Assembly (NCBI RefSeq): GCF_000770795.1
Contig: NZ_JRKJ01000002.1
Coordinates: forward strand, 434,001-498,000
Length of the DNA stretch: 64,000 bases
DNA from: Lysobacter dokdonensis DS-58
GTDB taxonomy: Bacteria; Pseudomonadota; Gammaproteobacteria; Xanthomonadales; Xanthomonadaceae
Direction: 5' to 3'
The notes beneath the pieces were generated by a model that saw only the letters and a program-made list of their open reading frames with translations, had not been told where the DNA came from and made no database searches. Both the position numbers and the translations under genes were made by a program. Position 1 is the stretch's first letter, and each line of letters starts with the position of its first letter. Positions 1 to 64,000 of this stretch are shown piece by piece.

Positions 1-553
1 GCATCGTGCTATTTGGATTCTCGTACTTGAAATCTATGCCCCCCCCCGGTGAGGGGATGCGATCCCGCAATGCATCCTTCATGAGAATCGCTCTAACTTT
101 GAATTTCCGAGTGTATTCGGCGATCGCAGCTTCATGCGCAGCAGTCACTTCGCGCACTCTTTTTTCGAAGATTTCTTGCTGCTTTTGTTCGTCACGTTCC
201 TTGATTTGGTCAAACCAGCTCTCTAGCTCTTCCCGGCCAGCTTGGTCAGCTTGTGTCACGAGCGCGCGCACTGAGTCGACCAACTTCAACGTCGAGTCTT
301 TGAGATCGGCGTGGCTAAGCTTGACGTATTCGTTGCCGTGCGCAGGCAGTAAACCGAGACGTTCGCGAAAGTCATCTAGCTGCTTCTCCAGCGTGTCAAT
401 TTGGGCGCGCAGTTGATCGATAACCGAACGAAATGCCCAACGAGCAGTCGCGTATGCCACGGCGACGGCAATTACAAAGAAGAGAGCGAATGTGAACGGA
501 GCAGTGATCAACGTGCCCCATTCCCCCTGAAGGAATTTAATCAGCTCGATCAC
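1..553 (-). CDS. Membrane-anchored coiled-coil protein, 3' end cut by window
   Basis: The minus strand is open from a GTG at 553 to the window edge (184 codons seen). A GGGAGG ribosome-binding site lies 8 bases before the GTG. Residues about 13-38 form one hydrophobic membrane segment ending in ARW. The rest is charged and predicted to be coiled coil, with repeated E/K/Q-rich stretches such as the DEQKQQEIFEKR region. The arrangement (short N-terminus, one membrane helix, long helical tail) resembles small phage or plasmid accessory membrane proteins, but I recognise no family. The carboxyl end lies outside the window. Confidence 0.65.
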   Translation of the reverse strand, partial: MIELIKFLQGEWGTLITAPFTFALFFVIAVAVAYATARWAFRSVIDQLRAQIDTLEKQLDDFRERLGLLPAHGNEYVKLSHADLKDSTLKLVDSVRALVTQADQAGREELESWFDQIKERDEQKQQEIFEKRVREVTAAHEAAIAEYTRKFKVRAILMKDALRDRIPSPGGGIDFKYENPNSTM

Positions 554-848
554 GACGCTTCCCTCCCCAACGCCCGTCAATTAGTTACATCAGGATCGTC
601 TCAACAGCCACTGAGATAGTCGCCGTGGAGCATTTTGTTCCACGACCAGCCAGGCAAGGCAGTTGGTAATCTCCGGCGTCACGCGACCGCAGAGGACCGA
701 ATGAGCGCCGGATCCACGTGCTGTGGTCTTTACACGGAACGCGCTCGCAACGGCTTGGCATTGAGATGCCCTCGTTGGAGCAAGTCGTCACCGGGCTCCC
801 GGTGTCCGGCGCATGAAGCGCCGTCCTTCTGTGCAAAAGGAATTGCCA

Positions 849-952
849 TGCGTAAGCGGGAAGGCCGAAAGGCGGAAGTGCTGCACTTGTTTGTCCTCGG
901 GGCGCAGCTTGCTGGGGCGCTACTGGACATCGCACTGAAGCTAATCGGATGA
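849..952 (+). CDS. Small ORF, 33-34 aa, hypothetical
   Basis: An ATG at 849 follows AAAGGA with 7 bases of spacing and opens a 34-codon frame ending in TGA at 950-952. The product begins with a basic stretch (MRKREGRKAE) and continues as a hydrophobic or amphipathic helix. A GC-rich hairpin with a T-rich tail begins 8 bases after the stop, which favours a real short transcript. No family is recognised. The 554-848 stretch before it holds no other convincing gene. Confidence 0.35.
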
Positions 953-959
953 CGTTACC

Positions 960-990
960 GAGGGCGTGGCTGCAGCCGCGCCCTCTTCTT
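960..990 (+). terminator. Rho-independent terminator
   Basis: The arms GAGGGCG (960-966) and CGCCCTC (979-985) enclose a palindromic GGCTGCAGCC core and are followed by TTCTTTT. It would end a plus-strand transcript carrying the 849-952 ORF. Confidence 0.6.
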
Positions 991-1100
991 TTCCGAAGTG
1001 CTTAAGCGTGTTGATTGCAAATCAATTGCTCTAAGCAAGTACAGCAACCCTCTCAGAGGCATTCCGGAAAATGATCTGGAAAATGCCCGGAAAATGAGAG

Positions 1101-1136
1101 ACAAAAAAAAGCACCTAGGTTTCCCTAAGTGCTTGA
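1101..1136 (-). terminator. Terminator behind the tRNA-Lys fragment
   Basis: The arms AAGCAC and GTGCTT, extended by TAGG/CCTA, form a hairpin whose left side is an eight-A run at 1103-1110. On the minus strand this gives a stem followed by eight T. It lies directly downstream of the 3' CCA of the tRNA-Lys-like fragment, so tRNA end and terminator appear to have been carried in together. Confidence 0.65.
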
Positions 1137-1139
1137 TCT

Positions 1140-1199
1140 TGGTGGGCCGTCAACGATTCGAACCTTGGACCTATTGATTAAGAGTCAACTGCTTTACTC
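1140..1199 (-). pseudogene. tRNA-Lys(CTT)-like 3' fragment
   Basis: Reading the minus strand, the anticodon arm with a CTT anticodon, the variable region, the T arm (GGTTCGAAT core), the 3' acceptor strand and an encoded CCA (1140-1142) are all present and match tRNA-Lys. The D arm and 5' acceptor strand are missing: past about 1199 the sequence no longer resembles a tRNA. The T stem has a G-G mismatch. This looks like an attachment-site remnant left by integration at a tRNA-Lys gene, not a working tRNA. Confidence 0.65.
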
Positions 1200-1512
1200 A
1201 CCCCGCTCCAGTTTTGGCGCGTACTCGCGGAAAGTTCATTGCTACTTTCGACTTGCCTTGGACGGTCCGCGGACCCGTCGAAAGACCCCCGTGCCACTTA
1301 CACCGTCCCCCTCGGAGCTTCCCGCCGCGACAGGGCTTGCCAGCCTTCGTGAGCGCCTTGCACAGCCCGTGGTGACGCCGGCAGCGGGTGTATCCCTCCT
1401 CGGCGTATTCCGGGCAGGGGGAACCCCTCTCGGTCCTTGCCCTGCACCTGCCCCCACCCTTCCGCTTCTTCAAGGGGGTGTACCCCCACCCTCCAGACAT
1501 CCCGTTTTTCAT
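1198..1512 (-). CDS. HGGxSTGPRT-motif Cys-rich protein
   Basis: This encodes about 104 aa from the ATG at 1512, preceded by GGGGAG. It contains two similar Cys/His units: CRARTERGSPC followed by CRRHHG, then CKALTKAGKPC followed by CKWHGG. The second unit runs into LSTGPRT and a short basic helix. Both look like small zinc-binding knuckles. The HGG-STGPRT signature is common in small phage and island genes of Proteobacteria, whose function I do not know. A one-unit relative lies at 39528-39728 in element 2. The stop codon abuts the tRNA-Lys fragment, so the 3' end may have been set by a recombination joint. Confidence 0.6.
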   Translation of the reverse strand: MKNGMSGGWGYTPLKKRKGGGRCRARTERGSPCPEYAEEGYTRCRRHHGLCKALTKAGKPCRGGKLRGGRCKWHGGLSTGPRTVQGKSKVAMNFPRVRAKTGAG

Positions 1513-1673
1513 CGGTCTCCCCACCAAAGTCATTCGTGCGCGCGTGCAGACACCCTCGTCGAAGTGACGACCCCCTAAGGGTGTGCCCCTCATCCGAAGG
1601 TCTGCCCTAGGACAATAGGCAGGGGACCCCCTCGGTCGTAGCCTCGCGCTACCCCTTCAGGAGGCCACCCCTC

Positions 1674-1880
1674 ATGCCCATCGACGAAGACCTGGCCAGT
1701 GTGGCCGACGCCTTGACATCCGCGATCGCGATGCTCGCAGCTGTTTCCCAGCCGCCGGAGGTCGCTGTGGCCTTTCGGAAGCACGTCGCCGCCCTTGCGA
1801 TGGCCAGCGGTGAGACCGATGGCGTCAAGGCGGGGATGCTGGACGCGATCGTTGGCAGGCTCGACGCCCTGATCGAATAG
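1674..1880 (+). CDS. Hypothetical protein, 68 aa
   Basis: An ATG at 1674 follows AGGAGG with 10 bases of spacing, a strong signal. The 68-residue product is acidic and alanine-rich, with no membrane segment or Cys motif, and is probably all helical. It is one of the few plus-strand genes in element 1 and converges on the helicase operon. A competing minus-strand frame (1590-1889) has poorer composition and no good ribosome-binding site, so I prefer this one. Family unknown. Confidence 0.5.
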   Translation: MPIDEDLASVADALTSAIAMLAAVSQPPEVAVAFRKHVAALAMASGETDGVKAGMLDAIVGRLDALIE

Positions 1881-1885
1881 GCCAA

Positions 1886-2389
1886 TCACGTGCCACCTCC
1901 GAACCTCTTCGCGATGCTCTCTTGATCGGCTATGGCCTCCTCGTTGTGAGACTGAGGCTGCGCCCTCTTTGCCGCCCTAGCCCGCTTCAAGCGGTTCGTA
2001 CGCTGCACGGCGGCGTGCAGGGGGCAACGGAACTGGCCAGGCTCGAGACGCGTCCTGCAGCGGCCGCCCGCGGCTTTGAACGCCCCACATCGCGGCGCCT
2101 CCTTTCGCATCTGGCGTTTAGTTCTCTTCGTCTCCTTCGCAGCCAGGTGGAGCTCTTCGCGCACCTGAGCCGTGAGGACTTGCAGGGCACACACGGCGAG
2201 ATTGAGCTCCTTCGCCTCGTAGATGAGCTGATGGGACTCCACAACTTGCTCGGTCTTCGACTCTCTCCCGTTAACAGCGCCGGCCCGCATTTGCGCTTCC
2301 ATTTCGACGATGGCTCTGGCGGATGCGGTGACCTCGCGGGCGAGGCGTGCGAGTTGGAGTGGGTGCAACTTTCGATGTTTCCGGGCCAT
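1886..2389 (-). CDS. Hypothetical protein with C-terminal Cys/His knuckle
   Basis: This is a 167-residue protein. The first 100 residues are helical and charged. Residues about 99-125 carry a CGAF...GGRCRTRL...RCPLH pattern, a possible zinc site related in spacing to the HGGxSTGPRT proteins of this element. The C-terminus is basic. It starts 9 bases after the helicase stop, so it is probably the last gene of the replication operon. The function is unrecognised; a nucleic-acid-binding accessory role is only a guess from the zinc motif and charge. Confidence 0.5.
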   Translation of the reverse strand: MARKHRKLHPLQLARLAREVTASARAIVEMEAQMRAGAVNGRESKTEQVVESHQLIYEAKELNLAVCALQVLTAQVREELHLAAKETKRTKRQMRKEAPRCGAFKAAGGRCRTRLEPGQFRCPLHAAVQRTNRLKRARAAKRAQPQSHNEEAIADQESIAKRFGGGT

Positions 2390-2398
2390 TAGGGGCTC

Positions 2399-3706
2399 CT
2401 AAGGTTCGCGGGCGTCGGTGACGTCGACGAAGGCCGTCTGCGCGCCGCGCCAGAGGCAATCGACCCGACCGATGTTTCCGTGGCGGTTCTTGACCACGTT
2501 GATCTCCGCGGGCGCGCAGTCGGCCGTTGGGTTCGAGAGGTCGCGCCAGAGCGTCATGATCTGGTCGGCCTCCTTCTCGATTTCCGAGCTGTCCGCCAGG
2601 TCTGACATGAGCGGACGCTGGTCCTCACGCTTCTCGACGTCGCGACTCACCTGTGCCAAGGCAACAACCGGGATCCGAAGCTCGCGCGCCAAGTTCTTCA
2701 ATGATTTCGCGATCGAACCGACGCGCTCATGCCTTGGCGCCTTCGACAAAGACGTGTTCTCGAGCTTCTGGAGGTAGTCGACATACAGCGCTCGGATACC
2801 GAACTGGTGCTTCCAGCGGCGCGCCACTCTCGCAACGTCGGCAATGTCAGGCGAGCTCCGATCGTAGATGCGGATCGGACGATCGCTGTAAGCCCTGACC
2901 GCTTCTGTCAGGCCGCTCCACTGGTGGTCCTCGATACGCGCGGTGCGCAGCCGCCCGACGGACACAGACGATCCGGTCGCCATCCAACGCAAGCCCACCT
3001 GTTCATGTGGTTGCTCCGCGGAAATCAGCCCCACGGGACAGCCATTGCGTTGGTGATCGACGCTGCCGGCCAGAACCATGCTGAGCAACAGGCCGGTCTT
3101 GCCCATTGCAGGCCGCGCACCAACCACGATGAGATCGGAGTCGTGCAAGCCCCCGAGGCAGTCATCCAGCCCCGCGAGACCGGTTGGGACTCCGATTAGC
3201 GCGCCACCGGCTTCATGGGCTGCCAGGACCTGTCCCCATGCTGCGGACATGGCGCTTTTGGCTGTGTGCTCGCAATCGCGTTCGTCCGCGAAGAGACCCA
3301 TGAGCTGAGAGATCGCTTGATCGACAGCGCCCTCTTCGCGCCGAGCCGCTGACGCACGAAGTTCGTCCGCGACCCGCCAGGCTTCGCGAGACCGCCAGCC
3401 CTCGATTACAAGCTTCGACTGGTAGGCAGGATTGCTGCAGGCGATGAGGTCCTTGTCGCAAGCCAGGCGAAAGGCCAGGTCTCGAATCGCCAGTCGTCCA
3501 TCGCGTTCGGCGGCTTCGCCGACAACGATGAAGTCCGCGGGACTACCCTCGACGTTGTGGCGGGTGATGTACTCCCACAGCTCGGCGAAGGCTTCCGTCG
3601 TGAAGTGCCTCGCCTGCAGCGACATCTCCGCCAGCGACGACGGCTTGACCAGGACGGTGTGGAGCAACTGCTGCTCGACCAGCAGGAGAGCGTCAGCGCG
3701 GCTCAT
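2399..3706 (-). CDS. Replicative DNA helicase, DnaB-like
   Basis: This 435-aa protein has the DnaB layout: an N-terminal helical domain (about 1-110), a linker, then a RecA-like ATPase. The Walker A motif GARPAMGKT is near residue 200, a Walker B-type LYVDYLQ follows, and the QVSRDVEKREDQRP...DSSEIEKEAD segment matches the DnaB signature region. DnaB-type hexameric helicases unwind DNA 5' to 3' at forks; element-encoded copies serve their own origin. Its start overlaps the stop of the upstream initiator-like gene (ATGA), so the two are translationally coupled. Confidence 0.88.
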   Translation of the reverse strand: MSRADALLLVEQQLLHTVLVKPSSLAEMSLQARHFTTEAFAELWEYITRHNVEGSPADFIVVGEAAERDGRLAIRDLAFRLACDKDLIACSNPAYQSKLVIEGWRSREAWRVADELRASAARREEGAVDQAISQLMGLFADERDCEHTAKSAMSAAWGQVLAAHEAGGALIGVPTGLAGLDDCLGGLHDSDLIVVGARPAMGKTGLLLSMVLAGSVDHQRNGCPVGLISAEQPHEQVGLRWMATGSSVSVGRLRTARIEDHQWSGLTEAVRAYSDRPIRIYDRSSPDIADVARVARRWKHQFGIRALYVDYLQKLENTSLSKAPRHERVGSIAKSLKNLARELRIPVVALAQVSRDVEKREDQRPLMSDLADSSEIEKEADQIMTLWRDLSNPTADCAPAEINVVKNRHGNIGRVDCLWRGAQTAFVDVTDAREP

Positions 3707-4410
3707 GCGCGGAGTTCCGGCAACGAAGCAGGTGACGCCTGCGGAGCGTTCCCGAGCTTCGCCCAGTCGTCCCTGACGGCGTTCATCAGCGCCTCGTCCC
3801 AGTCGACGTACGCGTAGCCCTTCGCCCTTGCCTGGCCAACGAAGTGTTCGAGGCGTTCTTCGAGTCGAGTGAATCCTCTCTCACTCGCCCATTTCCGCAC
3901 CCGGTCAGAAATTCCGAAGTTGGCGGGGACGGACGTTTTGCGCTTCCTCGATTCACCCGATGGAGACTTTTCCGATGTCTCCCTTCCCTTCCCTTCCTTT
4001 CCCTTCCCTTCCAACGACGAATCCTCGCGAGGAGTCGCGGAAGTGTCGCGAGTCGTACCCGAGGGGTCGGGGAATTGCGGTTTGCTCGGCTTATCGATCT
4101 TCTGGTGCTTCAACCAGTTGCAGATCTCCAGGTACTGCGAACCGTCCACTTCGTAGCGGCGAATGCAGTTCTCGCCCTCCAGTTCGTCGAGCCAGGCGCT
4201 CACATCGGAGCCCGTCGTGCGAACCAGCCCTTCTTCTCCGTCGTCGTACGGGAAAAGAGTCCTCGCGAGCATTCGCGAGCCTGCGCGAGTCCTCCCGTGG
4301 TCGTCGCAGATCGGCCACAACATCACGAAGAGGAGTCGGGCGTCGCGTGACACCCGGCCCATGCTTTCGGACTGCGGGAACTCTGGTTTGATGGTTCGAA
4401 TGCGGGCCAT
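3703..4410 (-). CDS. Phage-type replication protein (initiator or helicase loader-like)
   Basis: I start this 235-aa protein at the ATG at 4410, preceded by GAGG; the longer upstream frame lacks support. The N-terminus (ARIRTIKPEF, then a winged-helix-like region with WLDELEGENCIRRYEV) matches phage replisome-organiser proteins that sit just upstream of DnaB or DnaC homologues. A middle linker rich in S, K and E is followed by a conserved-looking C-terminal helix region (EHFVGQARAKGYAYVDWDEA), typical of DnaT- or O-like proteins. ATGA overlap with the helicase supports a shared role in starting element replication. Confidence 0.7.
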   Translation of the reverse strand: MARIRTIKPEFPQSESMGRVSRDARLLFVMLWPICDDHGRTRAGSRMLARTLFPYDDGEEGLVRTTGSDVSAWLDELEGENCIRRYEVDGSQYLEICNWLKHQKIDKPSKPQFPDPSGTTRDTSATPREDSSLEGKGKEGKGRETSEKSPSGESRKRKTSVPANFGISDRVRKWASERGFTRLEERLEHFVGQARAKGYAYVDWDEALMNAVRDDWAKLGNAPQASPASLPELRA

Positions 4411-4478
4411 GCACATGCCTCGAAATCGGTAGATGCCGCTCCGGCAGCACTCATGCGCCGCCAGACCGGCAAGGAGGG

Positions 4479-4754
4479 TCAGCAGAACGGGTAGCCACGC
4501 TCTCGGCGCCACTGTTCGTCCTGTAAGCGCCGACGAGCCACCAGGCGCGCGTGCGTGCGAATGTCGTGCTGGGTGACCGGCGGCAACCGCCCGTCGACAG
4601 CTTCTCGCGCACGAAGAAGGCCCGTCGGCAACGGGCGGGGGCGATGCTTGCGCCGCCGCCGGGCTGTGGTAAATTTCGCGTGCAGTGCGACAATTTGTTG
4701 TCTCTCAAAACCGCGGGCTCCTACCCCCGCGGTTTTGCTTTTTCTGCGGCTCAA
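4479..4754 (-). CDS. Possible small basic protein (weak)
   Basis: A 91-codon frame could start at the TTG overlapping the TGA of the preceding 415-aa gene, behind AAGGAAGG. The product is very basic, with an RRRRKHRPRPLP stretch, and no family is recognised. An 11-bp inverted repeat lies inside it, and an alternative frame (4451-4708) is no better, so this may be untranslated leader for the replication genes. Confidence 0.25.
   Translation of the reverse strand: MSRRKSKTAGVGARGFERQQIVALHAKFTTARRRRKHRPRPLPTGLLRAREAVDGRLPPVTQHDIRTHARLVARRRLQDEQWRRERGYPFC
4707..4743 (+). terminator. Terminator-like hairpin
   Basis: Perfect 11-bp arms at 4707-4717 and 4726-4736 (AAAACCGCGGG and its complement) are followed on the plus strand by GCTTTTT. 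No convincing plus-strand gene ends here. It could protect the minus-strand operon from antisense transcription or act as an attenuator within it. Confidence 0.5.
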
Positions 4755-5998
4755 GGTGCACCTTCCTTGCGTCCACCGCCGTAGGTCTTGTCGTAGTACG
4801 CCCTGATGTCCGCGTCGGACGCCCTCGGGTTCACCGCCCTCGCCTTCGCCAAGAACTCTTCATACGAGCCGGGACGAATCGGATTAGGTGTGGCGTTGCC
4901 TGAAGTTCCAGCGCGCACTTGATCGACTTGCCGCTGCAACGCTTCGATGCGCACGGCGTCTGGAGCCAGCGACTGCTGCGAGGCCGCGAGTTCCTCCTGC
5001 AGGCTCGCGAGGCGATCAACAGGCGTGATTGCACCCTCTACGAGGCCGCGTACCTGCTGACCGTTGGAGAGAACAGGCCGCGCTACCCCTTGAGCGGGAT
5101 TCACTAGCAGGTACCCACCGTCGCGATCGCGGAGAAGGGACGGACGCTCGTGCTTGATGCGCTCGCGCTCGGTATCACCGGCGTCGAGCAGTGATGCGCG
5201 TTCGTTGTCCGCCCGCACTGCGGTCACGCCGAGGTCGTTCACGCCCTGCCGGTCCAACGCCGCTAGGCTCGCGCGTGTCTGTGCTTCGCTATTGGCTGCC
5301 TTCAACGCAACAGCTTGGTTGCCCGCCGTGTTCGTCAGATCGGCTTGCGTGCGGATCAGGTCGCTGGAGACGTCGCGCGCGGAGCGGGTGTTCTTGCCGC
5401 GCAACTGGAACAACTGGCTGCCGATCTCGCTGATGCTCGCCTCGCGCCCGGCACGCTGAGCCGTCGACTCGGACTGGCCCGTGACGCCGGGAACGTCCAC
5501 CGGTGCGATGCTCGGCGCGGTGAAGGCCGGACGGGACACGGGAGCCGCGACCGAGGACTGCACGACCTGCGTGACGCCGTTGGCGCCGGTGAAGGTGTTC
5601 GCATCGCCGGGACGCAGCGCGGGCAGTGGCAAGAGGCGGAAGTTGCCTTGCGCGCCGGCGAAGTTCGGGCGGGGCGGTGTCGGGGCTCCGCCGCTCGGGG
5701 TGGAGCCCGCTCCCGTAGGCGTTGATGCGCCGGCGTTCAGGGCTGAGGCCGCACGTCGCGAGGAACCGAAGGAAGGAGGTGCAGTGACGGGCTTGCCTGC
5801 GGTGTACGAGGCACCGAAATCGCGCACGAAGTTGCCTGCGGCCTGCTGGGCGGAGGCGTGCGCCTGGTCGAGGGCCTGCAACGGCCGCATGAGCGCGGTG
5901 TCGCGCACCTGCCCCACGGCTTCGGTGATGCGGCGCGTGGTCGCACCGAGGCGCTGGGCCATGGTTGATTCGTCCGGCTTCATGGGATTGAGGGCCAT
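4751..5998 (-). CDS. Large low-complexity phage-like protein, function unknown
   Basis: This encodes 415 aa from an ATG behind AGGAGGG. The N-terminal third is rich in Ala, Gly and Pro with no transmembrane segment. The central region (about 170-300) is helical, and the C-terminus has an EEFLAKARAVNPRASD...YYDKTYGGG motif that reads like the short helical motif closing some virion or internal phage proteins. It follows AlpA by 3 bases. I cannot assign a role: a virion-associated protein in an otherwise replication-type operon would be odd, so an element-specific accessory protein is equally likely. Confidence 0.55.
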   Translation of the reverse strand: MALNPMKPDESTMAQRLGATTRRITEAVGQVRDTALMRPLQALDQAHASAQQAAGNFVRDFGASYTAGKPVTAPPSFGSSRRAASALNAGASTPTGAGSTPSGGAPTPPRPNFAGAQGNFRLLPLPALRPGDANTFTGANGVTQVVQSSVAAPVSRPAFTAPSIAPVDVPGVTGQSESTAQRAGREASISEIGSQLFQLRGKNTRSARDVSSDLIRTQADLTNTAGNQAVALKAANSEAQTRASLAALDRQGVNDLGVTAVRADNERASLLDAGDTERERIKHERPSLLRDRDGGYLLVNPAQGVARPVLSNGQQVRGLVEGAITPVDRLASLQEELAASQQSLAPDAVRIEALQRQVDQVRAGTSGNATPNPIRPGSYEEFLAKARAVNPRASDADIRAYYDKTYGGGRKEGAP

Positions 5999-6001
5999 GG
6001 T

Positions 6002-6244
6002 TCAGCCCTCCTGCTCATTGGCGGCGCCCGGCGACGCTTCCGCGATCAGACGTCGGATGTCTTCGATGTTCCAAACCGATACGCGGCCGAGCGCATGCGA
6101 TGGTTGGGGGTACTTCTTCGCCTTGATGCCGGCATACCAAGCGGACTTGCTGATCGGGATCATTGCCGGGATCGGTGGGTCGGCCTTCCGGTCACCAATG
6201 ATCGAGCTGAGGCGGACGAATCCGCATTCAGGGAGTGCAGCCAC
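6002..6244 (-). CDS. AlpA-family regulator / excisionase-like
   Basis: This 80-aa protein with a GTG start at 6244 behind AGGAG fits the AlpA/MerR-like small winged-helix family: an ISKSAWYAGIKAKKYPQP segment (helix-turn-helix and wing) followed by ALGRVSVWNIEDIRRLI. AlpA proteins bind island DNA, activate integrase or excision functions and often act as excisionases. It heads the operon with the 415-aa gene and replication genes, so it may control both excision and replication of element 1. Confidence 0.75.
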   Translation of the reverse strand: MAALPECGFVRLSSIIGDRKADPPIPAMIPISKSAWYAGIKAKKYPQPSHALGRVSVWNIEDIRRLIAEASPGAANEQEG

Positions 6245-6334
6245 GTTCGTGCTCCTGCGGCCATGGGCGGCCGTGATTGATTCAGGAGCAGAGATACTTG
6301 TAGAGCCGCAAATCTCGATGGCTAATTTCGGGCT

Positions 6335-6841
6335 CTACACTTTTCTCTCCCGCTTTGCCTTTTTTCTCTGCGATTCGCTTTCCGACGCTCGTTCCGCCTC
6401 CTTTGTCTTGTACGTGGCGACCGCACTGCGCAATTCGACCTTTTCGGCCTCCGCGGCCGCGAGCCGTACCAAGGCGTCATCAAGTGCAGCTTGCGATTGC
6501 TCAAACGTGTGGAGCACTTGGTGCGCCTCGGCCCTGAGCGTCATTTCGCCAAGCGTGGCTGCGACTGTCGCCTTGGCTGGATCTCGCCATTTCCCGTCAC
6601 ACGCTTCGAATGCCGCGCGCCACTCATCATTCCTCTTCAATGCGCGATCAATGAGGTCGCCAAGTTGGAAGGATTTTGCTCCAGGCCATGTCTCGCGCAA
6701 CCACGCACGCGCGCGCCATTCGGCATTGCGATCCCTTTCATCATCGCGTCTGATCCGGTCGCAGACAAACTTTACCGCCTCATTCAATTCAAGTATTGAA
6801 TCAGCCGTACAGTCGCTAAAATTCCGAACTGACTTGGTCAT
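6335..6841 (-). CDS. Hypothetical protein, 168 aa
   Basis: The ATG at 6841 follows AAGGA. The product is a helical, charged protein; residues 100-168 form a long coiled coil ending in a strongly basic tail (QRKKAKRERKV). No membrane segment, Cys motif or recognised domain is seen. It lies between AlpA (90 bp downstream) and a 126-aa gene in the same orientation. Base composition is slightly lower in GC than the core genes, as expected for element DNA. Confidence 0.5.
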   Translation of the reverse strand: MTKSVRNFSDCTADSILELNEAVKFVCDRIRRDDERDRNAEWRARAWLRETWPGAKSFQLGDLIDRALKRNDEWRAAFEACDGKWRDPAKATVAATLGEMTLRAEAHQVLHTFEQSQAALDDALVRLAAAEAEKVELRSAVATYKTKEAERASESESQRKKAKRERKV

Positions 6842-6947
6842 TCGAGTCGCATCCTTATTTTGTTAGCGACACTCGCTATCGCAAACGAGCGTCGCTAGGT
6901 TCGGCGAATAGGTTGGCGCTCCCGCAACCTCAGCGGGCGCTCTTACT

Positions 6948-7328
6948 TCAACCCTGGATAGCCTCTTTATCGCCAGATAAACGTGCTGCATGACGCTCCG
7001 CGGACCTTTGCAATTCAGTTTGCAGAGCGGGGGCTCGCAGGAAAGTGCTCGATGTTCTTTCCACGTGCAACGCGATCGATCCTGCTTCTCCCAAAAGCTT
7101 AGACACCACATTAATCGTGTAATCCCATTCGTCAGAATCAATTTCAATGCCGAGTCTGTAGGCATCCAGCGTATCTCGAGCTCTGAAGCAATTCTCAGCT
7201 ACGCTCTGGCTGTAACTCGCAGCAGCCTCAAGCCCGGTCGTATCAGACGTCATCCCAAGCTCGATCCAGTCGTATCCGAATGCCAAATTCATCAGCTCGT
7301 TGATTTCGTTATGCTTCGTAATAGCCAT
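6948..7328 (-). CDS. Hypothetical protein, 126 aa
   Basis: The ATG at 7328 has GGAG seven bases before it. The product is an acidic to neutral helical protein with no recognisable motif. It sits between the integrase (65 bp further on the right) and the 168-aa gene, all on the minus strand. No function can be given. Confidence 0.5.
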   Translation of the reverse strand: MAITKHNEINELMNLAFGYDWIELGMTSDTTGLEAAASYSQSVAENCFRARDTLDAYRLGIEIDSDEWDYTINVVSKLLGEAGSIALHVERTSSTFLRAPALQTELQRSAERHAARLSGDKEAIQG

Positions 7329-7393
7329 GAGCGTTCTCCAGTGGAACGTTTGTGGTCAGGTGCGGCAGGGTGCCTACCACCCCGCCGCACCGC

Positions 7394-8626
7394 TTATCCG
7401 GCCCCGCCGGATTTCTTCTGCACTTTCTGCGGCGAACCGCGCAGCGCTTCGTCCAGATAATCGGCCCATTCCTGCATCATCTTGCGCCGCTGATCCAAGT
7501 AGACCGCCTTGTTATACGTGCCGCGGATTTCGTCCGGGTCTCCGTGCGCGAGTTGGCGCTCTACCCAGTCTGGGTCGTAGCCCTTCTCGTTAAGAGCGGT
7601 GCTCACTAGATGTCGGAATCCATGCGCGGTCTGCTTTCCGCCGTAGCCGATTGCCTTCATCAGGCCAGCGACTGCCCCATCACTCAATGGCTTGCGCCAG
7701 TCGTTGCGGCCGATGAAAACGTACTCGTACTTCCCGGTGAGCGGATGCAACTGTCGGAGTGCTTCGATGGCTTGCCGCGGCAAGGGCGTCACGTGCTGGT
7801 AACCACGCTTCATGCCTTCCCTTCCTTTAGGGATGATCCAAAGCTCTTCCTCGAGATCGAGCTCGCTCCACTTCAGCGAGCGCGTGACGCCAGGACGGTT
7901 CGCCGTCCAAAGACCAAGCCACGCACAGGTTTTCACGAATTCTGACCCGCGGTAGCCATCGAGCGCACGGAGGAACTTCGGCAGTTCTTCAATCGTCACG
8001 TGTGCGTGGTTCTTGGGCTCAGGCTGGTACAGCGCGATCGAGCGGAGATGGATGGCAGGATTACTAGACGTCAGCCCTTTGGCGATCGCAAAGCCATAGA
8101 TCGCGCTCAGCCACTGCCTGGTCTTCTTGGCGACGTTCAATGCCTTGCGCTTCTCGATGCGCTCGAGCACCGCACCAAGCTCCATTGGCGAGATGTTGCC
8201 CAGGGGGCGATGACCAAGGGAGGGGAGCAGATCCTTGTCTAGGTACTGCTGGACCTTCTCCACCGTCGCCGGTTTCCAGCGAGGGGTGTTGTGCTCAACC
8301 CAGAGGGATGAGGCGAAAGCGAAGGTGTGCCGCTCGGCCTGGCGAAGAGCAAGCTTCTTCTCCCGACGATCCTCGGACGGGTTGACCCCCTGTCGCAGCA
8401 GGGAGCGGGCGTGAGAGGCGCCGGCTTCCGCCTCCTTGAGCGACACCTCGGGGTAGACGCCGAGGCTGATCATTTTTTCCTTACCGGCGTACCGGTAGCG
8501 CAGCCGGAAGTACTTCGCGCCGTCCGGCATCACGCAGATGCAGAAGCCGCGGCCACCCGAAATCTTGTAGGGCTTCGGGCCCGGCTTGGCGTTGCGAATG
8601 CGCAGATCGGACAGCCTTGTTGCCAT
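7394..8626 (-). CDS. Tyrosine integrase, P4 type (element 1)
   Basis: This 410-aa site-specific recombinase has an N-terminal arm-binding domain (about 1-90: LSDLRIRNAKPG, then the RYRYAGKEKMISLGVYPEVSL block typical of P4 integrases), a core-binding domain (about 100-200) and a catalytic domain. The catalytic set is visible: Arg in TANRPGVTR, His-x-x-Arg in HGFRH, His in QLAHG, and Tyr in RGTYNKAVY. Its start lies about 170 bp from a copy of the tRNA-Leu 3' end, as expected for an integrase using that tRNA as attB. It is clearly homologous to, but diverged from, the integrase at 41951-43138. Confidence 0.92.
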   Translation of the reverse strand: MATRLSDLRIRNAKPGPKPYKISGGRGFCICVMPDGAKYFRLRYRYAGKEKMISLGVYPEVSLKEAEAGASHARSLLRQGVNPSEDRREKKLALRQAERHTFAFASSLWVEHNTPRWKPATVEKVQQYLDKDLLPSLGHRPLGNISPMELGAVLERIEKRKALNVAKKTRQWLSAIYGFAIAKGLTSSNPAIHLRSIALYQPEPKNHAHVTIEELPKFLRALDGYRGSEFVKTCAWLGLWTANRPGVTRSLKWSELDLEEELWIIPKGREGMKRGYQHVTPLPRQAIEALRQLHPLTGKYEYVFIGRNDWRKPLSDGAVAGLMKAIGYGGKQTAHGFRHLVSTALNEKGYDPDWVERQLAHGDPDEIRGTYNKAVYLDQRRKMMQEWADYLDEALRGSPQKVQKKSGGAG

Positions 8627-8728
8627 GTTGGAGAAATGGTTCTTCCAACCGGGGTACCCTACCTTCTACCCCCTTCTACCCGTGGTTTCTACAGTACTTC
8701 TACGGACGCCGACGGACGGTAGGCAACA

Positions 8729-8756
8729 AAAAACCCCGCGTTTCGGCGGGGTTTTT
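8729..8756. terminator. Bidirectional terminator beside att copy
   Basis: The 11-bp arms AAAAACCCCGC and its complement enclose the loop GTTTCG, with A and T runs on the two flanks. A hairpin of the same design sits at 43262-43288 next to the intact tRNA-Leu, so this copy probably came from an earlier tRNA-Leu downstream region. Confidence 0.75.
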
Positions 8757-8797
8757 GAGGATTCGTCGGACTGCGGTGGACGGCGTCGGACTATTGT

Positions 8798-8824
8798 TTG
8801 GTGCCCGGGAGAGGACTCGAACCT
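8798..8824 (-). repeat. att site: direct repeat of tRNA-Leu 3' end
   Basis: The 27 bases here are identical to 43330-43356, which is the CCA end, discriminator, 3' acceptor strand and T arm of the intact tRNA-Leu. Beyond this the two sequences diverge after three more matching bases. This is the expected attR/attL-type duplication made by integrase-mediated insertion, and marks the joint between elements 1 and 2. Confidence 0.85.
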
Positions 8825-8945
8825 GCACTTTCGTACCCGCAAACGCGAGCATTCTGCCCAACCTCCTACTATATGCCCCCAGCGATTCCCCCAGAATCGC
8901 CCTGCAATCCATTGGACGCGTGCGTCGATGACGTTCCTACCCCAA

Positions 8946-8987
8946 GGGATTGAAGTGTCGGGGGTTCGATTCCCTCCCCGGCCACCA
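8946..8987 (+). pseudogene. tRNA-Phe-like 3' fragment
   Basis: The T arm (GGGGG-TTCGATT-CCCTC), acceptor strand CCCGGCC, discriminator A and encoded CCA (8985-8987) match the 3' end of xanthomonad tRNA-Phe. Upstream GGGATTGAA resembles the left half of the Phe anticodon arm, but the right half of the stem is absent and no D arm or 5' acceptor is found. A terminator follows on the same strand. It is probably an attachment-site relic of an earlier insertion at a tRNA-Phe gene. Confidence 0.6.
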
Positions 8988-8998
8988 TGCGAATACCG

Positions 8999-9039
8999 CG
9001 CCCCGCTTGGGTTTTAGCCTAGGCGGGGCGTTTCTTTTT
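8999..9039 (+). terminator. Rho-independent terminator after tRNA-Phe fragment
   Basis: CGCCCCGC at 8999-9006 pairs with GCGGGGCG at 9023-9030, the stem extends through wobble pairs, and TTTCTTTTT follows. Its position 11 bases after the CCA is as expected for the native terminator of a tRNA gene. Confidence 0.75.
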
Positions 9040-9119
9040 CCGGCTCGCCTACGCCTCGGGTAGCACCGGGGTAGCAGTCGGAAAAGATGGGGCCTGTAAG
9101 ACGCCTCGCCCTTGGGGCC

Positions 9120-9869
9120 TCAATCCGAGACGACGGCGTAATGCTCCGCGAAGTCGGAAAGCCGAACGGTCTGAGCGACCTGGCCAAGGACGGGCAACTC
9201 CCTATCGGCTCGATCCCTGTCGAAGCGGTCATCGAGGATGAACAGCAGTCCGATGTCGTCGTCCCCCTGTGTAGCTAGGATCGCCTTTCGCAGTCGAGCG
9301 CTGACCGATTGCGCCGTTGGCGAGATCGCATCGACATAGGTTTCGCCCCAAAGGAAGTCGAAGCTGTAGTCCAGGCCCTTGAGCTTCACACGCGGGTTGA
9401 TGGTCAGCTTTCGATTCGGCGCCTTGATCTTGAGCAACCGCTCCACCTCGTCGGTGAGGCTGAAGTCTTCATCGTGCTGCTCGAATCGCTCCGCTTGCCA
9501 GTCAGCGATGCCGCAGAACATTCGTAGGGCGCGGCCCATCCACCAAGCGACTTGACCTTCCGGGATTACGGCCTCGATAGCGCCATTCAACCCGATCTCG
9601 AATCCCATTCGAGTGGTGACAGACTCCAAACCCTTCAAGTGTCGACGGCTATCGATCTCCATGCCGTTGTTCTGCAACGCGAAAAGCGTCAGCCCATCAT
9701 CCGTGAACATAAACGCGGCGCCGCGCTTGATGAGGTAGAAATCCAGCGGCTTCCCGTCTGCGAGCAGCACCGGCGTGCTGACGTACAGAGTTTCCTCTGC
9801 CCGCCCTTCGATCTTCTTGCAGTGCCATCCGTTGCTGGCACCGAACCACTGGCAGTCGAGGGCGCTCAT
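9120..9869 (-). CDS. DUF1828/DUF1829-like protein
   Basis: The N-terminal half of this 249-aa protein (LYVSTPVLLADGKPLDFYLIKRG...FMFTDDGLTLFAL) matches the pattern of DUF1828: a strand-rich domain with the T-DDG turn. The C-terminal half, with KLTINPRVKLKGLDYSFDFLWG, fits DUF1829. Proteins with this pair are found mainly in prophages and islands and have no established role. It overlaps the 160-aa partner gene by an ATGA junction, so the two form one translational unit close to the island end. A toxin-antitoxin or defence role is possible by location only. The domain call is from memory of the family pattern. Confidence 0.6.
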   Translation of the reverse strand: MSALDCQWFGASNGWHCKKIEGRAEETLYVSTPVLLADGKPLDFYLIKRGAAFMFTDDGLTLFALQNNGMEIDSRRHLKGLESVTTRMGFEIGLNGAIEAVIPEGQVAWWMGRALRMFCGIADWQAERFEQHDEDFSLTDEVERLLKIKAPNRKLTINPRVKLKGLDYSFDFLWGETYVDAISPTAQSVSARLRKAILATQGDDDIGLLFILDDRFDRDRADRELPVLGQVAQTVRLSDFAEHYAVVSD

Positions 9870-10348
9870 CCGAACAACGTGTCGCTAAGTGGGTGAGTCA
9901 GGCGGATTCCACCATTGTCGCGCACCTGCGCATGACGTCGGAAGCGCTCGATCCAGCGCGTGATCGAAACACTGTTGATGTTCCCGTGCACGGCGCGCGT
10001 GACCTGTTCGAGCCGCTCATCGCCCAGATGCAGGTGAGGTCCCATCAACCATTCGGTCTTACCTCGATGGGAGACGACATGCGGTGGATAGACTTCGAGC
10101 ATGAAAACTCGGTGGTGTTCCCGACCTTGCAGCGCCATGAGCGCAAACGAATAAACGTCGCCCGTCACAGGCTTCGAGCTGTAGACCCCCTTGAAGTAAA
10201 GACCGGGAATCGACGTGCGACTTTCGTCAAGCAGTTGGCTCGTAGCCTTCAGCGACCCGAGATGGTTCGACTTCTCGTCCCACTCCATGTGCTCGGAGAG
10301 GAACTTGACCTGGCGACATTTATCGCGGCATTCGTCCAGCCAACCCAT
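9866..10348 (-). CDS. Partner of DUF1828-like protein, 160 aa
   Basis: The ATG at 10348 has GGGGAGG 8 bases before it, and a TAATAT -10-like box lies about 25 bases further up. The product is mixed alpha/beta with a central GDVYSFALMALQGREHHRVFMLEVYPPHV region and no membrane segment. I do not recognise the family. It is upstream of and coupled to the DUF1828-like gene, an arrangement common for antitoxin-first modules but not proof of one. Confidence 0.55.
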   Translation of the reverse strand: MGWLDECRDKCRQVKFLSEHMEWDEKSNHLGSLKATSQLLDESRTSIPGLYFKGVYSSKPVTGDVYSFALMALQGREHHRVFMLEVYPPHVVSHRGKTEWLMGPHLHLGDERLEQVTRAVHGNINSVSITRWIERFRRHAQVRDNGGIRLTHPLSDTLFG

Positions 10349-10438
10349 GGGACACCTCCCCTGCGGCTACCCATATTAGCGTGGGACCTCTGGGTAAGGC
10401 GGCGCCCGAGGGGGGCCATCGTGACCCCGACGCCTGAT

Positions 10439-11471
10439 TTACGGCTTGACCATCACCTTGATCGACTGGCGAGCATCCATGGCTCGATACCCATCAGGTA
10501 CGCCATCAAGTCCCACGATGCGATCGAAGACGCGGCCCGGCTCAATGCGACCTTCCAACACGTCCCGCAATAGCTCTTCGATGTAGGCGCGCACTGGCGC
10601 GGGTCCGCCACTCACGGTGACGTTGGCGAAGAACGCGGGCTGCGCCGACGGGATTGCGTCGTAATGCGGCACGCCGACGCGACCGATGGCACCGCCGGGG
10701 CGCACGATGTCCAACGACGTCTGCATCGACTGCGCGCTACCGACGCACTCAAGCACGGAGTGCACGCCGAATCCGCCAGTCAGTTCACGCACACGGGCGA
10801 CCGCGGCTTCGCCACGCTCACTGACGACGTCCGTCGCGCCATACAACTTCGCCAGCGCGATGCGATCCGCGTGTCGGCCCATGATGACGATCTGCTCCGC
10901 GCCCAAGCGCTTCGCGGCGATGACGCCGCATAGACCCACCGCGCCATCACCGATCACGGCAACGCGCTTACCGGGTCCGACGCGCGCGCTGAGCGCGGCA
11001 TGGTGGCCGGTGCCCATGACGTCGGAAAGGCTGAGCAGCGATGCGGTCAGCGCCTCGTCGCCGCCACCGGGCAACGCATACAACGTGCCGTCCGCCCGGG
11101 GCACCCGAAGTGCTTCAGCCTGCGCGCCGTCTGCCTGGCCGCCGAAGAAGCCGCCGTGCACGCACGAGGTGTGCAAGCCTTCATTGGCAGAAATCGCAGG
11201 TGCCATCCGAAAACGCGAACGGCATGATCACGAAGTCGCCGACCTTGATACGACGCACTTCGGCGCCGACCGCTTCCACGATGCCGATCGCCTCATGGCC
11301 CATGCGACGGCCGCCTTCGACAGGTTGCAGGTCCTTGTATGGCCACAGGTCGCTGCCGCAGATGCATGCGCGCGTGACGCGCACGACGGCGTCAGTGGGG
11401 CTGCCGATGCTCGCATCGGGAACATTCTCGATCCGGACGTCGCCGGCCTTGTACATCACGGTTGCGCGCAT
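10439..11471 (-). pseudogene. Zinc-dependent alcohol dehydrogenase, frameshifted
   Basis: Two frames together give a full-length (about 345 aa) medium-chain dehydrogenase. The first (11181-11471) has the catalytic zinc region (ACICGSDLWPY, then GHEAIGIVEAVG) and stops within the structural-zinc loop at CDFCQ. The second resumes as NEGLHTSCVHGGFFGG and carries the Rossmann motif VIGDGAVGLCGV. The switch is at about 11185-11187 at an AA in CCAATGAA; two missing A (or one extra base) would restore the frame. The loss falls in a zinc-binding loop, so the gene is inactive if the shift is real. It is the last gene of the LysR-linked redox cluster. Confidence 0.75.
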
Positions 11472-11486
11472 GGTGCTTTCCTCAAA

Positions 11487-11897
11487 TCAGGGGGTGGCAG
11501 GACCGGCGTTGTATTCGGCGTCGGTCACCTTCTCCATCCAGTCGACGACCTTGCCATCGAACGCTTCCTGGATGGCGATGTGCGTCATCGCCGTGGTCGG
11601 CGTCGCGCCGTGCCAATGACGATGGTTGGGCGGGCACCACAGGATGTCGCCGGCGTTGATCTCGACGATCGGCCCACCTTCGCATTGCGTCCAGCCCATG
11701 CCGGACGTGACGATCAGCGTTTGCCCGAGCGGATGCGTGTGCCAGGCGCTGCGCGCACCCGGCTCGAACGTGACGAATGCACCAGCGACGCGGGACTCGC
11801 CACTGCGCTGGAACTGCATGTCGATGCGGACGTTGCCGGTGAAGTATTCGGCGGGTCCTTTGACGGAGGGCAGCGAGCCGTTGCGATCGATGTGCAT
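11487..11897 (-). CDS. Cupin-domain protein
   Basis: This 136-aa single-domain cupin has motif 1 [20 protein letters not shown] (metal-ligand His-x-His and Gln) and motif 2 [15 protein letters not shown]. This matches the small cupins annotated as (R)-mandelonitrile lyase-like or carboxymuconolactone-decarboxylase-associated, whose true substrates are mostly unknown. It lies between the dehydrogenase and SDR genes with short gaps and is expected to be co-transcribed with them. Cytosolic; no signal peptide. Confidence 0.8.
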
Positions 11898-11914
11898 GTA
11901 TTTCTCCGAAAGAC

Positions 11915-12742
11915 TTACTGCGGCGCAAGTTCGCCGTAGCGGTAGCTGGCGGTCACGCCGCCATCCATGAGGAAGTCGCTGCCAGTGATGAACGCGCCGT
12001 CCGCGCCCATCAAGAGCGCACCGACGTTGCCAACCTCGTCAGGCGTTCCGGCGCGACCGACGGGGGAGAGATCGAGCATGCGGCGATAGCCGGCCCCGCG
12101 CGGCCCGGTGAGCTCGTCGCGCGCCAACGGCGTGATGATGATGCCGGGGCTGATCGTGTTGATGCGCGCGCCGCGCTTGCCCCACCGCACGGCTTCTGCC
12201 ATCACGCGCAGCGAGTTGCCGCGCTTGGATATCTGGTAGGCATGCAAGGGATCGGTGACTTCCGCCGGCGCCAGCATCGGCAGGTCGAGCAGTGCGTCGG
12301 CGGGTGTCGTCGCAAGCGCTTTGTCCTGCTCCGGCGTCAACGCTGCGAGCCGATGACCCGACTGCGACGAAATGACGACGCCGGCACCGCCACGCGCGAT
12401 GACGTTTCCGAACAGTTCGAGCAACAGCGCCGTGCCGTACAGGTCGACCTTCAGGATCGTCGCGGGCGGGGCCTGCGATGGCGAAACGCCGGCGGCATGG
12501 ATGACGCCGGTGACTTCGCCCAGCGCAGTGGCCGTGTCCACCAGGGCCTGCACCGACGCGCGGGATGAAACATCGACCACCGCGGTGCTGGACTCGAAGC
12601 CAGCGTCGCCGAGGACCTTGGCAGCCGCCTTGGCATTTTCTTCGCGGAGGTCCGCCAGCAGCACATGCTTGCCGGCGCCGACGCGCCGCGCGATCGCTTG
12701 CCCAATCGATCCTGCGCCGATAACGACGATGACATTCTTCAT
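11915..12742 (-). CDS. SDR-family oxidoreductase
   Basis: This is a 275-aa short-chain dehydrogenase. The cofactor loop [12 protein letters not shown] is at residues 6-17, an acidic residue follows beta-2 (LADLREEN, favouring NAD), the NAG-equivalent is HAAGVSPS, and the catalytic pair is in AYQISKRGN (Tyr-x-x-x-Lys). The C-terminal [10 protein letters not shown] is typical of SDR enzymes. The substrate is unknown. It lies inside the LysR-linked redox cluster, 17 bp from the cupin gene and 9 bp from the first aldo/keto reductase. Confidence 0.88.
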
Positions 12743-12751
12743 TTGGGCTCC

Positions 12752-14772
<2,021 letters not shown>

Positions 14773-14839
14773 TCATTCGCTCGCCACCCATATTGATAAA
14801 GTGGTAAAACCCGATTGGCCCTATGCTCAGGATTCATCA

Positions 14840-15733
14840 ATGGAGCGGCAGAACCTCTCCGATCTCGTCGCTTTCCTTGCGGTCGCCGAGGAGCGCAGCT
14901 TCACGAAGGCAGCGGCCAAGCTGGGGACGTCGCAGTCGTCGCTCAGCCATACCGTGCGGCGATTGGAGGCCCGCCTAGGGGTGCGCCTGCTCGCCCGCAG
15001 CACGCGCAGCGTTTCGCCCACGGCCGCTGGTGAAGAACTGATCGCGACGCTGAAGCCCGCGTTGCAGGACATCGACGCCAAGATCGGGGCCATCGGCGAG
15101 CAGCGGGAGAAACCAGCAGGACTGGTGCGCATCACGACCAGCCGGGACGCCGCGCAGACGGTGCTGTTGCCTGCGCTCGTGGGCCTGATGGCCGAATACC
15201 CAGACATCCACGTCGAGCTGGACCTCGACGCGACGTTGGTCGACATCGTCGCCGACAGGTTCGATGCTGGCGTGCGCCTGGGCGAGCAGCTCGCGAACGA
15301 GATGATCGCGGTGCGGATTAGTCCGGACCTCCGCCAGGCGCTGGTGGGTTCGCCCGAATATTTCAAGCGCAACGGCATCCCGCAGACCCCGCAGGACCTC
15401 ACCGCACACCGCTGCATCAACCTGCGATTGCCCACGCGCGGTGGCCTGTACGCCTGGGAGTTCTCGCGCGGCGGCCGCGACGTCAACGTGCGCGTGGAGG
15501 GACCGATGGTGGTCAACGATTCGATCGTCGCGTTGGACGCCGCCGTGCGTGGCATCGGGCTCGCCTTCCTCATGGAGGAGATGGCGGCGCCGGCGATCGC
15601 CGACGGCCGACTGGTGCGTGTGCTGGAAGACTGGTGCGAACCGTTTGCGGGCTACCACCTGTATTACCCGAGTCGTCGCCAGCCGTCGCTCGCGTTCTCG
15701 CTTGTGGTCGATGCGCTTCGCCATCAGGGCTAG
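14840..15733 (+). CDS. LysR-family transcriptional regulator
   Basis: I start this 297-aa regulator at the ATG at 14840 (MERQNLSDLVAFLAVAEERS). The N-terminal winged helix (residues about 5-65, with SFTKAAAKLGTSQSSLSHTVRRLEARLG) and the effector domain (about 90-295) are complete. LysR proteins usually act on the divergent promoter next to them. Here that is the aldo/keto reductase-SDR-cupin-dehydrogenase cluster, so electrophile- or quinone-responsive control of detoxifying reductases is the likely job (inference). Confidence 0.9.
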   Translation: MERQNLSDLVAFLAVAEERSFTKAAAKLGTSQSSLSHTVRRLEARLGVRLLARSTRSVSPTAAGEELIATLKPALQDIDAKIGAIGEQREKPAGLVRITTSRDAAQTVLLPALVGLMAEYPDIHVELDLDATLVDIVADRFDAGVRLGEQLANEMIAVRISPDLRQALVGSPEYFKRNGIPQTPQDLTAHRCINLRLPTRGGLYAWEFSRGGRDVNVRVEGPMVVNDSIVALDAAVRGIGLAFLMEEMAAPAIADGRLVRVLEDWCEPFAGYHLYYPSRRQPSLAFSLVVDALRHQG

Positions 15734-16237
15734 GGGACGTTCGGATGCGCGTGCCGCGGACGGCGTGCAGTGAAACTGCGCTGATGGCGGAGGATGCGTC
15801 GGGCCCATGCTTGCCACGAAATTTTCGATGGCCCGGTACTTAGGCCCATTCCCCCTTGGGGCGGCTCATGAGGACATCTTACGGGTCGAGGTCGGGAGCG
15901 GATACTGGCCACCGGCCATCCCAAAGCATGAGACCCGGGGTGTCTTCCGGTCACGGGACCTGCGCTTGGCAAAGCGGCGCCGCCGCATCCTCGAGATCAA
16001 AAAGCGTCAGACTTGACAAGAGGGCACACGATCGCGTGACCGGCGATGCCGCAGAAGGCTAGTTGGGCTGCCCTTGGTCGCGCGCTGCCGCAGCGCTAAA
16101 ACGCCACGCCCGCCGGCTAGGGGTGAAGGTACGTTTGGCGCACGGACGGCTCTGCTGATATTTGGACGCCGGCCAGATGTCCGCTTTCGACCAATATCGG
16201 GCGCCAATTATCCGGTTGCTGTGTTTTCACGGCGGCT
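15734..16237. other. 504-bp gap, no gene recognised
   Basis: Short frames exist on both strands (for example 15807-16016 plus), but none has a good start, recognisable motif or coding-like composition. It separates the redox cluster from the antiporter/trehalose pair and may contain decayed gene fragments. Confidence 0.4.
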
Positions 16238-17482
16238 TCAAAGCAGCACGAATGCGAGCGCCGCCAACCCTGTTGGTAGCAAGGCACCTGCAAGCAATCC
16301 GGTGGCACTGATCGTTTCGTCGGAAAACCCCTTCTTCAAGAGAGACGCCCCGGCTGGGTTGGGCGCGTTTGCAATAACGGTCAGGCCACCGCCCGCGACC
16401 GCACCCGCGACCAACCAATACCGCGCGTCGCCCACGATTCCGGAGATCGAGCCCAGGTACGTTAGGGCCGCGTTGTCGGTGATCGCGGTGAGCCCGATCG
16501 CCCCTAGGAAGAGGGACACGTCATCCAGCCCGGCGATGGTCGGCTGCAGCCACCAGCGTTGCAGGCCTCCCAGGACGACCAGGCCGGCAAGGAAAAAGCC
16601 GACCAGCAGCGCCTCCCGGAGGATGAGGGGGTTCTGGAAGCGGTCGTAGGCCTGCGCGAAGCCCAAGAACAGCAACAGCAGCCCAATGAAGACAACCGCG
16701 TGGTGCGCGCTCACCACGATGCCTGCGAGCAGGCACAAGTGCACGAGGACGACTGACACAGGGAGTGTCTCGTCGTCGCGCATCGTTTGGTCCGGGAGGT
16801 GCTTGCGCAGGGCCAGCGTCGCGAGCGTCGCGTTGACGATCACGGCCAGCGTGGCCTTCCAACCGAAGTTCGCCAGCATGAATCCGGTGTCCCAGTCCCA
16901 CGTCTTGGCAACCATGAGGATCGGTGGGGCCGCGTAGGCGCTCAGGGTGCCGCCGATGGAGACGTTGACGAACAAGGCGCCGAGCGCGAGGTACTTCGGC
17001 ATCTCGGGCACGTCGCTGCGAAACGCGACGGGGCCCAGCATCAATGCCGCAATCGTCATCGCCGCCGGTTCGGTGATCAAAGAGCCCAGCAAAGGCACGG
17101 CGGCAAGCGCCAGCCAGGTCGTGGAAACGCCGGACCGCAACGGCAGCCGATCGGCGATCGCATGCACGATCGATCTCACGACGTAGAGAATGGGTTTGGA
17201 ACCCGCCACCACCATGATCGCGAACACGAACAGCGGTTCGGTGTAATTGCGGGACTCGACATAGCTTGTCGCTTCGGTCGGCCCCACCGATGCGGCCATG
17301 ACGGTGATGAGGACAATCGCCCAGAAACCGAAGACGACCTCCACTTCTCCGAGAAGATGGAAGACCCCTGCATGGTTGGGCACCCGATGTGAAAGGCGCT
17401 CGAAACGCTTCGCCGCGAACGTGTGGAGGACGGCGAGTCCGAAAATCGCGGCGGCCGCGAGCTCGATCGACGTTGGCTGCAT
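16238..17482 (-). CDS. Putative Na+/H+ antiporter
   Basis: This 414-aa protein has about 10-12 membrane segments. The sequence fits the putative Na+/H+ antiporter family (Na_H_antiport_2 type, ArsB/NhaD-like fold): two helical repeats each with a re-entrant region, here LITEPAAMTIAALMLGP with an inserted-helix pattern in the first half and AITDNAALTYLGS in the second, both with acidic residues that could bind Na+/H+. It starts 17 bp after the trehalose synthase stop and is probably co-transcribed with it, linking salt export with compatible-solute synthesis. Confidence 0.78.
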   Translation of the reverse strand: MQPTSIELAAAAIFGLAVLHTFAAKRFERLSHRVPNHAGVFHLLGEVEVVFGFWAIVLITVMAASVGPTEATSYVESRNYTEPLFVFAIMVVAGSKPILYVVRSIVHAIADRLPLRSGVSTTWLALAAVPLLGSLITEPAAMTIAALMLGPVAFRSDVPEMPKYLALGALFVNVSIGGTLSAYAAPPILMVAKTWDWDTGFMLANFGWKATLAVIVNATLATLALRKHLPDQTMRDDETLPVSVVLVHLCLLAGIVVSAHHAVVFIGLLLLFLGFAQAYDRFQNPLILREALLVGFFLAGLVVLGGLQRWWLQPTIAGLDDVSLFLGAIGLTAITDNAALTYLGSISGIVGDARYWLVAGAVAGGGLTVIANAPNPAGASLLKKGFSDETISATGLLAGALLPTGLAALAFVLL

Positions 17483-17499
17483 GAGTCAAGGATTGCTCA

Positions 17500-19788
17500 T
17501 CAGCGCCCGCCGAACTCGGGCAGGCCATGCTTCCGGACGCGCTCTTCCACGCGGGCGCGGAGGCGCCAACGCGCAGCGTCGCTGAGCATGCGCCCTGCCC
17601 AGCGAAATACGTTGAAGTCACGCACCGTATGCCGGAGGCTAATCATGCGCTCACGTTGTTCCCCGGACGACATCCTCGCCGCGCGATAAATCGCATCTGC
17701 GGTTTCCTCGACATGGTAAGGATTGATGATCAACGCCTCGTGCATCTCGCGCGCAGCGCCGGCGAATCGGCTCAACACCAGGACGCCCTGCTCGTCATCC
17801 CGGGATGCTACGTACTCTTTGCACACGAGATTCATCCCGTCGTGGAGGCTCGTGACGACACAAATGTCTGCCGCCCGGTAGAGCTCGATCAACTGTGCAT
17901 GATCGTGGTGCTCAGCAAGGAACACGACCGGCTGATAGCGTCCGGCACCGAAGCGCGAATTGATCCTGACGGAGAGGCGCTCAACCTGCTGCTGAAAAGC
18001 ACGGTATTCGTCAAGCGAAGAGCGCGTCGGAGAGGCCACCTGCACGAACACGAATCTGCCGATGAGACTCGGGTACTTCTCTAACATGCGCTCGACCGCG
18101 TTCAGACGCTCCACGATGCCCTTGGTGTAGTCGAACCGATCCACACCAAGCCCGATAATGGCGTGCTCGGGAAGCCCATGGCGCTCGATGACGAGACGTC
18201 GGCAATCGGAGGGCGACGCCCAATCTCCTTCCAGCGGTTGTGGCCATTCAATTGAAATCGGATAGCTTTCAACGAACGTCTCCCGCTCGGCGACAGCCAC
18301 GACCGAGTGCTCGTGCTCAATTCTGGCCTCGATGAATCGGTCAACGGTTTCAAGGAAGTTCTTGCAGTGGAACTTCGTATGGAAACCCAAGATAGTGCTG
18401 CCCAACAATCCGAGCAGGATTTCGCGACGCCACGGGCAGATGCCGAAGGATTCCGGATTCGGCCAAGGAATATGCCAGAACGTTAGGATCGTGGCTTGGG
18501 GAAGCTTTTCGCGCACCAACGCGGGAACGAGAGCCAAATGATAGTCCTGCACCAACACGACGGGATCATCAGTGCGCGCCTCCCTGAGGACGGCTTCGGC
18601 GAACCGTTGATTGACTGCACGATAGGTTTGCCAATCCGACTCGCGGAACACCGGCCGGACATGCGCAACATGACATAGGGGCCACAGTCCCTCATTGGCA
18701 AAGCCGTAGTAATACCCCTGCTCTTCCTCCGGCGTTAGCCAGATGCGGCGAAGCGAGTACATCGGTTGATCCGGTGGAACCGCGACGCGATCATGGAGGT
18801 CGACCACGTCGCGATCCGCCGTCCCGCTCCCGTGCGCGATCCACGTCCCCGAACACGCCCGCATGACGGGCTCGATCGCAGTGACTAGACCACTCGCCGG
18901 GCGACGAACGCGGGCGCCGCCGTGCTGATCGAGATCATGAATGTAGGGCTCGCGGTTGGAGACGACGATGATCTCGTCGCCTCGCAGTTCTGCGTGCAAA
19001 AGGCCCCGCAGCCGCTCCGGGGTCCAACCGGCCTCAGGCCCTCGCGCGCGTCGATACTCATCCTCCAACTGTCGAAGGCGGCTGCGAAGGTCATCGGCAA
19101 GCGGCGCCAACTCGGCAGGCATGGGGCCTGCGGGACCAACTTCACCACGAAGCAAAGCGCGGGCCCCCGCAATCCATCCGCGCCAGCTAATCTGCGCAAC
19201 GAACATCGAAATGATCGCAACGACAAAGCCGAGCGCTGCAAGGAATGCGATCAAGTAGCGTCGAGTATCCAGACTGCGGCGCTCGATGAAACTCAGATCA
19301 TGTAAAAGGATCATCTCCGACGCCGGCTCAGCCTCGATCACGGAAGTCTCCGCGGCGACCAGCGAGTGACGAGTGACCAGGACCGCGCCGCCGGGAAGCG
19401 TCACGCGCGGGTTTTCCTTTCCAGCGGTTTGCCTGGCGTCCGCACATGACAACGCGGCCGGAAATGCACTCGACCGCGCGAACAAGTCATCCGAGGAGCA
19501 GAGCCCGATGCCGAACACCCGTTCGTCCTGCGCGGTGCGATCGAAGAGCAACGCGAGGCGATGCGCATCGCGCGAGGCCAACGCGTCAATCGTCGAATCG
19601 TGGAGGGCATTGGCCACGAGCGCGCCACGAGCGCTGATGTCGCGCGTAAACCACCGCAGCGTGAGCTTGTCGATCAACGGAAGCGCCACGTAGGCCGCAA
19701 TCACCATCGCGGCCGCAAGGGGAAGGAGAAATCGAAGCTGTAGTCGAAGGTATCTGAGCATTAAGGACAAAACTAGAGACGCGAGCAC
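17500..19788 (-). CDS. otsA: Membrane-anchored trehalose-6-phosphate synthase (GT20)
   Basis: The 762-aa product is much longer than OtsA (about 470). Residues about 271-750 are a complete GT20 domain joining UDP-glucose and glucose-6-phosphate; [18 protein letters not shown], the [11 protein letters not shown] block with its Arg/Lys pair, and [15 protein letters not shown] are visible. In front lie a membrane helix (about 19-39), a roughly 135-residue extracytoplasmic stretch, a second helix (about 177-200) and a HAMP-like or coiled linker (201-265). This resembles a sensor module tethering the enzyme to the inner membrane. The start is GTG at 19788 or ATG at 19761; neither has a clear ribosome-binding site. 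No OtsB phosphatase gene is nearby. Confidence 0.85.
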
Positions 19789-19944
19789 TCCCCTGTCGCA
19801 CGAACGTGCCAGCGAACGACGAATGATTGCATTACCCGCCGGTGGTCCTTCACGATGTCCGGGAACTTGCGGCGCGGCTGGCGGTATTGTCTATCATGCG
19901 TCCGCAAGAGGTGTGCAAACGGGGTGAAGAGCGCAGGCGATCGG

Positions 19945-20157
19945 ATGCCGCTTGATAGACGCATGACATCCCGTGGAGGGAGCTACGACCTCGCATGCAA
20001 GTTCGGCATCGCTGCGGCAAGCGGATCGCTGCGCGAATGGGGTGATGCAGAAGCCGTGCTGCATGAGTTATGGATCGACCTTGGGGACGAATTGGCGTGG
20101 CTTGAGGCGCGACAGGTGATGTATTCGATCTGGAAGAACGCGGGACGGACCCCGTAG
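19945..20157 (+). CDS. Hypothetical protein, about 70 aa
   Basis: I prefer the ATG at 19945 over the one at 19855 because the extra N-terminus is Arg/Cys-rich and not protein-like. The product includes DLACKFGIAAASGSLREWGDAEAVLHELW and a helical C-terminus; it is soluble with no known domain. It is divergent from the trehalose synthase and lies 33 bp before the MarR-like gene, so it may head that small operon. Confidence 0.4.
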   Translation: MPLDRRMTSRGGSYDLACKFGIAAASGSLREWGDAEAVLHELWIDLGDELAWLEARQVMYSIWKNAGRTP

Positions 20158-20190
20158 ATAGCGGGCAGGACGAGCAGGACGATTTATACG

Positions 20191-20559
20191 ATGACCCTTT
20201 CCGAAGACCTGCGACGGTTCGTTGTCGCCAAGATTTCCAGCGTGGCGCATCTGGAAGCGCTGCTCTTGCTGCGTTCAACGGGTACGGCCTGGTCGCTACA
20301 GGAACTGAGCGCGAGGCTGTATGTCTCGCCTTCCACTGCCTCCAAGCTGGTCGAAGACTTGCAGTCTAGGGGGCTTGCCGTGCGCCTCGGCGAGAATGCG
20401 CAGTACCTTCCAAAGTCGGACAACATCGCACACGCGGTTGACGAGCTGTCGACTATGTATGGGCGAAGCTTGATCGAAGTTACCCGCCTGATTCACGCCA
20501 CTACCGAGAGGAAGGCGCGCCGCTTCGCGGACGCTTTCGACGTAAGAAAGGACTCCTGA
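20191..20559 (+). CDS. MarR-like winged-helix regulator
   Basis: In this 122-aa protein, residues about 15-75 form a winged helix: LEALLLLRSTGTAWSLQELSARLYVSPSTASKLVEDLQSRGLAV is the recognition segment, followed by a wing with GENAQYLP. The C-terminal helices resemble the MarR dimerisation region but are short. The stop overlaps the start of the first DUF5985 gene (TGATG), so regulator and membrane proteins are made together, suggesting self-controlled expression. The ligand is unknown. Confidence 0.7.
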   Translation: MTLSEDLRRFVVAKISSVAHLEALLLLRSTGTAWSLQELSARLYVSPSTASKLVEDLQSRGLAVRLGENAQYLPKSDNIAHAVDELSTMYGRSLIEVTRLIHATTERKARRFADAFDVRKDS

Positions 20560-20816
20560 TGGCTCTGCTGACATACGCGCTATGTGCATTCGCGGCACTT
20601 GCATGCGCGATCCTCCTGTTTCAGGGGTGGAGGAAGAGCGGCTCGCGAATGCTGTGGTGGAGCGGCGTTTGCTTCTTCCTTCTTTCTTTATCCAACATCG
20701 CCCTGGTAATCGAGGATGCGATGATGCCGGGCGTTGCGCTATGGCCGCTGAGGCACGGACTCAGCTTGGCCGCAATCAGCGCACTGGTCTACGGACTGAT
20801 CTTCGAGGAGCGTTGA
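20559..20816 (+). CDS. DUF5985-like membrane protein A
   Basis: This 85-aa protein has three hydrophobic segments (about 3-20, 28-50, 62-80). A conserved-looking WWSGVCFFLLSLSNIALVIED turn lies between them. It resembles the DUF5985 family, small inner-membrane proteins found in adjacent pairs. It overlaps the regulator and is followed after one base by a second, related membrane protein, suggesting a two-subunit complex. Function unknown. Confidence 0.65.
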   Translation: MALLTYALCAFAALACAILLFQGWRKSGSRMLWWSGVCFFLLSLSNIALVIEDAMMPGVALWPLRHGLSLAAISALVYGLIFEER

Positions 20817-20817
20817 C

Positions 20818-21081
20818 ATGCAACCGTTTTTGCTCGGAATGATTTCAATGGGGTGCGCGGTCGCAGCGTTGCTTTTTCTGAAATTCTGGAAATCCAGCAG
20901 AGATCAACTGTTTTTGTTTTTCTCGGCAGCGTTTGCAATTGAGGCGATCAACAGAGGTGTCTTTGCAGTGATCCTTCAAAGCTCCACCGAGTACCAGCCT
21001 GGATATGTGCTCGCGCGCCTGCTGTCGTTCTCGCTGATTCTCGTTGGCATCATCTACAAGAACTCAACTCCTCGGCCCTGA
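20818..21081 (+). CDS. DUF5985-like membrane protein B
   Basis: This 87-aa protein has the same three-helix plan as protein A, including LFLFFSAAFAIEAINRG in the middle helix and a C-terminal LLSFSLILVGIIYKN. GGAG precedes the ATG. Being paralogous to and adjacent to protein A, it probably forms a complex with it. No function is established for the family. Confidence 0.65.
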   Translation: MQPFLLGMISMGCAVAALLFLKFWKSSRDQLFLFFSAAFAIEAINRGVFAVILQSSTEYQPGYVLARLLSFSLILVGIIYKNSTPRP

Positions 21082-21102
21082 TTCGCTCGCCGAAGGTTCG
21101 AG

Positions 21103-21225
21103 ATGCATCATTTCTGGGCAAGTGTCGTTCTGCCGCTCGCGCTCTACCTTGGCGTAGTCGCGGGCGCGATCGTGTTGATCCTGTTGGCGCTCGCCCTTAT
21201 CGAGAAGTTCAGTCGACGTGACTAG
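21103..21225 (+). CDS. 40-aa single-span membrane micropeptide
   Basis: The frame from ATG 21103 to TAG 21225 encodes 40 residues: a short MHHFWAS start, a continuous hydrophobic span (about 8-33) and a basic end (EKFSRRD). It lies 21 bp after DUF5985 B on the same strand. Composition and charge (positive-inside end) fit a true small membrane protein, though a start without strong ribosome-binding site keeps confidence moderate. Confidence 0.5.
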   Translation: MHHFWASVVLPLALYLGVVAGAIVLILLALALIEKFSRRD

Positions 21226-21301
21226 GCAAGGAGAAGGAGCGTCGAACCAAGATCGACCTCCAAAAGACGGAACGTCGGACACGCGCGCTTTTACGGCAGG
21301 C

Positions 21302-21337
21302 AAAAAAGAAGGGGCCCGATCGTAACGGAGCCCCTTC
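21302..21337 (-). terminator. Terminator of the 21394-21681 gene
   Basis: The arms GAAGGGGC (21308-21315) and GCCCCTTC (21330-21337) are preceded on the plus strand by six A, which are six T after the stem on the minus strand. It sits about 55 bp downstream of the minus-strand gene stop and also separates it from the convergent DUF5985 operon. Confidence 0.7.
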
Positions 21338-21393
21338 TGATGCACGGCCCGAGAGCCACGCGCACGCCGGACGAGTGGCGCTGGCGAACAATA

Positions 21394-21681
21394 TCATCCC
21401 TTAACTTTCACAGCGTACTCGTCGTTTCTGCCGCCCCTAATAAGTCGCAAATTTGCAGAACTGCCACCCCCGAGAAGGAAGTCCTTTCCCTCCACTAATG
21501 CAAACCCTTGGGCATCAATCTGTTCTGCGATCGCATCGCCTAAGCGGGCGTTCGCAAAACGCGCTTCCGTCGTCCCAAGGTAGAGACAGGGCACCGTAGG
21601 CGCGAGTGACCCATCAATTGGCCACAGGCGTGACAGAAGATATCTCCCGTCGCCCTGGCGATAAACGTGCAACTGATTCAT
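21394..21681 (-). CDS. Hypothetical protein, 95 aa
   Basis: The ATG at 21681 follows a G-rich ribosome-binding stretch. The product is mixed alpha/beta (MNQLHVYRQGDGRYLLSRLWPI..., then a GGGSSANLRLIRGGRNDEYAVKV end). No membrane segment or known motif. It is monocistronic, with its own terminator and a 370-bp gap upstream. Local GC content is a little lower than in the copper genes. Function unknown. Confidence 0.5.
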   Translation of the reverse strand: MNQLHVYRQGDGRYLLSRLWPIDGSLAPTVPCLYLGTTEARFANARLGDAIAEQIDAQGFALVEGKDFLLGGGSSANLRLIRGGRNDEYAVKVKG

Positions 21682-21886
21682 GGCGCCCCCCCGGTGCTGA
21701 GTAACTCGGCAACATTTACGCGAATGACGTATTGCGAGCGTGAGCGAAAGAGCCACTTATCTGAGGCGCTCGGCCGCCCATCCAACGATCGTGAGGGCGC
21801 AGCTTTTGACGCCGGACTTTCAGTGTTGATGCCGTTTAGCGCGGCGGCGGCACACTCCCAACTACCCAAGCTCGGCACAGTTTTCG

Positions 21887-21905
21887 TCGGTCACTCGGTG
21901 ACCGA
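21887..21905. repeat. Perfect 8-bp inverted repeat, possible operator
   Basis: TCGGTCAC and GTGACCGA are separated by TCG. It lies in the 374-bp gap between the minus-strand 95-aa gene (start 21681) and the copper operon end (22056), where I see no gene. A dimeric repressor site for the 95-aa gene or a decayed element are the simplest readings. Confidence 0.4.
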
Positions 21906-22055
21906 TTGTCACTGCCAAGAGCCCAGGCTGGCGTCACCATGCGCACCTTCGTTCAATCCACCCGGACCGGTAGAGTGCCTGTCCTCGGGCTGGTACATCG
22001 CGCTGGTGGACGCGCCGCTGTATACCGACTTGCAATCGGTAGGCGGCGATGAAGT

Positions 22056-22562
22056 TCATGGCGTCCTGCTTTCGTCGTCAAGCAACGCCTTCATCCGCCG
22101 GATTTCGTTGCGCTGTGATGCTAGGATTTCTGCGCACAACGCTTGCACTTCGGCGCCATCGCGACCCTTTCGTTCCTCGCACATGAGTATCGCGCCGGCA
22201 TGGTGCGGGATCATCGAGCGCAGGAACTGACGCTCGGTCACGGCGGTTTGCTGACGGATCAAGACCCAAAAAACGATCATCGCCGCGATTCCGCCCACGA
22301 TCAGCAGCGCGTTGCGCTTCTTGTCCGGATACATGCCGCCCATGACCAACAATTCGATGACGAGCATCGGAGACGCCATCAGCCCCGCCATCCAGGCTTG
22401 GTTGACGCTCCCGTAGACGTTCGCGAATCGGTCCACCATGGCGTACATCAGGGCGTACATCGCCAGGAATGAAAGTCCCATCATCACCAGCAAGCGGAAG
22501 TAGTGCCCGCTGTGCCCGTGCTGGTTCGCTTGCTTTCCGTGCGCCGCGTGTTCGTGCTCCAT
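22056..22562 (-). CDS. DUF305 membrane protein
   Basis: This 168-aa protein has a His-rich N-terminus (EHEHAAHGKQANQHGHSGH), three membrane segments (about 23-42, 57-77, 86-103) and a C-terminal DUF305 (ferritin-like) region with FLRSMIPHHAGAILMCEE and ILASQRNEIRRMKALL. The HH and E residues are the usual metal-ligand positions of DUF305. Such proteins are repeatedly found in copper and silver resistance loci, but their function is not established. It is the last gene of the minus-strand copper operon, 17 bp after the ATPase. Confidence 0.82.
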   Translation of the reverse strand: MEHEHAAHGKQANQHGHSGHYFRLLVMMGLSFLAMYALMYAMVDRFANVYGSVNQAWMAGLMASPMLVIELLVMGGMYPDKKRNALLIVGGIAAMIVFWVLIRQQTAVTERQFLRSMIPHHAGAILMCEERKGRDGAEVQALCAEILASQRNEIRRMKALLDDESRTP

Positions 22563-22579
22563 GGTGATTCTCCTGTTGG

Positions 22580-24796
22580 CTACCGCGAATCAGTTTTCTT
22601 GCCCCCCGCCGCCCCAAGCCGCAACGCATTGGCGACGACGGAAACCGAACTCAGGCTCATCGCGAGCGCCGCGATCATCGGGCTGAGCAAGACGTGGAAG
22701 ACCGGGTACAACACGCCGGCAGCGATCGGGACGCCGAGCGCGTTGTAGGCGAAGGCAAACCCGAGGTTCTGCTTCATGTTCCGCACCGTGGCGTCGGACA
22801 GCTCGCGCGCCCGTAGGATGCCGCGCAAGTCGCCCTTGACCAGCGTGACCTGCGCGCTCGACATCGCGACATCGGTGCCTGTGCCCATCGCGACGCCGAC
22901 GTCGGCGGCGGCCAGGGCCGGTGCATCATTGATTCCATCACCTGCCATCGCCACCTGCTTACCCTGCGCTTGCAGCGCGCGCACAAGCTCGGCCTTGTCG
23001 GCCGGACTGACTTCCCCATGGAACTCGTCGATGCCCAAGTGCGAGGCGACTGCGCGCGCGGTCGTCTCGCCGTCGCCGGTCGCCATGACTACATGCAGCC
23101 CGCTGCGCCGCAAGGCCTCCAACGTCGGCTGTGCCGACTCCTTGATCGGGTCGGCGACGGAGAGCACGCCCGCGACGCGCCCATCGAGGGCAAGGAACAT
23201 CACGCTGGAACCGTCCTTGCGAAATGCTTCCGCCCTGTCCCGCCATTGCGTGATGTCCGCGCCGACCTGTTCCATCAATCGCGTATTGCCGAGCGCCGCT
23301 TCGCGCCCGTCGACGCCACCGCGCACGCCGAACCCCGTCACGGAGTCGAACCCTTCGACGGTGGCAAGCGTCATTTCGCGACGTCGCGCTTCGGCAACGA
23401 TCGCCGCCGCCAACGGATGCTCGCTGCCTTGGTCCAGGCTGGCGGCGAGGCGCAACACCTCGGCGGGCGCGACGCCGTCGGCGCCCACCGCATCGCGATA
23501 CGCGGGATGCCCTTCGGTCAGCGTGCCCGTCTTGTCGACGATCAGTGTGTCGATCTGGCGGAAGCGCTCGATCGCCTCCGCGTCCTTGAACAACACGCCG
23601 CCCGTGGCGCCGCGCCCGGTGGCGACCATGATGGACATCGGCGTGGCCAGGCCCAAGGCGCAGGGGCACGCGATGATCAGGACCGAGATCGCGTTGAGCA
23701 CCGCGTAGGTCCATGCAGGTTCCGGTCCGAAGACGCCCCACGCCAGTAAGGTGATCGCAGCGGCGGCCAGGACGGCGAGCACGAACCAGTAAGCCACGCG
23801 GTCGGCCATGCGCTGCATCGGCGCACGCGACCGCTGCGCCTGCGCGACGAGCTGCACAATCTGCGACAGCACGGTGTCGGCGCCCACCTTTTCCGCGCGC
23901 ATGATGAGCGAGCCGGTGCCGTTGATCGTCGCCCCGATGAGGCGCGCGCCCGCGTCCTTGCGCACCGGGATGGGCTCGCCGGTGATCATCGATTCGTCGA
24001 CGCTGCCCTGCCCCTCCAACACCGTTCCGTCCACCGGCACCTTCTCACCCGGGCGCACGCGCAAGCGATCACCTACGTGGACGTTTTCAAGCGGAACATC
24101 CTCTTCGACGCCGTCGTCTCCGATTCGGCGCGCGGTCTTCGGCGCGAGCCCCAGCAACGCCTTGATCGCCGCGGATGTCTTCGACCTTGCGCGCAACTCC
24201 AACATCTGTCCCAACAGCGTGAGGGTGACGATGACCGTGGCCGCCTCGAAATACACGCCCACGCGCCCGTGCGCATGAAACGAAGCCGGGAACAGCCCTG
24301 GCGCCACGGTGGCGACGACGCTGTAACCGAACGCCGCCGCCACGCCGATGCCGATCAGCGTCCACATGTTAGGGCTGCGATTGCGAATGGATTGCGCGCA
24401 ACGCACGAAGAACGGCCACCCCGCCCACGCCACGACCGGCACGCTGAGCGCAAACTCCAACCAAGCCCGTGCCTGCGGCGACAACGCAGCCCAGCGATGG
24501 CCCCACATCGCGAGCACGAGGACTACGATCGTCAACGGCAACGTCCACCAGAACCGTCGGGAGAAATCGCGCAACTCATGATTCTCGTCGTCGTCCAGCG
24601 ACGGGAGTTCCGGCTCCAACGTCATGCCGCAAATGGGACAAGTGCCCGGTCCCACCTGGCGAATTTGTGGGTGCATCGGACAGGTGTAGATCGTTTCCGC
24701 ATTCTTCGCGGATCGCATCGAAACCGCAGTGTCCCCATGGCCGTGGTGATGCGCGTGGGCATGCGCGTGCGGATCGTCATGATTGGCGTTGTTCAT
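22580..24796 (-). CDS. Copper/silver P1B-type ATPase with heavy-metal-binding N-terminus
   Basis: The 738-aa protein has a His-rich start, then a YHS-like heavy-metal-binding domain (CPMHP...GTCPICGM, about residues 40-63) in place of an HMA domain, then eight predicted helices. The CPC ion motif ([14 protein letters not shown]), phosphorylation site DKTGTLTEG, and [16 protein letters not shown] hinge motif are intact. This subgroup (CopF/SilP-like) exports Cu+ or Ag+ from the cytosol. It follows the cytochrome gene by 9 bp within the copA-copB operon. A second, HMA-type ATPase is encoded at 36598-38808. Confidence 0.93.
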
Positions 24797-24805
24797 GCTG
24801 GATGC

Positions 24806-25486
24806 TCAGTGATGATGACCAGGCTTACCGTGCTCGGGCACCGTCGACGCGGATGCCGGCATCTGATGCGCGTGTTGCCCGCCGTGCGCCTCTTCCATCT
24901 CGTGCTCGTCGCTCTCGCGCTCGTCGTTGTCGAGATGGTGGTGCGCCGCTTCGCCGCCACCGTGCGAGTGCCCTTCGCTGTGCGCCACCATGTCGCGGTA
25001 GCCGCCAGCGTCCAGCTTCGGCAGTTGTTGCAGGAACGCGACCATGTTCCAGATGGACTCGTCGTTCATGCTCTTGCCCCAAGCCGGCATGCCGGACGCC
25101 TTGATGCCGTGCTTGATTGCCCAGAACGCTTCGCGTGGCGGCACGCTCTCGCGCGTGAGGTTCGGCGGCGCCGGGTAAAGGCCCTTGCTCAACTCGGTTT
25201 CCGCGATGCCCGGCGCGAGGTGGCACCCGGTGCACATGGCATCGTAGTTGCCGGCACCTTGGCGGATGCGGGCGGGATCGTTCATGGTCGGCAGCATGAG
25301 CTGTTGCGCGCGAACGGCAATGGACCGTTCACGCAGCGTCTGCAACAGCGACAGCACCGGGCGCGTGTGCGCGTTGTCGGCGCCGATGTCATACGCACCG
25401 GAGTAGACGAAGCCGGCGAAGGCGAGCAGGCCGACGCCGGACAGGACCGCGAGTGTGAAAAGCGTTGATCGCTTTACGAAAGGCAT
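24806..25486 (-). CDS. Cytochrome c with His-rich C-terminal tail
   Basis: This 226-aa protein has an N-terminal anchor or signal (residues about 8-30) and one class-I heme site (CTGCH near residue 85; SGMPAWG supplies the axial Met). The last 56 residues hold 13 His plus many Asp and Glu, and are absent in ordinary cytochromes c. The placement between copB and the copper ATPase suggests the tail binds periplasmic copper, with the heme possibly passing electrons from Cu+ oxidation (inference). The start is 15 bp after the copB stop. Confidence 0.85.
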   Translation of the reverse strand: MPFVKRSTLFTLAVLSGVGLLAFAGFVYSGAYDIGADNAHTRPVLSLLQTLRERSIAVRAQQLMLPTMNDPARIRQGAGNYDAMCTGCHLAPGIAETELSKGLYPAPPNLTRESVPPREAFWAIKHGIKASGMPAWGKSMNDESIWNMVAFLQQLPKLDAGGYRDMVAHSEGHSHGGGEAAHHHLDNDERESDEHEMEEAHGGQHAHQMPASASTVPEHGKPGHHH

Positions 25487-25501
25487 TTTGGCGTCCCCCT
25501 T

Positions 25502-26530
25502 TTAGAACCAAACCCTGACGCCCGCCACGATGCGGGTGTCGCTCTTGTCTTCGCCAAGCGCGCGACGGAAGTCCGCCGTGTCGCCGAACGCACGCTCATG
25601 CACGACGCCGATGTAGGGCGCGAACTTTCGGTGCACTTCGTACCGAAGCCGCAGTCCCGCCTCCATCGTCGACAGGCCGGAACCGACGCCACGTCGCTCG
25701 TCGTCCTTGCCGTTGAAGTTGGCTTCGACCAGTGGTTGCAGGATCAGCCGATTGGTCAGCAACAACTCGTACTCAGCTTCGATGCGCGCCGCCGTTCGGC
25801 CTGAGGCACCGATGTACGCCGTCGCCTCGACTTCAAACTTGTAGGGCGCGAAGCCGACGACACCGATTGCCGCCCAGTCCTGCGACGGGCCTGGTTTGAA
25901 GTCGTGCCGAACGCCACCGACGACGTCCCACCAGCGAGCGATCGGCCGGCCGTGCATGACCTCAAGATCGGCGGCCTCTGTCCGGTCATCGACGCGCTCG
26001 CCTTCCGAACGCAGCCAAAGTTTGTCGGTGTCGGTGCCAATCCACGCCTGCCCTTCCCACGCCAACCCGTTGCCATGGTCGGCATCGAAAGCTTCAAGCC
26101 GATTGAACAGGACCTTCGAGTGCACGGTGTTGTCGTGCACGGGGTGCGCGTGCTCGGGTGGACGCGCTGCTTCACGGTCCGCGTCGGTCAGCGCCGGGAT
26201 CGGCGTGCGTAGCTCGCCGGGCGCGGACATCGCGTCGCCCATCTGCATCTGCGAGTGGTCCATCGTCGAGTGGTCCATCTGCATCTGCGAATGGTCCATC
26301 GTCGAGTGGTCGACGGGCTTTTCGGCGGGCGGCTTCGGGGCAGGCTTCTGCTTCGGCTTGGTCGCTGGCTTGGGTGCTGGTTTCGCTGGCTGCGCGGCCT
26401 TCGGCGCCGGTGCCGGCTTTGCTGGCATCGGCATCTGCATCGGCATGGACGAATGATCGTGATGCTGCGCGGCCGCGCCGGTCGACAGCATCAACCCGAT
26501 CGCGAGCGTCGTGAGCTTGGACGTCCTCAT
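25502..26530 (-). CDS. copB: Copper resistance outer-membrane protein CopB
   Basis: The start is the ATG at 26530, which overlaps the copA stop (ATGA), giving 342 aa with a signal peptide (MRTSKLTTLAIGLMLSTGAAAQ). A Pro/Lys/Ala-rich linker and a Met/His zone follow; that zone contains two tandem copies of a 12-residue unit (DHSTMDHSQMQM). The rest is a beta-barrel ending in Trp-Phe, as needed for outer-membrane insertion. CopB proteins bind copper and are usual partners of CopA. The longer frame to 26833 lies inside copA and is not used. Confidence 0.93.
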   Translation of the reverse strand: MRTSKLTTLAIGLMLSTGAAAQHHDHSSMPMQMPMPAKPAPAPKAAQPAKPAPKPATKPKQKPAPKPPAEKPVDHSTMDHSQMQMDHSTMDHSQMQMGDAMSAPGELRTPIPALTDADREAARPPEHAHPVHDNTVHSKVLFNRLEAFDADHGNGLAWEGQAWIGTDTDKLWLRSEGERVDDRTEAADLEVMHGRPIARWWDVVGGVRHDFKPGPSQDWAAIGVVGFAPYKFEVEATAYIGASGRTAARIEAEYELLLTNRLILQPLVEANFNGKDDERRGVGSGLSTMEAGLRLRYEVHRKFAPYIGVVHERAFGDTADFRRALGEDKSDTRIVAGVRVWF

Positions 26531-28356
26531 TCTTCGACCCTCACTTCGCGCATCATCCCGGCTTCCATGTGGAACAGCAGGTGGCAGTGGTACGCCCAGC
26601 CACCGAGCGCGTCCGCGCGCACGCGGTAGGTGCGCCGCGTTCCCGGCGGGATGTCGAGCGTGTGCTTTCGGACGTGGAAGTTCCCCTGCTCGTCTTCCAG
26701 GTCGCTCCACATGCCATGCAGGTGGATCGGATGCGACATCATCGTGTCGTTGACGAGCACGATCCGCAGGCGCTCGCCGTAGGTCATGCGCAGGGGTTCG
26801 ACCTGCGAGAACTTCTGGCCATTGAAGCCCCACACGAAGCGTTCCATGTGGCCCGTCAGGTGCAGTTCGATTTCGCGGCCGGGATCGCGGCCATCGGGGT
26901 CCTCGAACGTGCTCTTCAACATGCCGTAGCTGAGCACCTTGCGGCCGTTGTTGCGCAGGCCGATGCCGGGATCGTCGAGCCGCGGCGTCGGCGACATCGT
27001 TTGCATGTCGACGAATGGATTGCCGGCTTCGCTTGCCGGGTGCACCGGCATCGCCGTCCCGTGCTGCATGCCCGACATGTCGTGCCCCATGGCCGAATGG
27101 TCCATGCCGGCCCCGTGCTGCATGGCGTCGGGTTGCATTCCCGCCATATCGTGTTGATGCATCGCGCCATCGCCCATGCCGGGCATGTCGTGACCCATCC
27201 CGCCATGACCCATGTCCGCCATCTTCAGGATCGCGCGCGGATCGAGCGCGGGCACGGGCGCGCGGAGGCCGTCGCGAACGGAGAGCGTGCCGCTGACGTA
27301 ACCCGTGTGGGCCATGTCCTGCGCGAAGATCGTGAAGGCGTCCTGCCCCGTCGGTTCGACGATCACGTCGTACGTCTCCGCAGGCGACATGCGGAACTCA
27401 TCGACCGTCACCGGATGCACGTACTGCCCGTCGGCGGCGACCACCGTCATCTTGAGGCCCGGGATGCGCACGTCGAAGTACGTCATCGACGAACCGTTGA
27501 TGAAGCGCAAGCGCACCTTCTCGCCGGACCGGAACAGGCCGGTCCAGTTCGCGAGCGATGTCGCGCCATTCATCAGGTAGGTGTAGGTGTTCGCGTTGAC
27601 GTCCGACAGGTCAGTCGGCGTCATGCGCATCTTGCCCCACGTCTTGCGGTCGTCGATCGTGGCGGACATGCCATCGCGCTTCGCGTCACGCGCGAAATCA
27701 CCGACAGTGCGTTTGTAGTAGTTGTCGTACCCCGGCATCTTCTTGAGGCGCGCGAACAGTGCCGACGGGTCGAGGTCGGTCCAGTCGGTGAGCATCACGA
27801 CGTGTTCGCGGTCGTATGAGAATGGTTCGGGCGCGATGGGCTCGATGACGAGCGGCCCGTAGAGCCCGGCCTGCTCCTGGAACCCCGAATGGCTGTGATA
27901 CCAGTACGTGCCGCCCTGCTTCACCGTGAAGCGATAGTGGTACGTCTCGCCGCGCCCGATGCCGTTGAAGCTGATGCCGGGCACGCCGTCCATGTTGGCG
28001 GGGAGCAGGATGCCGTGCCAATGGATCGAGGCCTCATGACCGTGGATGGACCCCGCGGGCAGTGCGTTGCTCACGCGCAAATTGACCGTCGTGCCCTCCT
28101 TCCACCGCAACAAGGGCGCGGGGATGGAGCCGTTGACGGTAATGGCCGTGCGCGTGCGGCCGGTGAAGTTGGCCGGCGACTCGCCGATGACGAGGTCGAA
28201 CTCGGTGCCACTCAACGTGGCGTTGCGCTTTACACCAGGGGAAGCGCGCAACGGGAAACCGCCGAAGCCGGCCAGCACGCCGGCTGCGGCAAGACCTTGC
28301 AAAAACTGACGACGCGCCGGATAGACAGGCGCTCCAAGAAAACGATCGGAAGACAT
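26527..28356 (-). CDS. copA: Periplasmic multicopper oxidase CopA
   Basis: The 609-aa protein carries a twin-arginine signal (ARRQFLQGLAAAG), so it is exported folded. Cupredoxin domain 1 has HWHG and YWYHSH; the last domain has HPIHLHG and AYHCHLLFHMEAGM, giving the type 1, 2 and 3 copper ligands. Between domains lies a Met/His-rich stretch (repeats such as MGHDMPGM and MDHSAMGHDM, about residues 385-440), the PcoA/CopA copper-storage region. It oxidises Cu+ and stores copper. GGAG precedes the start; the copL gene is 81 bp upstream. Confidence 0.95.
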   Translation of the reverse strand: MSSDRFLGAPVYPARRQFLQGLAAAGVLAGFGGFPLRASPGVKRNATLSGTEFDLVIGESPANFTGRTRTAITVNGSIPAPLLRWKEGTTVNLRVSNALPAGSIHGHEASIHWHGILLPANMDGVPGISFNGIGRGETYHYRFTVKQGGTYWYHSHSGFQEQAGLYGPLVIEPIAPEPFSYDREHVVMLTDWTDLDPSALFARLKKMPGYDNYYKRTVGDFARDAKRDGMSATIDDRKTWGKMRMTPTDLSDVNANTYTYLMNGATSLANWTGLFRSGEKVRLRFINGSSMTYFDVRIPGLKMTVVAADGQYVHPVTVDEFRMSPAETYDVIVEPTGQDAFTIFAQDMAHTGYVSGTLSVRDGLRAPVPALDPRAILKMADMGHGGMGHDMPGMGDGAMHQHDMAGMQPDAMQHGAGMDHSAMGHDMSGMQHGTAMPVHPASEAGNPFVDMQTMSPTPRLDDPGIGLRNNGRKVLSYGMLKSTFEDPDGRDPGREIELHLTGHMERFVWGFNGQKFSQVEPLRMTYGERLRIVLVNDTMMSHPIHLHGMWSDLEDEQGNFHVRKHTLDIPPGTRRTYRVRADALGGWAYHCHLLFHMEAGMMREVRVEE

Positions 28357-28437
28357 CCAACCACTCCAAGAAATCGGGCATGCGTACGCGATCGAACGCG
28401 CACGAGCGGAAGCGCCATGCAGGCGCTGGGGGGCCGC

Positions 28438-28833
28438 TTAGCCGATGGGAGGTCGGATCAGGTGTGGAAGCGCCGGGCTCGCGAACGAAACCCTAAGCGC
28501 GGCGCCAGGCGCGGCCGAAGGCCGCACAGGAATTGCGATCGACCCGAATGTCGGGATCGTGGGCGCGTGCGAAACGCAACTGCACAGGCAGGCGCCCGGC
28601 GGACAGCAATCGTCATGCGCGACCGGCGACGCTGGCGCGTCATGGTCGGAGGTCATGGCCGCATGCGCCATCGCCGGCATGTCGTCGCACGGCGGCGCGG
28701 CGTCATGGGCGGCGGCCGTTGCATCCATGCCGGCACCGAAGGCCATCATCGTGCTCGCATACACAGCCGACGTGCCGTTCGCCACAAGGGCGAAGCACAG
28801 CAGCAGGCGGAGCAGGATGGCCCGGAGACGCAT
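28438..28833 (-). CDS. copL: CopL-family metal-binding regulatory protein
   Basis: This 131-aa protein has an N-terminal signal or anchor (LLLCFALVANGTSAVYA), then a His/Met/Asp-rich middle (CDDMPAMAHAAMTSDHDA) and a Cys cluster (DCCPPGACLCSC). This matches CopL of Xanthomonas, required there for copper induction of copAB. It precedes copA exactly as in Xanthomonas. The gap to the upstream dehydrogenase is only 46 bp with no MerR-type operator or terminator, so copL-copA-copB may be read from the copZ promoter as well as from a local one. Confidence 0.85.
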   Translation of the reverse strand: MRLRAILLRLLLCFALVANGTSAVYASTMMAFGAGMDATAAAHDAAPPCDDMPAMAHAAMTSDHDAPASPVAHDDCCPPGACLCSCVSHAPTIPTFGSIAIPVRPSAAPGAALRVSFASPALPHLIRPPIG

Positions 28834-28879
28834 GGCGGCACTTTACCCGATCGGCTCGTGAAAGACGGATCGCGGTCGC

Positions 28880-29890
28880 CTACGGGTCGGAGATCGCGAC
28901 CACGACCTTGCCGAAAGGCTGACCGGATTCGAGCCGCGCGTAGGCGGAAGCCGCCTCCCTGAAGGGCACCACGCGATCGATGGCCGGCTTGACGCGATGT
29001 TCGTCAATGAAGGCAACCAGCGCTTCGGTCATTGCGCGAGACCCCACGACGACGCCCGTCACCGAACGTGGTCCGACCAAGGCGAAAGGATCGATCGACA
29101 ATGCGAATCCACCGCTGACGCCGCCGATCGTCACGACCGTGCCGCCCGCGCGCGTACTCGCGATCGACCGAGCGATCGTGCCGGCTCCGCCGACGTCGAG
29201 GACCCGGTGCGCACCGCCGGTCAAATCCTGCACGCGCGCATCCCAGGCCGGCTCGTTCGCGTAGTTGATTCCATGCGCGGCGCCCAGCGCCTTCGCCCTC
29301 TGTAGCTTTTCGTCCGAACTGGAAAGCACGGTGGGCCGCAGGCCGGCGGCGACGGCAAGCTGCAACGCCCATGTCGACACGCCGCCGGTCCCCTGGATCA
29401 GGACGTGATCGCCCTCGCGCAGCGATCCGATGCCGAAGAGCGCGTGCCATGCCGTAACGCCGGCGCACGCGAACGTTGAAGCCTCCGCCCAGGTCAGGCT
29501 CTCCGGGGCACGGACCAGCGCCGATTCTTTCGCGACGAATCGCTCCGCCAACACGCCATCGACATTCCCGCCAAGCGACTTCGACAGCGCCGCGTCGTCC
29601 GGGGCGCCCGCCAACCATTCCGGGAAGAAGGTCGGAACGACACGATCGCCCTTTGCAAATCGCGTGACCGCGGAACCAATCTCGACGACTTCACCAGCGC
29701 CGTCGGATGCCGGAATGCGTACGTCACCAGCACCCATCTGCCCCTTGGCAACCAGAAGATCACGGAAGTTGAGCGACACCGCGTGCATGCGGATGCGCAC
29801 TTCATCGGGAAGTAGCGGCAGGTCCTGAACGTGGTCGAGATGCAGGGACGCGACACCTTCGCCGCGGCGAATCCGATAGACGTTGTTCAT
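28880..29890 (-). CDS. Zinc-independent MDR oxidoreductase (quinone-reductase-like)
   Basis: This 336-aa medium-chain dehydrogenase has a catalytic domain opening with SLNFRDLLVAKGQ, the quinone-oxidoreductase pattern that lacks the zinc-ligand Cys and His, and a Rossmann motif IQGTGGVSTWALQLA. The NAD(P)-binding half is complete. It overlaps the PhzF gene by ATGA and ends 46 bp before copL. The tight coupling with a decarboxylase and a PhzF homologue suggests the three act on one small molecule; the substrate is not known. Confidence 0.85.
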   Translation of the reverse strand: MNNVYRIRRGEGVASLHLDHVQDLPLLPDEVRIRMHAVSLNFRDLLVAKGQMGAGDVRIPASDGAGEVVEIGSAVTRFAKGDRVVPTFFPEWLAGAPDDAALSKSLGGNVDGVLAERFVAKESALVRAPESLTWAEASTFACAGVTAWHALFGIGSLREGDHVLIQGTGGVSTWALQLAVAAGLRPTVLSSSDEKLQRAKALGAAHGINYANEPAWDARVQDLTGGAHRVLDVGGAGTIARSIASTRAGGTVVTIGGVSGGFALSIDPFALVGPRSVTGVVVGSRAMTEALVAFIDEHRVKPAIDRVVPFREAASAYARLESGQPFGKVVVAISDP

Positions 29891-30762
29891 GCCGTTTCCA
29901 GGTCGACTGCGACGCGGCGTTCGACGCGTGCGCTACCGCCCGCGAACAAGCGGCTGATCACGCCGTCGACAAGGTCGAGCCGGACGTGGATCGCGCTGGG
30001 CGACGGCACGGCCATCAGGGCTCCCTGCTCGACCGCGAGCGTCGGACCGATGCAGAATCGATCGAACAGGACGCACGCCAGCGGCCCGGCTGCCATGCCA
30101 GTCGCCGCTTCTTCATCGATGCCGTAACGGGGCGCGAACATGCGCGTCGTCGCGACGCGGCCGGCGGGCGCGCCTTCGCGCGAGTAAACGTAGTAACCCA
30201 CCAGGTCCAGCGACTCGCTGATGTAGGCGATGGCGGTCTGGTCGGGATCGACGGCCGCGAGCGCCTCGCGACTCTCCACCTCAAGCACGGCGAAGCGATT
30301 GCCGGTGTCGACGATGCGCATGTCGTGCAGGCGCGTACCTGCCAGCGAGGCCGAGATGCGTGCGCCCTCGCGTCCGCGCGGGGCGATGGGCTCGAAACGC
30401 GGTGCGCGCTGCTCCATCGATACGCGATCGCCCTCCACGATGACGGCGCGGGGGCCTTCGATGGTTTCCTTCGAGAGGTGCCCTTCGCCGATTCGACCGA
30501 GCGATTTCAGTAACGCGAACGTCGCGATCGTTGCGTGCCCGCAGTGTGCGATCTGGCGCGTGGGCGTGAAGAACTCCAACCGAACGGTCTCTGTGGCCGA
30601 CGCCGACACGAAGGCCGTTTCGGAAAGGCCTACGCGCGCGGCGATGCGCAGACGCGCGGCTGCGTCGAGTCCGTCGGCGTCGACGACGACGCCCGCGGGA
30701 TTGCCACCGCCGCCGCCTTCGGTGAACGCGTGGACGATCCAACCTTGGGGTTTCGTGCTCAT
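29887..30762 (-). CDS. PhzF-family isomerase/epimerase
   Basis: The real start is the ATG at 30762 (MSTKPQGWIVHAF), overlapping the decarboxylase stop (ATGA), giving 291 aa. Both halves of the PhzF (diaminopimelate epimerase-like) fold are visible: GLSETAFVS contains the catalytic Glu, and CGHATIATFALL the conserved GHAT. PhzF enzymes isomerise aromatic or enol compounds; most family members have no known substrate. It is placed between a PLP decarboxylase and an oxidoreductase within a copper operon. Confidence 0.88.
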   Translation of the reverse strand: MSTKPQGWIVHAFTEGGGGGNPAGVVVDADGLDAAARLRIAARVGLSETAFVSASATETVRLEFFTPTRQIAHCGHATIATFALLKSLGRIGEGHLSKETIEGPRAVIVEGDRVSMEQRAPRFEPIAPRGREGARISASLAGTRLHDMRIVDTGNRFAVLEVESREALAAVDPDQTAIAYISESLDLVGYYVYSREGAPAGRVATTRMFAPRYGIDEEAATGMAAGPLACVLFDRFCIGPTLAVEQGALMAVPSPSAIHVRLDLVDGVISRLFAGGSARVERRVAVDLETA

Positions 30763-32090
30763 GGGGCAGTTTCCGTCGTGCCGCCGATGCATTCGGCGAT
30801 GGCTTGTAGGATTTGGTCGACGTCGGCGTCGGTCGTCGACCAGTTGGAGAAGGCGGCGCGCACCGCGGCGCGTTGGTGCAGCACCGTGGGGGTCATGAAG
30901 ACGACGCCCGTGGCGTTGAGCCGCGCGAGAAACGCGTCGCGTTCGGCAGCGTCGGCACCCTTGGGCGCGAACGCTACGATGTTGAGTGAGACATCGTGCA
31001 ATACATCCATCCCCAGCGATTCGACGCCGCGGGCGAGCAGGCGTGCCTGTCGGCAGTTGTCGGCGACCCAGCGCCCGATTCCCGCGCGCCCTTGAACAGC
31101 GAGCACCATCCACGCTGGAAGCGCACGAAAACGACGCGAGTTCTCCGGCGTGTAGTGCAGCGGATCGGGGTCGTCGCCTAGATAAGCGGAGGTGGCCGCG
31201 AAGACTTCGCGCTGAAGTTCGGGCCATCGCGTATATGCGAGCGCGCTGTCGTAGGGCACGTTGAGCCACTTGTGCAAGTCCACCGTCACCGAGTCGGCGC
31301 GCTCGATGCCCGCGGTCATCGGCTTCAGCGCATCGTCGAAGGCTGCGAACAAGCCAAACGCGCCATCGACATGCAGCCAGGCGCCAGCTTCCGCGCACAC
31401 ATCGGCGAGGGCGACGAGGTCGTCGAAGTCGCCGGTATTCACCTCACCCGCGCTCGCCACGACGATTGACGGTCCCTCGTGCGCCGTGAGGGCCGCCCGC
31501 AGCGCGACGACGTCGACGGCGGTTCTACGTGGTTGTGTCGCAACGGCAACGTGCCGATGTCGGCCAATGCCGGTGATGGCCATTGCCTTGAGGATGCTGG
31601 AATGCGCGGCACCTGCGAACACGGTCGGAAGTGCGCCGTGCGTGCGCTCCGCCCAGTGGCGCGCCGTCGCCATCGACACAAGATTGGCGGCGGTGGCGCC
31701 ACTCACGAATTGCCCATGCATTGCCGGGTGCAACCCGAAGATGTCGGCATAGGCCGCGACCGTACATGATTCAACGTCGGCGGCGATCGAGCCCACCTTG
31801 TTCGAGACGTTCTGGTTCCAGGCGCTCGTCACCCAGTCCGCGGCAAGCGCCTCAGGCGTTGCACCGCCAGTGACGAACCCCAAGTACCGCGGACCCGGCG
31901 AGGCGGACAGATACGGGGCAACGTGATCACGAAGGTAGGCAAACGCCGCATTCAATCCAATCCCTTCGGGAGCAATCGGTTCGGGATGCGCTGACACCGC
32001 AACCCGACGCTGCTCAAGGCCGCCCAAATACTCGCGCGCAAGATGCCATGCGTGGTCGAGTGCAAGCTCGTGCTGTTCCGGCAATTCCAT
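30759..32090 (-). CDS. PLP-dependent group II amino-acid decarboxylase
   Basis: I use the ATG at 32090, which has AAAGG 9 bases before it; the longer TTG start is weaker. The 443-aa product has the AADC/glutamate-decarboxylase fold: FVSGATAANLVSM, AHSSILKAMAITG, the Asp-containing WLHVDGAFG, and the PLP-Lys in DLHKWLNVPYD. These enzymes decarboxylate aromatic amino acids, Glu or diaminobutyrate; the sequence alone does not fix which. It starts 36 bp after the EF-hand gene and overlaps PhzF, so it belongs to the copZ-led transcript. Confidence 0.88.
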   Translation of the reverse strand: MELPEQHELALDHAWHLAREYLGGLEQRRVAVSAHPEPIAPEGIGLNAAFAYLRDHVAPYLSASPGPRYLGFVTGGATPEALAADWVTSAWNQNVSNKVGSIAADVESCTVAAYADIFGLHPAMHGQFVSGATAANLVSMATARHWAERTHGALPTVFAGAAHSSILKAMAITGIGRHRHVAVATQPRRTAVDVVALRAALTAHEGPSIVVASAGEVNTGDFDDLVALADVCAEAGAWLHVDGAFGLFAAFDDALKPMTAGIERADSVTVDLHKWLNVPYDSALAYTRWPELQREVFAATSAYLGDDPDPLHYTPENSRRFRALPAWMVLAVQGRAGIGRWVADNCRQARLLARGVESLGMDVLHDVSLNIVAFAPKGADAAERDAFLARLNATGVVFMTPTVLHQRAAVRAAFSNWSTTDADVDQILQAIAECIGGTTETAP

Positions 32091-32126
32091 ATCTTCGTAC
32101 CTTTGCAATTCAGGTTCGCCGCTGCT

Positions 32127-32393
32127 TCACATGCGTTCCAGTTCTGCGAACTCGCGCTTGTCGAGAACCCCGTCTCGATTGGCGTCCACCATCGAGGCGT
32201 GCGCTCCCATCGGATGTTTGGCCAGTTCGGGTTTCGACAAGAGGCCGTTGCCGTCCGTGTCGTACTGCGTGAAGTCGTCGGCGCGCTGCTGCTTCACCGG
32301 CAGCGTCGCCGACGTCTGTGAAGGGTTGCCGGCGAGGCAGTCGCCGGTGGCGATGATGAGGGCGGCAAACATCACGAGTTCAGGGAGTTTCAT
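32127..32393 (-). CDS. Exported EF-hand protein
   Basis: This 88-aa protein has a signal peptide (about residues 1-21) and two EF-hand loops: DTDGNGLLSKPE and DANRDGVLDKRE, both with the standard acidic ligands for Ca2+. Small periplasmic EF-hand proteins are regularly found in copper-resistance clusters. It lies 21 bp after copZ and 36 bp before the decarboxylase. Confidence 0.85.
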   Translation of the reverse strand: MKLPELVMFAALIIATGDCLAGNPSQTSATLPVKQQRADDFTQYDTDGNGLLSKPELAKHPMGAHASMVDANRDGVLDKREFAELERM

Positions 32394-32414
32394 GGTTCTT
32401 CTCCGATTGAGGAA

Positions 32415-32648
32415 TCAAGCTCGGCAAGTCCCACAGCAGGCGGCCTTCGCCCCCTGCACGGACACCACGCGATAGCCTTCCGCTTCAATGGCCGCCGTTG
32501 CCAGCCCGGCGTCCACACCGTCGCTTATCGTCACGACGCCGCCCGCCAGGTCGACATCAACCTTGGCCTGTGGATCGATCGCGTGGATGGCTTTGGTAAT
32601 GGCGCGCTCACAATGCGCGCAGGTCATGCCTTCGACGATGTAATTCAT
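32415..32648 (-). CDS. copZ: Copper chaperone CopZ-like (HMA domain)
   Basis: This 77-aa single HMA domain has the metal site GMTCAHCERA at the N-terminus and an unusual Cys-rich end (AACCGTCRA) that may add a second site. It binds cytosolic Cu+ for delivery to the ATPases and possibly to the MerR regulator. It is first in the long minus-strand copper transcript, directly downstream of a CueR-type operator at 32685-32715. Confidence 0.9.
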   Translation of the reverse strand: MNYIVEGMTCAHCERAITKAIHAIDPQAKVDVDLAGGVVTISDGVDAGLATAAIEAEGYRVVSVQGAKAACCGTCRA

Positions 32649-32684
32649 GGGACTCTCCCGTCTGGCGAAAATGCCGATGGGCGA

Positions 32685-32715
32685 AGGGTGATCCTTGCCC
32701 CGATAGGAAGGTCAA
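32685..32715 (-). promoter_or_regulatory. MerR/CueR-type promoter of copZ operon
   Basis: On the minus strand TTGACC (32715-32710) is followed after 19 bp by CACCCT (32690-32685). The spacer contains the half-sites CCTT and AAGG separated by 11 bp. A long spacer with the dyad between -35 and -10 is the hallmark of MerR-family control. Confidence 0.7.
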
Positions 32716-32729
32716 GCGCAAGCAGCGGA

Positions 32730-32760
32730 TTGACCTTCCCCCCGTGGTAAGGCGCACGGT
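32730..32760 (+). promoter_or_regulatory. MerR/CueR-type promoter of the merR gene
   Basis: TTGACC at 32730-32735, a 19-bp spacer and CACGGT at 32755-32760. CCTT (32734-32737) and AAGG (32749-32752) lie 11 bp apart, the same geometry as the divergent copZ operator 15 bp away. Self-regulation of the 32791 MerR gene is implied. Confidence 0.65.
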
Positions 32761-32790
32761 GGCCCGCCCGTTTGCGGTCACACAGTACAG

Positions 32791-33141
32791 ATGGCTCGCC
32801 ACGACTCCCTCGACATCGGAGAGGCCGCGCGCCGCATCCGCGTTACGCCCGCCACGCTTCGCCTCTACGAGCGGCGCGGCCTGCTGCCGAAAGCGACGCG
32901 TACTGCCGCAGGCTACCGCCAGTATTCCCACGAAGACATGCGCCGCGCACGCCTCGTCCGCCGCGCGCGACACGCTGGACTGTCGATGCGCCAGATCGCC
33001 GAAGTGATCGCGAAGGCGAAGGACGAATCGACGTTGCGCGCGATGTTGCGCGCGCATGCCGAACACCTTGAATGCGAGCGTCGCCGAATCGAACGACTAC
33101 AGCGCCACCTCTGTCGCTGGCTGCGCTGCTGCCGCAAGTAG
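32791..33141 (+). CDS. MerR-family regulator, short form
   Basis: In this 116-aa protein the winged helix (SLDIGEAARRIRVTPATLRLYERRGLLPK), wing and YRQYSHEDMRRARLVRRARHAGLSMRQI segment are standard for MerR. The dimerisation helix is short and ends with LECERRRIERLQRHLCRWLRCCRK, so the metal-binding Cys are arranged unlike CueR (no C-x7-C loop). It is divergent from copZ and lies next to two paired MerR-type operators. The inducer could be copper or another thiophilic metal. Confidence 0.85.
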   Translation: MARHDSLDIGEAARRIRVTPATLRLYERRGLLPKATRTAAGYRQYSHEDMRRARLVRRARHAGLSMRQIAEVIAKAKDESTLRAMLRAHAEHLECERRRIERLQRHLCRWLRCCRK

Positions 33142-33149
33142 CAACAGTT

Positions 33150-33527
33150 TCAGCGCACTTCGGATACGCGCATCGCGACGATGCGATGGTCGCGAAGTTC
33201 GATCCGATACGACAGTTTGCGCGGGCTGCCGGGAAACTCGCCGCGCACACGCATGTGCGCGACGACGTTGCGCGCGCTCCGCGCGAGCCGGAGCGGCTCG
33301 AACGAGTGCGCCGGGTAGCGTGTTTCAAAGTCACGCTGCCATGCGACGATCGATACGATGCCCTTGAACAGGCGCTCGCGGTCCGTGACGATCGCGCCGG
33401 GTGCGAAAACGTGCGAGAACAACATCGCATCCTTGTCATGCGCTCCGAACAGCAGTCGCACTGCCACCGGCAGGTCCCGGTGGCAGTCTCGTCGATCAGA
33501 AGCTGATGCGCGCGCCGAGCCGTCCAC
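33150..33527 (-). CDS. NTF2/SnoaL-like protein
   Basis: The C-terminal 100 residues (RLLFGAHDKDAMLFSHVFAPGAIVTDRERLFKGIVSIVAW...) look like a small cone-shaped NTF2/SnoaL-like domain. The N-terminal part from 33527 overlaps the autotransporter end and a hairpin, so translation more likely starts at a GTG near 33467. It is convergent with the MerR gene and downstream of the autotransporter on the same strand. Binding or catalytic role unknown. Confidence 0.5.
   Translation of the reverse strand: MDGSARASASDRRDCHRDLPVAVRLLFGAHDKDAMLFSHVFAPGAIVTDRERLFKGIVSIVAWQRDFETRYPAHSFEPLRLARSARNVVAHMRVRGEFPGSPRKLSYRIELRDHRIVAMRVSEVR
33460..33487. repeat. 11-bp inverted repeat after the autotransporter stop
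   Basis: ACTGCCACCGG (33460-33470) and CCGGTGGCAGT (33477-33487) flank a 6-base loop, 9 bases after the autotransporter stop. No T run follows on either strand, so it is a stable 3' hairpin or attenuator, not a standard terminator. Confidence 0.6.
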
Positions 33528-36435
33528 CGACCCCCTCCATGTCGCCTACGCGCGCTTCGATTTCGGCGTACAGGTCGACGCGTCCCAGGGACCACTCCGC
33601 GCCGCCGGCGAAGCGGCCGAATGTCCGCCCACCTTCGTCGGAGACCCGCACCGTGTCCGCTCCGATGTCGTACACCGTTGCATCGCCGTTGCCAAATTCT
33701 CGCGCGATCGACATCGATGCATACGGGCGCAAGTCGCGCCAACCCTGCACGCCCATGCGCAGCCCCAGCTCGCCGGTCGATAGCGCGCTGTCCTCCCACC
33801 GAATTTCCCCAGATTGACCGTGCTGTTCGGGAAGCTGTACGTCGATCCACGACACACGCACGAGCGGCTCAATCCACGCGCGTGACATCGTGAATCGGTG
33901 GCCGGCTTCGAGTTCAATGCCCACCGCGCTTCCGTCACCTTGGTCGGCCAGGCCGATGGATTGCCAATCGGTCTCCAAGTCGACCCGTTCGCCGCGCACG
34001 ACGGCGCCCGCGAACCATCCCGCCTTCCAATAGCGCGCATAGGCGCCGGCGTTGATGGAATCGAGCCGAGTTTCGCCATCTGCACCTAGGTCCATCGTCG
34101 CCCGGCCGTATCCGCCGGTGACACCAACGCGCCAATCACCGAATGACGTCTCGGCGCCCAGTTGTATGCCGTTGTGCGTGCCTTGCCATTCCAGCTCACG
34201 CGACCCGCGCGCGTGGGACAGGTGCGAATTGCCCTCGAAGTCGCCACCCACCAACTGGAACCACACGCCGTCGGTGTCAGCGCGCGCATCCGTCACGGCT
34301 AGGTGCGTGGACACCGCCTGCGTGCCCTGTCGCCACAAGTCGCGCACGCCGGAGGGGACGGCGGCGGCCAGGTATGCGGCATCAGCGAGGTCGCTTTCGA
34401 GCGTCCAACTGGCCAGGCCGTCGTACTTCAGGTTGAACCCGATGAACCCGACGTTGCGGCTGGTGTCGGCGAGCACCAGTTCGCTTCCATTTTGTGCGCT
34501 GTCCGAGGTGAGCACCCGGATTCCCGACAAGCCCAACAGCGACCCTTGGCCAGCGAGTTCGAGTTCGAGCGCGTTGGTGCCTGACAAGCCGCCAACTTCG
34601 ATGCGGTCGACCGTCTTGTCGTCGATGTCGACATCAATGGCCAGCACACCGCCCGGCACACCGTGCACCGTACCGTCGACGGCGAAGACGTCGCCCGTGC
34701 GTCCGTTGGCGAGCGAGACCCGACCGGCATTCTCGAATCGCTCCAATTCGGCGAGTCTGATGGCAGTGCCTTCGCCTTGCAGCACAATGCTTCCGAGATT
34801 CGTGAATCGGTCTCCGCCTTCACCGAACACGCTGACGCCCGACGTCTCGAATGTGCCGGCATTCGCTAGGTTGTCGTCGCCGCGCGACAGCTCCATGCGG
34901 CCGCGCAGGACACCTGTCGCACCTACGCGGATGTCGGCCGCACCGTCGCCCCAGTCGTTGCCCGACACCTTGATGACGGGGCCAGCGCCGCTCTCCACGA
35001 CACCCGCGATATCGATGCGCGTGCCGGTTGCGGTCGCCGAGTCGATCGCAACGGCCTGGCCGTAAACGTGCGCGCCCTCGGCCACGCTAATTCCTGCGCC
35101 ACCCGTCAGGGACGCCATGGTGACGGCGTAGCCGGAGTCAGCACGGACTTCTTCGTCGATGATCAACGTCGCGTCTCCCGCCCACGCACTCAGGCCGACG
35201 GCGAACCAGTCGCCCGTCGTCGCCAGCGTGTGCACGCGCCCGACTCGCGCGGTGATATCGCCGTTGCCGGTGGTGACTTGCAGACCTGCCGAGCGCTCGC
35301 CGAAGGTCGTGATCTCGTCGACATCGACCGCGACATTGCCGCTGGTCAGGACGCGCAGCCCGTAGGAATCGTTGCCATACGTGGCGAGCCGTTGCGATTG
35401 CACGCCGACGTCGCCCACTGTTTCGACACTGACCGCGTCCGCGCTGACGCCCGTGGTGAAAACGGAGCCATTTCGGACCGCGACGTCGCCGAACGCGCCA
35501 ATGTCGATGCCCCTTGCGAAGTCGCCGTCGGTGGCGACGCCCTCGGCATCAACGAACACGTCGCCGTTGAATGCGAACGCGCCGATGCCCAGGCCATCAT
35601 GACCCTGCGAGCTGACCCAGTTCGCGGTAATCGCGACGTCGCCTGCGCCGGCTGCCGCGATGATGCCAACACTACCCTCGCCCGCCGCCGCTACGGTGTC
35701 GACGTCGACGACAACATTACCGTTCTCCCAAGACTCGGCCAGCACGCCCAGCGCGCCGATGCCTTCGGCCCGGATGTAGCCGGCTTCGATTGCGACCGAG
35801 CCGTTTTCCGACGAGGCGTAGAGCCCCTTGCCGAAATCGCCTTCCGAGAGCACTTCGCCAGCGAGGATCAGTACGTTGCCGGCCGTCGTGTCGGCCCAGA
35901 CGCCCGCACCACCTGGCCCGGAATACACTGAGGCGACATCAACGGTGACGTTGCCGCCCAAGCTGTTCGCCAGGATTGCGAAGTCGCCCTCCACATGATT
36001 CGCCCACACATTTACGTCACCGCCCGCGACGGCGGCGATGCCAGCGAAGCCGCCGTACACCGCATCGACGCGCACGTTGACCGAGCCTGAGGTCGATGCA
36101 ATATCGACTGCGGGCCAGGTGTCATTGCGAATCACGCTCCCGTCCTCGGCGTTGAGGGAGATCGCGCCGTCGCCGTGAACCACGACCGCGGTGTCGCGTT
36201 CCGGCAACAGCGTGCCGTCGACGGTGACACCCGACTTCAGCACGACTTCAAAATCGGTGACACCCTCGTACCGCACCTGCTGCATCGGCGTTGGCGTCGG
36301 CGTGCACACGACTTGCCCGCCAGGCGAGGCGGGGCCGCACTCGTCGGCGGCCAGCGCGGGAAGGCTGACAGCGCCGGTCGCGATTAGTAAGGCGCGGGAA
36401 AGGAGCGAACGGCGATACGGGCGAACGGTGGGCAC
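33496..36435 (-). CDS. Type V autotransporter
   Basis: The 979-aa protein starts at a GTG behind GAGG. It has a signal peptide (about 1-30, ending LPALAAD), a long passenger of parallel-beta repeats (GDVNV, GNVTVDV, GDVAITA and similar, about 75-650), and a C-terminal beta-barrel (about last 270 residues: GVWFQLVGG..., ending GRLGARISF with terminal Phe). The passenger lacks an evident protease or lipase motif and has almost no Cys. It has a MerR-type promoter shared in layout with copper genes and is divergent from the copper ATPase, which is unusual for an autotransporter. Substrate or adhesin role unknown. Confidence 0.88.
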   Translation of the reverse strand: MPTVRPYRRSLLSRALLIATGAVSLPALAADECGPASPGGQVVCTPTPTPMQQVRYEGVTDFEVVLKSGVTVDGTLLPERDTAVVVHGDGAISLNAEDGSVIRNDTWPAVDIASTSGSVNVRVDAVYGGFAGIAAVAGGDVNVWANHVEGDFAILANSLGGNVTVDVASVYSGPGGAGVWADTTAGNVLILAGEVLSEGDFGKGLYASSENGSVAIEAGYIRAEGIGALGVLAESWENGNVVVDVDTVAAAGEGSVGIIAAAGAGDVAITANWVSSQGHDGLGIGAFAFNGDVFVDAEGVATDGDFARGIDIGAFGDVAVRNGSVFTTGVSADAVSVETVGDVGVQSQRLATYGNDSYGLRVLTSGNVAVDVDEITTFGERSAGLQVTTGNGDITARVGRVHTLATTGDWFAVGLSAWAGDATLIIDEEVRADSGYAVTMASLTGGAGISVAEGAHVYGQAVAIDSATATGTRIDIAGVVESGAGPVIKVSGNDWGDGAADIRVGATGVLRGRMELSRGDDNLANAGTFETSGVSVFGEGGDRFTNLGSIVLQGEGTAIRLAELERFENAGRVSLANGRTGDVFAVDGTVHGVPGGVLAIDVDIDDKTVDRIEVGGLSGTNALELELAGQGSLLGLSGIRVLTSDSAQNGSELVLADTSRNVGFIGFNLKYDGLASWTLESDLADAAYLAAAVPSGVRDLWRQGTQAVSTHLAVTDARADTDGVWFQLVGGDFEGNSHLSHARGSRELEWQGTHNGIQLGAETSFGDWRVGVTGGYGRATMDLGADGETRLDSINAGAYARYWKAGWFAGAVVRGERVDLETDWQSIGLADQGDGSAVGIELEAGHRFTMSRAWIEPLVRVSWIDVQLPEQHGQSGEIRWEDSALSTGELGLRMGVQGWRDLRPYASMSIAREFGNGDATVYDIGADTVRVSDEGGRTFGRFAGGAEWSLGRVDLYAEIEARVGDMEGVGGRLGARISF

Positions 36436-36468
36436 GCGATGAGCCTCGTGGGCGTTTGGGGGACGCGC

Positions 36469-36499
36469 ACCCTGGGGCCTGCACCAAGTGCAAGGTCAA
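36469..36499 (-). promoter_or_regulatory. MerR-type promoter of the autotransporter
   Basis: On the minus strand TTGACC (36499-36494), 19 bp, CAGGGT (36474-36469). The spacer dyad is TGCAC-TTG-GTGCA, centred at the same distance from the -35 as in the other operators, but with different half-sites, so a different MerR protein may bind it. Confidence 0.55.
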
Positions 36500-36537
36500 C
36501 CCGACCTCGGCGTCGAAAGGCGTGAGGCTGCATGCGG

Positions 36538-36568
36538 TTGACCTTCCCATCATGGGAAGGCCCAGGCT
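36538..36568 (+). promoter_or_regulatory. CueR-type promoter of copper ATPase and cueR
   Basis: TTGACC (36538-36543), 19-bp spacer, CAGGCT (36563-36568). The dyad CCTTCCC-ATCAT-GGGAAGG is perfect and matches the classical CueR box. Transcription would start about 20 bp before the ATG at 36598. Confidence 0.8.
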
Positions 36569-36597
36569 GCCCGGCATTCCCAGCAGAGGCTGTTGCC

Positions 36598-38808
36598 ATG
36601 AACGTGGAAGTCGCTCTCCCGATCGAGTCCCTCCGCACTACCGAGTTCCGGGTGGAGGGCATGACCTGCGCGTCGTGTGTCGCGCGTATCGAGCGCGCGC
36701 TGCACAAAGTGCCGGGTGTGGCGGAAGCCGTCGTGAACCTTGCGACCGAGCGCGCATCGGTGCGCGTGTCGAAGCAGATCGCCGACGAAACCCTGCACGC
36801 TGCCGTGGCTGATGCGGGCTACACCGCCATTCCCGACTCGTTGGACGACGCGGGGGCTTCGGCGGACGCGCAGGTCACCTCCGGCATGCGAGAGGGACAA
36901 AAGGTGGTGATCGCCGCGCTGCTTTCCCTGCCCCTCGTGTTGCCCATGTTCGGCGCGCTGGTCGGCCGACACTGGATGCTTCCCGGCTGGTGGCAACTCG
37001 CGTTGGCCGCGCCGGTGCAGTTCTGGCTGGGCTGGCGCTTTTACAAATCTGCATGGGGCGCCGTTCGCGCGGGCACCGGCAACATGGACCTGCTCGTCGC
37101 GGTGGGCACGTCGGCCGGATTCGGGCTGAGCCTTTTCAATTTGCTGCGCGCACCGAATCACCACGGCGACTGGCCGTTGTACTTCGAGGCGTCGGCGGCG
37201 GTGATCACGATGATCCTGCTCGGCAAGTGGCTGGAAGGGCGTGCGAAGCGGCAGACCACCGATGCGATCCGCGCCTTGCAGGCGCTGCGACCGAACACGG
37301 CCCGCGTCGTGCGGGATGGCGTCGAGCATCAACTTGCGATCGACGAAGTCGTCACCGGCGATGTTGTGATCGTGCACCCTGGCGAACGCTTCCCGGTGGA
37401 CGGCGAGGTGGTTGACGGCCGCACCCATGCCGACGAATCGCTGGTGACCGGCGAATCGCTGCCGGTGGCCAAGGGTATCGGCGATCGCATCACCGGCGGC
37501 GCCGTCAATGGCGACGGTCGCGTAGTGGTGCGCACAACGGCGGTTGGCGCGGAAAGCATGCTGTCCCGCATCATCCGGATGGTCGAGGACGCGCAAGGAC
37601 GAAAGGCGCCCATCCAACGGATCGTCGACCGTGTCAGCGCCGTGTTCGTCCCCGTCGTCGTGGCGATCGCGTTGGCAACGCTCGCGGCTTGGGGCCTGGC
37701 GACCGGCGATTGGAGCGCGGCGATCCTGCACGCGGTTGCCGTACTCGTCATCGCCTGTCCGTGTGCCTTGGGCTTGGCGACGCCGACCGCGGTGATGGCG
37801 GGTACGGGCGTGGCGGCGCGCGCCGGCGTGCTGTTCAAGGATGCCGAGGCGCTGGAAATCGCCAGGAACGTGTCGATCATCGCCTTCGACAAGACCGGAA
37901 CACTGACCGAAGGCAAGCCGGTCCTCGCCCAGCGCGTAGCCGTCGACGGCGACGCCCGTGAGCTCCTGCGCCTCGCGGCGTCGATGCAGTCGGGGTCCGA
38001 ACACCCGCTCGCGAAGGCAGTCGTCGCCGCGTTCGACGAGGCGGTGAGTACGGCCGACGATTTGCAGGCGGTCCCGGGTCGTGGCCTGCGTGGTTCAGTT
38101 GAAGGCCGAAACTTGTTCCTCGGCAGCACGCTGTGGATGCGCGAGGAAGGTGTCGACCTGTCACCACTGGCGGAGCGCGACGCCCTACTCTCCTCGTCGG
38201 GTCACTCGGTGTCCTGGCTTGCCGAGCGAATCCACGATCGAGTTCGGCTTCTCGGCCTGCTGTCCTTCCGCGACCAACCGCGGCCCGGTGCACGCGAAGC
38301 GATCGCGCGGCTGCATGGCATGGGCCTGCGCACGATCATGATCTCGGGCGACAACCGCGGCGCCGCCGAGGCCGTCGCGCGCGCGCTGGGAATCGACGAA
38401 GTACGCGCTGAAGTCCTGCCGGGTGGCAAGGCCGACGTCGTGCGCGACCTTCAGCGCGAAGGCCGCGTTGCCATGGTCGGCGACGGCATCAACGACGCGC
38501 CCGCCCTCGCCGCCGCGGACGTCGGCATCGCGATGGGTAGCGGCACGGACGTCGCGATGCATGCAGCCGGCGTGACCCTCATGCGCTCCGAGCCCGCCCT
38601 GGTCGCAGATGCCATCGACATCTCCCGCCGCACGACCCGCAAGATTCACCAGAACCTGTTCTGGGCCTTCGGCTACAACATCCTCGGCCTTCCGCTCGCC
38701 GCGATGGGGCTCCTGGACCCCGTGATCGCCAGTGCCGCCATGGCCTTCTCGTCGGTTAGCGTCGTGTCGAATACCCTGTTGCTGCGCCGCTGGTCGCCAT
38801 CCCCGTGA
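36598..38808 (+). CDS. Copper-exporting P1B-type ATPase with HMA domain
   Basis: The start is the ATG at 36598 ([15 protein letters not shown] nine bases before), giving 736 aa. One HMA domain (residues about 18-80) carries GMTCASC; eight helices, CPC ([13 protein letters not shown]), DKTGTLTEG and [16 protein letters not shown] are all present. This is the CopA/CueA type that pumps Cu+ from the cytosol. It is followed 11 bp later by cueR under one CueR-type promoter. The two island ATPases differ in the N-terminal metal domain and likely in affinity or destination. Confidence 0.95.
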
Positions 38809-38819
38809 GGACCTCCGCC

Positions 38820-39260
38820 ATGCCCCGGAAAGCCCCCCGCCCCGAACTCGCCGACGCCAAGTCCCAAGGCTTCCATAACATCGGCGAGGCGGCCTCCCTG
38901 ACGGCCGTCAGCGCGAAGATGATCCGGCACTACGAGAGCATCGACCTGATCCCCGAGGCGGGCCGCACCTTCGCCGGCTACCGCATCTACACCGACAACG
39001 ACCTGCACCGCATCCGCTTCATCAAGCGCGCACGGACGCTGGGCTTCTCGATGAAGGAAATCGCGAACTTGCTCGGGCTGTGGGACGACCGCGCGCGTGC
39101 GAGCGCCGACGTCAAGAAGCTCGCGCGCCAGCACGCACAAGCGCTGGGGGAGAAGATCGCGGAGATGCAGGCGATGCAGCGGACGCTCGAAGAACTCGCC
39201 CGCCGGTGTCACGGCGATGCGCGACCGGAGTGCCCGATCCTCGACGACTTGGCGTCGTGA
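38820..39260 (+). CDS. cueR: Cu+-responsive regulator CueR
   Basis: This 146-aa MerR-family protein starts at the ATG at 38820 (GAGG nine bases before). The winged helix (GFHNIGEAASLTAVSAKMIRHYESIDLIPEA) is followed by a long dimerisation helix and the C-terminal metal loop C-HGDARPE-C-PILDDL, matching the C-x7-C of CueR that binds Cu+. It is co-transcribed with the ATPase and most likely acts on the CCTTCCC-type operator before it, and perhaps on the copZ operator. Confidence 0.92.
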   Translation: MPRKAPRPELADAKSQGFHNIGEAASLTAVSAKMIRHYESIDLIPEAGRTFAGYRIYTDNDLHRIRFIKRARTLGFSMKEIANLLGLWDDRARASADVKKLARQHAQALGEKIAEMQAMQRTLEELARRCHGDARPECPILDDLAS

Positions 39261-39527
39261 GGTCGGGGCCGCGTTCCTCGTGGCACGCAATGCATCTGCG
39301 CGCCATCGCATCGGAAGGGCGCATGCCGCGCCGCAAAATTTCCGCGTGACTTGAAGGTAGCGCCTACCCCTTCCGCACATTGGGGGTGCATCTGACGGAG
39401 TGCGTCGGACATGAGTCTAGGGCTCCCCCTGTAGAAGCCCCCGGGCATCGTGACATTTCAAGCTGCACCCCCCTCCGCGTGCGGCGTGGGGCCCACGCGA
39501 ATCCTCAGCGGGTTAGGCAACAGCTTC

Positions 39528-39728
39528 CTATTTTGGATTTCGAGCGCGCGAACATGGCGCTGTGCGCGGCAGGTTCAACGCAACCTTAGCCTTGCCTTCG
39601 GACGTCCGCGGGCCGGTCGAGCACCCGCCGTGCCACTTGCAGCGTCCGCCGGTGCGCGCGGGTCTGGCGTTGCACTTCCCGCCCAGCCGCGTCTTCGCGC
39701 CGCAGCGCATATCGGATTTCCGGACCAT
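39528..39728 (-). CDS. HGGxSTGPRT-motif protein (element 2 copy)
   Basis: This 66-aa protein has one Cys/His unit: MRCGAKTRLGGKCNARPARTGG followed by RCKWHGGCSTGPRT and a basic tail. It is related to the two-unit protein at 1198-1512 in element 1, and their upstream sequences (ACTTxGGTG before the start, GCGCGCG tracts) are also alike. Probably a zinc-binding, nucleic-acid-associated backbone gene of this element family. The flanking 39261-39527 and 39729-39990 hold no other gene I can support. Confidence 0.6.
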   Translation of the reverse strand: MVRKSDMRCGAKTRLGGKCNARPARTGGRCKWHGGCSTGPRTSEGKAKVALNLPRTAPCSRARNPK

Positions 39729-39990
39729 GACGGTTTCACCTAAGTCATTCGCGCGCGCGCACGCGCCAGGTGTTCAGCATGACGGCAATGACTTGGACCC
39801 CGACCGCCGTGCGATGTACTGCGCGACGACCGGGGCCGGTAGATTTACAGATAGACGGGTATCCAGGCTTCTACCGATCCAAGAGCCTGAAGTCGAAATC
39901 CTTGCCAACCGCACACGCTGAAACGCTTGCTGCACCACACTCTCAGGGATGACGCGGTAGGTGTGGGAACAGGTATAGGTACGGGTAAGG

Positions 39991-40428
39991 CTAGACAGTC
40001 GCCTTCTCCAAACGCCTGACGACGCTGTAGCGCAAATCGATAGGCCGCACTCGCTGTCGTTGATTTTTGACGACCGTTTCGACGTGGCCGAGCAGGAGCC
40101 GATCGCCGAGATGCGAAAGGTTGATGCGATCGCTCCTCCGCGGTGAGTTGCCGGTGATGTCGACGTACTCGAAAAGCAGGTCGCCCGATCCGGGCGCGGC
40201 GAAGCCGCCGTGGCGCCCGACCTTGCCAATCAATCTCGTCGCGTTGTACCAGCGCTCCAACGGCGTCCCCATGTACCCGTTGCTGCACACCGCCAACTGC
40301 AACACGACCTTGGGTTGCCGGCCGTTGTACATCACCGTTTTCCAGTCGATGAGGCGCATCTGATACGCGCCGGGCGGGATAAACGGCCGCAAGCCTTCAA
40401 TGAGGCCGTTGCCATCCGCTGTAGCCAT
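39991..40428 (-). CDS. Hypothetical protein, 145 aa
   Basis: The ATG at 40428 has GGAGGAGCAGGGG before it, so the longer frame to 40560 is not needed. The protein appears beta-rich: IPPGAYQMRLIDWKTVMYNGRQPKVVLQLAV, then SGDLLFEYVDITGN and a basic region ending in VVRRLEKA. The pattern could be an OB-fold, single-strand-DNA-binding type, but I cannot assign it. It is part of the element 2 backbone. Confidence 0.5.
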   Translation of the reverse strand: MATADGNGLIEGLRPFIPPGAYQMRLIDWKTVMYNGRQPKVVLQLAVCSNGYMGTPLERWYNATRLIGKVGRHGGFAAPGSGDLLFEYVDITGNSPRRSDRINLSHLGDRLLLGHVETVVKNQRQRVRPIDLRYSVVRRLEKATV

Positions 40429-40566
40429 TTCCCCTGCTCCTCCATTCCTCATTGGCGCCGCTGCCAATCTCTCGACGCTACGGCAGCGGCGCCTCTCGCA
40501 CTGGGAGCCCCGCGTCACGAAAATCCCGACGTGGGCAGGTTTGGTTTCGCGAAAATCCACCCGCGC

Positions 40567-40803
40567 CTAGGAGCCGTCGCCCTCACCGCGCGTTCGGCGC
40601 AACTCCGGATGCTCGTAGTGTTCGCCCATCAGCTTGTTGAGCAACTCCATGTCCGCCGACTGTTCCAGCAGGGCACGCATCACACCGGCGTCGGCGAAGA
40701 TTTCCGAGGCGTCCTCACGCGAAACGTCGTCCGACACGACCAAGACACCGTCCTCGTAGGCGTTCAGGAGGGAGAACAAGCCGAGCTCCACACCCGTCTT
40801 CAC
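40567..40803 (-). CDS. Hypothetical protein, 78-91 aa
   Basis: With a GTG start at 40803 the product is an acidic helical 78-mer (MKTGVELGLFSLLNAYEDG...). In the same frame the sequence stays protein-like upstream (KPFIWFDDPNTF) to an ATA at 40842, which overlaps the AlpA stop and is preceded by AAGGAGG with good spacing. Either the GTG is used or this gene starts at a non-standard AUA. The gap to the next gene upstream is then zero. Function unknown. Confidence 0.5.
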   Translation of the reverse strand: MKTGVELGLFSLLNAYEDGVLVVSDDVSREDASEIFADAGVMRALLEQSADMELLNKLMGEHYEHPELRRTRGEGDGS

Positions 40804-40838
40804 GAACGTGTTCGGATCGTCGAACCAAATGAAGGGTT

Positions 40839-41096
40839 TTATGCGGCACCTCCTTCGTTACGGGCGGCGACGCGCGCGGCCATCCACGCCTCGATTTCCG
40901 CCGAGGAGAACCCCACGGCGCGGCAGCGGTCGCCCAGCTTGATCGGCGCCGGGAAATCGCCGGCAGCGATGCGGCGATGGAGTTCGGAGTTGCTCAACCC
41001 CACCCGCGCGCACACCTCGCGCTTGCGGAGGAAGTGCACGGGTTGGTCGAGCTTCTTTTCGTACGCGGCCCACACGGCCTGCTTGTTCCGCTTCAT
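40839..41096 (-). CDS. AlpA-family regulator (element 2)
   Basis: The ATG at 41096 (MKRNKQAVWAAYEKKLDQPV) gives 85 aa. The core VHFLRKREVCARVGLSNSELHRRIAAGDFPAPIKLGDRCRAVGFSSAEIEAWM is a clear AlpA/DNA-binding winged helix. It is the element 2 counterpart of 6002-6244, though the sequences are not close. Likely roles are excision or control of integrase. Confidence 0.82.
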   Translation of the reverse strand: MKRNKQAVWAAYEKKLDQPVHFLRKREVCARVGLSNSELHRRIAAGDFPAPIKLGDRCRAVGFSSAEIEAWMAARVAARNEGGAA

Positions 41097-41195
41097 CGCG
41101 GGATTCCTCGCGTTGCCCAGGACCACCCCGGGCTTCGGAGGCGACGATCGCGCGAAATCAGCGCTGGCCAATAGCAGGGAACTCTTAAGTTTTTC

Positions 41196-41879
41196 CTAAG
41201 TTTCCTCCCGGTCGGGATGGGAACCACGCGCGGTAGCGCGTTGGGCGAACATGTTTTCCAACGCGAGCGCCTGCGCCCCTCGCTGCTTTCCGTATTGCTT
41301 GAGCGACCATTCGATAGACGCAGCGGCGCCCACCACGTCGAAACAGGTTTCGACCGCGGGCCGAAGCACGACGTCCCAATGCTTCTTCGGCGCATTGCCT
41401 CGGCGTGCTTCTGCATGCCAACCGAAGGCCAACGTTTGATGGATCATGCCGACGGCAGCCGCGCCCAGGCCGCTGGGACGTCCGTCGCGGCCCTCGCACA
41501 GCTTCAACCCGGCCCGAGCGGCAGTCGAAATTGCATCCAGCATCGAGATTGCTTGCGGGACCACCACGCAGGTCGGCGGCGACGCCCGCCCTTCGACGAC
41601 CATGAGGCCCCACATTTTGCCGCCGGTCTCGATAACCGCTTGAGCGTTGCGCGAGTCTTGGTCGGATGCGCACAGCAATGCGCGCAGCAATGCACCCAAC
41701 TTGCTCGCAGCATCCTCGATGCCCACCAGCGCCGGACGCATATGGCTCGCCGCCCGATATTGGGTGAGCATGAGATGGACAACCGGCAGCAGGGAGCGCA
41801 GGCGCCCGATTTGCTCTTGGCACACACCGCGGTCCAACAGGAACTTGTTTTGCGTCCTCGAAAACTCGAACTTTTCCAC
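41196..41879 (-). CDS. Hypothetical backbone protein, 227 aa
   Basis: The GTG at 41879 with AGGAG seven bases before is the better start; the frame can extend to 41990 but then overlaps the integrase end. The product is largely helical (LLPVVHLMLTQYRAASHM..., IEDAASKLGALLRALL) with no transmembrane span or known motif. Between AlpA and integrase, in the same orientation. A similar gene is not seen in element 1. Confidence 0.5.
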   Translation of the reverse strand: MEKFEFSRTQNKFLLDRGVCQEQIGRLRSLLPVVHLMLTQYRAASHMRPALVGIEDAASKLGALLRALLCASDQDSRNAQAVIETGGKMWGLMVVEGRASPPTCVVVPQAISMLDAISTAARAGLKLCEGRDGRPSGLGAAAVGMIHQTLAFGWHAEARRGNAPKKHWDVVLRPAVETCFDVVGAAASIEWSLKQYGKQRGAQALALENMFAQRATARGSHPDREET

Positions 41880-41950
41880 GCGCCTTCTCCTGGAAAGAGG
41901 AATGTCGTCGGCGCGGATGCGACGACGAATAGGCGCGCAAGTAGCGAGTG

Positions 41951-43138
41951 CTATTTGGCCGTGCCTATTCGTTCCAGGTAGTCGGCCCACCGCTGCATGG
42001 CCGTGCGGCGCGTGTCGTCGAACTTGGTGCGGTCGTAGGAGGCGTTGACCTCACCCTTCTTGGCGTGTGCGAGCTGCGCTTCGAGCAGGTCGGCGTCGAG
42101 GCCGAGGCGTTCGCGGGCAATCGTCCGCATCATTGCGCGGAAGCCATGCGTCGCGTGCTGGCCGGCGAACCCCATCTCGCGCAGCGCCTTGCTGAGCGAA
42201 TCGCGGTGGAGGTGCGGCGTGTTCTGCCGCGCCAGCGGCGGGAACACGTACGTGCCGCCTGCCGTGTAGGCCTGCATTGCGTGCAACGCCGTCAGGGCTT
42301 GGATGGGCAGCGACACAATGTGGTCGTGCTTGGTCTTCATCCGCGCGCCGGGGACGTGCCACTCGCGCAGGTCGAAGTCGATGTCCTCCCAGCGTGCGGC
42401 CGCCACGACGCCGGGGCGCATCGCGGTGTACATCGCCAGTTGCAAGGCCGCCCGCACGACGGTCGACGGGTACTCGTCGATGGCGCGCACCAGCTTGCGA
42501 ATCAGCTTGAGGTCGGTTGCCGCAGGAATATGGCCTTTCGTTCGCTTGGGCAGGGCGTGCTGCAACGAGAGCGGTCGGCCGTCGTCGCGCAGGCCTTGGC
42601 GCACCGCGTGGTCCACGATGCCGTGCAGGTACTGCCTGGCCTTGACCGCGAGCGCGGGGGCTTGGATGGCCACGTCCTGCAAGGCGGCGATGGCATCGCG
42701 CGTGGTCAGCGTGGCGATCGACTTGCGGCGCAGTTTCGGCAGCAGGTACGTGTCCAGCAGATACCGCGCCTTCCGATACGTCTCCGGTGCCCACTCCAAC
42801 TGCTTCGCTTCCAACCAGCCCTGCGCTGCGAGCTCGAAGCCCGCCATCGCCTCCCGACGCGCCGCGGTCTTGGCCTCGGCCTTGACCGCCGACGGATCGC
42901 GGCCATCGCGCAACAGTCGGCGGGCCTCATCGCGACGCTGGCGCGCCTCGGCCACCTTGACCTCCGGGTACACGCCGAACGCCAGCCGCTTTTCCTTCCC
43001 GCCGTAGCGATACTTCATGCGCCAATAGCGCGACAGATTTTTCGTCACTTCGAGATACAAGCCGTGTCCATCCGCATGCCGGCCGGGCGGCGCGGAACGG
43101 ATGAAGACATCCGAGAGCTTGTTGGTCAGGTTCGCCAC
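41951..43138 (-). CDS. Tyrosine integrase, P4 type (element 2)
   Basis: I start at the GTG at 43138 (GGAGG ten bases before), giving 395 aa; the extra N-terminus to 43360 runs across the tRNA-side terminator and is not real. Arm-binding (DGHGLYLEVTKNLSRYWRMKYRYGGKEKRLAFGVYPEV), core-binding and catalytic parts are complete: Arg in TAMRPGVVAA, HGFR, QLAHAKKG His and Tyr in ASYDRTKF. It lies 190 bp from the intact tRNA-Leu and is transcribed in the same direction, the usual P4-island design. It has only moderate similarity to the element 1 integrase. Confidence 0.93.
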   Translation of the reverse strand: MANLTNKLSDVFIRSAPPGRHADGHGLYLEVTKNLSRYWRMKYRYGGKEKRLAFGVYPEVKVAEARQRRDEARRLLRDGRDPSAVKAEAKTAARREAMAGFELAAQGWLEAKQLEWAPETYRKARYLLDTYLLPKLRRKSIATLTTRDAIAALQDVAIQAPALAVKARQYLHGIVDHAVRQGLRDDGRPLSLQHALPKRTKGHIPAATDLKLIRKLVRAIDEYPSTVVRAALQLAMYTAMRPGVVAAARWEDIDFDLREWHVPGARMKTKHDHIVSLPIQALTALHAMQAYTAGGTYVFPPLARQNTPHLHRDSLSKALREMGFAGQHATHGFRAMMRTIARERLGLDADLLEAQLAHAKKGEVNASYDRTKFDDTRRTAMQRWADYLERIGTAK

Positions 43139-43261
43139 GACGACGGAGCCTCCACCGCGGGGCGGAGGTGGGCCCAATGTGCCCCCAGCCGCCAGATGCC
43201 CCCGAATATGGCTCCATTGGAGCCGGGTTGCAAGGAGGCGTCCCGGGATGCCAGGGCAACA

Positions 43262-43288
43262 AAAAACCCGCCTACGGGGCGGGTTTTT
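43262..43288. terminator. Terminator between integrase and tRNA-Leu
   Basis: Arms AAAAACCCGCC and GGCGGGTTTTT around a TACGG loop, with T runs on either strand. It would end tRNA-Leu transcripts before the integrase. The same structure is found beside the other att copy. Confidence 0.75.
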
Positions 43289-43330
43289 GGCGACTTCCGG
43301 GGTGGTCTGGGACGTTCCGGAATCTTGTGT

Positions 43331-43415
<85 letters not shown>

Positions 43416-43424
43416 AGGTGGGCG

Positions 43425-43456
43425 CGTATGGTGCGGTGCGGCGCAATGGATGTCAA
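43425..43456 (-). promoter_or_regulatory. Probable promoter of tRNA-Leu
   Basis: On the minus strand TTGACA lies at 43456-43451, overlapping the histidine kinase stop, and a poor -10 (CCATAC/CATACG) lies 18-20 bp further. Transcription would begin a few bases before the tRNA 5' end at 43415. Confidence 0.4.
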
Positions 43457-44827
43457 CGCGTCTGGCCCGGATCCTGCGATGCGGATGCGGGGTTCGTGAA
43501 CGCCAGCGGCAGCGAGACGGTGGCACGCAGGCCGGGGTGGTTGTCGTCGAGCGCGATGCGGGCGTTGTGGCGCACGGCGATGGCGCGCACCAGGCTCAGG
43601 CCGAGGCCACTGCCGGGGGTGCCCCGGTGGCGTTCGCCGCGGTGGAAGCGGTCGAAGACGCGGTCGCGCTCGGTGTCCGGGATGCCGGGGCCGTGGTCGG
43701 CCACCGCGATGCAGCCGTGGTTGCCGGTGCGGTGGATGGAGACGGCGACGGCGGTGTTCGGCGGTGCGTATTTGATCGCGTTGTCGAGCAGGTTCACGAC
43801 CAGTTGGAACAGTTGGTCGACGTCGCCGCGCACGGTCAACGGCAGCGGATCGAGCGTGAGCGTGATGCCCCGTTCCGCGCCGATCGGTTCGTAGAGGTCC
43901 AGGGCGTCGCGCGCGAGCTTCGACAGGTCGACGCTGCTTTCGGCCTCGATACCGCCCTGCGCCTCGATGCGCGCCAGCCGCAGCAGCGCGCCGGAGGCGT
44001 GCAGGAGTTGGTCGGCGTCGGCGATGGCCGGTTCGAGCGCTTCGGGGTCCACCGATGGTTGCGAACGCAGCTGGTCGAGCCGCGTGCGCATGCGCGTGAG
44101 CGGCGTTCGCAAATCGTGCGCGATGTGGTCGGTGGCCTCGCGCACGCCGGCCAGCAGGGCTTCGATGCGGTCGAGCATCGCGTTGAACCGCAGCGCGAGA
44201 TTGTCGAAGGCATCGCCGGTGCCGTCGACCGGTGCGCGCAACGCGATCTCGCCCGCGCCGACGCGCACGGCCGTCGCATCGAGCGCCTGCAAGCGTCGTG
44301 CGACCCACCGCGCGGTCATCGCGCCGATCGCCAGGCCGAGCACCACCGCGATCGCGAGCGCGGCCAGCGTCGTGCGCGCCCATCGCGAGGAAGCCGCTTT
44401 CCGAGCGCAGCCGCAATCCGGTGGCGACGACCACGCCCGGTGCGAGCGTCGTGCGTTGCAACAGCACGCGCGTGTCGTCGGCGTCGCGCGCTTCGCGCCA
44501 GCCGTCGCGCGCGGGGAGGCTGCCGCGCGCGACGTTCGCTGCGACGATTCGGTCGTCGAACCAGGCGGCGTACAGCGCATCGGGTTCATCGGGCAGTGCG
44601 ATGCGGTCGCGGACCGCTTCGGCCAGCCCTGCCCGCCCGCCGTCGCGAAAGGCATCGCGCAGGCCTTCGCTTTCGGCGGCGATGGCTTCGCGCGCATCGC
44701 GCACCAGCAGCGTCGACACGGCCATGTAGACAGCGCCGCCGAGCAACGCGAACCCGAGCAGGAACGACACGCACACTGCCACCGCGAGATGCGCGCTGGT
44801 GGAACGCAGGGTGCGCGCGAGGTTCAC
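43453..44827 (-). pseudogene. Sensor histidine kinase, frameshifted
   Basis: Two frames join into one HAMP-type kinase of about 458 aa. The GTG at 44827 overlaps the response-regulator stop and opens VNLARTLRSTSAHLAV with the first membrane helix and a periplasmic domain. The frame then breaks in the region before helix 2 (LAALAIAVVLGLAIGAMT). HAMP, H box (DHIAHDLRTPLTR), N box (LLDNAIKYAPP), G1/G2 (DHGPGIPD, GSGLGLSLV) are all in the second frame. The shift is at the GGG (CCC on plus) near 44379-44381; deleting one base restores the reading. Real inactivation or a sequencing error are both possible. Confidence 0.8.
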
Positions 44828-45504
44828 GCGTCGCCGAATCGGTAGCCCGCGCCGCGCACCGTGTGCAGCAGCGGCGTCGCTTCGCCGTGGTCGATCTTCT
44901 GGCGCAGCCGGCTGATGTGCACGTCGATGACGTTGGTCTGCGGATCGAAGTGGTAGTCCCACACTTGTTCGAGCAGCATCGTGCGCGTGACCACGCGACC
45001 GGCCTGGCGCATCAGTGCTTCGAGCAGGCGGAATTCGCGCGGAAGCAGATCGATTCGGCGCGTGCCGCGCTGGGCCTGGCGGCGCAGCAGGTCGAGTTCG
45101 AGATCGCCGACTTTCAGTTTCGTTTCCGCCGCCGCGCCGGTGGTCTCGCCGCGGCGCACGATGTTGTCCAGCCGGGCGCTCAGTTCGGCGAAGGCGAAGG
45201 GTTTGCAGAGGTAATCGTCGGCGCCGGCGCGCAGGCCTTCGACGCGATGGTCCACGTCGCCGAGCGCGGTAAGCACGATCGCGGGGACGCGATTGCCGGC
45301 GCCGCGCAAGGTGCGCAGCACGGTGAGGCCGTCGAGCGCGGGCAGCATGCGGTCGACGATCAAGGCGTCGTAGGGTTCGGTGGTGGCGAGGAACAGGCCG
45401 TCCTTGCCGTCGCCCGCGTGGTCGACCGCGTGCCCCGCCTCCTTCAGGCCCTGTCGGAGCCAGGCGGCGGTGTCTGCGTCGTCTTCGATCAACAGGATGC
45501 GCAT
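44824..45504 (-). CDS. OmpR-family response regulator
   Basis: The 226-aa protein has a receiver domain (acidic pair IEDD at 7-10, phosphoacceptor Asp in ALIVDRMLP at about 51, Lys in YLCKPF at about 101) and an OmpR/PhoB winged helix (about 130-223, ending LHTVRGAGYRFGDA). It is upstream of the kinase gene with overlapping stop and start. The stimulus is not evident. Confidence 0.93.
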   Translation of the reverse strand: MRILLIEDDADTAAWLRQGLKEAGHAVDHAGDGKDGLFLATTEPYDALIVDRMLPALDGLTVLRTLRGAGNRVPAIVLTALGDVDHRVEGLRAGADDYLCKPFAFAELSARLDNIVRRGETTGAAAETKLKVGDLELDLLRRQAQRGTRRIDLLPREFRLLEALMRQAGRVVTRTMLLEQVWDYHFDPQTNVIDVHISRLRQKIDHGEATPLLHTVRGAGYRFGDA

Positions 45505-45634
45505 CGCCGCCTCCTTCCGGCCCGGAGGATAGCGCCGGGCCGGGGTGCGGTTGCGAAGGTGCGAAGCCCGGGCGGTCGCGGCGGTGCGGGGTCAGGGGAT
45601 CGCCACGCCGCCCGGGGTCGCATCGGGGAGGTCG

Positions 45635-45859
45635 TTACTTGTTCTTGGCGGCGGCCTTGGTGTTGTCGGCCTTGGACCACTTCTCGCAGTGGCCGGTCTT
45701 GCCGCGTTGTTCGCAGGTGCGCTTGTCCTTGTGTTCGGCCTTGGCGGCGGTGGACTTGGCGGCCGGCGCGGGGGTGGCCATGGATTGGGGCGAGGCGGCG
45801 AAGGCGGTGCCGGCCACGGCACCGAGCGCGAGGAGCAGCAGGCTGTTGCGGATGATCAT
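45635..45859 (-). CDS. Exported basic hypothetical protein, 74 aa
   Basis: The ATG at 45859 has GGAG 9 bases before it. A signal peptide (MIIRNSLLLLALGAVAGTAFAA) precedes a small mature protein rich in Lys and Ala, with two Cys (KRTCEQRGKTGHCEKW) that could form a disulfide. It is periplasmic or secreted. Families with this plan exist in Xanthomonadaceae but have no known role. Confidence 0.65.
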   Translation of the reverse strand: MIIRNSLLLLALGAVAGTAFAASPQSMATPAPAAKSTAAKAEHKDKRTCEQRGKTGHCEKWSKADNTKAAAKNK

Positions 45860-46005
45860 GGCGGGAACTCCTGTCGATGGGGCGATGGGATATCGCCGGG
45901 ACAGGTTGCGCCGCGGGCGCTTTCGCGCCGATTGCCGGACCATGAAACATTCTTCATCCGGCGGCGGCGGGTACACTTCCGGCGACTCGCCTTACGCAGC
46001 ATCTG

Positions 46006-48249
46006 ATGAACGACACCGTCCGCCCCGTTTTCCACGGCTTCGAGCAAATCCCCCTCCGCGAATACGCCGAACGCGCGTATCTCGACTATTCCATGTACGT
46101 CGTACTGGACCGCGCGCTGCCCTTCCTGGGCGACGGTCTGAAGCCGGTGCAGCGCCGCATCATCTACGCGATGAGCGAGCTCGGGCTCAACGCCGGGGCC
46201 AAGCCGAAGAAATCCGCGCGCACCGTCGGCGACGTGATCGGCAAATACCATCCGCACGGCGACTCGGCGTGTTACGAGGCGCTGGTGCTGATGGCGCAGC
46301 CGTTCTCGTATCGCTATCCGCTGATCGAAGGCCAGGGCAATTTCGGTTCGAGCGACGATCCGAAGTCCTTCGCCGCGATGCGCTACACCGAATCCAAGCT
46401 CACTCCCATCGCCGAAGTGCTGCTGGGCGAACTGGGCCAGGGCACGGTCGATTGGACGCCCAACTTCGACGGCACGCTGGACGAACCGGCGTGGATGCCA
46501 GCGCGCTTGCCGCACCTGCTGCTCAACGGCACGACGGGTATCGCGGTCGGCATGGCCACGGACGTGCCGCCGCACAACCTCAACGAAGTCGTCGCCGCCT
46601 GCGTGCGCTTGCTCGACGATCCCGAAGCGAGCGTGCGCGACCTGTGCGAGCACGTGCGCGGCCCCGACTACCCGACGACGGCGGAGATCATCACGCCGGC
46701 CGCGGATTTGCTGCAGATGTACGAAACGGGCCTGGGCAGCGTGCGTGCGCGCGGCACGTTCGTGAAGGAACACGCCAACATCGTCATCACGGCCCTGCCC
46801 TACCAGGTCTCGCCGTCGAAGGTGATCGAACAGATCGCCACGCAGATGCGCGCCAAGAAGTTGCCGTGGCTGGAAGACATCCGCGACGAATCCGACCACG
46901 AGAACCCCGTGCGCGTGGTGCTCGTGCCGCGCAGCAACCGCGTGGACGCCGAGCAGTTGATGGGCCATCTGTTCGCGACGACCGACATCGAGCGCTCGTA
47001 TCGCGTCAACCTCAACGTCATCGGCGAGGACGGCCGCCCGCAGGTCAAGAACCTCAAGCAGCTGCTGTCCGAATGGCTGGTGTTCCGCACCAAGACCGTC
47101 GTGCGTCGCCTGCAGCATCGCCGGGACAAGGTCGAACGCCGCCTGCACCTGCTGCAGGGTTTATTGATCGCGTTCCTGAATCTGGATGAGGTCATCCGCA
47201 TCATCCGCACCGAGGACGAGCCGCGCGATGCGTTGATCGCGCGCTTCGCGCTGAGCGAAGACCAGGCGGACTACATCCTCGACACGCGCCTGAAACAACT
47301 CGCGCGCCTGGAGGAAATGAAGATACGCGGCGAACAGGACGAACTGGCGAAGGAACTGGAAAAGATCCTCTCCACGCTCGACAGCAAGGCCAAGCTCAAG
47401 AAACTGGTGAAGGACGAACTGCTGGCGGATGCGAAGAAGTTCGGCGACGCGCGCCGTTCGCCGCTGGTCGCGCGCGGCGCGGCGCAGGCGCTTGACGAAA
47501 CCGAACTGGTGCCGAGCGAGCCGATGACGGTCGTCATCAGCGAGAAGGGCTGGATCCGCGCGGCGAAGGGCCATGACGTCGATGCAGCGTCGCTGTCCTA
47601 CCGCGAAGGCGACGGGTTGCTCGCCGCCGTGCGCGCGCGCAGCACGCAGCAGGTGGCGTTCCTGGATTCGACCGGCCGCAGTTATTCCACCGTCGTGCAC
47701 ACGCTGCCGAGTGCGCGCGGCAACGGCGAACCGTTGACCGGGCGGTTCGCGCCCGCGGCGGGCGCGTCGTTCCAGGCGATGGCCAGTGGCGACGATGAAA
47801 CACGGTTCGTGATCGCGTCTTCGCACGGCTACGGCTTCGTCACGAAGTTCGTCAATCTCACCGGGCGCCAGAAGGCGGGCAAGGCGATGTTGTCGCTGAC
47901 GCCCGGCGCGAAGGTCGTGCAGCCCGCACTCGTCGGTGCCGTCGAAAGCGATCGCGTCGTCGCGGTCACCACCGCGGGCCACCTGCTCGCGTTCCCGGTG
48001 AAGGACCTGCCGGAGCTCGACAAGGGCAAGGGCAACAAGATCATCGAGATTCCGAAGGCGAAGCTCGGCACGGAGCGCGTGGTCGCGGTCGCCGTCGTGC
48101 CGCCGGGCGGCAAGTTGTCGGTGAAGTCGGGCGCTCGCTCGATGACGCTCTCGTTCAAGGAACTCGACGACTACGTCGGTGCGCGCGCTTCGCGTGGCGG
48201 CTTGTTGCCGCGCGGTTGGCAAAAGGTCGACGGGCTCGTCGTCGAATGA
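46006..48249 (+). CDS. parC: DNA topoisomerase IV subunit A
   Basis: The 747-aa protein has the GyrA/ParC layout: winged helix and the catalytic Tyr region ([11 protein letters not shown], about residues 125-135), the [13 protein letters not shown] and [12 protein letters not shown] segments at the quinolone-site region, coiled-coil tail (about 370-490) and a short C-terminal beta-propeller. Length and the weak GyrA box fit ParC. With ParE it decatenates chromosomes. The start ATG 46006 directly follows the intergenic promoter region. Confidence 0.95.
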
Positions 48250-48920
48250 CCACCGAGTTGGAGCACGATCGCGAGAACTGGCTGTCGCGCTGGCGCGAGG
48301 GCCGGACCGGGTTCCACCAGGACACGCCGTCTCCGCTGCTGGTCGAGTGCTGGGAGCGCATCGGCGCGCCGGAGGGTGCGACGGTGTTCGTGCCGCTCGC
48401 GGGCAAGACCGTCGACATGCCGTGGCTGGCCGAGCATGGGCATCGCGTGTTCGGCGTCGAGCTGGCGGAACTGGCGGTCGAGCAATTCTTCGCCGAGCAG
48501 CGGTTGATGGCGCAGGTGCAGCAAACGCCGGATGGCGCGCTGTGGATCTCCGGTCCGATCGAAGTGCTGTGCGGCGACGTGTTCAAGCTCGATGCGCAGG
48601 ATCTCGCCGATTGCGAGGCGTTCTTCGACCGTGCGGCGATCATCGCGTTGCCGCCGGGCTTGCGTCGCCGGTATGCGCGCGAGGTGTACGCGCAACTGCC
48701 GCAGGGCTGCGTCGGGTTGATGATCACGCTGGAGTTTCCCGAGCACGAGAAGGCGGGCCCGCCCTTCTCCGTGCGCGAAGCCGAAGTGCGGGAACTGTTC
48801 GGACCCGAGTGGGATGTCGACGTGCTCGTACGGCGCGACATCCTCGCTGACCAAGCGTCTTTCCGGAACGAGGGCGTGACGTCGCTGCACGCGGTGGCGT
48901 ATCGAATGCAGCGGCGCTGA
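48246..48920 (+). CDS. tpm: Thiopurine S-methyltransferase
   Basis: The real start is the ATG at 48246, overlapping the parC stop (ATGA), giving 224 aa. SAM-dependent methyltransferase fold: [36 protein letters not shown] is the TPMT signature region; [11 protein letters not shown] and [11 protein letters not shown] follow. Bacterial TPMTs methylate thiopurines and selenium or tellurium species; the physiological role is uncertain. It is co-transcribed with parC. Confidence 0.93.
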
Positions 48921-48945
48921 CGCGCGCCGCACACCAGGGGGCTTG

Positions 48946-51315
48946 ATGCTGCGCTGGATCGTTCGGATTGTCTGGGCCTTGCTGGCGTTGTTCGTCATCG
49001 CGCTCCTCGCGGCGTGGATCGCGATGCGCGCGAGCCTCCCGCAGCTCGACGGGACGCAATCGCTGCCCGGTCTTTCCGCGCCGGTGACGATCCAGCGCGA
49101 TGCCCTCGGCGTCGTCACCATCGACGCGGCGAACGAAACCGACGCCTTGCGCGCGCTGGGGTTCGTGCACGCGCAGGAACGCTTCTTCGAGATGGACCTG
49201 ATGCGGCGCTCGGCCGCGGGCGAGTTGTCGGGGTTGTTCGGCGAAGTCGCGCTGGGTGTCGACAAGGCGGCGCGCGTGCATCGCATGCGGTCGCGCGTGC
49301 GTGAACGGTTGAACGAGATCGCAGGCGATCGCCGGGCGCAGATCGACGCGTATACCGCGGGCGTGAACGCGGGCTTGCAGGCATTGTCCGTACGCCCGTG
49401 GGCGTACCTGGTCTTGCGCCAGCAGCCGCAACCCTGGCGCGCGGAAGACACGCCGCTGGTCGGATATGCGATGTATTTCGACCTGCAGGATGCGGCCAAC
49501 AAGCGGGAACTCGCATTGTGGAAGCTGCAGGCGCACGTGCCGCCGGCGTTGTATGCGTTGATCGCGCACGGCGGGTCGAGCTGGGATGCGCCGCTCACCG
49601 GTCCGCCGACGGGCGATGCGACGTTGCCGGGCCCGGATGAAGCGAACCTGCGCGACCTGCCGGTGCCGTTCCTCGCCGCGACGCACCCCCTGCCCGATCC
49701 GCCCGCGATCGGCAGCAACAACTTCGCGGTCAGTGGCGACGCCACGCGCGATGGCCGCGCGATCCTCGCCAACGACATGCACCTGTCGCTGCGTGCGCCG
49801 AACATCTGGTTCCGCGCGCGACTGCGTTATCCGGATCCGCGCGCCGAAGAAGGCCGCGTTGACATCACCGGCGCGACGCTCCCGGGCATGCCGGCGATGG
49901 TCGTCGGCAGCAACGGGCACGTCGCGTGGGGCTTCACCAACGGCTACATCGACAACGCCGATTGGGGGCGCCTCGTGAAGTGCGGCACCGCGCGCTATCG
50001 CATTGGCGGCGAATGCGTGCCGTTACAGGTGCATCGCGAACGCATCGAGGTCGCGGGCGCCGCGCCGGTCGACATCGATGTGGAGGAATCTCCATGGGGC
50101 CCGGTGCTCGCGGACGCCGAGAACGGCGACGCGCTCGCGTTGCGCTGGTCGGCGCACCTGCCGGGTTCGTTGCGGCTCGCGTTCATGGACATGGCGTACG
50201 CGCGCAACCTCGACGATGCACTTGCGCGCGCGGACCGCGCCGCGATCCCCGCGCAGAACCTGTTGATCGCCGACAAGCGCGACATCGCCTGGCGCATCAT
50301 CGGCCCGTTGCCGCAACGCGCGGCCGGTTGCGATGCGCCGATGGCCGATGCGGGCGCATGCACGCCGTGGGCGTTGCGGCGAGATGCCTCGCCCGTCGTC
50401 GCACGCCCGACGTCGGCGCGGTTGTGGAGCGCGAATGCGCGTACCGTCCAGGATCGTCCCGGCGCCGCGCGACTGTACGACGGCAACACCTGGCTCGGCG
50501 TGCGCGCACGGCGCATCCGCGACGATTTGTTCGCGCGGCCGCAGTTCGACGAGAAGTCGCTGCTCGAAATCCAGCTCGACGATCGCGCGGTGTTCCTCGA
50601 ACGCTGGTGGCGGCTGATGCAAGCGCAATCGAAGGCGCCCGGTACGCCGGCGCTGCATGCACTCGCCGGTGCATCGCAGAAGTGGGAAGGCCACGCGGCG
50701 CCGTCGTCCGTGAGTTTCCGCATCGTGCGGGCGTGGCGTCGCGCGGTACATGCGCGAATTGCCGATGGGCTGACCGCGCCTGCGCAGGCGGAACTCGGGC
50801 AGGACTTCGCGATGCCGTCGATGCCTAACCTTGAAGGCGTTGCATGGCCGATGGTCACGCAACGGCCGACGCACCTGCTGCCGCGGCGTTACAAATCGTG
50901 GGGCGAGTTGTTCGAAGATGCCGCAAAGGAAGTGCGCGCCGATCTCGAAAGCGACGGCCCGCTTGCCGAGCGCACATGGGGCGAAGCGAACGCCGCGCGC
51001 ATCTGCCATCCGCTCGCGCGTGCGCTGTTCTTCGCACGGCCGATGTTGTGCATGCCGTCGGACCCGTTACCCGGCGACGGCACCACGCCACGCGCGCAGT
51101 CGCCGGACAACGGGGCATCGGAGCGCATGGTTGTGGCGCCCGGCCACGAAGAGGACGGCATATTCCACATGCCCGGCGGGCAGAGCGGACATCCGCTGTC
51201 GCCGTTCTGGGGCGCAGGGCACGAGGATTGGGTGGAAGGGCGCCCGACGCCCTTCCTGCCCGGTCCGACGGCGCACACGCTGACCTTGCAGCCGCGAGAT
51301 TTCGTCGGCGACTGA
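48946..51315 (+). CDS. Penicillin acylase family protein
   Basis: The ATG at 48946 (AGGGGG before it) gives 789 aa; the TTG three bases earlier is unnecessary. An N-terminal membrane helix or signal (WIVRIVWALLALFVIALLAAW) precedes an alpha-chain, then the autocatalytic Ser at about 257 in GSNNFAVSG, which would become the N-terminal nucleophile. The beta-chain is complete, ending HTLTLQPRDFVGD. Family members cleave amides such as beta-lactams or acyl-homoserine lactones; the substrate here is unknown. Confidence 0.9.
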   Translation: MLRWIVRIVWALLALFVIALLAAWIAMRASLPQLDGTQSLPGLSAPVTIQRDALGVVTIDAANETDALRALGFVHAQERFFEMDLMRRSAAGELSGLFGEVALGVDKAARVHRMRSRVRERLNEIAGDRRAQIDAYTAGVNAGLQALSVRPWAYLVLRQQPQPWRAEDTPLVGYAMYFDLQDAANKRELALWKLQAHVPPALYALIAHGGSSWDAPLTGPPTGDATLPGPDEANLRDLPVPFLAATHPLPDPPAIGSNNFAVSGDATRDGRAILANDMHLSLRAPNIWFRARLRYPDPRAEEGRVDITGATLPGMPAMVVGSNGHVAWGFTNGYIDNADWGRLVKCGTARYRIGGECVPLQVHRERIEVAGAAPVDIDVEESPWGPVLADAENGDALALRWSAHLPGSLRLAFMDMAYARNLDDALARADRAAIPAQNLLIADKRDIAWRIIGPLPQRAAGCDAPMADAGACTPWALRRDASPVVARPTSARLWSANARTVQDRPGAARLYDGNTWLGVRARRIRDDLFARPQFDEKSLLEIQLDDRAVFLERWWRLMQAQSKAPGTPALHALAGASQKWEGHAAPSSVSFRIVRAWRRAVHARIADGLTAPAQAELGQDFAMPSMPNLEGVAWPMVTQRPTHLLPRRYKSWGELFEDAAKEVRADLESDGPLAERTWGEANAARICHPLARALFFARPMLCMPSDPLPGDGTTPRAQSPDNGASERMVVAPGHEEDGIFHMPGGQSGHPLSPFWGAGHEDWVEGRPTPFLPGPTAHTLTLQPRDFVGD

Positions 51316-51394
51316 GAGGCGATTCCGCAGGGGAGGAAACGCGGCGCATCACTAGGATGCCGCGGCGTTTTTTCTTCCCCAACTGGAATCGAGC

Positions 51395-52035
51395 ATGACC
51401 AAGACCTCCCTCTTCGCGGTGGCCCTCGCCCTCGCGCCGTTCTCCGCTCTCGCCTCCGGCAGCCCCTCCTGACCTTCACCGGCGGCTACGGCGCAATGGA
51501 CGGCGGCGCCAACCCGATCGGGCACATCCCGGTGGCGATGCAGGCGAACGCGTCGTTCGACAACGAAAGCGGCGACGAGGTCTTCAGCGTGTCGGCCGCG
51601 TTGCATCTCAGCGCGTCCTTCGCCGTCGAGGTGTGGGCCGCGCAGGGCGCGGAACAGGCGCTCGACATCGATGCCCCGGGTCACGACATCCAGGTCGCGA
51701 AGTACTCCACCGCGCCCATCGCGCTGATGGCGCAGTACCGGTTCGGCGGCATGGGTCGCGTCACGCCCTTCATCGGCGCGGGCTGGCACTGGAACAACGT
51801 CAGCGACATCACCACCAACCGCGCCCATGAGGAAGTCGCAGGGCTGAAGCTGTCGAACGGCAGTGGCCCGGCCGCCGTCGCCGGCATCGACATCGCGCTG
51901 TCGAAGGGCTGGTTCGCGCGGGGCGACTTCCGCTGGATGGACGTCTCCACGGATGTCTCGACGCGCGAGATGGCGAAGAAGACCGTCGACACCGACAAGA
52001 CGTACTTCGGCGTGGCCCTGGGCTTCCAGTTCTGA
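51395..52035 (+). pseudogene. OmpW/opacity-like outer-membrane protein, frameshifted
   Basis: A signal peptide frame (ATG 51395: MTKTSLFAVALALAPFSALASGS) stops at TGA 51470ff, and the mature beta-barrel frame continues from PLLTFTGGYG (about 51466) to 52035, ending GVALGFQF with a terminal Phe. One missing C in the CCCC at 51463-51466 would restore an intact 213-aa outer-membrane protein with ARGDFRWMDVS strands. As with the other two shifts, it is at a short homopolymer, so an assembly error is likely. Confidence 0.7.
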
Positions 52036-52038
52036 TGT

Positions 52039-53745
52039 TCATGCTGTCGCCGTCTCGCCCGCACGGGGCGCGACGGCGGCGTGCACTTCGCGCATCGCAC
52101 GGCCGGAGGGGTCGGCGCGCGAGGCAAAACTCGCGTCCCATGCGATCGCTGCCGGCGACGAACACGCGATCGACTTCCCACCCGGCACCGTACGCGCCGC
52201 GGCATCACCGGGGAAAGCGTCCTCGAACCACTTGCGATACAGGTAGGCCTCCTTGGTCTCCGGTGTGTTGACCGGGAACCGATCGGCGGCCATCGCGAAC
52301 TCCGCATCGCCGACCACGCGGGCCGCATGCGCCTTCAGCCCGTCGATCCAGCCATAACCGACCCCGTCGCTGAACTGCTCCTTCTGCCGCCAGAGGATCG
52401 CCTCCGGCAACATCCCGTCGAACGCCTCGCGCAGGATCGCCTTCTCGATCCGCCGGCCGCCGCGCAGGCGCACGCACTTGGCCTCGGCATCGATCGCCAT
52501 CGCGACATCCAGGAACGCCAGGTCGAGGAACGGCACGCGCGCTTCCACGCCCCAGGCCATCATCACCTTGTTCGCGCGCGCGCAATCGAACTGATGCAGC
52601 GCATCGAGCTTGCGCACGGTCTCGGCATGGAACTCGCGCGCATCCGGCGCCTTGTGGAAGTACAGATAGCCGCCGAAGATCTCGTCCGCGCCTTCGCCCG
52701 ACAGCACCATCTTCACGCCCATCGCCTTGATGCGCCGCGCGAGCAGGAACATCGGGGTCGACGCGCGAATGGTCGTCACGTCGTAGGTTTCCACGTGGCG
52801 GATGACTTCCGGCAACGCGTCGATGCCCTCCTCCAACGTGTACGTGAATCCGTGGTGCACGGTGCCGATGGCGTCGGCGGCGATCTGCGCCGCGGCGAGA
52901 TCCGGCGAATCGGCCAGGCCGATGGCGAAGGAATGCAGGCGCGGCCACCACGCTTCGCTGCGGTCGTCGTCCTCGATGCGGCGACGTGCGTGGAGGGCCG
53001 CGCATGCCGCGACGATCGAGGAATCCAGGCCGCCCGACAGCAACACGCCGTAGGGGACGTCGCTCATGAGCTGGCGGTGCACGGCGGATTCGAGCGCTTC
53101 GCGCAATTCCGGCGGTGACACCGCAACGTCGCGCGTCGCTTCGTAGTCGCGCCACTGCGGAGAATGAAAACGCTCCAACGTCCCGCTCGCGCTGTCGTAG
53201 AAATGCCCCGGCGGAAAGAACGCCACATCGGGGCACACGCGCACGATCGCCTTCATTTCCGATGCGACCCACAGCCGGCCGTCTGCGTCATGCCCCCAAT
53301 ACAGCGGGCAAACGCCCATCGGATCGCGCGCGATCACCACGCGCTTGCCTGCCGCATCCCACAACGCGAACGCGAAGATCCCGTTGAGCCGTGCGAACGC
53401 TTCCGGCCCGCCCTCGCGATAGAGCGCGCTGACGATCTCGCAGTCGGAGCCCGTCGTGAAGTCGTACGGCTGCGCGAGCCCATCCTGCAGTACGCGATGG
53501 TTGTAGATCTCCCCGTTGACCGCGAGCACCAGCGCGCCGTCGCGCGAGACGATCGGCTGCGCGCCGCCGGCCGGATCGACGATGGCCAGGCGCTCGTGCA
53601 CGAGCAACGCATGCGGATCGGCATGCACGCCGGACCAGTCGGGGCCGCGATGGCGTTGCAGCGCGGAGAGCGACAGCGCGAGCGGCCGTAACGGACGCAG
53701 GTCGGCGTGCGGCCGGGCGTCGAATACACCGAGGATGGAACACAT
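52039..53745 (-). CDS. asnB: Asparagine synthase B (glutamine-hydrolysing)
   Basis: In this 568-aa protein the Cys2 nucleophile (MCSILGVFD) and NGEIYNH, RGPD belong to the N-terminal glutaminase domain; the ATP pyrophosphatase SGGLDSS and the GEGADEIFGGYLYF segment mark the synthetase domain. Converts Asp and Gln to Asn and Glu. The gene is preceded by an Asn-rich leader peptide and a strong hairpin at 53785-53811, suggesting transcription attenuation by Asn-tRNA level. Confidence 0.95.
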   Translation of the reverse strand: MCSILGVFDARPHADLRPLRPLALSLSALQRHRGPDWSGVHADPHALLVHERLAIVDPAGGAQPIVSRDGALVLAVNGEIYNHRVLQDGLAQPYDFTTGSDCEIVSALYREGGPEAFARLNGIFAFALWDAAGKRVVIARDPMGVCPLYWGHDADGRLWVASEMKAIVRVCPDVAFFPPGHFYDSASGTLERFHSPQWRDYEATRDVAVSPPELREALESAVHRQLMSDVPYGVLLSGGLDSSIVAACAALHARRRIEDDDRSEAWWPRLHSFAIGLADSPDLAAAQIAADAIGTVHHGFTYTLEEGIDALPEVIRHVETYDVTTIRASTPMFLLARRIKAMGVKMVLSGEGADEIFGGYLYFHKAPDAREFHAETVRKLDALHQFDCARANKVMMAWGVEARVPFLDLAFLDVAMAIDAEAKCVRLRGGRRIEKAILREAFDGMLPEAILWRQKEQFSDGVGYGWIDGLKAHAARVVGDAEFAMAADRFPVNTPETKEAYLYRKWFEDAFPGDAAARTVPGGKSIACSSPAAIAWDASFASRADPSGRAMREVHAAVAPRAGETATA

Positions 53746-53784
53746 GGGACGGACTCCTGTGGTTTTCGGAGGCCGCTAACGCAG

Positions 53785-53811
53785 GAAGCCCGCGCTTGCG
53801 GCGCGGGCTTC
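53785..53811 (-). terminator. Attenuator-like hairpin before asnB
   Basis: Perfect 11-bp arms (GAAGCCCGCGC and complement) with a 5-base loop, 40 bp upstream of the asnB start. A CGCGGGC inside the leader coding region (53860-53866) is complementary to its first arm, so an alternative antiterminator can form. No T run follows, which is atypical. Confidence 0.55.
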
Positions 53812-53837
53812 GGGGCGAATCTTGCGTGGTCGACGTT

Positions 53838-53912
53838 CTATCGCACGCACGAATCGCCGGCCCGCGGGAGGCTGGCGTGATTCGAATTGCGATTGTTCTG
53901 GCGGAACGTCAT
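53838..53912 (-). CDS. Asn-rich leader peptide of asnB
   Basis: A 24-codon frame from ATG 53912 to TAG 53838 reads MTFRQNNRNSNHASLPRAG and five more residues. Four of residues 6-11 are Asn, in a genome where Asn codons are uncommon. The stop is 27 bases before the hairpin, as in classical amino-acid attenuators. No strong ribosome-binding site is visible, so confidence is moderate. Confidence 0.55.
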   Translation of the reverse strand: MTFRQNNRNSNHASLPRAGDSCVR

Positions 53913-53952
53913 GGGACCGACGTTAGCGCGGGCCGGGCGACGGCGCAACCGG

Positions 53953-55080
53953 CTAGGCCAGGAGGCGTCGCATGAGGGCGAGATACAGATCCGGCAGGGC
54001 CTCGAGGTCGGCGACCGAGACGTGTTCGTCGACCTTGTGGATGCTCGCGTTCACCGGGCCGATCTCCACGCATTGCGCGCCCAGCGGCGCGATGAAGCGG
54101 GCATCGGACGTGCCGCCGCCGGTGCTTTCCTCCGGCGCGACGCCGGCGACGTCCGCAAGGACCGCACGCGCCGCGGCCCGCAACGGGCCTTCGGGCGTAT
54201 GGAAGGGTTCACCGCCGCGATGCCAGTGGATCGAATACTCGAGCGCGTGCTTGCGGAAGATCGCATCGCACTGCGCTTCCAGTTCCGCCGCGCTCCAGCG
54301 CGGGTTGAAGCGCAGGTTGAACAGCACCTGCAACTCCCCGGGAATCACGTTGTTCGCGCCGGTGCCCGCATGGATGTTGCTGATCTGCAGGCTGGTCGGC
54401 GGGAAGGATTCGAACCCATCGTCCCACTCCCGCGCGACCAGTTCGGCCAACGCCGGCAGTGCCTGGTGGATCGGATTGCGCGCCTTGTCCGGATACGCGA
54501 CGTGGCCCTGGATGCCGCGCACGGTCATCGTCGCGGACAACGTGCCACGACGGCCGACGCGCAGCAGGTCGCCGAGTTTCGCCTTCGACGACGGCTCACC
54601 CGTCACGCACCAATCGATGCGCTGCCCGCGTTCGCGGAACACGTCGGCGACGCGACGCACGCCGTCGATCGCATCGCCCTCCTCGTCCGACGTCACGAGC
54701 ATCGCGACCGTGCCGCGATGTCCGGGATGCTCGGCAACGAATCGCTCCAGCGCGGCGACGAACGCCGCGACGCTGCCTTTCATGTCCGCCGCGCCGCGCC
54801 CGTACAGCCGCCCGTCGCGCTCGTCCGGCACGAACGGGTCACTCGCCCACGCATCGACAGGCCCGGGGGGCACGACATCCGTGTGACCGAGGAACACGAG
54901 CACCGGACCTTCCGTGCCGTGCGTCGCCCACAGATTGTCGACGTCGCCGAAGCGCAGGGACTCGCACGCGAACCCCGCGCGCGACAAGCGTTCGGCAAGC
55001 ATCGCCTGGCAGCCCGCGTCATCGGGCGTCACCGACGCGCGCGCGATCAATGCCTTCGTCAACGCGAGCACGCCGCTCAC
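53953..55080 (-). CDS. dapE: Succinyl-diaminopimelate desuccinylase
   Basis: The GTG at 55080 overlaps the arsC-like stop, giving 375 aa (M20 peptidase family). Zinc ligands are visible in [10 protein letters not shown] and [11 protein letters not shown], the catalytic Glu in TSDEEGDA, and a dimerisation domain is inserted (about 180-295). Step in lysine/meso-diaminopimelate synthesis. It shares a minus-strand run with dapD. Confidence 0.95.
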
Positions 55081-55451
55081 TTGGCCCGCTCCTGCAACGC
55101 ATTTGCGAAGCGCGCCTTGAATCCGTTGTCGGTGAAGCCCTGGGTCACGACGCCATCGTCGGTGACCACGACAGGCCGTCGGATCAACTGCGGATACTCC
55201 TTCAACAACAACTGCCACTCCGCATCGCTGCCGGGCGTCTTGCGATTGGGCGGCAATTGGCGCCACGTGGTCGACGACTTGTTGATCAGCGCGTCCCACC
55301 CGCCGGCCTGCTTCGCCCAATCGGCGAGCGTCGCCGCCGCCTGGCGGTTGTCGCGGTAGTCCACGAACGTGTGTTCGACACCGAAGCGCTGCAACCAGTT
55401 GCGCGCCTTCTTGCAGGTGTCGCAGTTGGACAGGCCGTAGAGGGTGGTCAT
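55077..55451 (-). CDS. ArsC/Spx-like reductase (YffB type)
   Basis: This 124-aa thioredoxin-fold protein starts [17 protein letters not shown]. Cys13 corresponds to the ArsC/Spx site, and the CDTC gives a Cys-x-x-Cys. It is located between dapE and dapD, the usual place for the YffB gene in gammaproteobacteria; arsenate reductase activity is not established for this branch. Confidence 0.88.
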
Positions 55452-55454
55452 CGA

Positions 55455-56345
55455 TCAGCCACGCAACAGATCATTGATGGACGTCTTGGAGTGCGTCTTC
55501 GCATCCACCTGCTTGACGATGACCGCACAATACAGCGAATGCGTCCCGTCGGCCGCGGGCAGCGAACCGGACACCACCACCGAACCCGGCGGCACGTAGC
55601 CGTACGTGATTTCCTTCGTCGCGCGGTTGTAGATGCGCGTGCTCTGGCCAAGGAACACGCCCATGCCGATCACGCTGTGGTGCCCGACGACGACGCCTTC
55701 CACGACTTCCGAGCGCGCACCGATGAAGCAGTGGTCTTCGATGATGGTCGGCGAGGCCTGCAGCGGTTCCAGCACGCCGCCGATGCCCGCGCCGCCCGAG
55801 ATATGGCAATGCTTGCCGACCTGCGCGCACGAACCCACCGTCGCCCATGTATCGACCATCGTGCCGGCGCCGACATGCGCGCCAATGTTGACGAAGCTCG
55901 GCATCAGCACGACGTCCTTGCCCAGGTACGTGCCGCGACGCACCACCGTGCCCGGCACCACGCGCACGCCCAGTTTGCGGAACTGCGTTTCGCCGAAGCC
56001 CTGGAAGCGCAGCGGCACCTTGTCCCAGAACGGCGCCGGCTCGCCTTCCATCACCTGCATCTCGCGCACGCGGAAGTACAGCAGCACCGCTTTCTTCAAC
56101 CATTCGTTGACCAGCCAGCCGCCCTTGCCGTCGGGCTCGGCGACGCGGAACTCGCCGCTCTCCATGCCTTCGATCACGCGCTCGACCGACGGGCGCGTCG
56201 CCCATTCGATCTCCTCCGGCGTCAGCATCGTGCGGCGCTCCCACGCGCTGTCGATGTGGAACTTCAGCTCCTCGACGCTCAGGCCGGGCGCGGCTTGCGG
56301 CGCGTCCTTCGAGGTCTTCTTGCGTGCGGTCTTGCGGGCGGTCAT
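55455..56345 (-). CDS. dapD: Tetrahydrodipicolinate N-succinyltransferase
   Basis: The 296-aa protein has an N-terminal extension rich in Lys and Ala (1-20) and then the left-handed beta-helix with hexapeptide repeats ([50 protein letters not shown]). DapD succinylates tetrahydrodipicolinate in the DAP/lysine route; the dapE product acts later in the same pathway. The extension is slightly longer than E. coli DapD (274 aa). Confidence 0.95.
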
Positions 56346-58984
56346 CGTGGATCTCCATCGAATAGGGCCGACAGCGCGGCACGCAGTGCGTCGCGGCGCG
56401 CGTCGTCGAGCGCGTGGTCGCGCTCGTCGGTGAGTTGGAAGACGTCCTCGGCGCGTGCGCCGAAGGTCGCGATGCGTGCATCGTGCACGCGCAGGCGCTG
56501 CGCGCGGAAGACTTGCGTGACATCGGCGAGCAGGCCGGGCCGGTCGGTGCAGACCAGGCTGAGCATGGTGCGACGCCCGTCCGAGGTGTCGGCGAATCCG
56601 ATCTGCGGCGCGATGCGGAAATGGCGCAGGTGGCGCGGCTGGTTGCGGCGCGCGGGTTTGATGGTATCGAGGTCGGCCACGGCGAGCGCCGTGGAGAGGC
56701 GGCGTTCGACTTCTTCCGCCGCGACCGAGCGCTGGCCTTCGGCCGGCAACACTTCGAAAGTATCGAACACGCGTCCGTCAGGCCCGTCGAACAGGCGCGC
56801 CTGCATGATGGCCAAGCCCGCGCGATCGAGCGTGGCGACGATCGCCGCGAACAGACCGTCGCGATCGGGCGCGAGCACGAAGACCTCCAGCGCGCCGATG
56901 CCCGCAGCGCCCTTCGCGTTCAACGTGCGCGCGCTGACGCGCACGCGATCGGGTTTCGCGCTGCGCACGACCGTGGCCTGCCACGCGATCTGGTCGGGCC
57001 GCGCGCGCAGGAAGGTTTCATCGGGCATCTGCACGAACAGGCCCTGCGCCTCACCTGCATCGATGGCGAAGTCCGCGAGCATCGCCTGTGCCGCGGCGCG
57101 CGATTCGGCGATGCGATCGGCTTTCGCGACCGGATGCTCGAGCCCGCGACGCAACGCCAGCCGCGTGGCCGTGTACAGGTCGGCGAGCAGCCGATCCTTC
57201 CACGCATTCCACAACTTCGGCGAGGTGCCCGCGATGTCGGCGCACGTCAGCAGGTACAACAGATCGAGGCGCTCGCGATCGGCGACTTCGCGCGCAAACT
57301 TGTGGATGACGTCCGGATCGGAGATGTCCTGCTTCTGCGCGGTGACCGACATCAACAGGTGTTTCTTCACCAGCCACGCGATGATGTCGGTGTCGGCCTC
57401 GCTCAGGCCGTGCGCGACGCCGAATTCGCGCGCATCCACCGCACCGAGTTCCGAATGATCGCCGCCCCGGCCTTTCGCGATGTCGTGGAAGAGGCCCGCG
57501 AGCAGCAGCAGCTCCGGCTTGCGCAGGCGCGGATGCACTTCGTGCGCGATGGAGAACCGCTCGTCCGGCGTGCCCGATGCGAAGCCCGCGATATTGCGCA
57601 GCACCGCGAGCGTGTGCTGGTCGACCGTGAACACATGGAACAGGTCGAACTGCATGCGCCCGGACACTTGGGCGAACGCAGGCAGCCAACGCGCGAGCAC
57701 GCCGAGGCGCGCCATGCGCGCGACGGTGTCGACCGCTTGCGGCCCGCGCAGCAACGCGAGGAACTGCGCACGCAACGCGGGCGTGGCGTCGGCGTACGCG
57801 AGGATCGTCGGCAACGACTCGGCCAGCGCGCGCGCCGTCTGCGAGTGCAGCCCGCGGATGCGCGGATGCGCCGCCCATGTCGCGAACAGCGCGAAGATCG
57901 CGGCCGTGTCGCCGTTCGGCCAGTGTTGGTCACGCGCGGCGAGATAGCCGCGACGCAGCTCGAACGTGTCGTCGATGACGTCCGGCGCGACTTCGCCTTC
58001 GAGCTGTTCCTCGAAGCGTTGCAGCAAGCGGTCGTTGATGCGCAGCACGACCGACGCGCTGCGGTAGAAGCCCTGCATCATCTGTTCGACGGCGAGCGTG
58101 CCATCGGCGTCGACGTGGCCCAAGCGCGCGGCCAGCGTCTTCTGGTGATCGAAGCGGAGGCGCTCTTCGCGGCGGTTGGCGACCAGGTGCAGGCCGAAGC
58201 GCAGGCGCGCTAGGGCACGGCGTTCGCGTTCGAGCGTGGCGTATTCGTCGGCGCCGAGCTGGCCGAGCGCGATCATGCCCTGTGCGTCGCGCTGGCCCAG
58301 CACGCGCAGCGCCATCCAGCGCAGCGTCTGGATGTCGCGCAGGCCGCCGGGGCCTTCCTTCAGGTTGGGCTCGAGGTTGTCGGACGTGTCGCCGAAACGG
58401 GCCTGGCGCACGCGTTGTTCTTCGCGCTTGGCGCGGAAGTAGTCGGATGCGGGCCACACATGGCGCGTGTCGATGGCGTGCAGCAGCGCGCGCAGGTCAC
58501 GTTCATCGGCCACCAACGGACGTGCTTCGGACAACGCGGTGAGCACGGTGATGTCGTCGCGTGCAGCGCTCGTGCATTCGGCCGGCGAGCGCACGGCATG
58601 GCCGGTTTGCAGGCCCGCGTCCCACAGCAGCGCGAAGAAACGCGCGAGTGCGTCGTGTTGCGCGGCCTGTGCGTCGGGATCGGCGAGCACCAGCAGATCG
58701 ATGTCGGACTGCGGGTACAACTCGCCGCGGCCGTATCCGCCGACGGCGAACAGGGCGAGCGGTGCGTCATCGGCGATGCATTGCGACCACGCGTCGCGCA
58801 CGATCGCATCGACGGCCATCGCTCGGTCGCGCAGCAGCGTGTCGATGTCTTCGTTGCGGTCGAAGCGCGTGGCGAGTGCCGCGTCCGCGTCCACCAGGCG
58901 CGCGCGCGCCTGCGTGGCCCATGCGGGCGGGTCACCCGACGGCGCGTTCGCCGCCGGCCTGGAGGCGGCGGCGGGCTCTTTCAT
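56342..58984 (-). CDS. glnD: Bifunctional PII uridylyltransferase / uridylyl-removing enzyme
   Basis: The ATG at 58984 overlaps the map stop, giving about 880 aa. Nucleotidyltransferase domain ([22 protein letters not shown]), HD domain ([11 protein letters not shown]...[15 protein letters not shown]), and two C-terminal ACT domains ([53 protein letters not shown]) are in order. It senses glutamine and sets the uridylylation of PII. The end overlaps dapD by 4 bp. Confidence 0.95.
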
Positions 58985-59757
58985 AGATCGTTGTCGTCGC
59001 CCGGCACGCGGGTGAGGATCTCGACGCCGTCGTCGGTCACCACGACCGTGTGCTCCCATTGCGCGGACAGCTTGCGGTCCTTGGTGACCACGGTCCAACC
59101 GTCGGGCAGCAGCTTGGTGTGGCGCGCGCCTTCGTTGATCATCGGTTCGATCGTGAAGGTCATGCCGGGCTTGAGCACCAGGCCTTCGCCGGGGCGGCCG
59201 TAATGCAGCACCTGCGGGTCTTCGTGGTAGATCTTGCCGATGCCGTGCCCGCAGTACTCGCGGACGACGCTGAAGCGTTCGCCTTCGGCCAGTTGCTGGA
59301 TCGCGTTGCCGATGTCGCCGAGCGTGGCGCCGGGCTTCACCGTGCGGATGCCGCGGAACATCGCTTCGCGCGTGGTGTCCACCAGCCGCTTGGCCATTAC
59401 CGACGGCGTGCCGACGAAGTACATGCGCGAGGTGTCGCCGTGCCAGCCGTCCTTGATGACGGTGACGTCGATGTTGAGGATGTCGCCGTCCTTCAGGACC
59501 TTGGCCTCGCTGGGGATGCCATGGCAGATGACGTTGTTGACGGACGTGCAGACGGTCGCGGGGAAGCCGCGGTAGCCGACGTTGGCCGGGATGGCCTGCT
59601 GCACGTTGACGATGTGGTCGTGGCAGATCTTGTCGAGTTCGGCGGTGGTCACGCCCGGCTTCACGTGGGGGGCGACGACCTGCAGCACCTCGGCGGCCAG
59701 GCGGCCGGCGACGCGCATCTTCTCGATGTCCGCGGGGGACTTGATGGTGATGGACAT
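58981..59757 (-). CDS. map: Methionine aminopeptidase, type I
   Basis: 258 aa. The metal ligands Asp, Asp, His, Glu, Glu of the pita-bread fold lie in ILNIDVTVIKDGWHGDTSRM, GHGIGKIYHEDP, FTIEPMIN and SAQWEHTVVV. Removes the initiator Met. It is divergent from rpsB across 297 bp, the usual gammaproteobacterial order. Confidence 0.96.
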   Translation of the reverse strand: MSITIKSPADIEKMRVAGRLAAEVLQVVAPHVKPGVTTAELDKICHDHIVNVQQAIPANVGYRGFPATVCTSVNNVICHGIPSEAKVLKDGDILNIDVTVIKDGWHGDTSRMYFVGTPSVMAKRLVDTTREAMFRGIRTVKPGATLGDIGNAIQQLAEGERFSVVREYCGHGIGKIYHEDPQVLHYGRPGEGLVLKPGMTFTIEPMINEGARHTKLLPDGWTVVTKDRKLSAQWEHTVVVTDDGVEILTRVPGDDNDL

Positions 59758-59823
59758 GGGGGGATTATCGCCTCCCCGGGGGCTTTCCGGCCATCACACC
59801 CCCGTGCCGGAGCGTTCCGGCGG

Positions 59824-59853
59824 TTGCCGGCAAGTCATTGAACGGGCTAGAAT
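59824..59853 (+). promoter_or_regulatory. Promoter of rpsB-tsf
   Basis: TTGCCG (59824-59829), an 18-bp spacer and TAGAAT (59848-59853) form a good sigma-70 promoter, about 200 bp before the rpsB start codon. The map gene is divergent. Confidence 0.65.
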
Positions 59854-60054
59854 CCCGCTCCTTCGCCGGGCCCGTGCCCTGCGTTGCGCCCACGAGGGGC
59901 GTCGATCCTCGAATCCACACCTGCCGCAACAGCCCGCCCCGGGGTGCCTCGCAAGAGGTTCGGAGGCGGAAGCGACAGGGAGGCCCAACCCCGGAACCAA
60001 TGGTCCGCCCCACCAAGACATGGGCGGCCGGTTCCACTGTCAGGAGTTACAGCA
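59854..60054 (+). promoter_or_regulatory. Long rpsB 5' leader
   Basis: About 190 bases of untranslated leader rich in self-complementary G/C blocks (for example GGGCCCG, CCGCCCC, GGGCGG), ending in CAGGAG before the ATG. Ribosomal protein S2 represses rpsB-tsf through its leader in E. coli; the length and pairing potential here fit that. Confidence 0.45.
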
Positions 60055-60870
<816 letters not shown>

Positions 60871-60930
60871 GCATCGGTTGTCACGCAGCCGCGCCATCGT
60901 GCGCGGCTCGCGTCGCCCCATTCGCTCGTC

Positions 60931-60961
60931 ATCCCCGCACCCGCGGGGATCCAGCTTTTTT
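60931..60961 (+). terminator. Hairpin between rpsB and tsf
   Basis: ATCCCCGC and GCGGGGAT pair around ACCC, then CCAGC and six T. It may be a partial terminator that lowers tsf relative to rpsB. The core also resembles the short palindromic repeats common in Xanthomonadaceae intergenic regions (CATNCCCGC...GCGGGNATCCAG). Confidence 0.6.
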
Positions 60962-60975
60962 ATTCAGAGGTCACC

Positions 60976-61854
<879 letters not shown>

Positions 61855-61880
61855 CCTTCCGTTCCAACGGATGCGAACGC

Positions 61881-61908
61881 AAAACCCGCGGGCAACCGCG
61901 GGTTTTTT
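61881..61908 (+). terminator. Rho-independent terminator after tsf
   Basis: 11-bp arms AAAACCCGCGG and complement with a GCAA tetraloop, followed by a six-T run. Separates tsf from pyrH. Confidence 0.85.
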
Positions 61909-62002
61909 GTCATTGCACGGTTTGCACCGATTGCGGCCTCTCCCCTCACGGCCGCATCGGCTAGAATCCCCGCGGATTTCCCCCGTCCCCGAGGAGTCGC
62001 CG

Positions 62003-62725
62003 ATGTCCCAGCTCGCCTGTCGCCGTGTCCTGCTCAAGCTGTCCGGCGAAGCGTTGATGGGCGACGAGGACTACGGCATCGATCCCAAGATCATCGGGCG
62101 GCTCGCCGATGAGGTGATCGAGGCCAGGGCGGCCGGCGCGGAGATCGCGCTGGTCATCGGCGGCGGCAACATCTTCCGCGGCGCGGGCCTGGCGGCCGGC
62201 GGCATGGATCGCGTGACGGGCGACCAGATGGGCATGCTGGCCACGGTCATCAATGCGCTGGCGATGCAGGATGCACTCGAGAAGCGCGGCGGCCGCGCGC
62301 GCGTGATGAGCGCGATCAAGATCAACGACGTGTGCGAGGACTACATCCGCCGTCGCGCCATCCGCCATCTCGAAAAGGGCCGCATCACGATCTTCGCCGC
62401 GGGCGTCGGCGCGCCGTTCTTCACCACCGATTCGGGCGCGGCGTTGCGCGCGATCGAAATCGGCGCGGACCTGCTGCTCAAGGCCACCAAGGTCGACGGC
62501 GTGTACGACAAGGATCCGAAGAAACATTCGGATGCCGTGCGCTTCGATTCGCTCACCTACGACGACGTGATCTCGCGCGACCTGCAAGTGATGGACACCG
62601 CCGCGTTCGCACTGGCGCGCGACAGCGACCTGCCGCTGCGCATCTTCGACATGTCGCAGCCGGGCGTGCTGTTGCGCATCCTGCGCGGCGAGAACATCGG
62701 CACGCTCGTCCGCGGACGCGGCTGA
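62003..62725 (+). CDS. pyrH: UMP kinase
   Basis: 240 aa from ATG 62003 (GAGGAG before it). Amino-acid-kinase fold: [47 protein letters not shown] and [35 protein letters not shown]. Phosphorylates UMP to UDP. A TAGAAT box lies 36 bases before the start; a matching -35 is not clear. Confidence 0.96.
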
Positions 62726-62731
62726 GGCCGC

Positions 62732-63646
62732 ATGGGCGCCGGGCACTCGCACGACGCGCACGACCACCACCACGGCGATGCCGGCATCCGCGCATTCGCG
62801 TGGGTGACGCTGCTCAACCTCGCCTACACGATCCTCGAAGCGGCCTACGGCTTCGCGACCAACTCGCTCGCGCTGCTGTCCGATGCGTTGCACAACCTCG
62901 GCGACGTGCTGGGTTTGGCGCTCGCATGGGGTGCGGCGGTCATCGCGCGCCGCAAGCCCACGGAAACGCACACCTACGGTTGGCGCCGCGCGACGCTGCT
63001 CTCGCCGCTCGCCAACGCGATCGTGCTCGCCGGATTTTCCGGCGCACTCGCATGGGAAGCGGTGCGGCGTTTCTTCGCGCCGCCCGAAGTGCCCGGCACG
63101 ACGGTGATGGTGGTCGCGGCGATCGGCATCGCGGTGAACCTGGGCGCGGCGTGGTTCATGCACGGCGGGCACGACGACCTCAACCGCCGCGGCGCGTTCC
63201 TGCACCTGTTGGCCGATGCCGCGGTCTCGCTCGCGGCCGTGCTCGCGGGCGCGGGCATGCTCGTCTTCGGATGGCGCTGGCTCGATCCGCTCACGGCGCT
63301 GCTGGTCGGCGCGGTGGTGGCCTTCAGCGCGTTCGGCCTGCTGCGCGACAGCTTCAATGCCGCGATGGATGCGGTGCCCCGGCAGATCGATCAGTCGGCC
63401 GTCCGCGCCTTCCTCGCCTCCTGCCCCGGCGTGACGGCGGTGCATCACCTGCACATCTGGTCGCTGGGCGCGGGCGAGATCGCGATGACCGCCCACCTGG
63501 TGCGCGCCAACGCGGACGACCACGACGTCTTCATCGATTCGATCGCCCACGACCTCGACGAACGGTTCGGGATCAACCATCCGACCCTGCAGATCGAGTT
63601 CGGATCGGGCTGTCACGACGACCACGACCGGGCCCCCCATTACTGA
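62732..63646 (+). CDS. Cation diffusion facilitator (CDF) transporter
   Basis: This 304-aa protein has a His/Asp-rich start (HSHDAHDHHHGD), six predicted membrane helices with the metal-site motifs LLSDALHNLGDV and HLLADAAVSLAAV, and a cytosolic C-terminal domain ending in GCHDDHDRAPHY. Probably exports Zn2+, Co2+ or Cd2+. It lies 6 bp after pyrH and before frr, inside a usually conserved pyrH-frr pair. Confidence 0.9.
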   Translation: MGAGHSHDAHDHHHGDAGIRAFAWVTLLNLAYTILEAAYGFATNSLALLSDALHNLGDVLGLALAWGAAVIARRKPTETHTYGWRRATLLSPLANAIVLAGFSGALAWEAVRRFFAPPEVPGTTVMVVAAIGIAVNLGAAWFMHGGHDDLNRRGAFLHLLADAAVSLAAVLAGAGMLVFGWRWLDPLTALLVGAVVAFSAFGLLRDSFNAAMDAVPRQIDQSAVRAFLASCPGVTAVHHLHIWSLGAGEIAMTAHLVRANADDHDVFIDSIAHDLDERFGINHPTLQIEFGSGCHDDHDRAPHY

Positions 63647-63711
63647 CGAGGGGTGCCGGAGGGCTTCCGCCCTTATAATCTCGCGCTGATCGAAAGGACC
63701 CGGGACCGCCC

Positions 63712-64000
63712 ATGCAGCTCGCCGACATCAAGAAAGACGCCTCCACCCGCATGCAGAAGAGCGTCGATGCGTTCCGCCAGGAGCTCACCAAGCTCCGCAC
63801 CGGCCGGGCCACCTCCGCGCTGGTCGACCACCTGAAGGTCAACTATTACGGGTCCGAGATGCCGCTGAGCCAGGTCGCCACGGTCGCCGTCGCCGATGCG
63901 CGCACGCTGACGATCACCCCGTGGGAAAAGCCGATGGTCGCGGTCGTCGAGAAGGCGATCTTCGCCTCCGACCTCGGCCTCACGCCCAACACCGCAGGCA
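63712..64000 (+). CDS. frr: Ribosome recycling factor, 3' end cut by window
   Basis: The first 96 residues are present: MQLADIKKDASTRMQKSVDAF, LRTGRATSALVDHLKVNYYGSEMPLSQVATVAV, ITPWEKPMV match the RRF tRNA-like domain. TATAAT at 63674-63679 could be its own -10, but no good -35 is found. The rest lies beyond the window. Confidence 0.96.
   Translation, partial: MQLADIKKDASTRMQKSVDAFRQELTKLRTGRATSALVDHLKVNYYGSEMPLSQVATVAVADARTLTITPWEKPMVAVVEKAIFASDLGLTPNTAG

Follow-up and report, generated by a model that had tools for sequence, protein, structure and literature searches.

A decarboxylase, PhzF-family and zinc-free dehydrogenase cassette in a predicted CueR-type copper operon on a Lysobacter island

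Results

Analysis of the window (the whole 64-kb stretch of Lysobacter dokdonensis DS-58 DNA considered here) revealed one tight minus-strand operon. It begins with copZ, encoding an HMA copper chaperone (32415–32648; PF00403 above cut-off), and a gene for a small EF-hand protein (32127–32393; PF13202) whose N-terminus appears signal-like by eye. These are followed by DEC, encoding a PLP-dependent group II decarboxylase-like protein of 443 aa (30759–32090; PF00282), PhzF, encoding a PhzF-family isomerase-like protein of 291 aa belonging to an EE[APS]ATG branch (29887–30762; PF02567, with TIGR00654 above cut-off), and MDR, encoding a zinc-free medium-chain dehydrogenase of 336 aa from a copper-linked clade (28880–29890; PF00107, PF08240). 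The remaining genes are copL (28438–28833; NF033807, 91.5 bits against a cut-off of 40), the multicopper oxidase gene copA (26527–28356; TIGR01480, 1003 bits against 479), copB (25502–26530), a cytochrome c gene (24806–25486; PF13442), a gene for a copper P-type ATPase with an HMBD domain (22580–24796; PF19335, with TIGR01511 above cut-off), and, as the final co-directional gene, one encoding a DUF305 protein (22056–22562; PF03713). The models for CopA, CopL, CopZ-type HMA, and Cu-ATPase (TIGR01480, NF033807, PF00403, and TIGR01511) were all above cut-off, and copB was named from its Met/His-rich N-terminus and its position after copA, which is conserved in congeners.

The preliminary description had placed a DEC/PhzF/MDR trio within a copper operon, and the gene order, family assignments, and ATGA overlaps (at the DEC/PhzF and PhzF/MDR junctions) were all confirmed; of the coordinates given there, 28880–32090 covers the full trio, whereas 29887–32090 spans only DEC and PhzF. 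From copZ to the ATPase gene, all remaining intergenic gaps are 81 bp or shorter. The claimed lack of a terminator also held, with a single terminator-like match in 28300–33000, located inside DEC (31701–31685), against a mean of 3.1 in shuffles.

CueR-regulated promoters are expected to carry a MerR-type dyad inside a long spacer behind TTGACC. The copZ promoter fits this layout: a predicted CueR/MerR-type operator, CCTTGCCCCGATAGGAAGG (32693–32711, minus strand; symmetric at 5/7 positions), lies upstream of copZ and overlaps TTGACC, in agreement with the CueR-type promoter proposed earlier. Further dyads precede the divergent merR (32734–32752) and a divergent ATPase gene (36542–36560), and, these three sites included, the 64-kb window contains five dyads with all eight fixed bases (0.078 per kb). 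The regulator gene divergent from copZ (32791–33141, plus strand; PF13411) encodes a CueR/ZntR-like MerR-family protein, for which CueR was the top NCBIfam model among a mixed MerR list, with 67.6 bits against the CueR equivalog cut-off of 147.4; the equivalog scan covered this regulator, and a further MerR-like ORF (38805–39260) lies downstream of the divergent ATPase gene.

The operon lies in an island of approximately 34.5 kb at a tRNA-Leu gene, bounded by 27-bp att direct repeats, the copy at the distant end (8798–8824) being identical to that at 43330–43356. The tRNA-Leu(CAG) gene (43331–43415, minus strand; ARAGORN) has its 3' end inside the latter repeat and marks the integration site. 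The tyrosine integrase gene of the island (41951–43360, minus strand; PF13356, PF22022, PF00589) extends as called into the tRNA gene, which makes a true start at a lower coordinate likely, and an AlpA-type regulator is encoded at 40839–41171 (minus strand; PF05930). Judged by the tRNA gene, integrase, and att repeats, the island appears to be mobile DNA; composition gave no indication of foreign origin, as the four inserted genes have 62–68% G+C, like their neighbours.

Comparison with two congeners, G003 and G004, delimited an inserted block of approximately 28850 to 32414/32467 that comprises the EF-hand gene, as the first inserted gene, and DEC, PhzF, and MDR. Both congeners carry an orthologous operon without this cassette, with one-mismatch dyad sites before copZ, and the cassette is therefore a lineage-specific insert. 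The copZ–copL interval, 3.6 kb in the window, measures about 70 bp in G003. In G004 it consists of 0.87 kb of different sequence, with an additional copZ-like gene and a further small ORF. Recurrence of the trio beside copper genes elsewhere had been suggested as a check; it was found as a contiguous block in no other genome searched, but its parts do recur with copper genes. An ancient, vertically inherited block was rejected because the trio is absent in the congeners and the DECs of the window and of G080, a genome from another genus, are not placed as sisters, the latter grouping with Arenimonas (support 88/95).

DEC matched PF00282 with an E value of 1e-30 (107 bits against a cut-off of 27) and contains the motifs AAHSS (from residue 161), DLHKW (from 271), and SAYLG (from 301), whose residues we take to be the stacking His, PLP lysine, and loop Tyr, respectively; domain and residues together identify it as a group II PLP decarboxylase. 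No substrate-specific decarboxylase model reached its cut-off, the scores being 97 against 900 bits for diaminobutyrate (DABA), 83 against 606 for aspartate (PanP), and 71 against 299 (MfnA) and 19 against 905 (TyrDC) for tyrosine. In 3 of 11 other genomes, copA lies within 30 kb of the DEC ortholog, against 0.117 expected, a post hoc figure with distance limits set after the data were seen. The other eight have no copA within 30 kb, and five of these have no copA at all. The copper-linked DECs form no clade, requiring three changes on the tree, a number as low in 129 of 500 shuffles.

Inspection by eye recognised no detoxification-type or related neighbour at six of the 11 other DEC loci. Neighbours of the enzymes elsewhere often encode LysR, GST (G080 and G024), SDR (G110, G148, and G255), or tautomerase (G015), and DoxX was also recognised. 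A DEC relative on a Deinococcus plasmid is accompanied by a gene of the PhzF family and one of the ornithine-cyclodeaminase family; a DEC–PhzF pair conserved across phyla was considered on this basis and is weakened because the PhzF there is distant, being 29% identical over 77 aa only.

The window PhzF exceeded the TIGR00654 subfamily cut-off (125.2 against 76.2) and remained below that of the YddE-type model PRK10281 (137 against 386). With YddE and phenazine PhzF it shares the fold, the SETAF glutamate, and the CGH histidine, whereas its motif is EE[APS]ATG[MT], compared with EDAATGS in phenazine PhzF and EDPVTGN in YddE. The pocket of phenazine PhzF, a TDHHA isomerase, is presumably formed by E45, H74, D208, and S213. 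Relative to 1t6k, the window protein keeps E and H, with D replaced by E and S by M, and the replacing E is present in all seven distinct sequences of its branch. A phenazine-like pathway was rejected on these pocket changes and the absence of phz genes adjoining PhzF.

MDR has a single Cys (residue 142) and hence no zinc site, and it scored below the PIG3-type quinone oxidoreductase model TIGR02824 (143 against a cut-off of 296.8). In a 20-row tree, the five copper-linked MDRs (window, G080, and three of eight plasmids) formed one clade with support of 100/99. All eight plasmid matches at E ≤ 1e-90 adjoin Cu-ATPase/cueR genes, and all are on Xanthomonas plasmids. The seven of these loci checked by sequence each have, just before MDR, an HMA-like ORF, whose match falls below the Pfam cut-off, and a TTGACG-dyad picked by eye, which is two fixed bases off the scan consensus and was missed by the dyad scan in all three Xanthomonas loci scanned. 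Six of ten weaker plasmid matches were opened; none of the four annotated ones lies beside copper genes, and two were unannotated. A tautomerase gene lies beside the X. citri MDR, and the Xanthomonas plasmids contain no relative of DEC (E ≤ 1e-60) or PhzF (E ≤ 1e-40). Every examined member of the copper-linked MDR clade, which we propose here, adjoins copper genes, and since it stands beside copper-defence genes wherever examined, this enzyme branch may be an overlooked part of bacterial copper survival.

In G080, orthologs of all four inserted genes are scattered through one copper island between two integrases, together with copZ, copA, copB, merR, and CusA-like genes. The EF-hand ortholog there is 68% identical over 50 aa; no plasmid match to the EF-hand protein was found at E ≤ 1e-10. 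Between the window and G080, dN/dS was 0.17 for DEC, 0.23 for PhzF, 0.16 for MDR, and 0.13 for CopA, values that are approximate because dS was 1.0–1.6 and that are consistent with all four genes being maintained. The G080 DEC–PhzF pair is accompanied by its own LysR gene. No CueR-type dyad precedes the G080 GST gene, and the copZ–MDR stretch has a single dyad, located at its copZ-proximal end some 450 bp away from MDR.

Discussion

From gene arrangement and sequence comparison, we lean modestly towards regarding the block as an accessory redox/electrophile-handling cassette that was inserted into a CueR-type cop operon on a mobile island and is copper-induced. Its EF-hand, DEC, PhzF, and MDR genes would have entered between copZ and copL of the operon on the tRNA-Leu island, and we infer that they are co-transcribed and copper-induced, copper activating them alongside CopZ, CopA, CopB, and the ATPase. 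The most likely function of MDR would be NAD(P)H-dependent reduction of electrophilic carbonyls or quinones, such as may arise from catechols and other aromatics oxidised by copper and the CopA oxidase. DEC and PhzF would act as a metabolic pair, with an amino-acid-like or ring metabolite as substrate, that is here joined to the copper response; found elsewhere beside its own LysR gene, this pair is a clear candidate for having moved under CueR-type control in the window. The LysR, GST, SDR, tautomerase, and DoxX neighbours point to a role in handling electrophiles or carbonyls and not to a biosynthetic one.

It is rather unlikely, although a serious contender, that DEC–PhzF (perhaps with the EF-hand gene and MDR) was captured as a passenger of mobile metal-island DNA and is read through with no role in copper. 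The variable copZ–copL gap, filled differently in G004, the six DEC loci lacking a recognised related neighbour, and the unclustered copper linkage of DEC on the tree would all fit such capture. The copper linkage of the MDR clade in all examined members argues against it, as do the orthologs of the four inserted genes that share a single copper island in G080, outside the genus, the intact ATGA coupling, and the purifying selection on the three enzymes between the window and G080.

It appears improbable that, along the lines of the earlier suggestion, the three enzymes produce or modify a small molecule of amine, catechol, or opine type, copper-binding or redox-active, by which copper is bound or reduced. 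The copper link in that suggestion is upheld by the operon anatomy, operator, and recurring parts, whereas the amine or catechol chemistry found no positive evidence. Together with a PhzF-family enzyme and a reductase, a decarboxylase could constitute a short pathway, the placement is copper-responsive by its predicted operator, and the Deinococcus plasmid offers a comparable gene set; the cassette, however, includes no transporter, ligase, or NRPS gene, its PhzF has an altered pocket and no phz neighbours, the Deinococcus PhzF is distant, and Xanthomonas plasmids carry members of the MDR clade and no relatives of DEC or PhzF at the above thresholds. Amine or pH homeostasis, with DEC consuming protons and yielding an amine under copper stress and PhzF and MDR unrelated, accords with the PF00282 membership of DEC but is very improbable, as the known acid-stress systems based on lysine, arginine, and glutamate combine the decarboxylase with an antiporter and the operon has no antiporter gene.

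Returning to the electrophile-handling cassette, a broader and more tentative extension, possible but doubtful, is that Lysobacterales copper islands carry an unrecognised enzymatic arm of copper defence, consisting of a copper-dedicated zinc-free MDR subfamily, sometimes with a DEC–PhzF pair. The usual account of copper resistance invokes chaperones, efflux pumps, and oxidases. If the extension is true, chemistry on small molecules, in which quinones generated by copper are reduced or a protective compound is made, would stand as a third layer of defence beside efflux and periplasmic oxidation. With the copper-linked clade present on plasmids of crop pathogens and on chromosomal islands of relatives, the handling of copper-damaged small molecules may belong to the trait, and the clade supplies a short gene list for testing.

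In the open-access literature, the titles and abstract openings among the matches listed mentioned neither the trio nor a copper-linked MDR, and we found no paper joining copper induction with the PhzF family and no gene cluster paper with PhzF and a pyridoxal-dependent decarboxylase. Among known systems, the copLAB operons of Xanthomonas and Stenotrophomonas share the copL-copA-copB order with the window (NF033807, TIGR01480), which differs in having copZ, EF-hand, DEC, PhzF, and MDR genes before copL and cytochrome c, ATPase, and DUF305 genes after copB. Horizontal transfer of copLAB operons has been reported (PMC10312155, PMC8453159), and the word "dehydrogenase" is absent from the main text of PMC8453159. 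The gold- and copper-induced GIG operon of Cupriavidus and Legionella is reported to be metal-responsive, to include odd accessory genes such as DoxX, and, in Legionella, to sit on a mobile element (PMC5413113); it is a precedent only for a metal-responsive operon of odd accessory genes, and no gene in common with the window operon was recognised. Zinc-free MDR oxidoreductases such as 9vey, 7vem, and TIGR02824 have the same domain order as the window MDR, which has no zinc cysteines. On the Xanthomonas copper plasmids pLH3.1, pT4p2, and pXAS220, an MDR of the clade to which the window MDR belongs adjoins Cu-ATPase and cueR genes, and on pLH3.1 and pXAS220, the two of these three covered by this check, it is preceded by an HMA-like ORF and a site that is CueR-like by eye; the plasmid MDR lies downstream of cueR, whereas that of the window lies upstream of copL.

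Organization of the copper operon and its probable mobile setting

The preliminary description correctly placed three enzyme genes inside a copper operon: on the minus strand, the tightly packed order is copZ, an EF-hand gene (32127–32393), DEC (PLP group II decarboxylase-like; 30759–32090), PhzF (PhzF-family isomerase-like; 29887–30762), MDR (zinc-free dehydrogenase; 28880–29890), copL, copA (multicopper oxidase), copB, cytochrome c, Cu-ATPase, and DUF305, with ATGA overlaps at both the DEC/PhzF and PhzF/MDR junctions. Curated models backed the main copper genes and all three enzyme families. Its claims of an absent terminator and a CueR-type promoter also held: a terminator scan of 28300–33000 returned a single match, within DEC (shuffled sequence yields more), and a MerR-type dyad lies 5' of copZ, overlapping TTGACC, which is the layout of CueR promoters. 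Both the divergent merR and ATPase genes are preceded by further MerR-type sites, as is copZ of two congeners, there with one mismatch.

The operon appears to sit in a mobile island, a point absent from that description. A 27-bp repeat at 43330, which includes the 3' terminus of tRNA-Leu(CAG), has an exact copy at 8798, and the bounded region contains a tyrosine integrase gene and an AlpA gene adjoining the tRNA. A second tyrosine integrase (7394–8626), immediately outside the far att repeat, may represent a second element joined to the first, both of the tRNA-Leu type. Read by eye, the island also carries an oxidoreductase cluster (10439–15733) with an alcohol dehydrogenase in two ORFs, a cupin, an SDR, two aldo-keto reductases, and after these an ORF on the other strand; this is carbonyl chemistry once more. 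Elsewhere in the genome, a second copA, 82% identical, occurs with copB (L097; G000:C24:250177–251928).

Comparison with congeners

Compared with four congeners (G001–G004), the enzymes are a lineage-specific insert. Orthologous copA with copZ upstream was found in G003 (93%) and G004 (95%). The G003 alignment skips from 28848 to 32467, with ~70 bp there instead, and that of G004 from 28850 to 32414, across 0.87 kb; in G004 the copZ–copL gap (L094:6884–7795), a variable spot of the operon, is occupied by a further copZ-like gene plus another small ORF. G001 has copA (89%), copB, and the ATPase, beside which copZ, copL, and cytochrome c were unmatched, and the sole copA of G002 resembles the second copy in the window's genome. 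DEC (E ≤ 1e-90) and PhzF (E ≤ 1e-25) were each found in 0/4 congeners; remoter DEC relatives (37–39%) occur in G001, G002, and G004, with one more in the window's genome, and a 51% MDR relative lies elsewhere in the G003 genome. A second block lacking a counterpart in G003 and G004 (32740–36534) comprises a CueR-like merR and the gene of a 979-aa protein that matched nothing in Pfam at E ≤ 0.01 and has a C-terminus resembling an autotransporter barrel by eye.

Recurrence of the enzymes and their copper links

As a contiguous block, the trio was found nowhere outside the window across the genome sets searched gene by gene, but single genes recur with copper genes, MDR foremost. Counted separately per gene, in overlapping genome sets that include the window's genome, DEC occurred in 23/149 relatives (E ≤ 1e-60), in 6/247 family and 19/398 order genomes (E ≤ 1e-90), and, at E ≤ 1e-110, in 1/303 class genomes (the window's own) and 3/233 genomes in the family of compared genome G108. 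PhzF occurred in 19/247 genomes at E ≤ 1e-25, 16 of the 19 having the YddE-type EDPVTG motif alone, and in 4/126 order genomes at E ≤ 1e-45; MDR occurred in 14/149 family genomes (E ≤ 1e-70) and 1/126 order genomes (E ≤ 1e-95; the window's own).

The strongest copper link comes from MDR, which contains just one cysteine and lacks a zinc site. Its next relative (68%), in G080 of another genus of the same family, lies between copZ and a Cu-ATPase, followed by a cupin-like ORF. Relatives on eight Xanthomonas plasmids (58–60%) adjoin Cu-ATPase and cueR in 8/8, the cueR of pXpT39.1 being unannotated; these plasmids are mutually related and therefore do not amount to eight independent events. In all seven plasmid loci checked by sequence, an HMA-like ORF lies directly 5' of MDR, preceded by TTGACG and a dyad; the HMA-like match is weak (E 0.005, under the Pfam cut-off, in both loci tested), as is the dyad, which was spotted by eye, is two fixed bases off the scan consensus, and went unreported by that scan in 3/3 loci. 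In a 20-row tree, all five copper-linked MDRs (window, G080, and three plasmids) formed one clade with support of 100/99. Among weaker plasmid relatives (43–50%; six of ten opened), 0/4 annotated cases lay beside copper genes, and chromosomal relatives in G019, G045, and G003 adjoin LysR genes. On the X. euvesicatoria plasmids L155, L158, and L159, annotation splits the copper-linked MDR into two overlapping pieces, and the gene may be decaying there.

G080 carries orthologs of all four inserted genes (EF-hand, 68% over 50 aa; DEC, 73%; PhzF, 66%; and the MDR) inside 58 kb flanked by two integrases, in other places and directions than in the window, with a LysR gene opposite-facing GST-DEC-PhzF. 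This region also holds copZ, copA, copB, cytochrome c, merR, Cu-ATPase, and an RND pump (PF00873; CusA-like by eye). Its EF-hand protein (L136, about 10850–11140) bears MDHSTHTGHH, a Met/His stretch resembling copper-binding ones that is missing from the window copy.

The copper link of DEC alone is weaker. Of 11 other genomes whose DEC shows ≥55% identity, 6 have TIGR01480 (copA) genes, the three closest to DEC being those of Frateuria terrea (2.4 kb), G446 (6.6 kb), and G080 (28.6 kb); copA was not found in G148 (DEC on a 6.5-kb contig) or G015 (DEC at a contig end). Two cases fell within 10 kb (0.039 expected, P about 7e-4) and three within 30 kb (0.117 expected, P about 2e-4), both limits being chosen post hoc. 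Copper-linked DECs do not form a clade in the tree, which implies repeated association or coincidence.

Possible functions of the cassette

The main rival to a detoxification role is that DEC and PhzF are passengers. Between the window and G080, all three enzymes show purifying selection (dN/dS 0.16–0.23; CopA, 0.13; dS 1.0–1.6, hence approximate). DEC retains the PLP lysine, the stacking histidine, and the loop tyrosine; the expected reaction is accordingly decarboxylation, not aldehyde synthesis. PhzF retains the glutamate and histidine, with E replacing D and M replacing S of phenazine PhzF; the E is common to all seven distinct sequences in its branch, counting that of the window. The trio might make a copper-binding metabolite, an example given in the preliminary description, but this reading is unsupported.

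A detoxification role is the best-supported guess. Other loci combine LysR with SDR-DEC (G110), SDR-PhzF (G255), or GST-MDR-DEC (G024, its MDR merely 28% identical), or carry SDR-PhzF-DEC (G148), tautomerase-DEC (G015), or MDR-tautomerase (X. citri). These settings suggest detoxification: enzymes of the GST, SDR, and tautomerase types act on electrophiles, carbonyls, and aromatics. By eye, however, no such neighbour was recognized at six DEC loci (Frateuria, Luteimonas, two Arenimonas, G468, and G446). In G481 and G518 (L116, L117), genomes from the family that includes Frateuria terrea (f12), a ~45% DEC branch follows sufC-sufD-sufS-like genes by eye, and Deinococcus aetherius plasmid pDAETH-1 (L153) carries, in a row with transposases nearby, PhzF-family, ornithine cyclodeaminase family, DEC-relative (47%), and LysR genes. 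The trio and EF-hand gene form an enzyme cassette accessory to a CueR-type cop operon that is itself island-borne, and one member of this cassette comes from the copper-linked MDR clade shared with the Xanthomonas plasmids.
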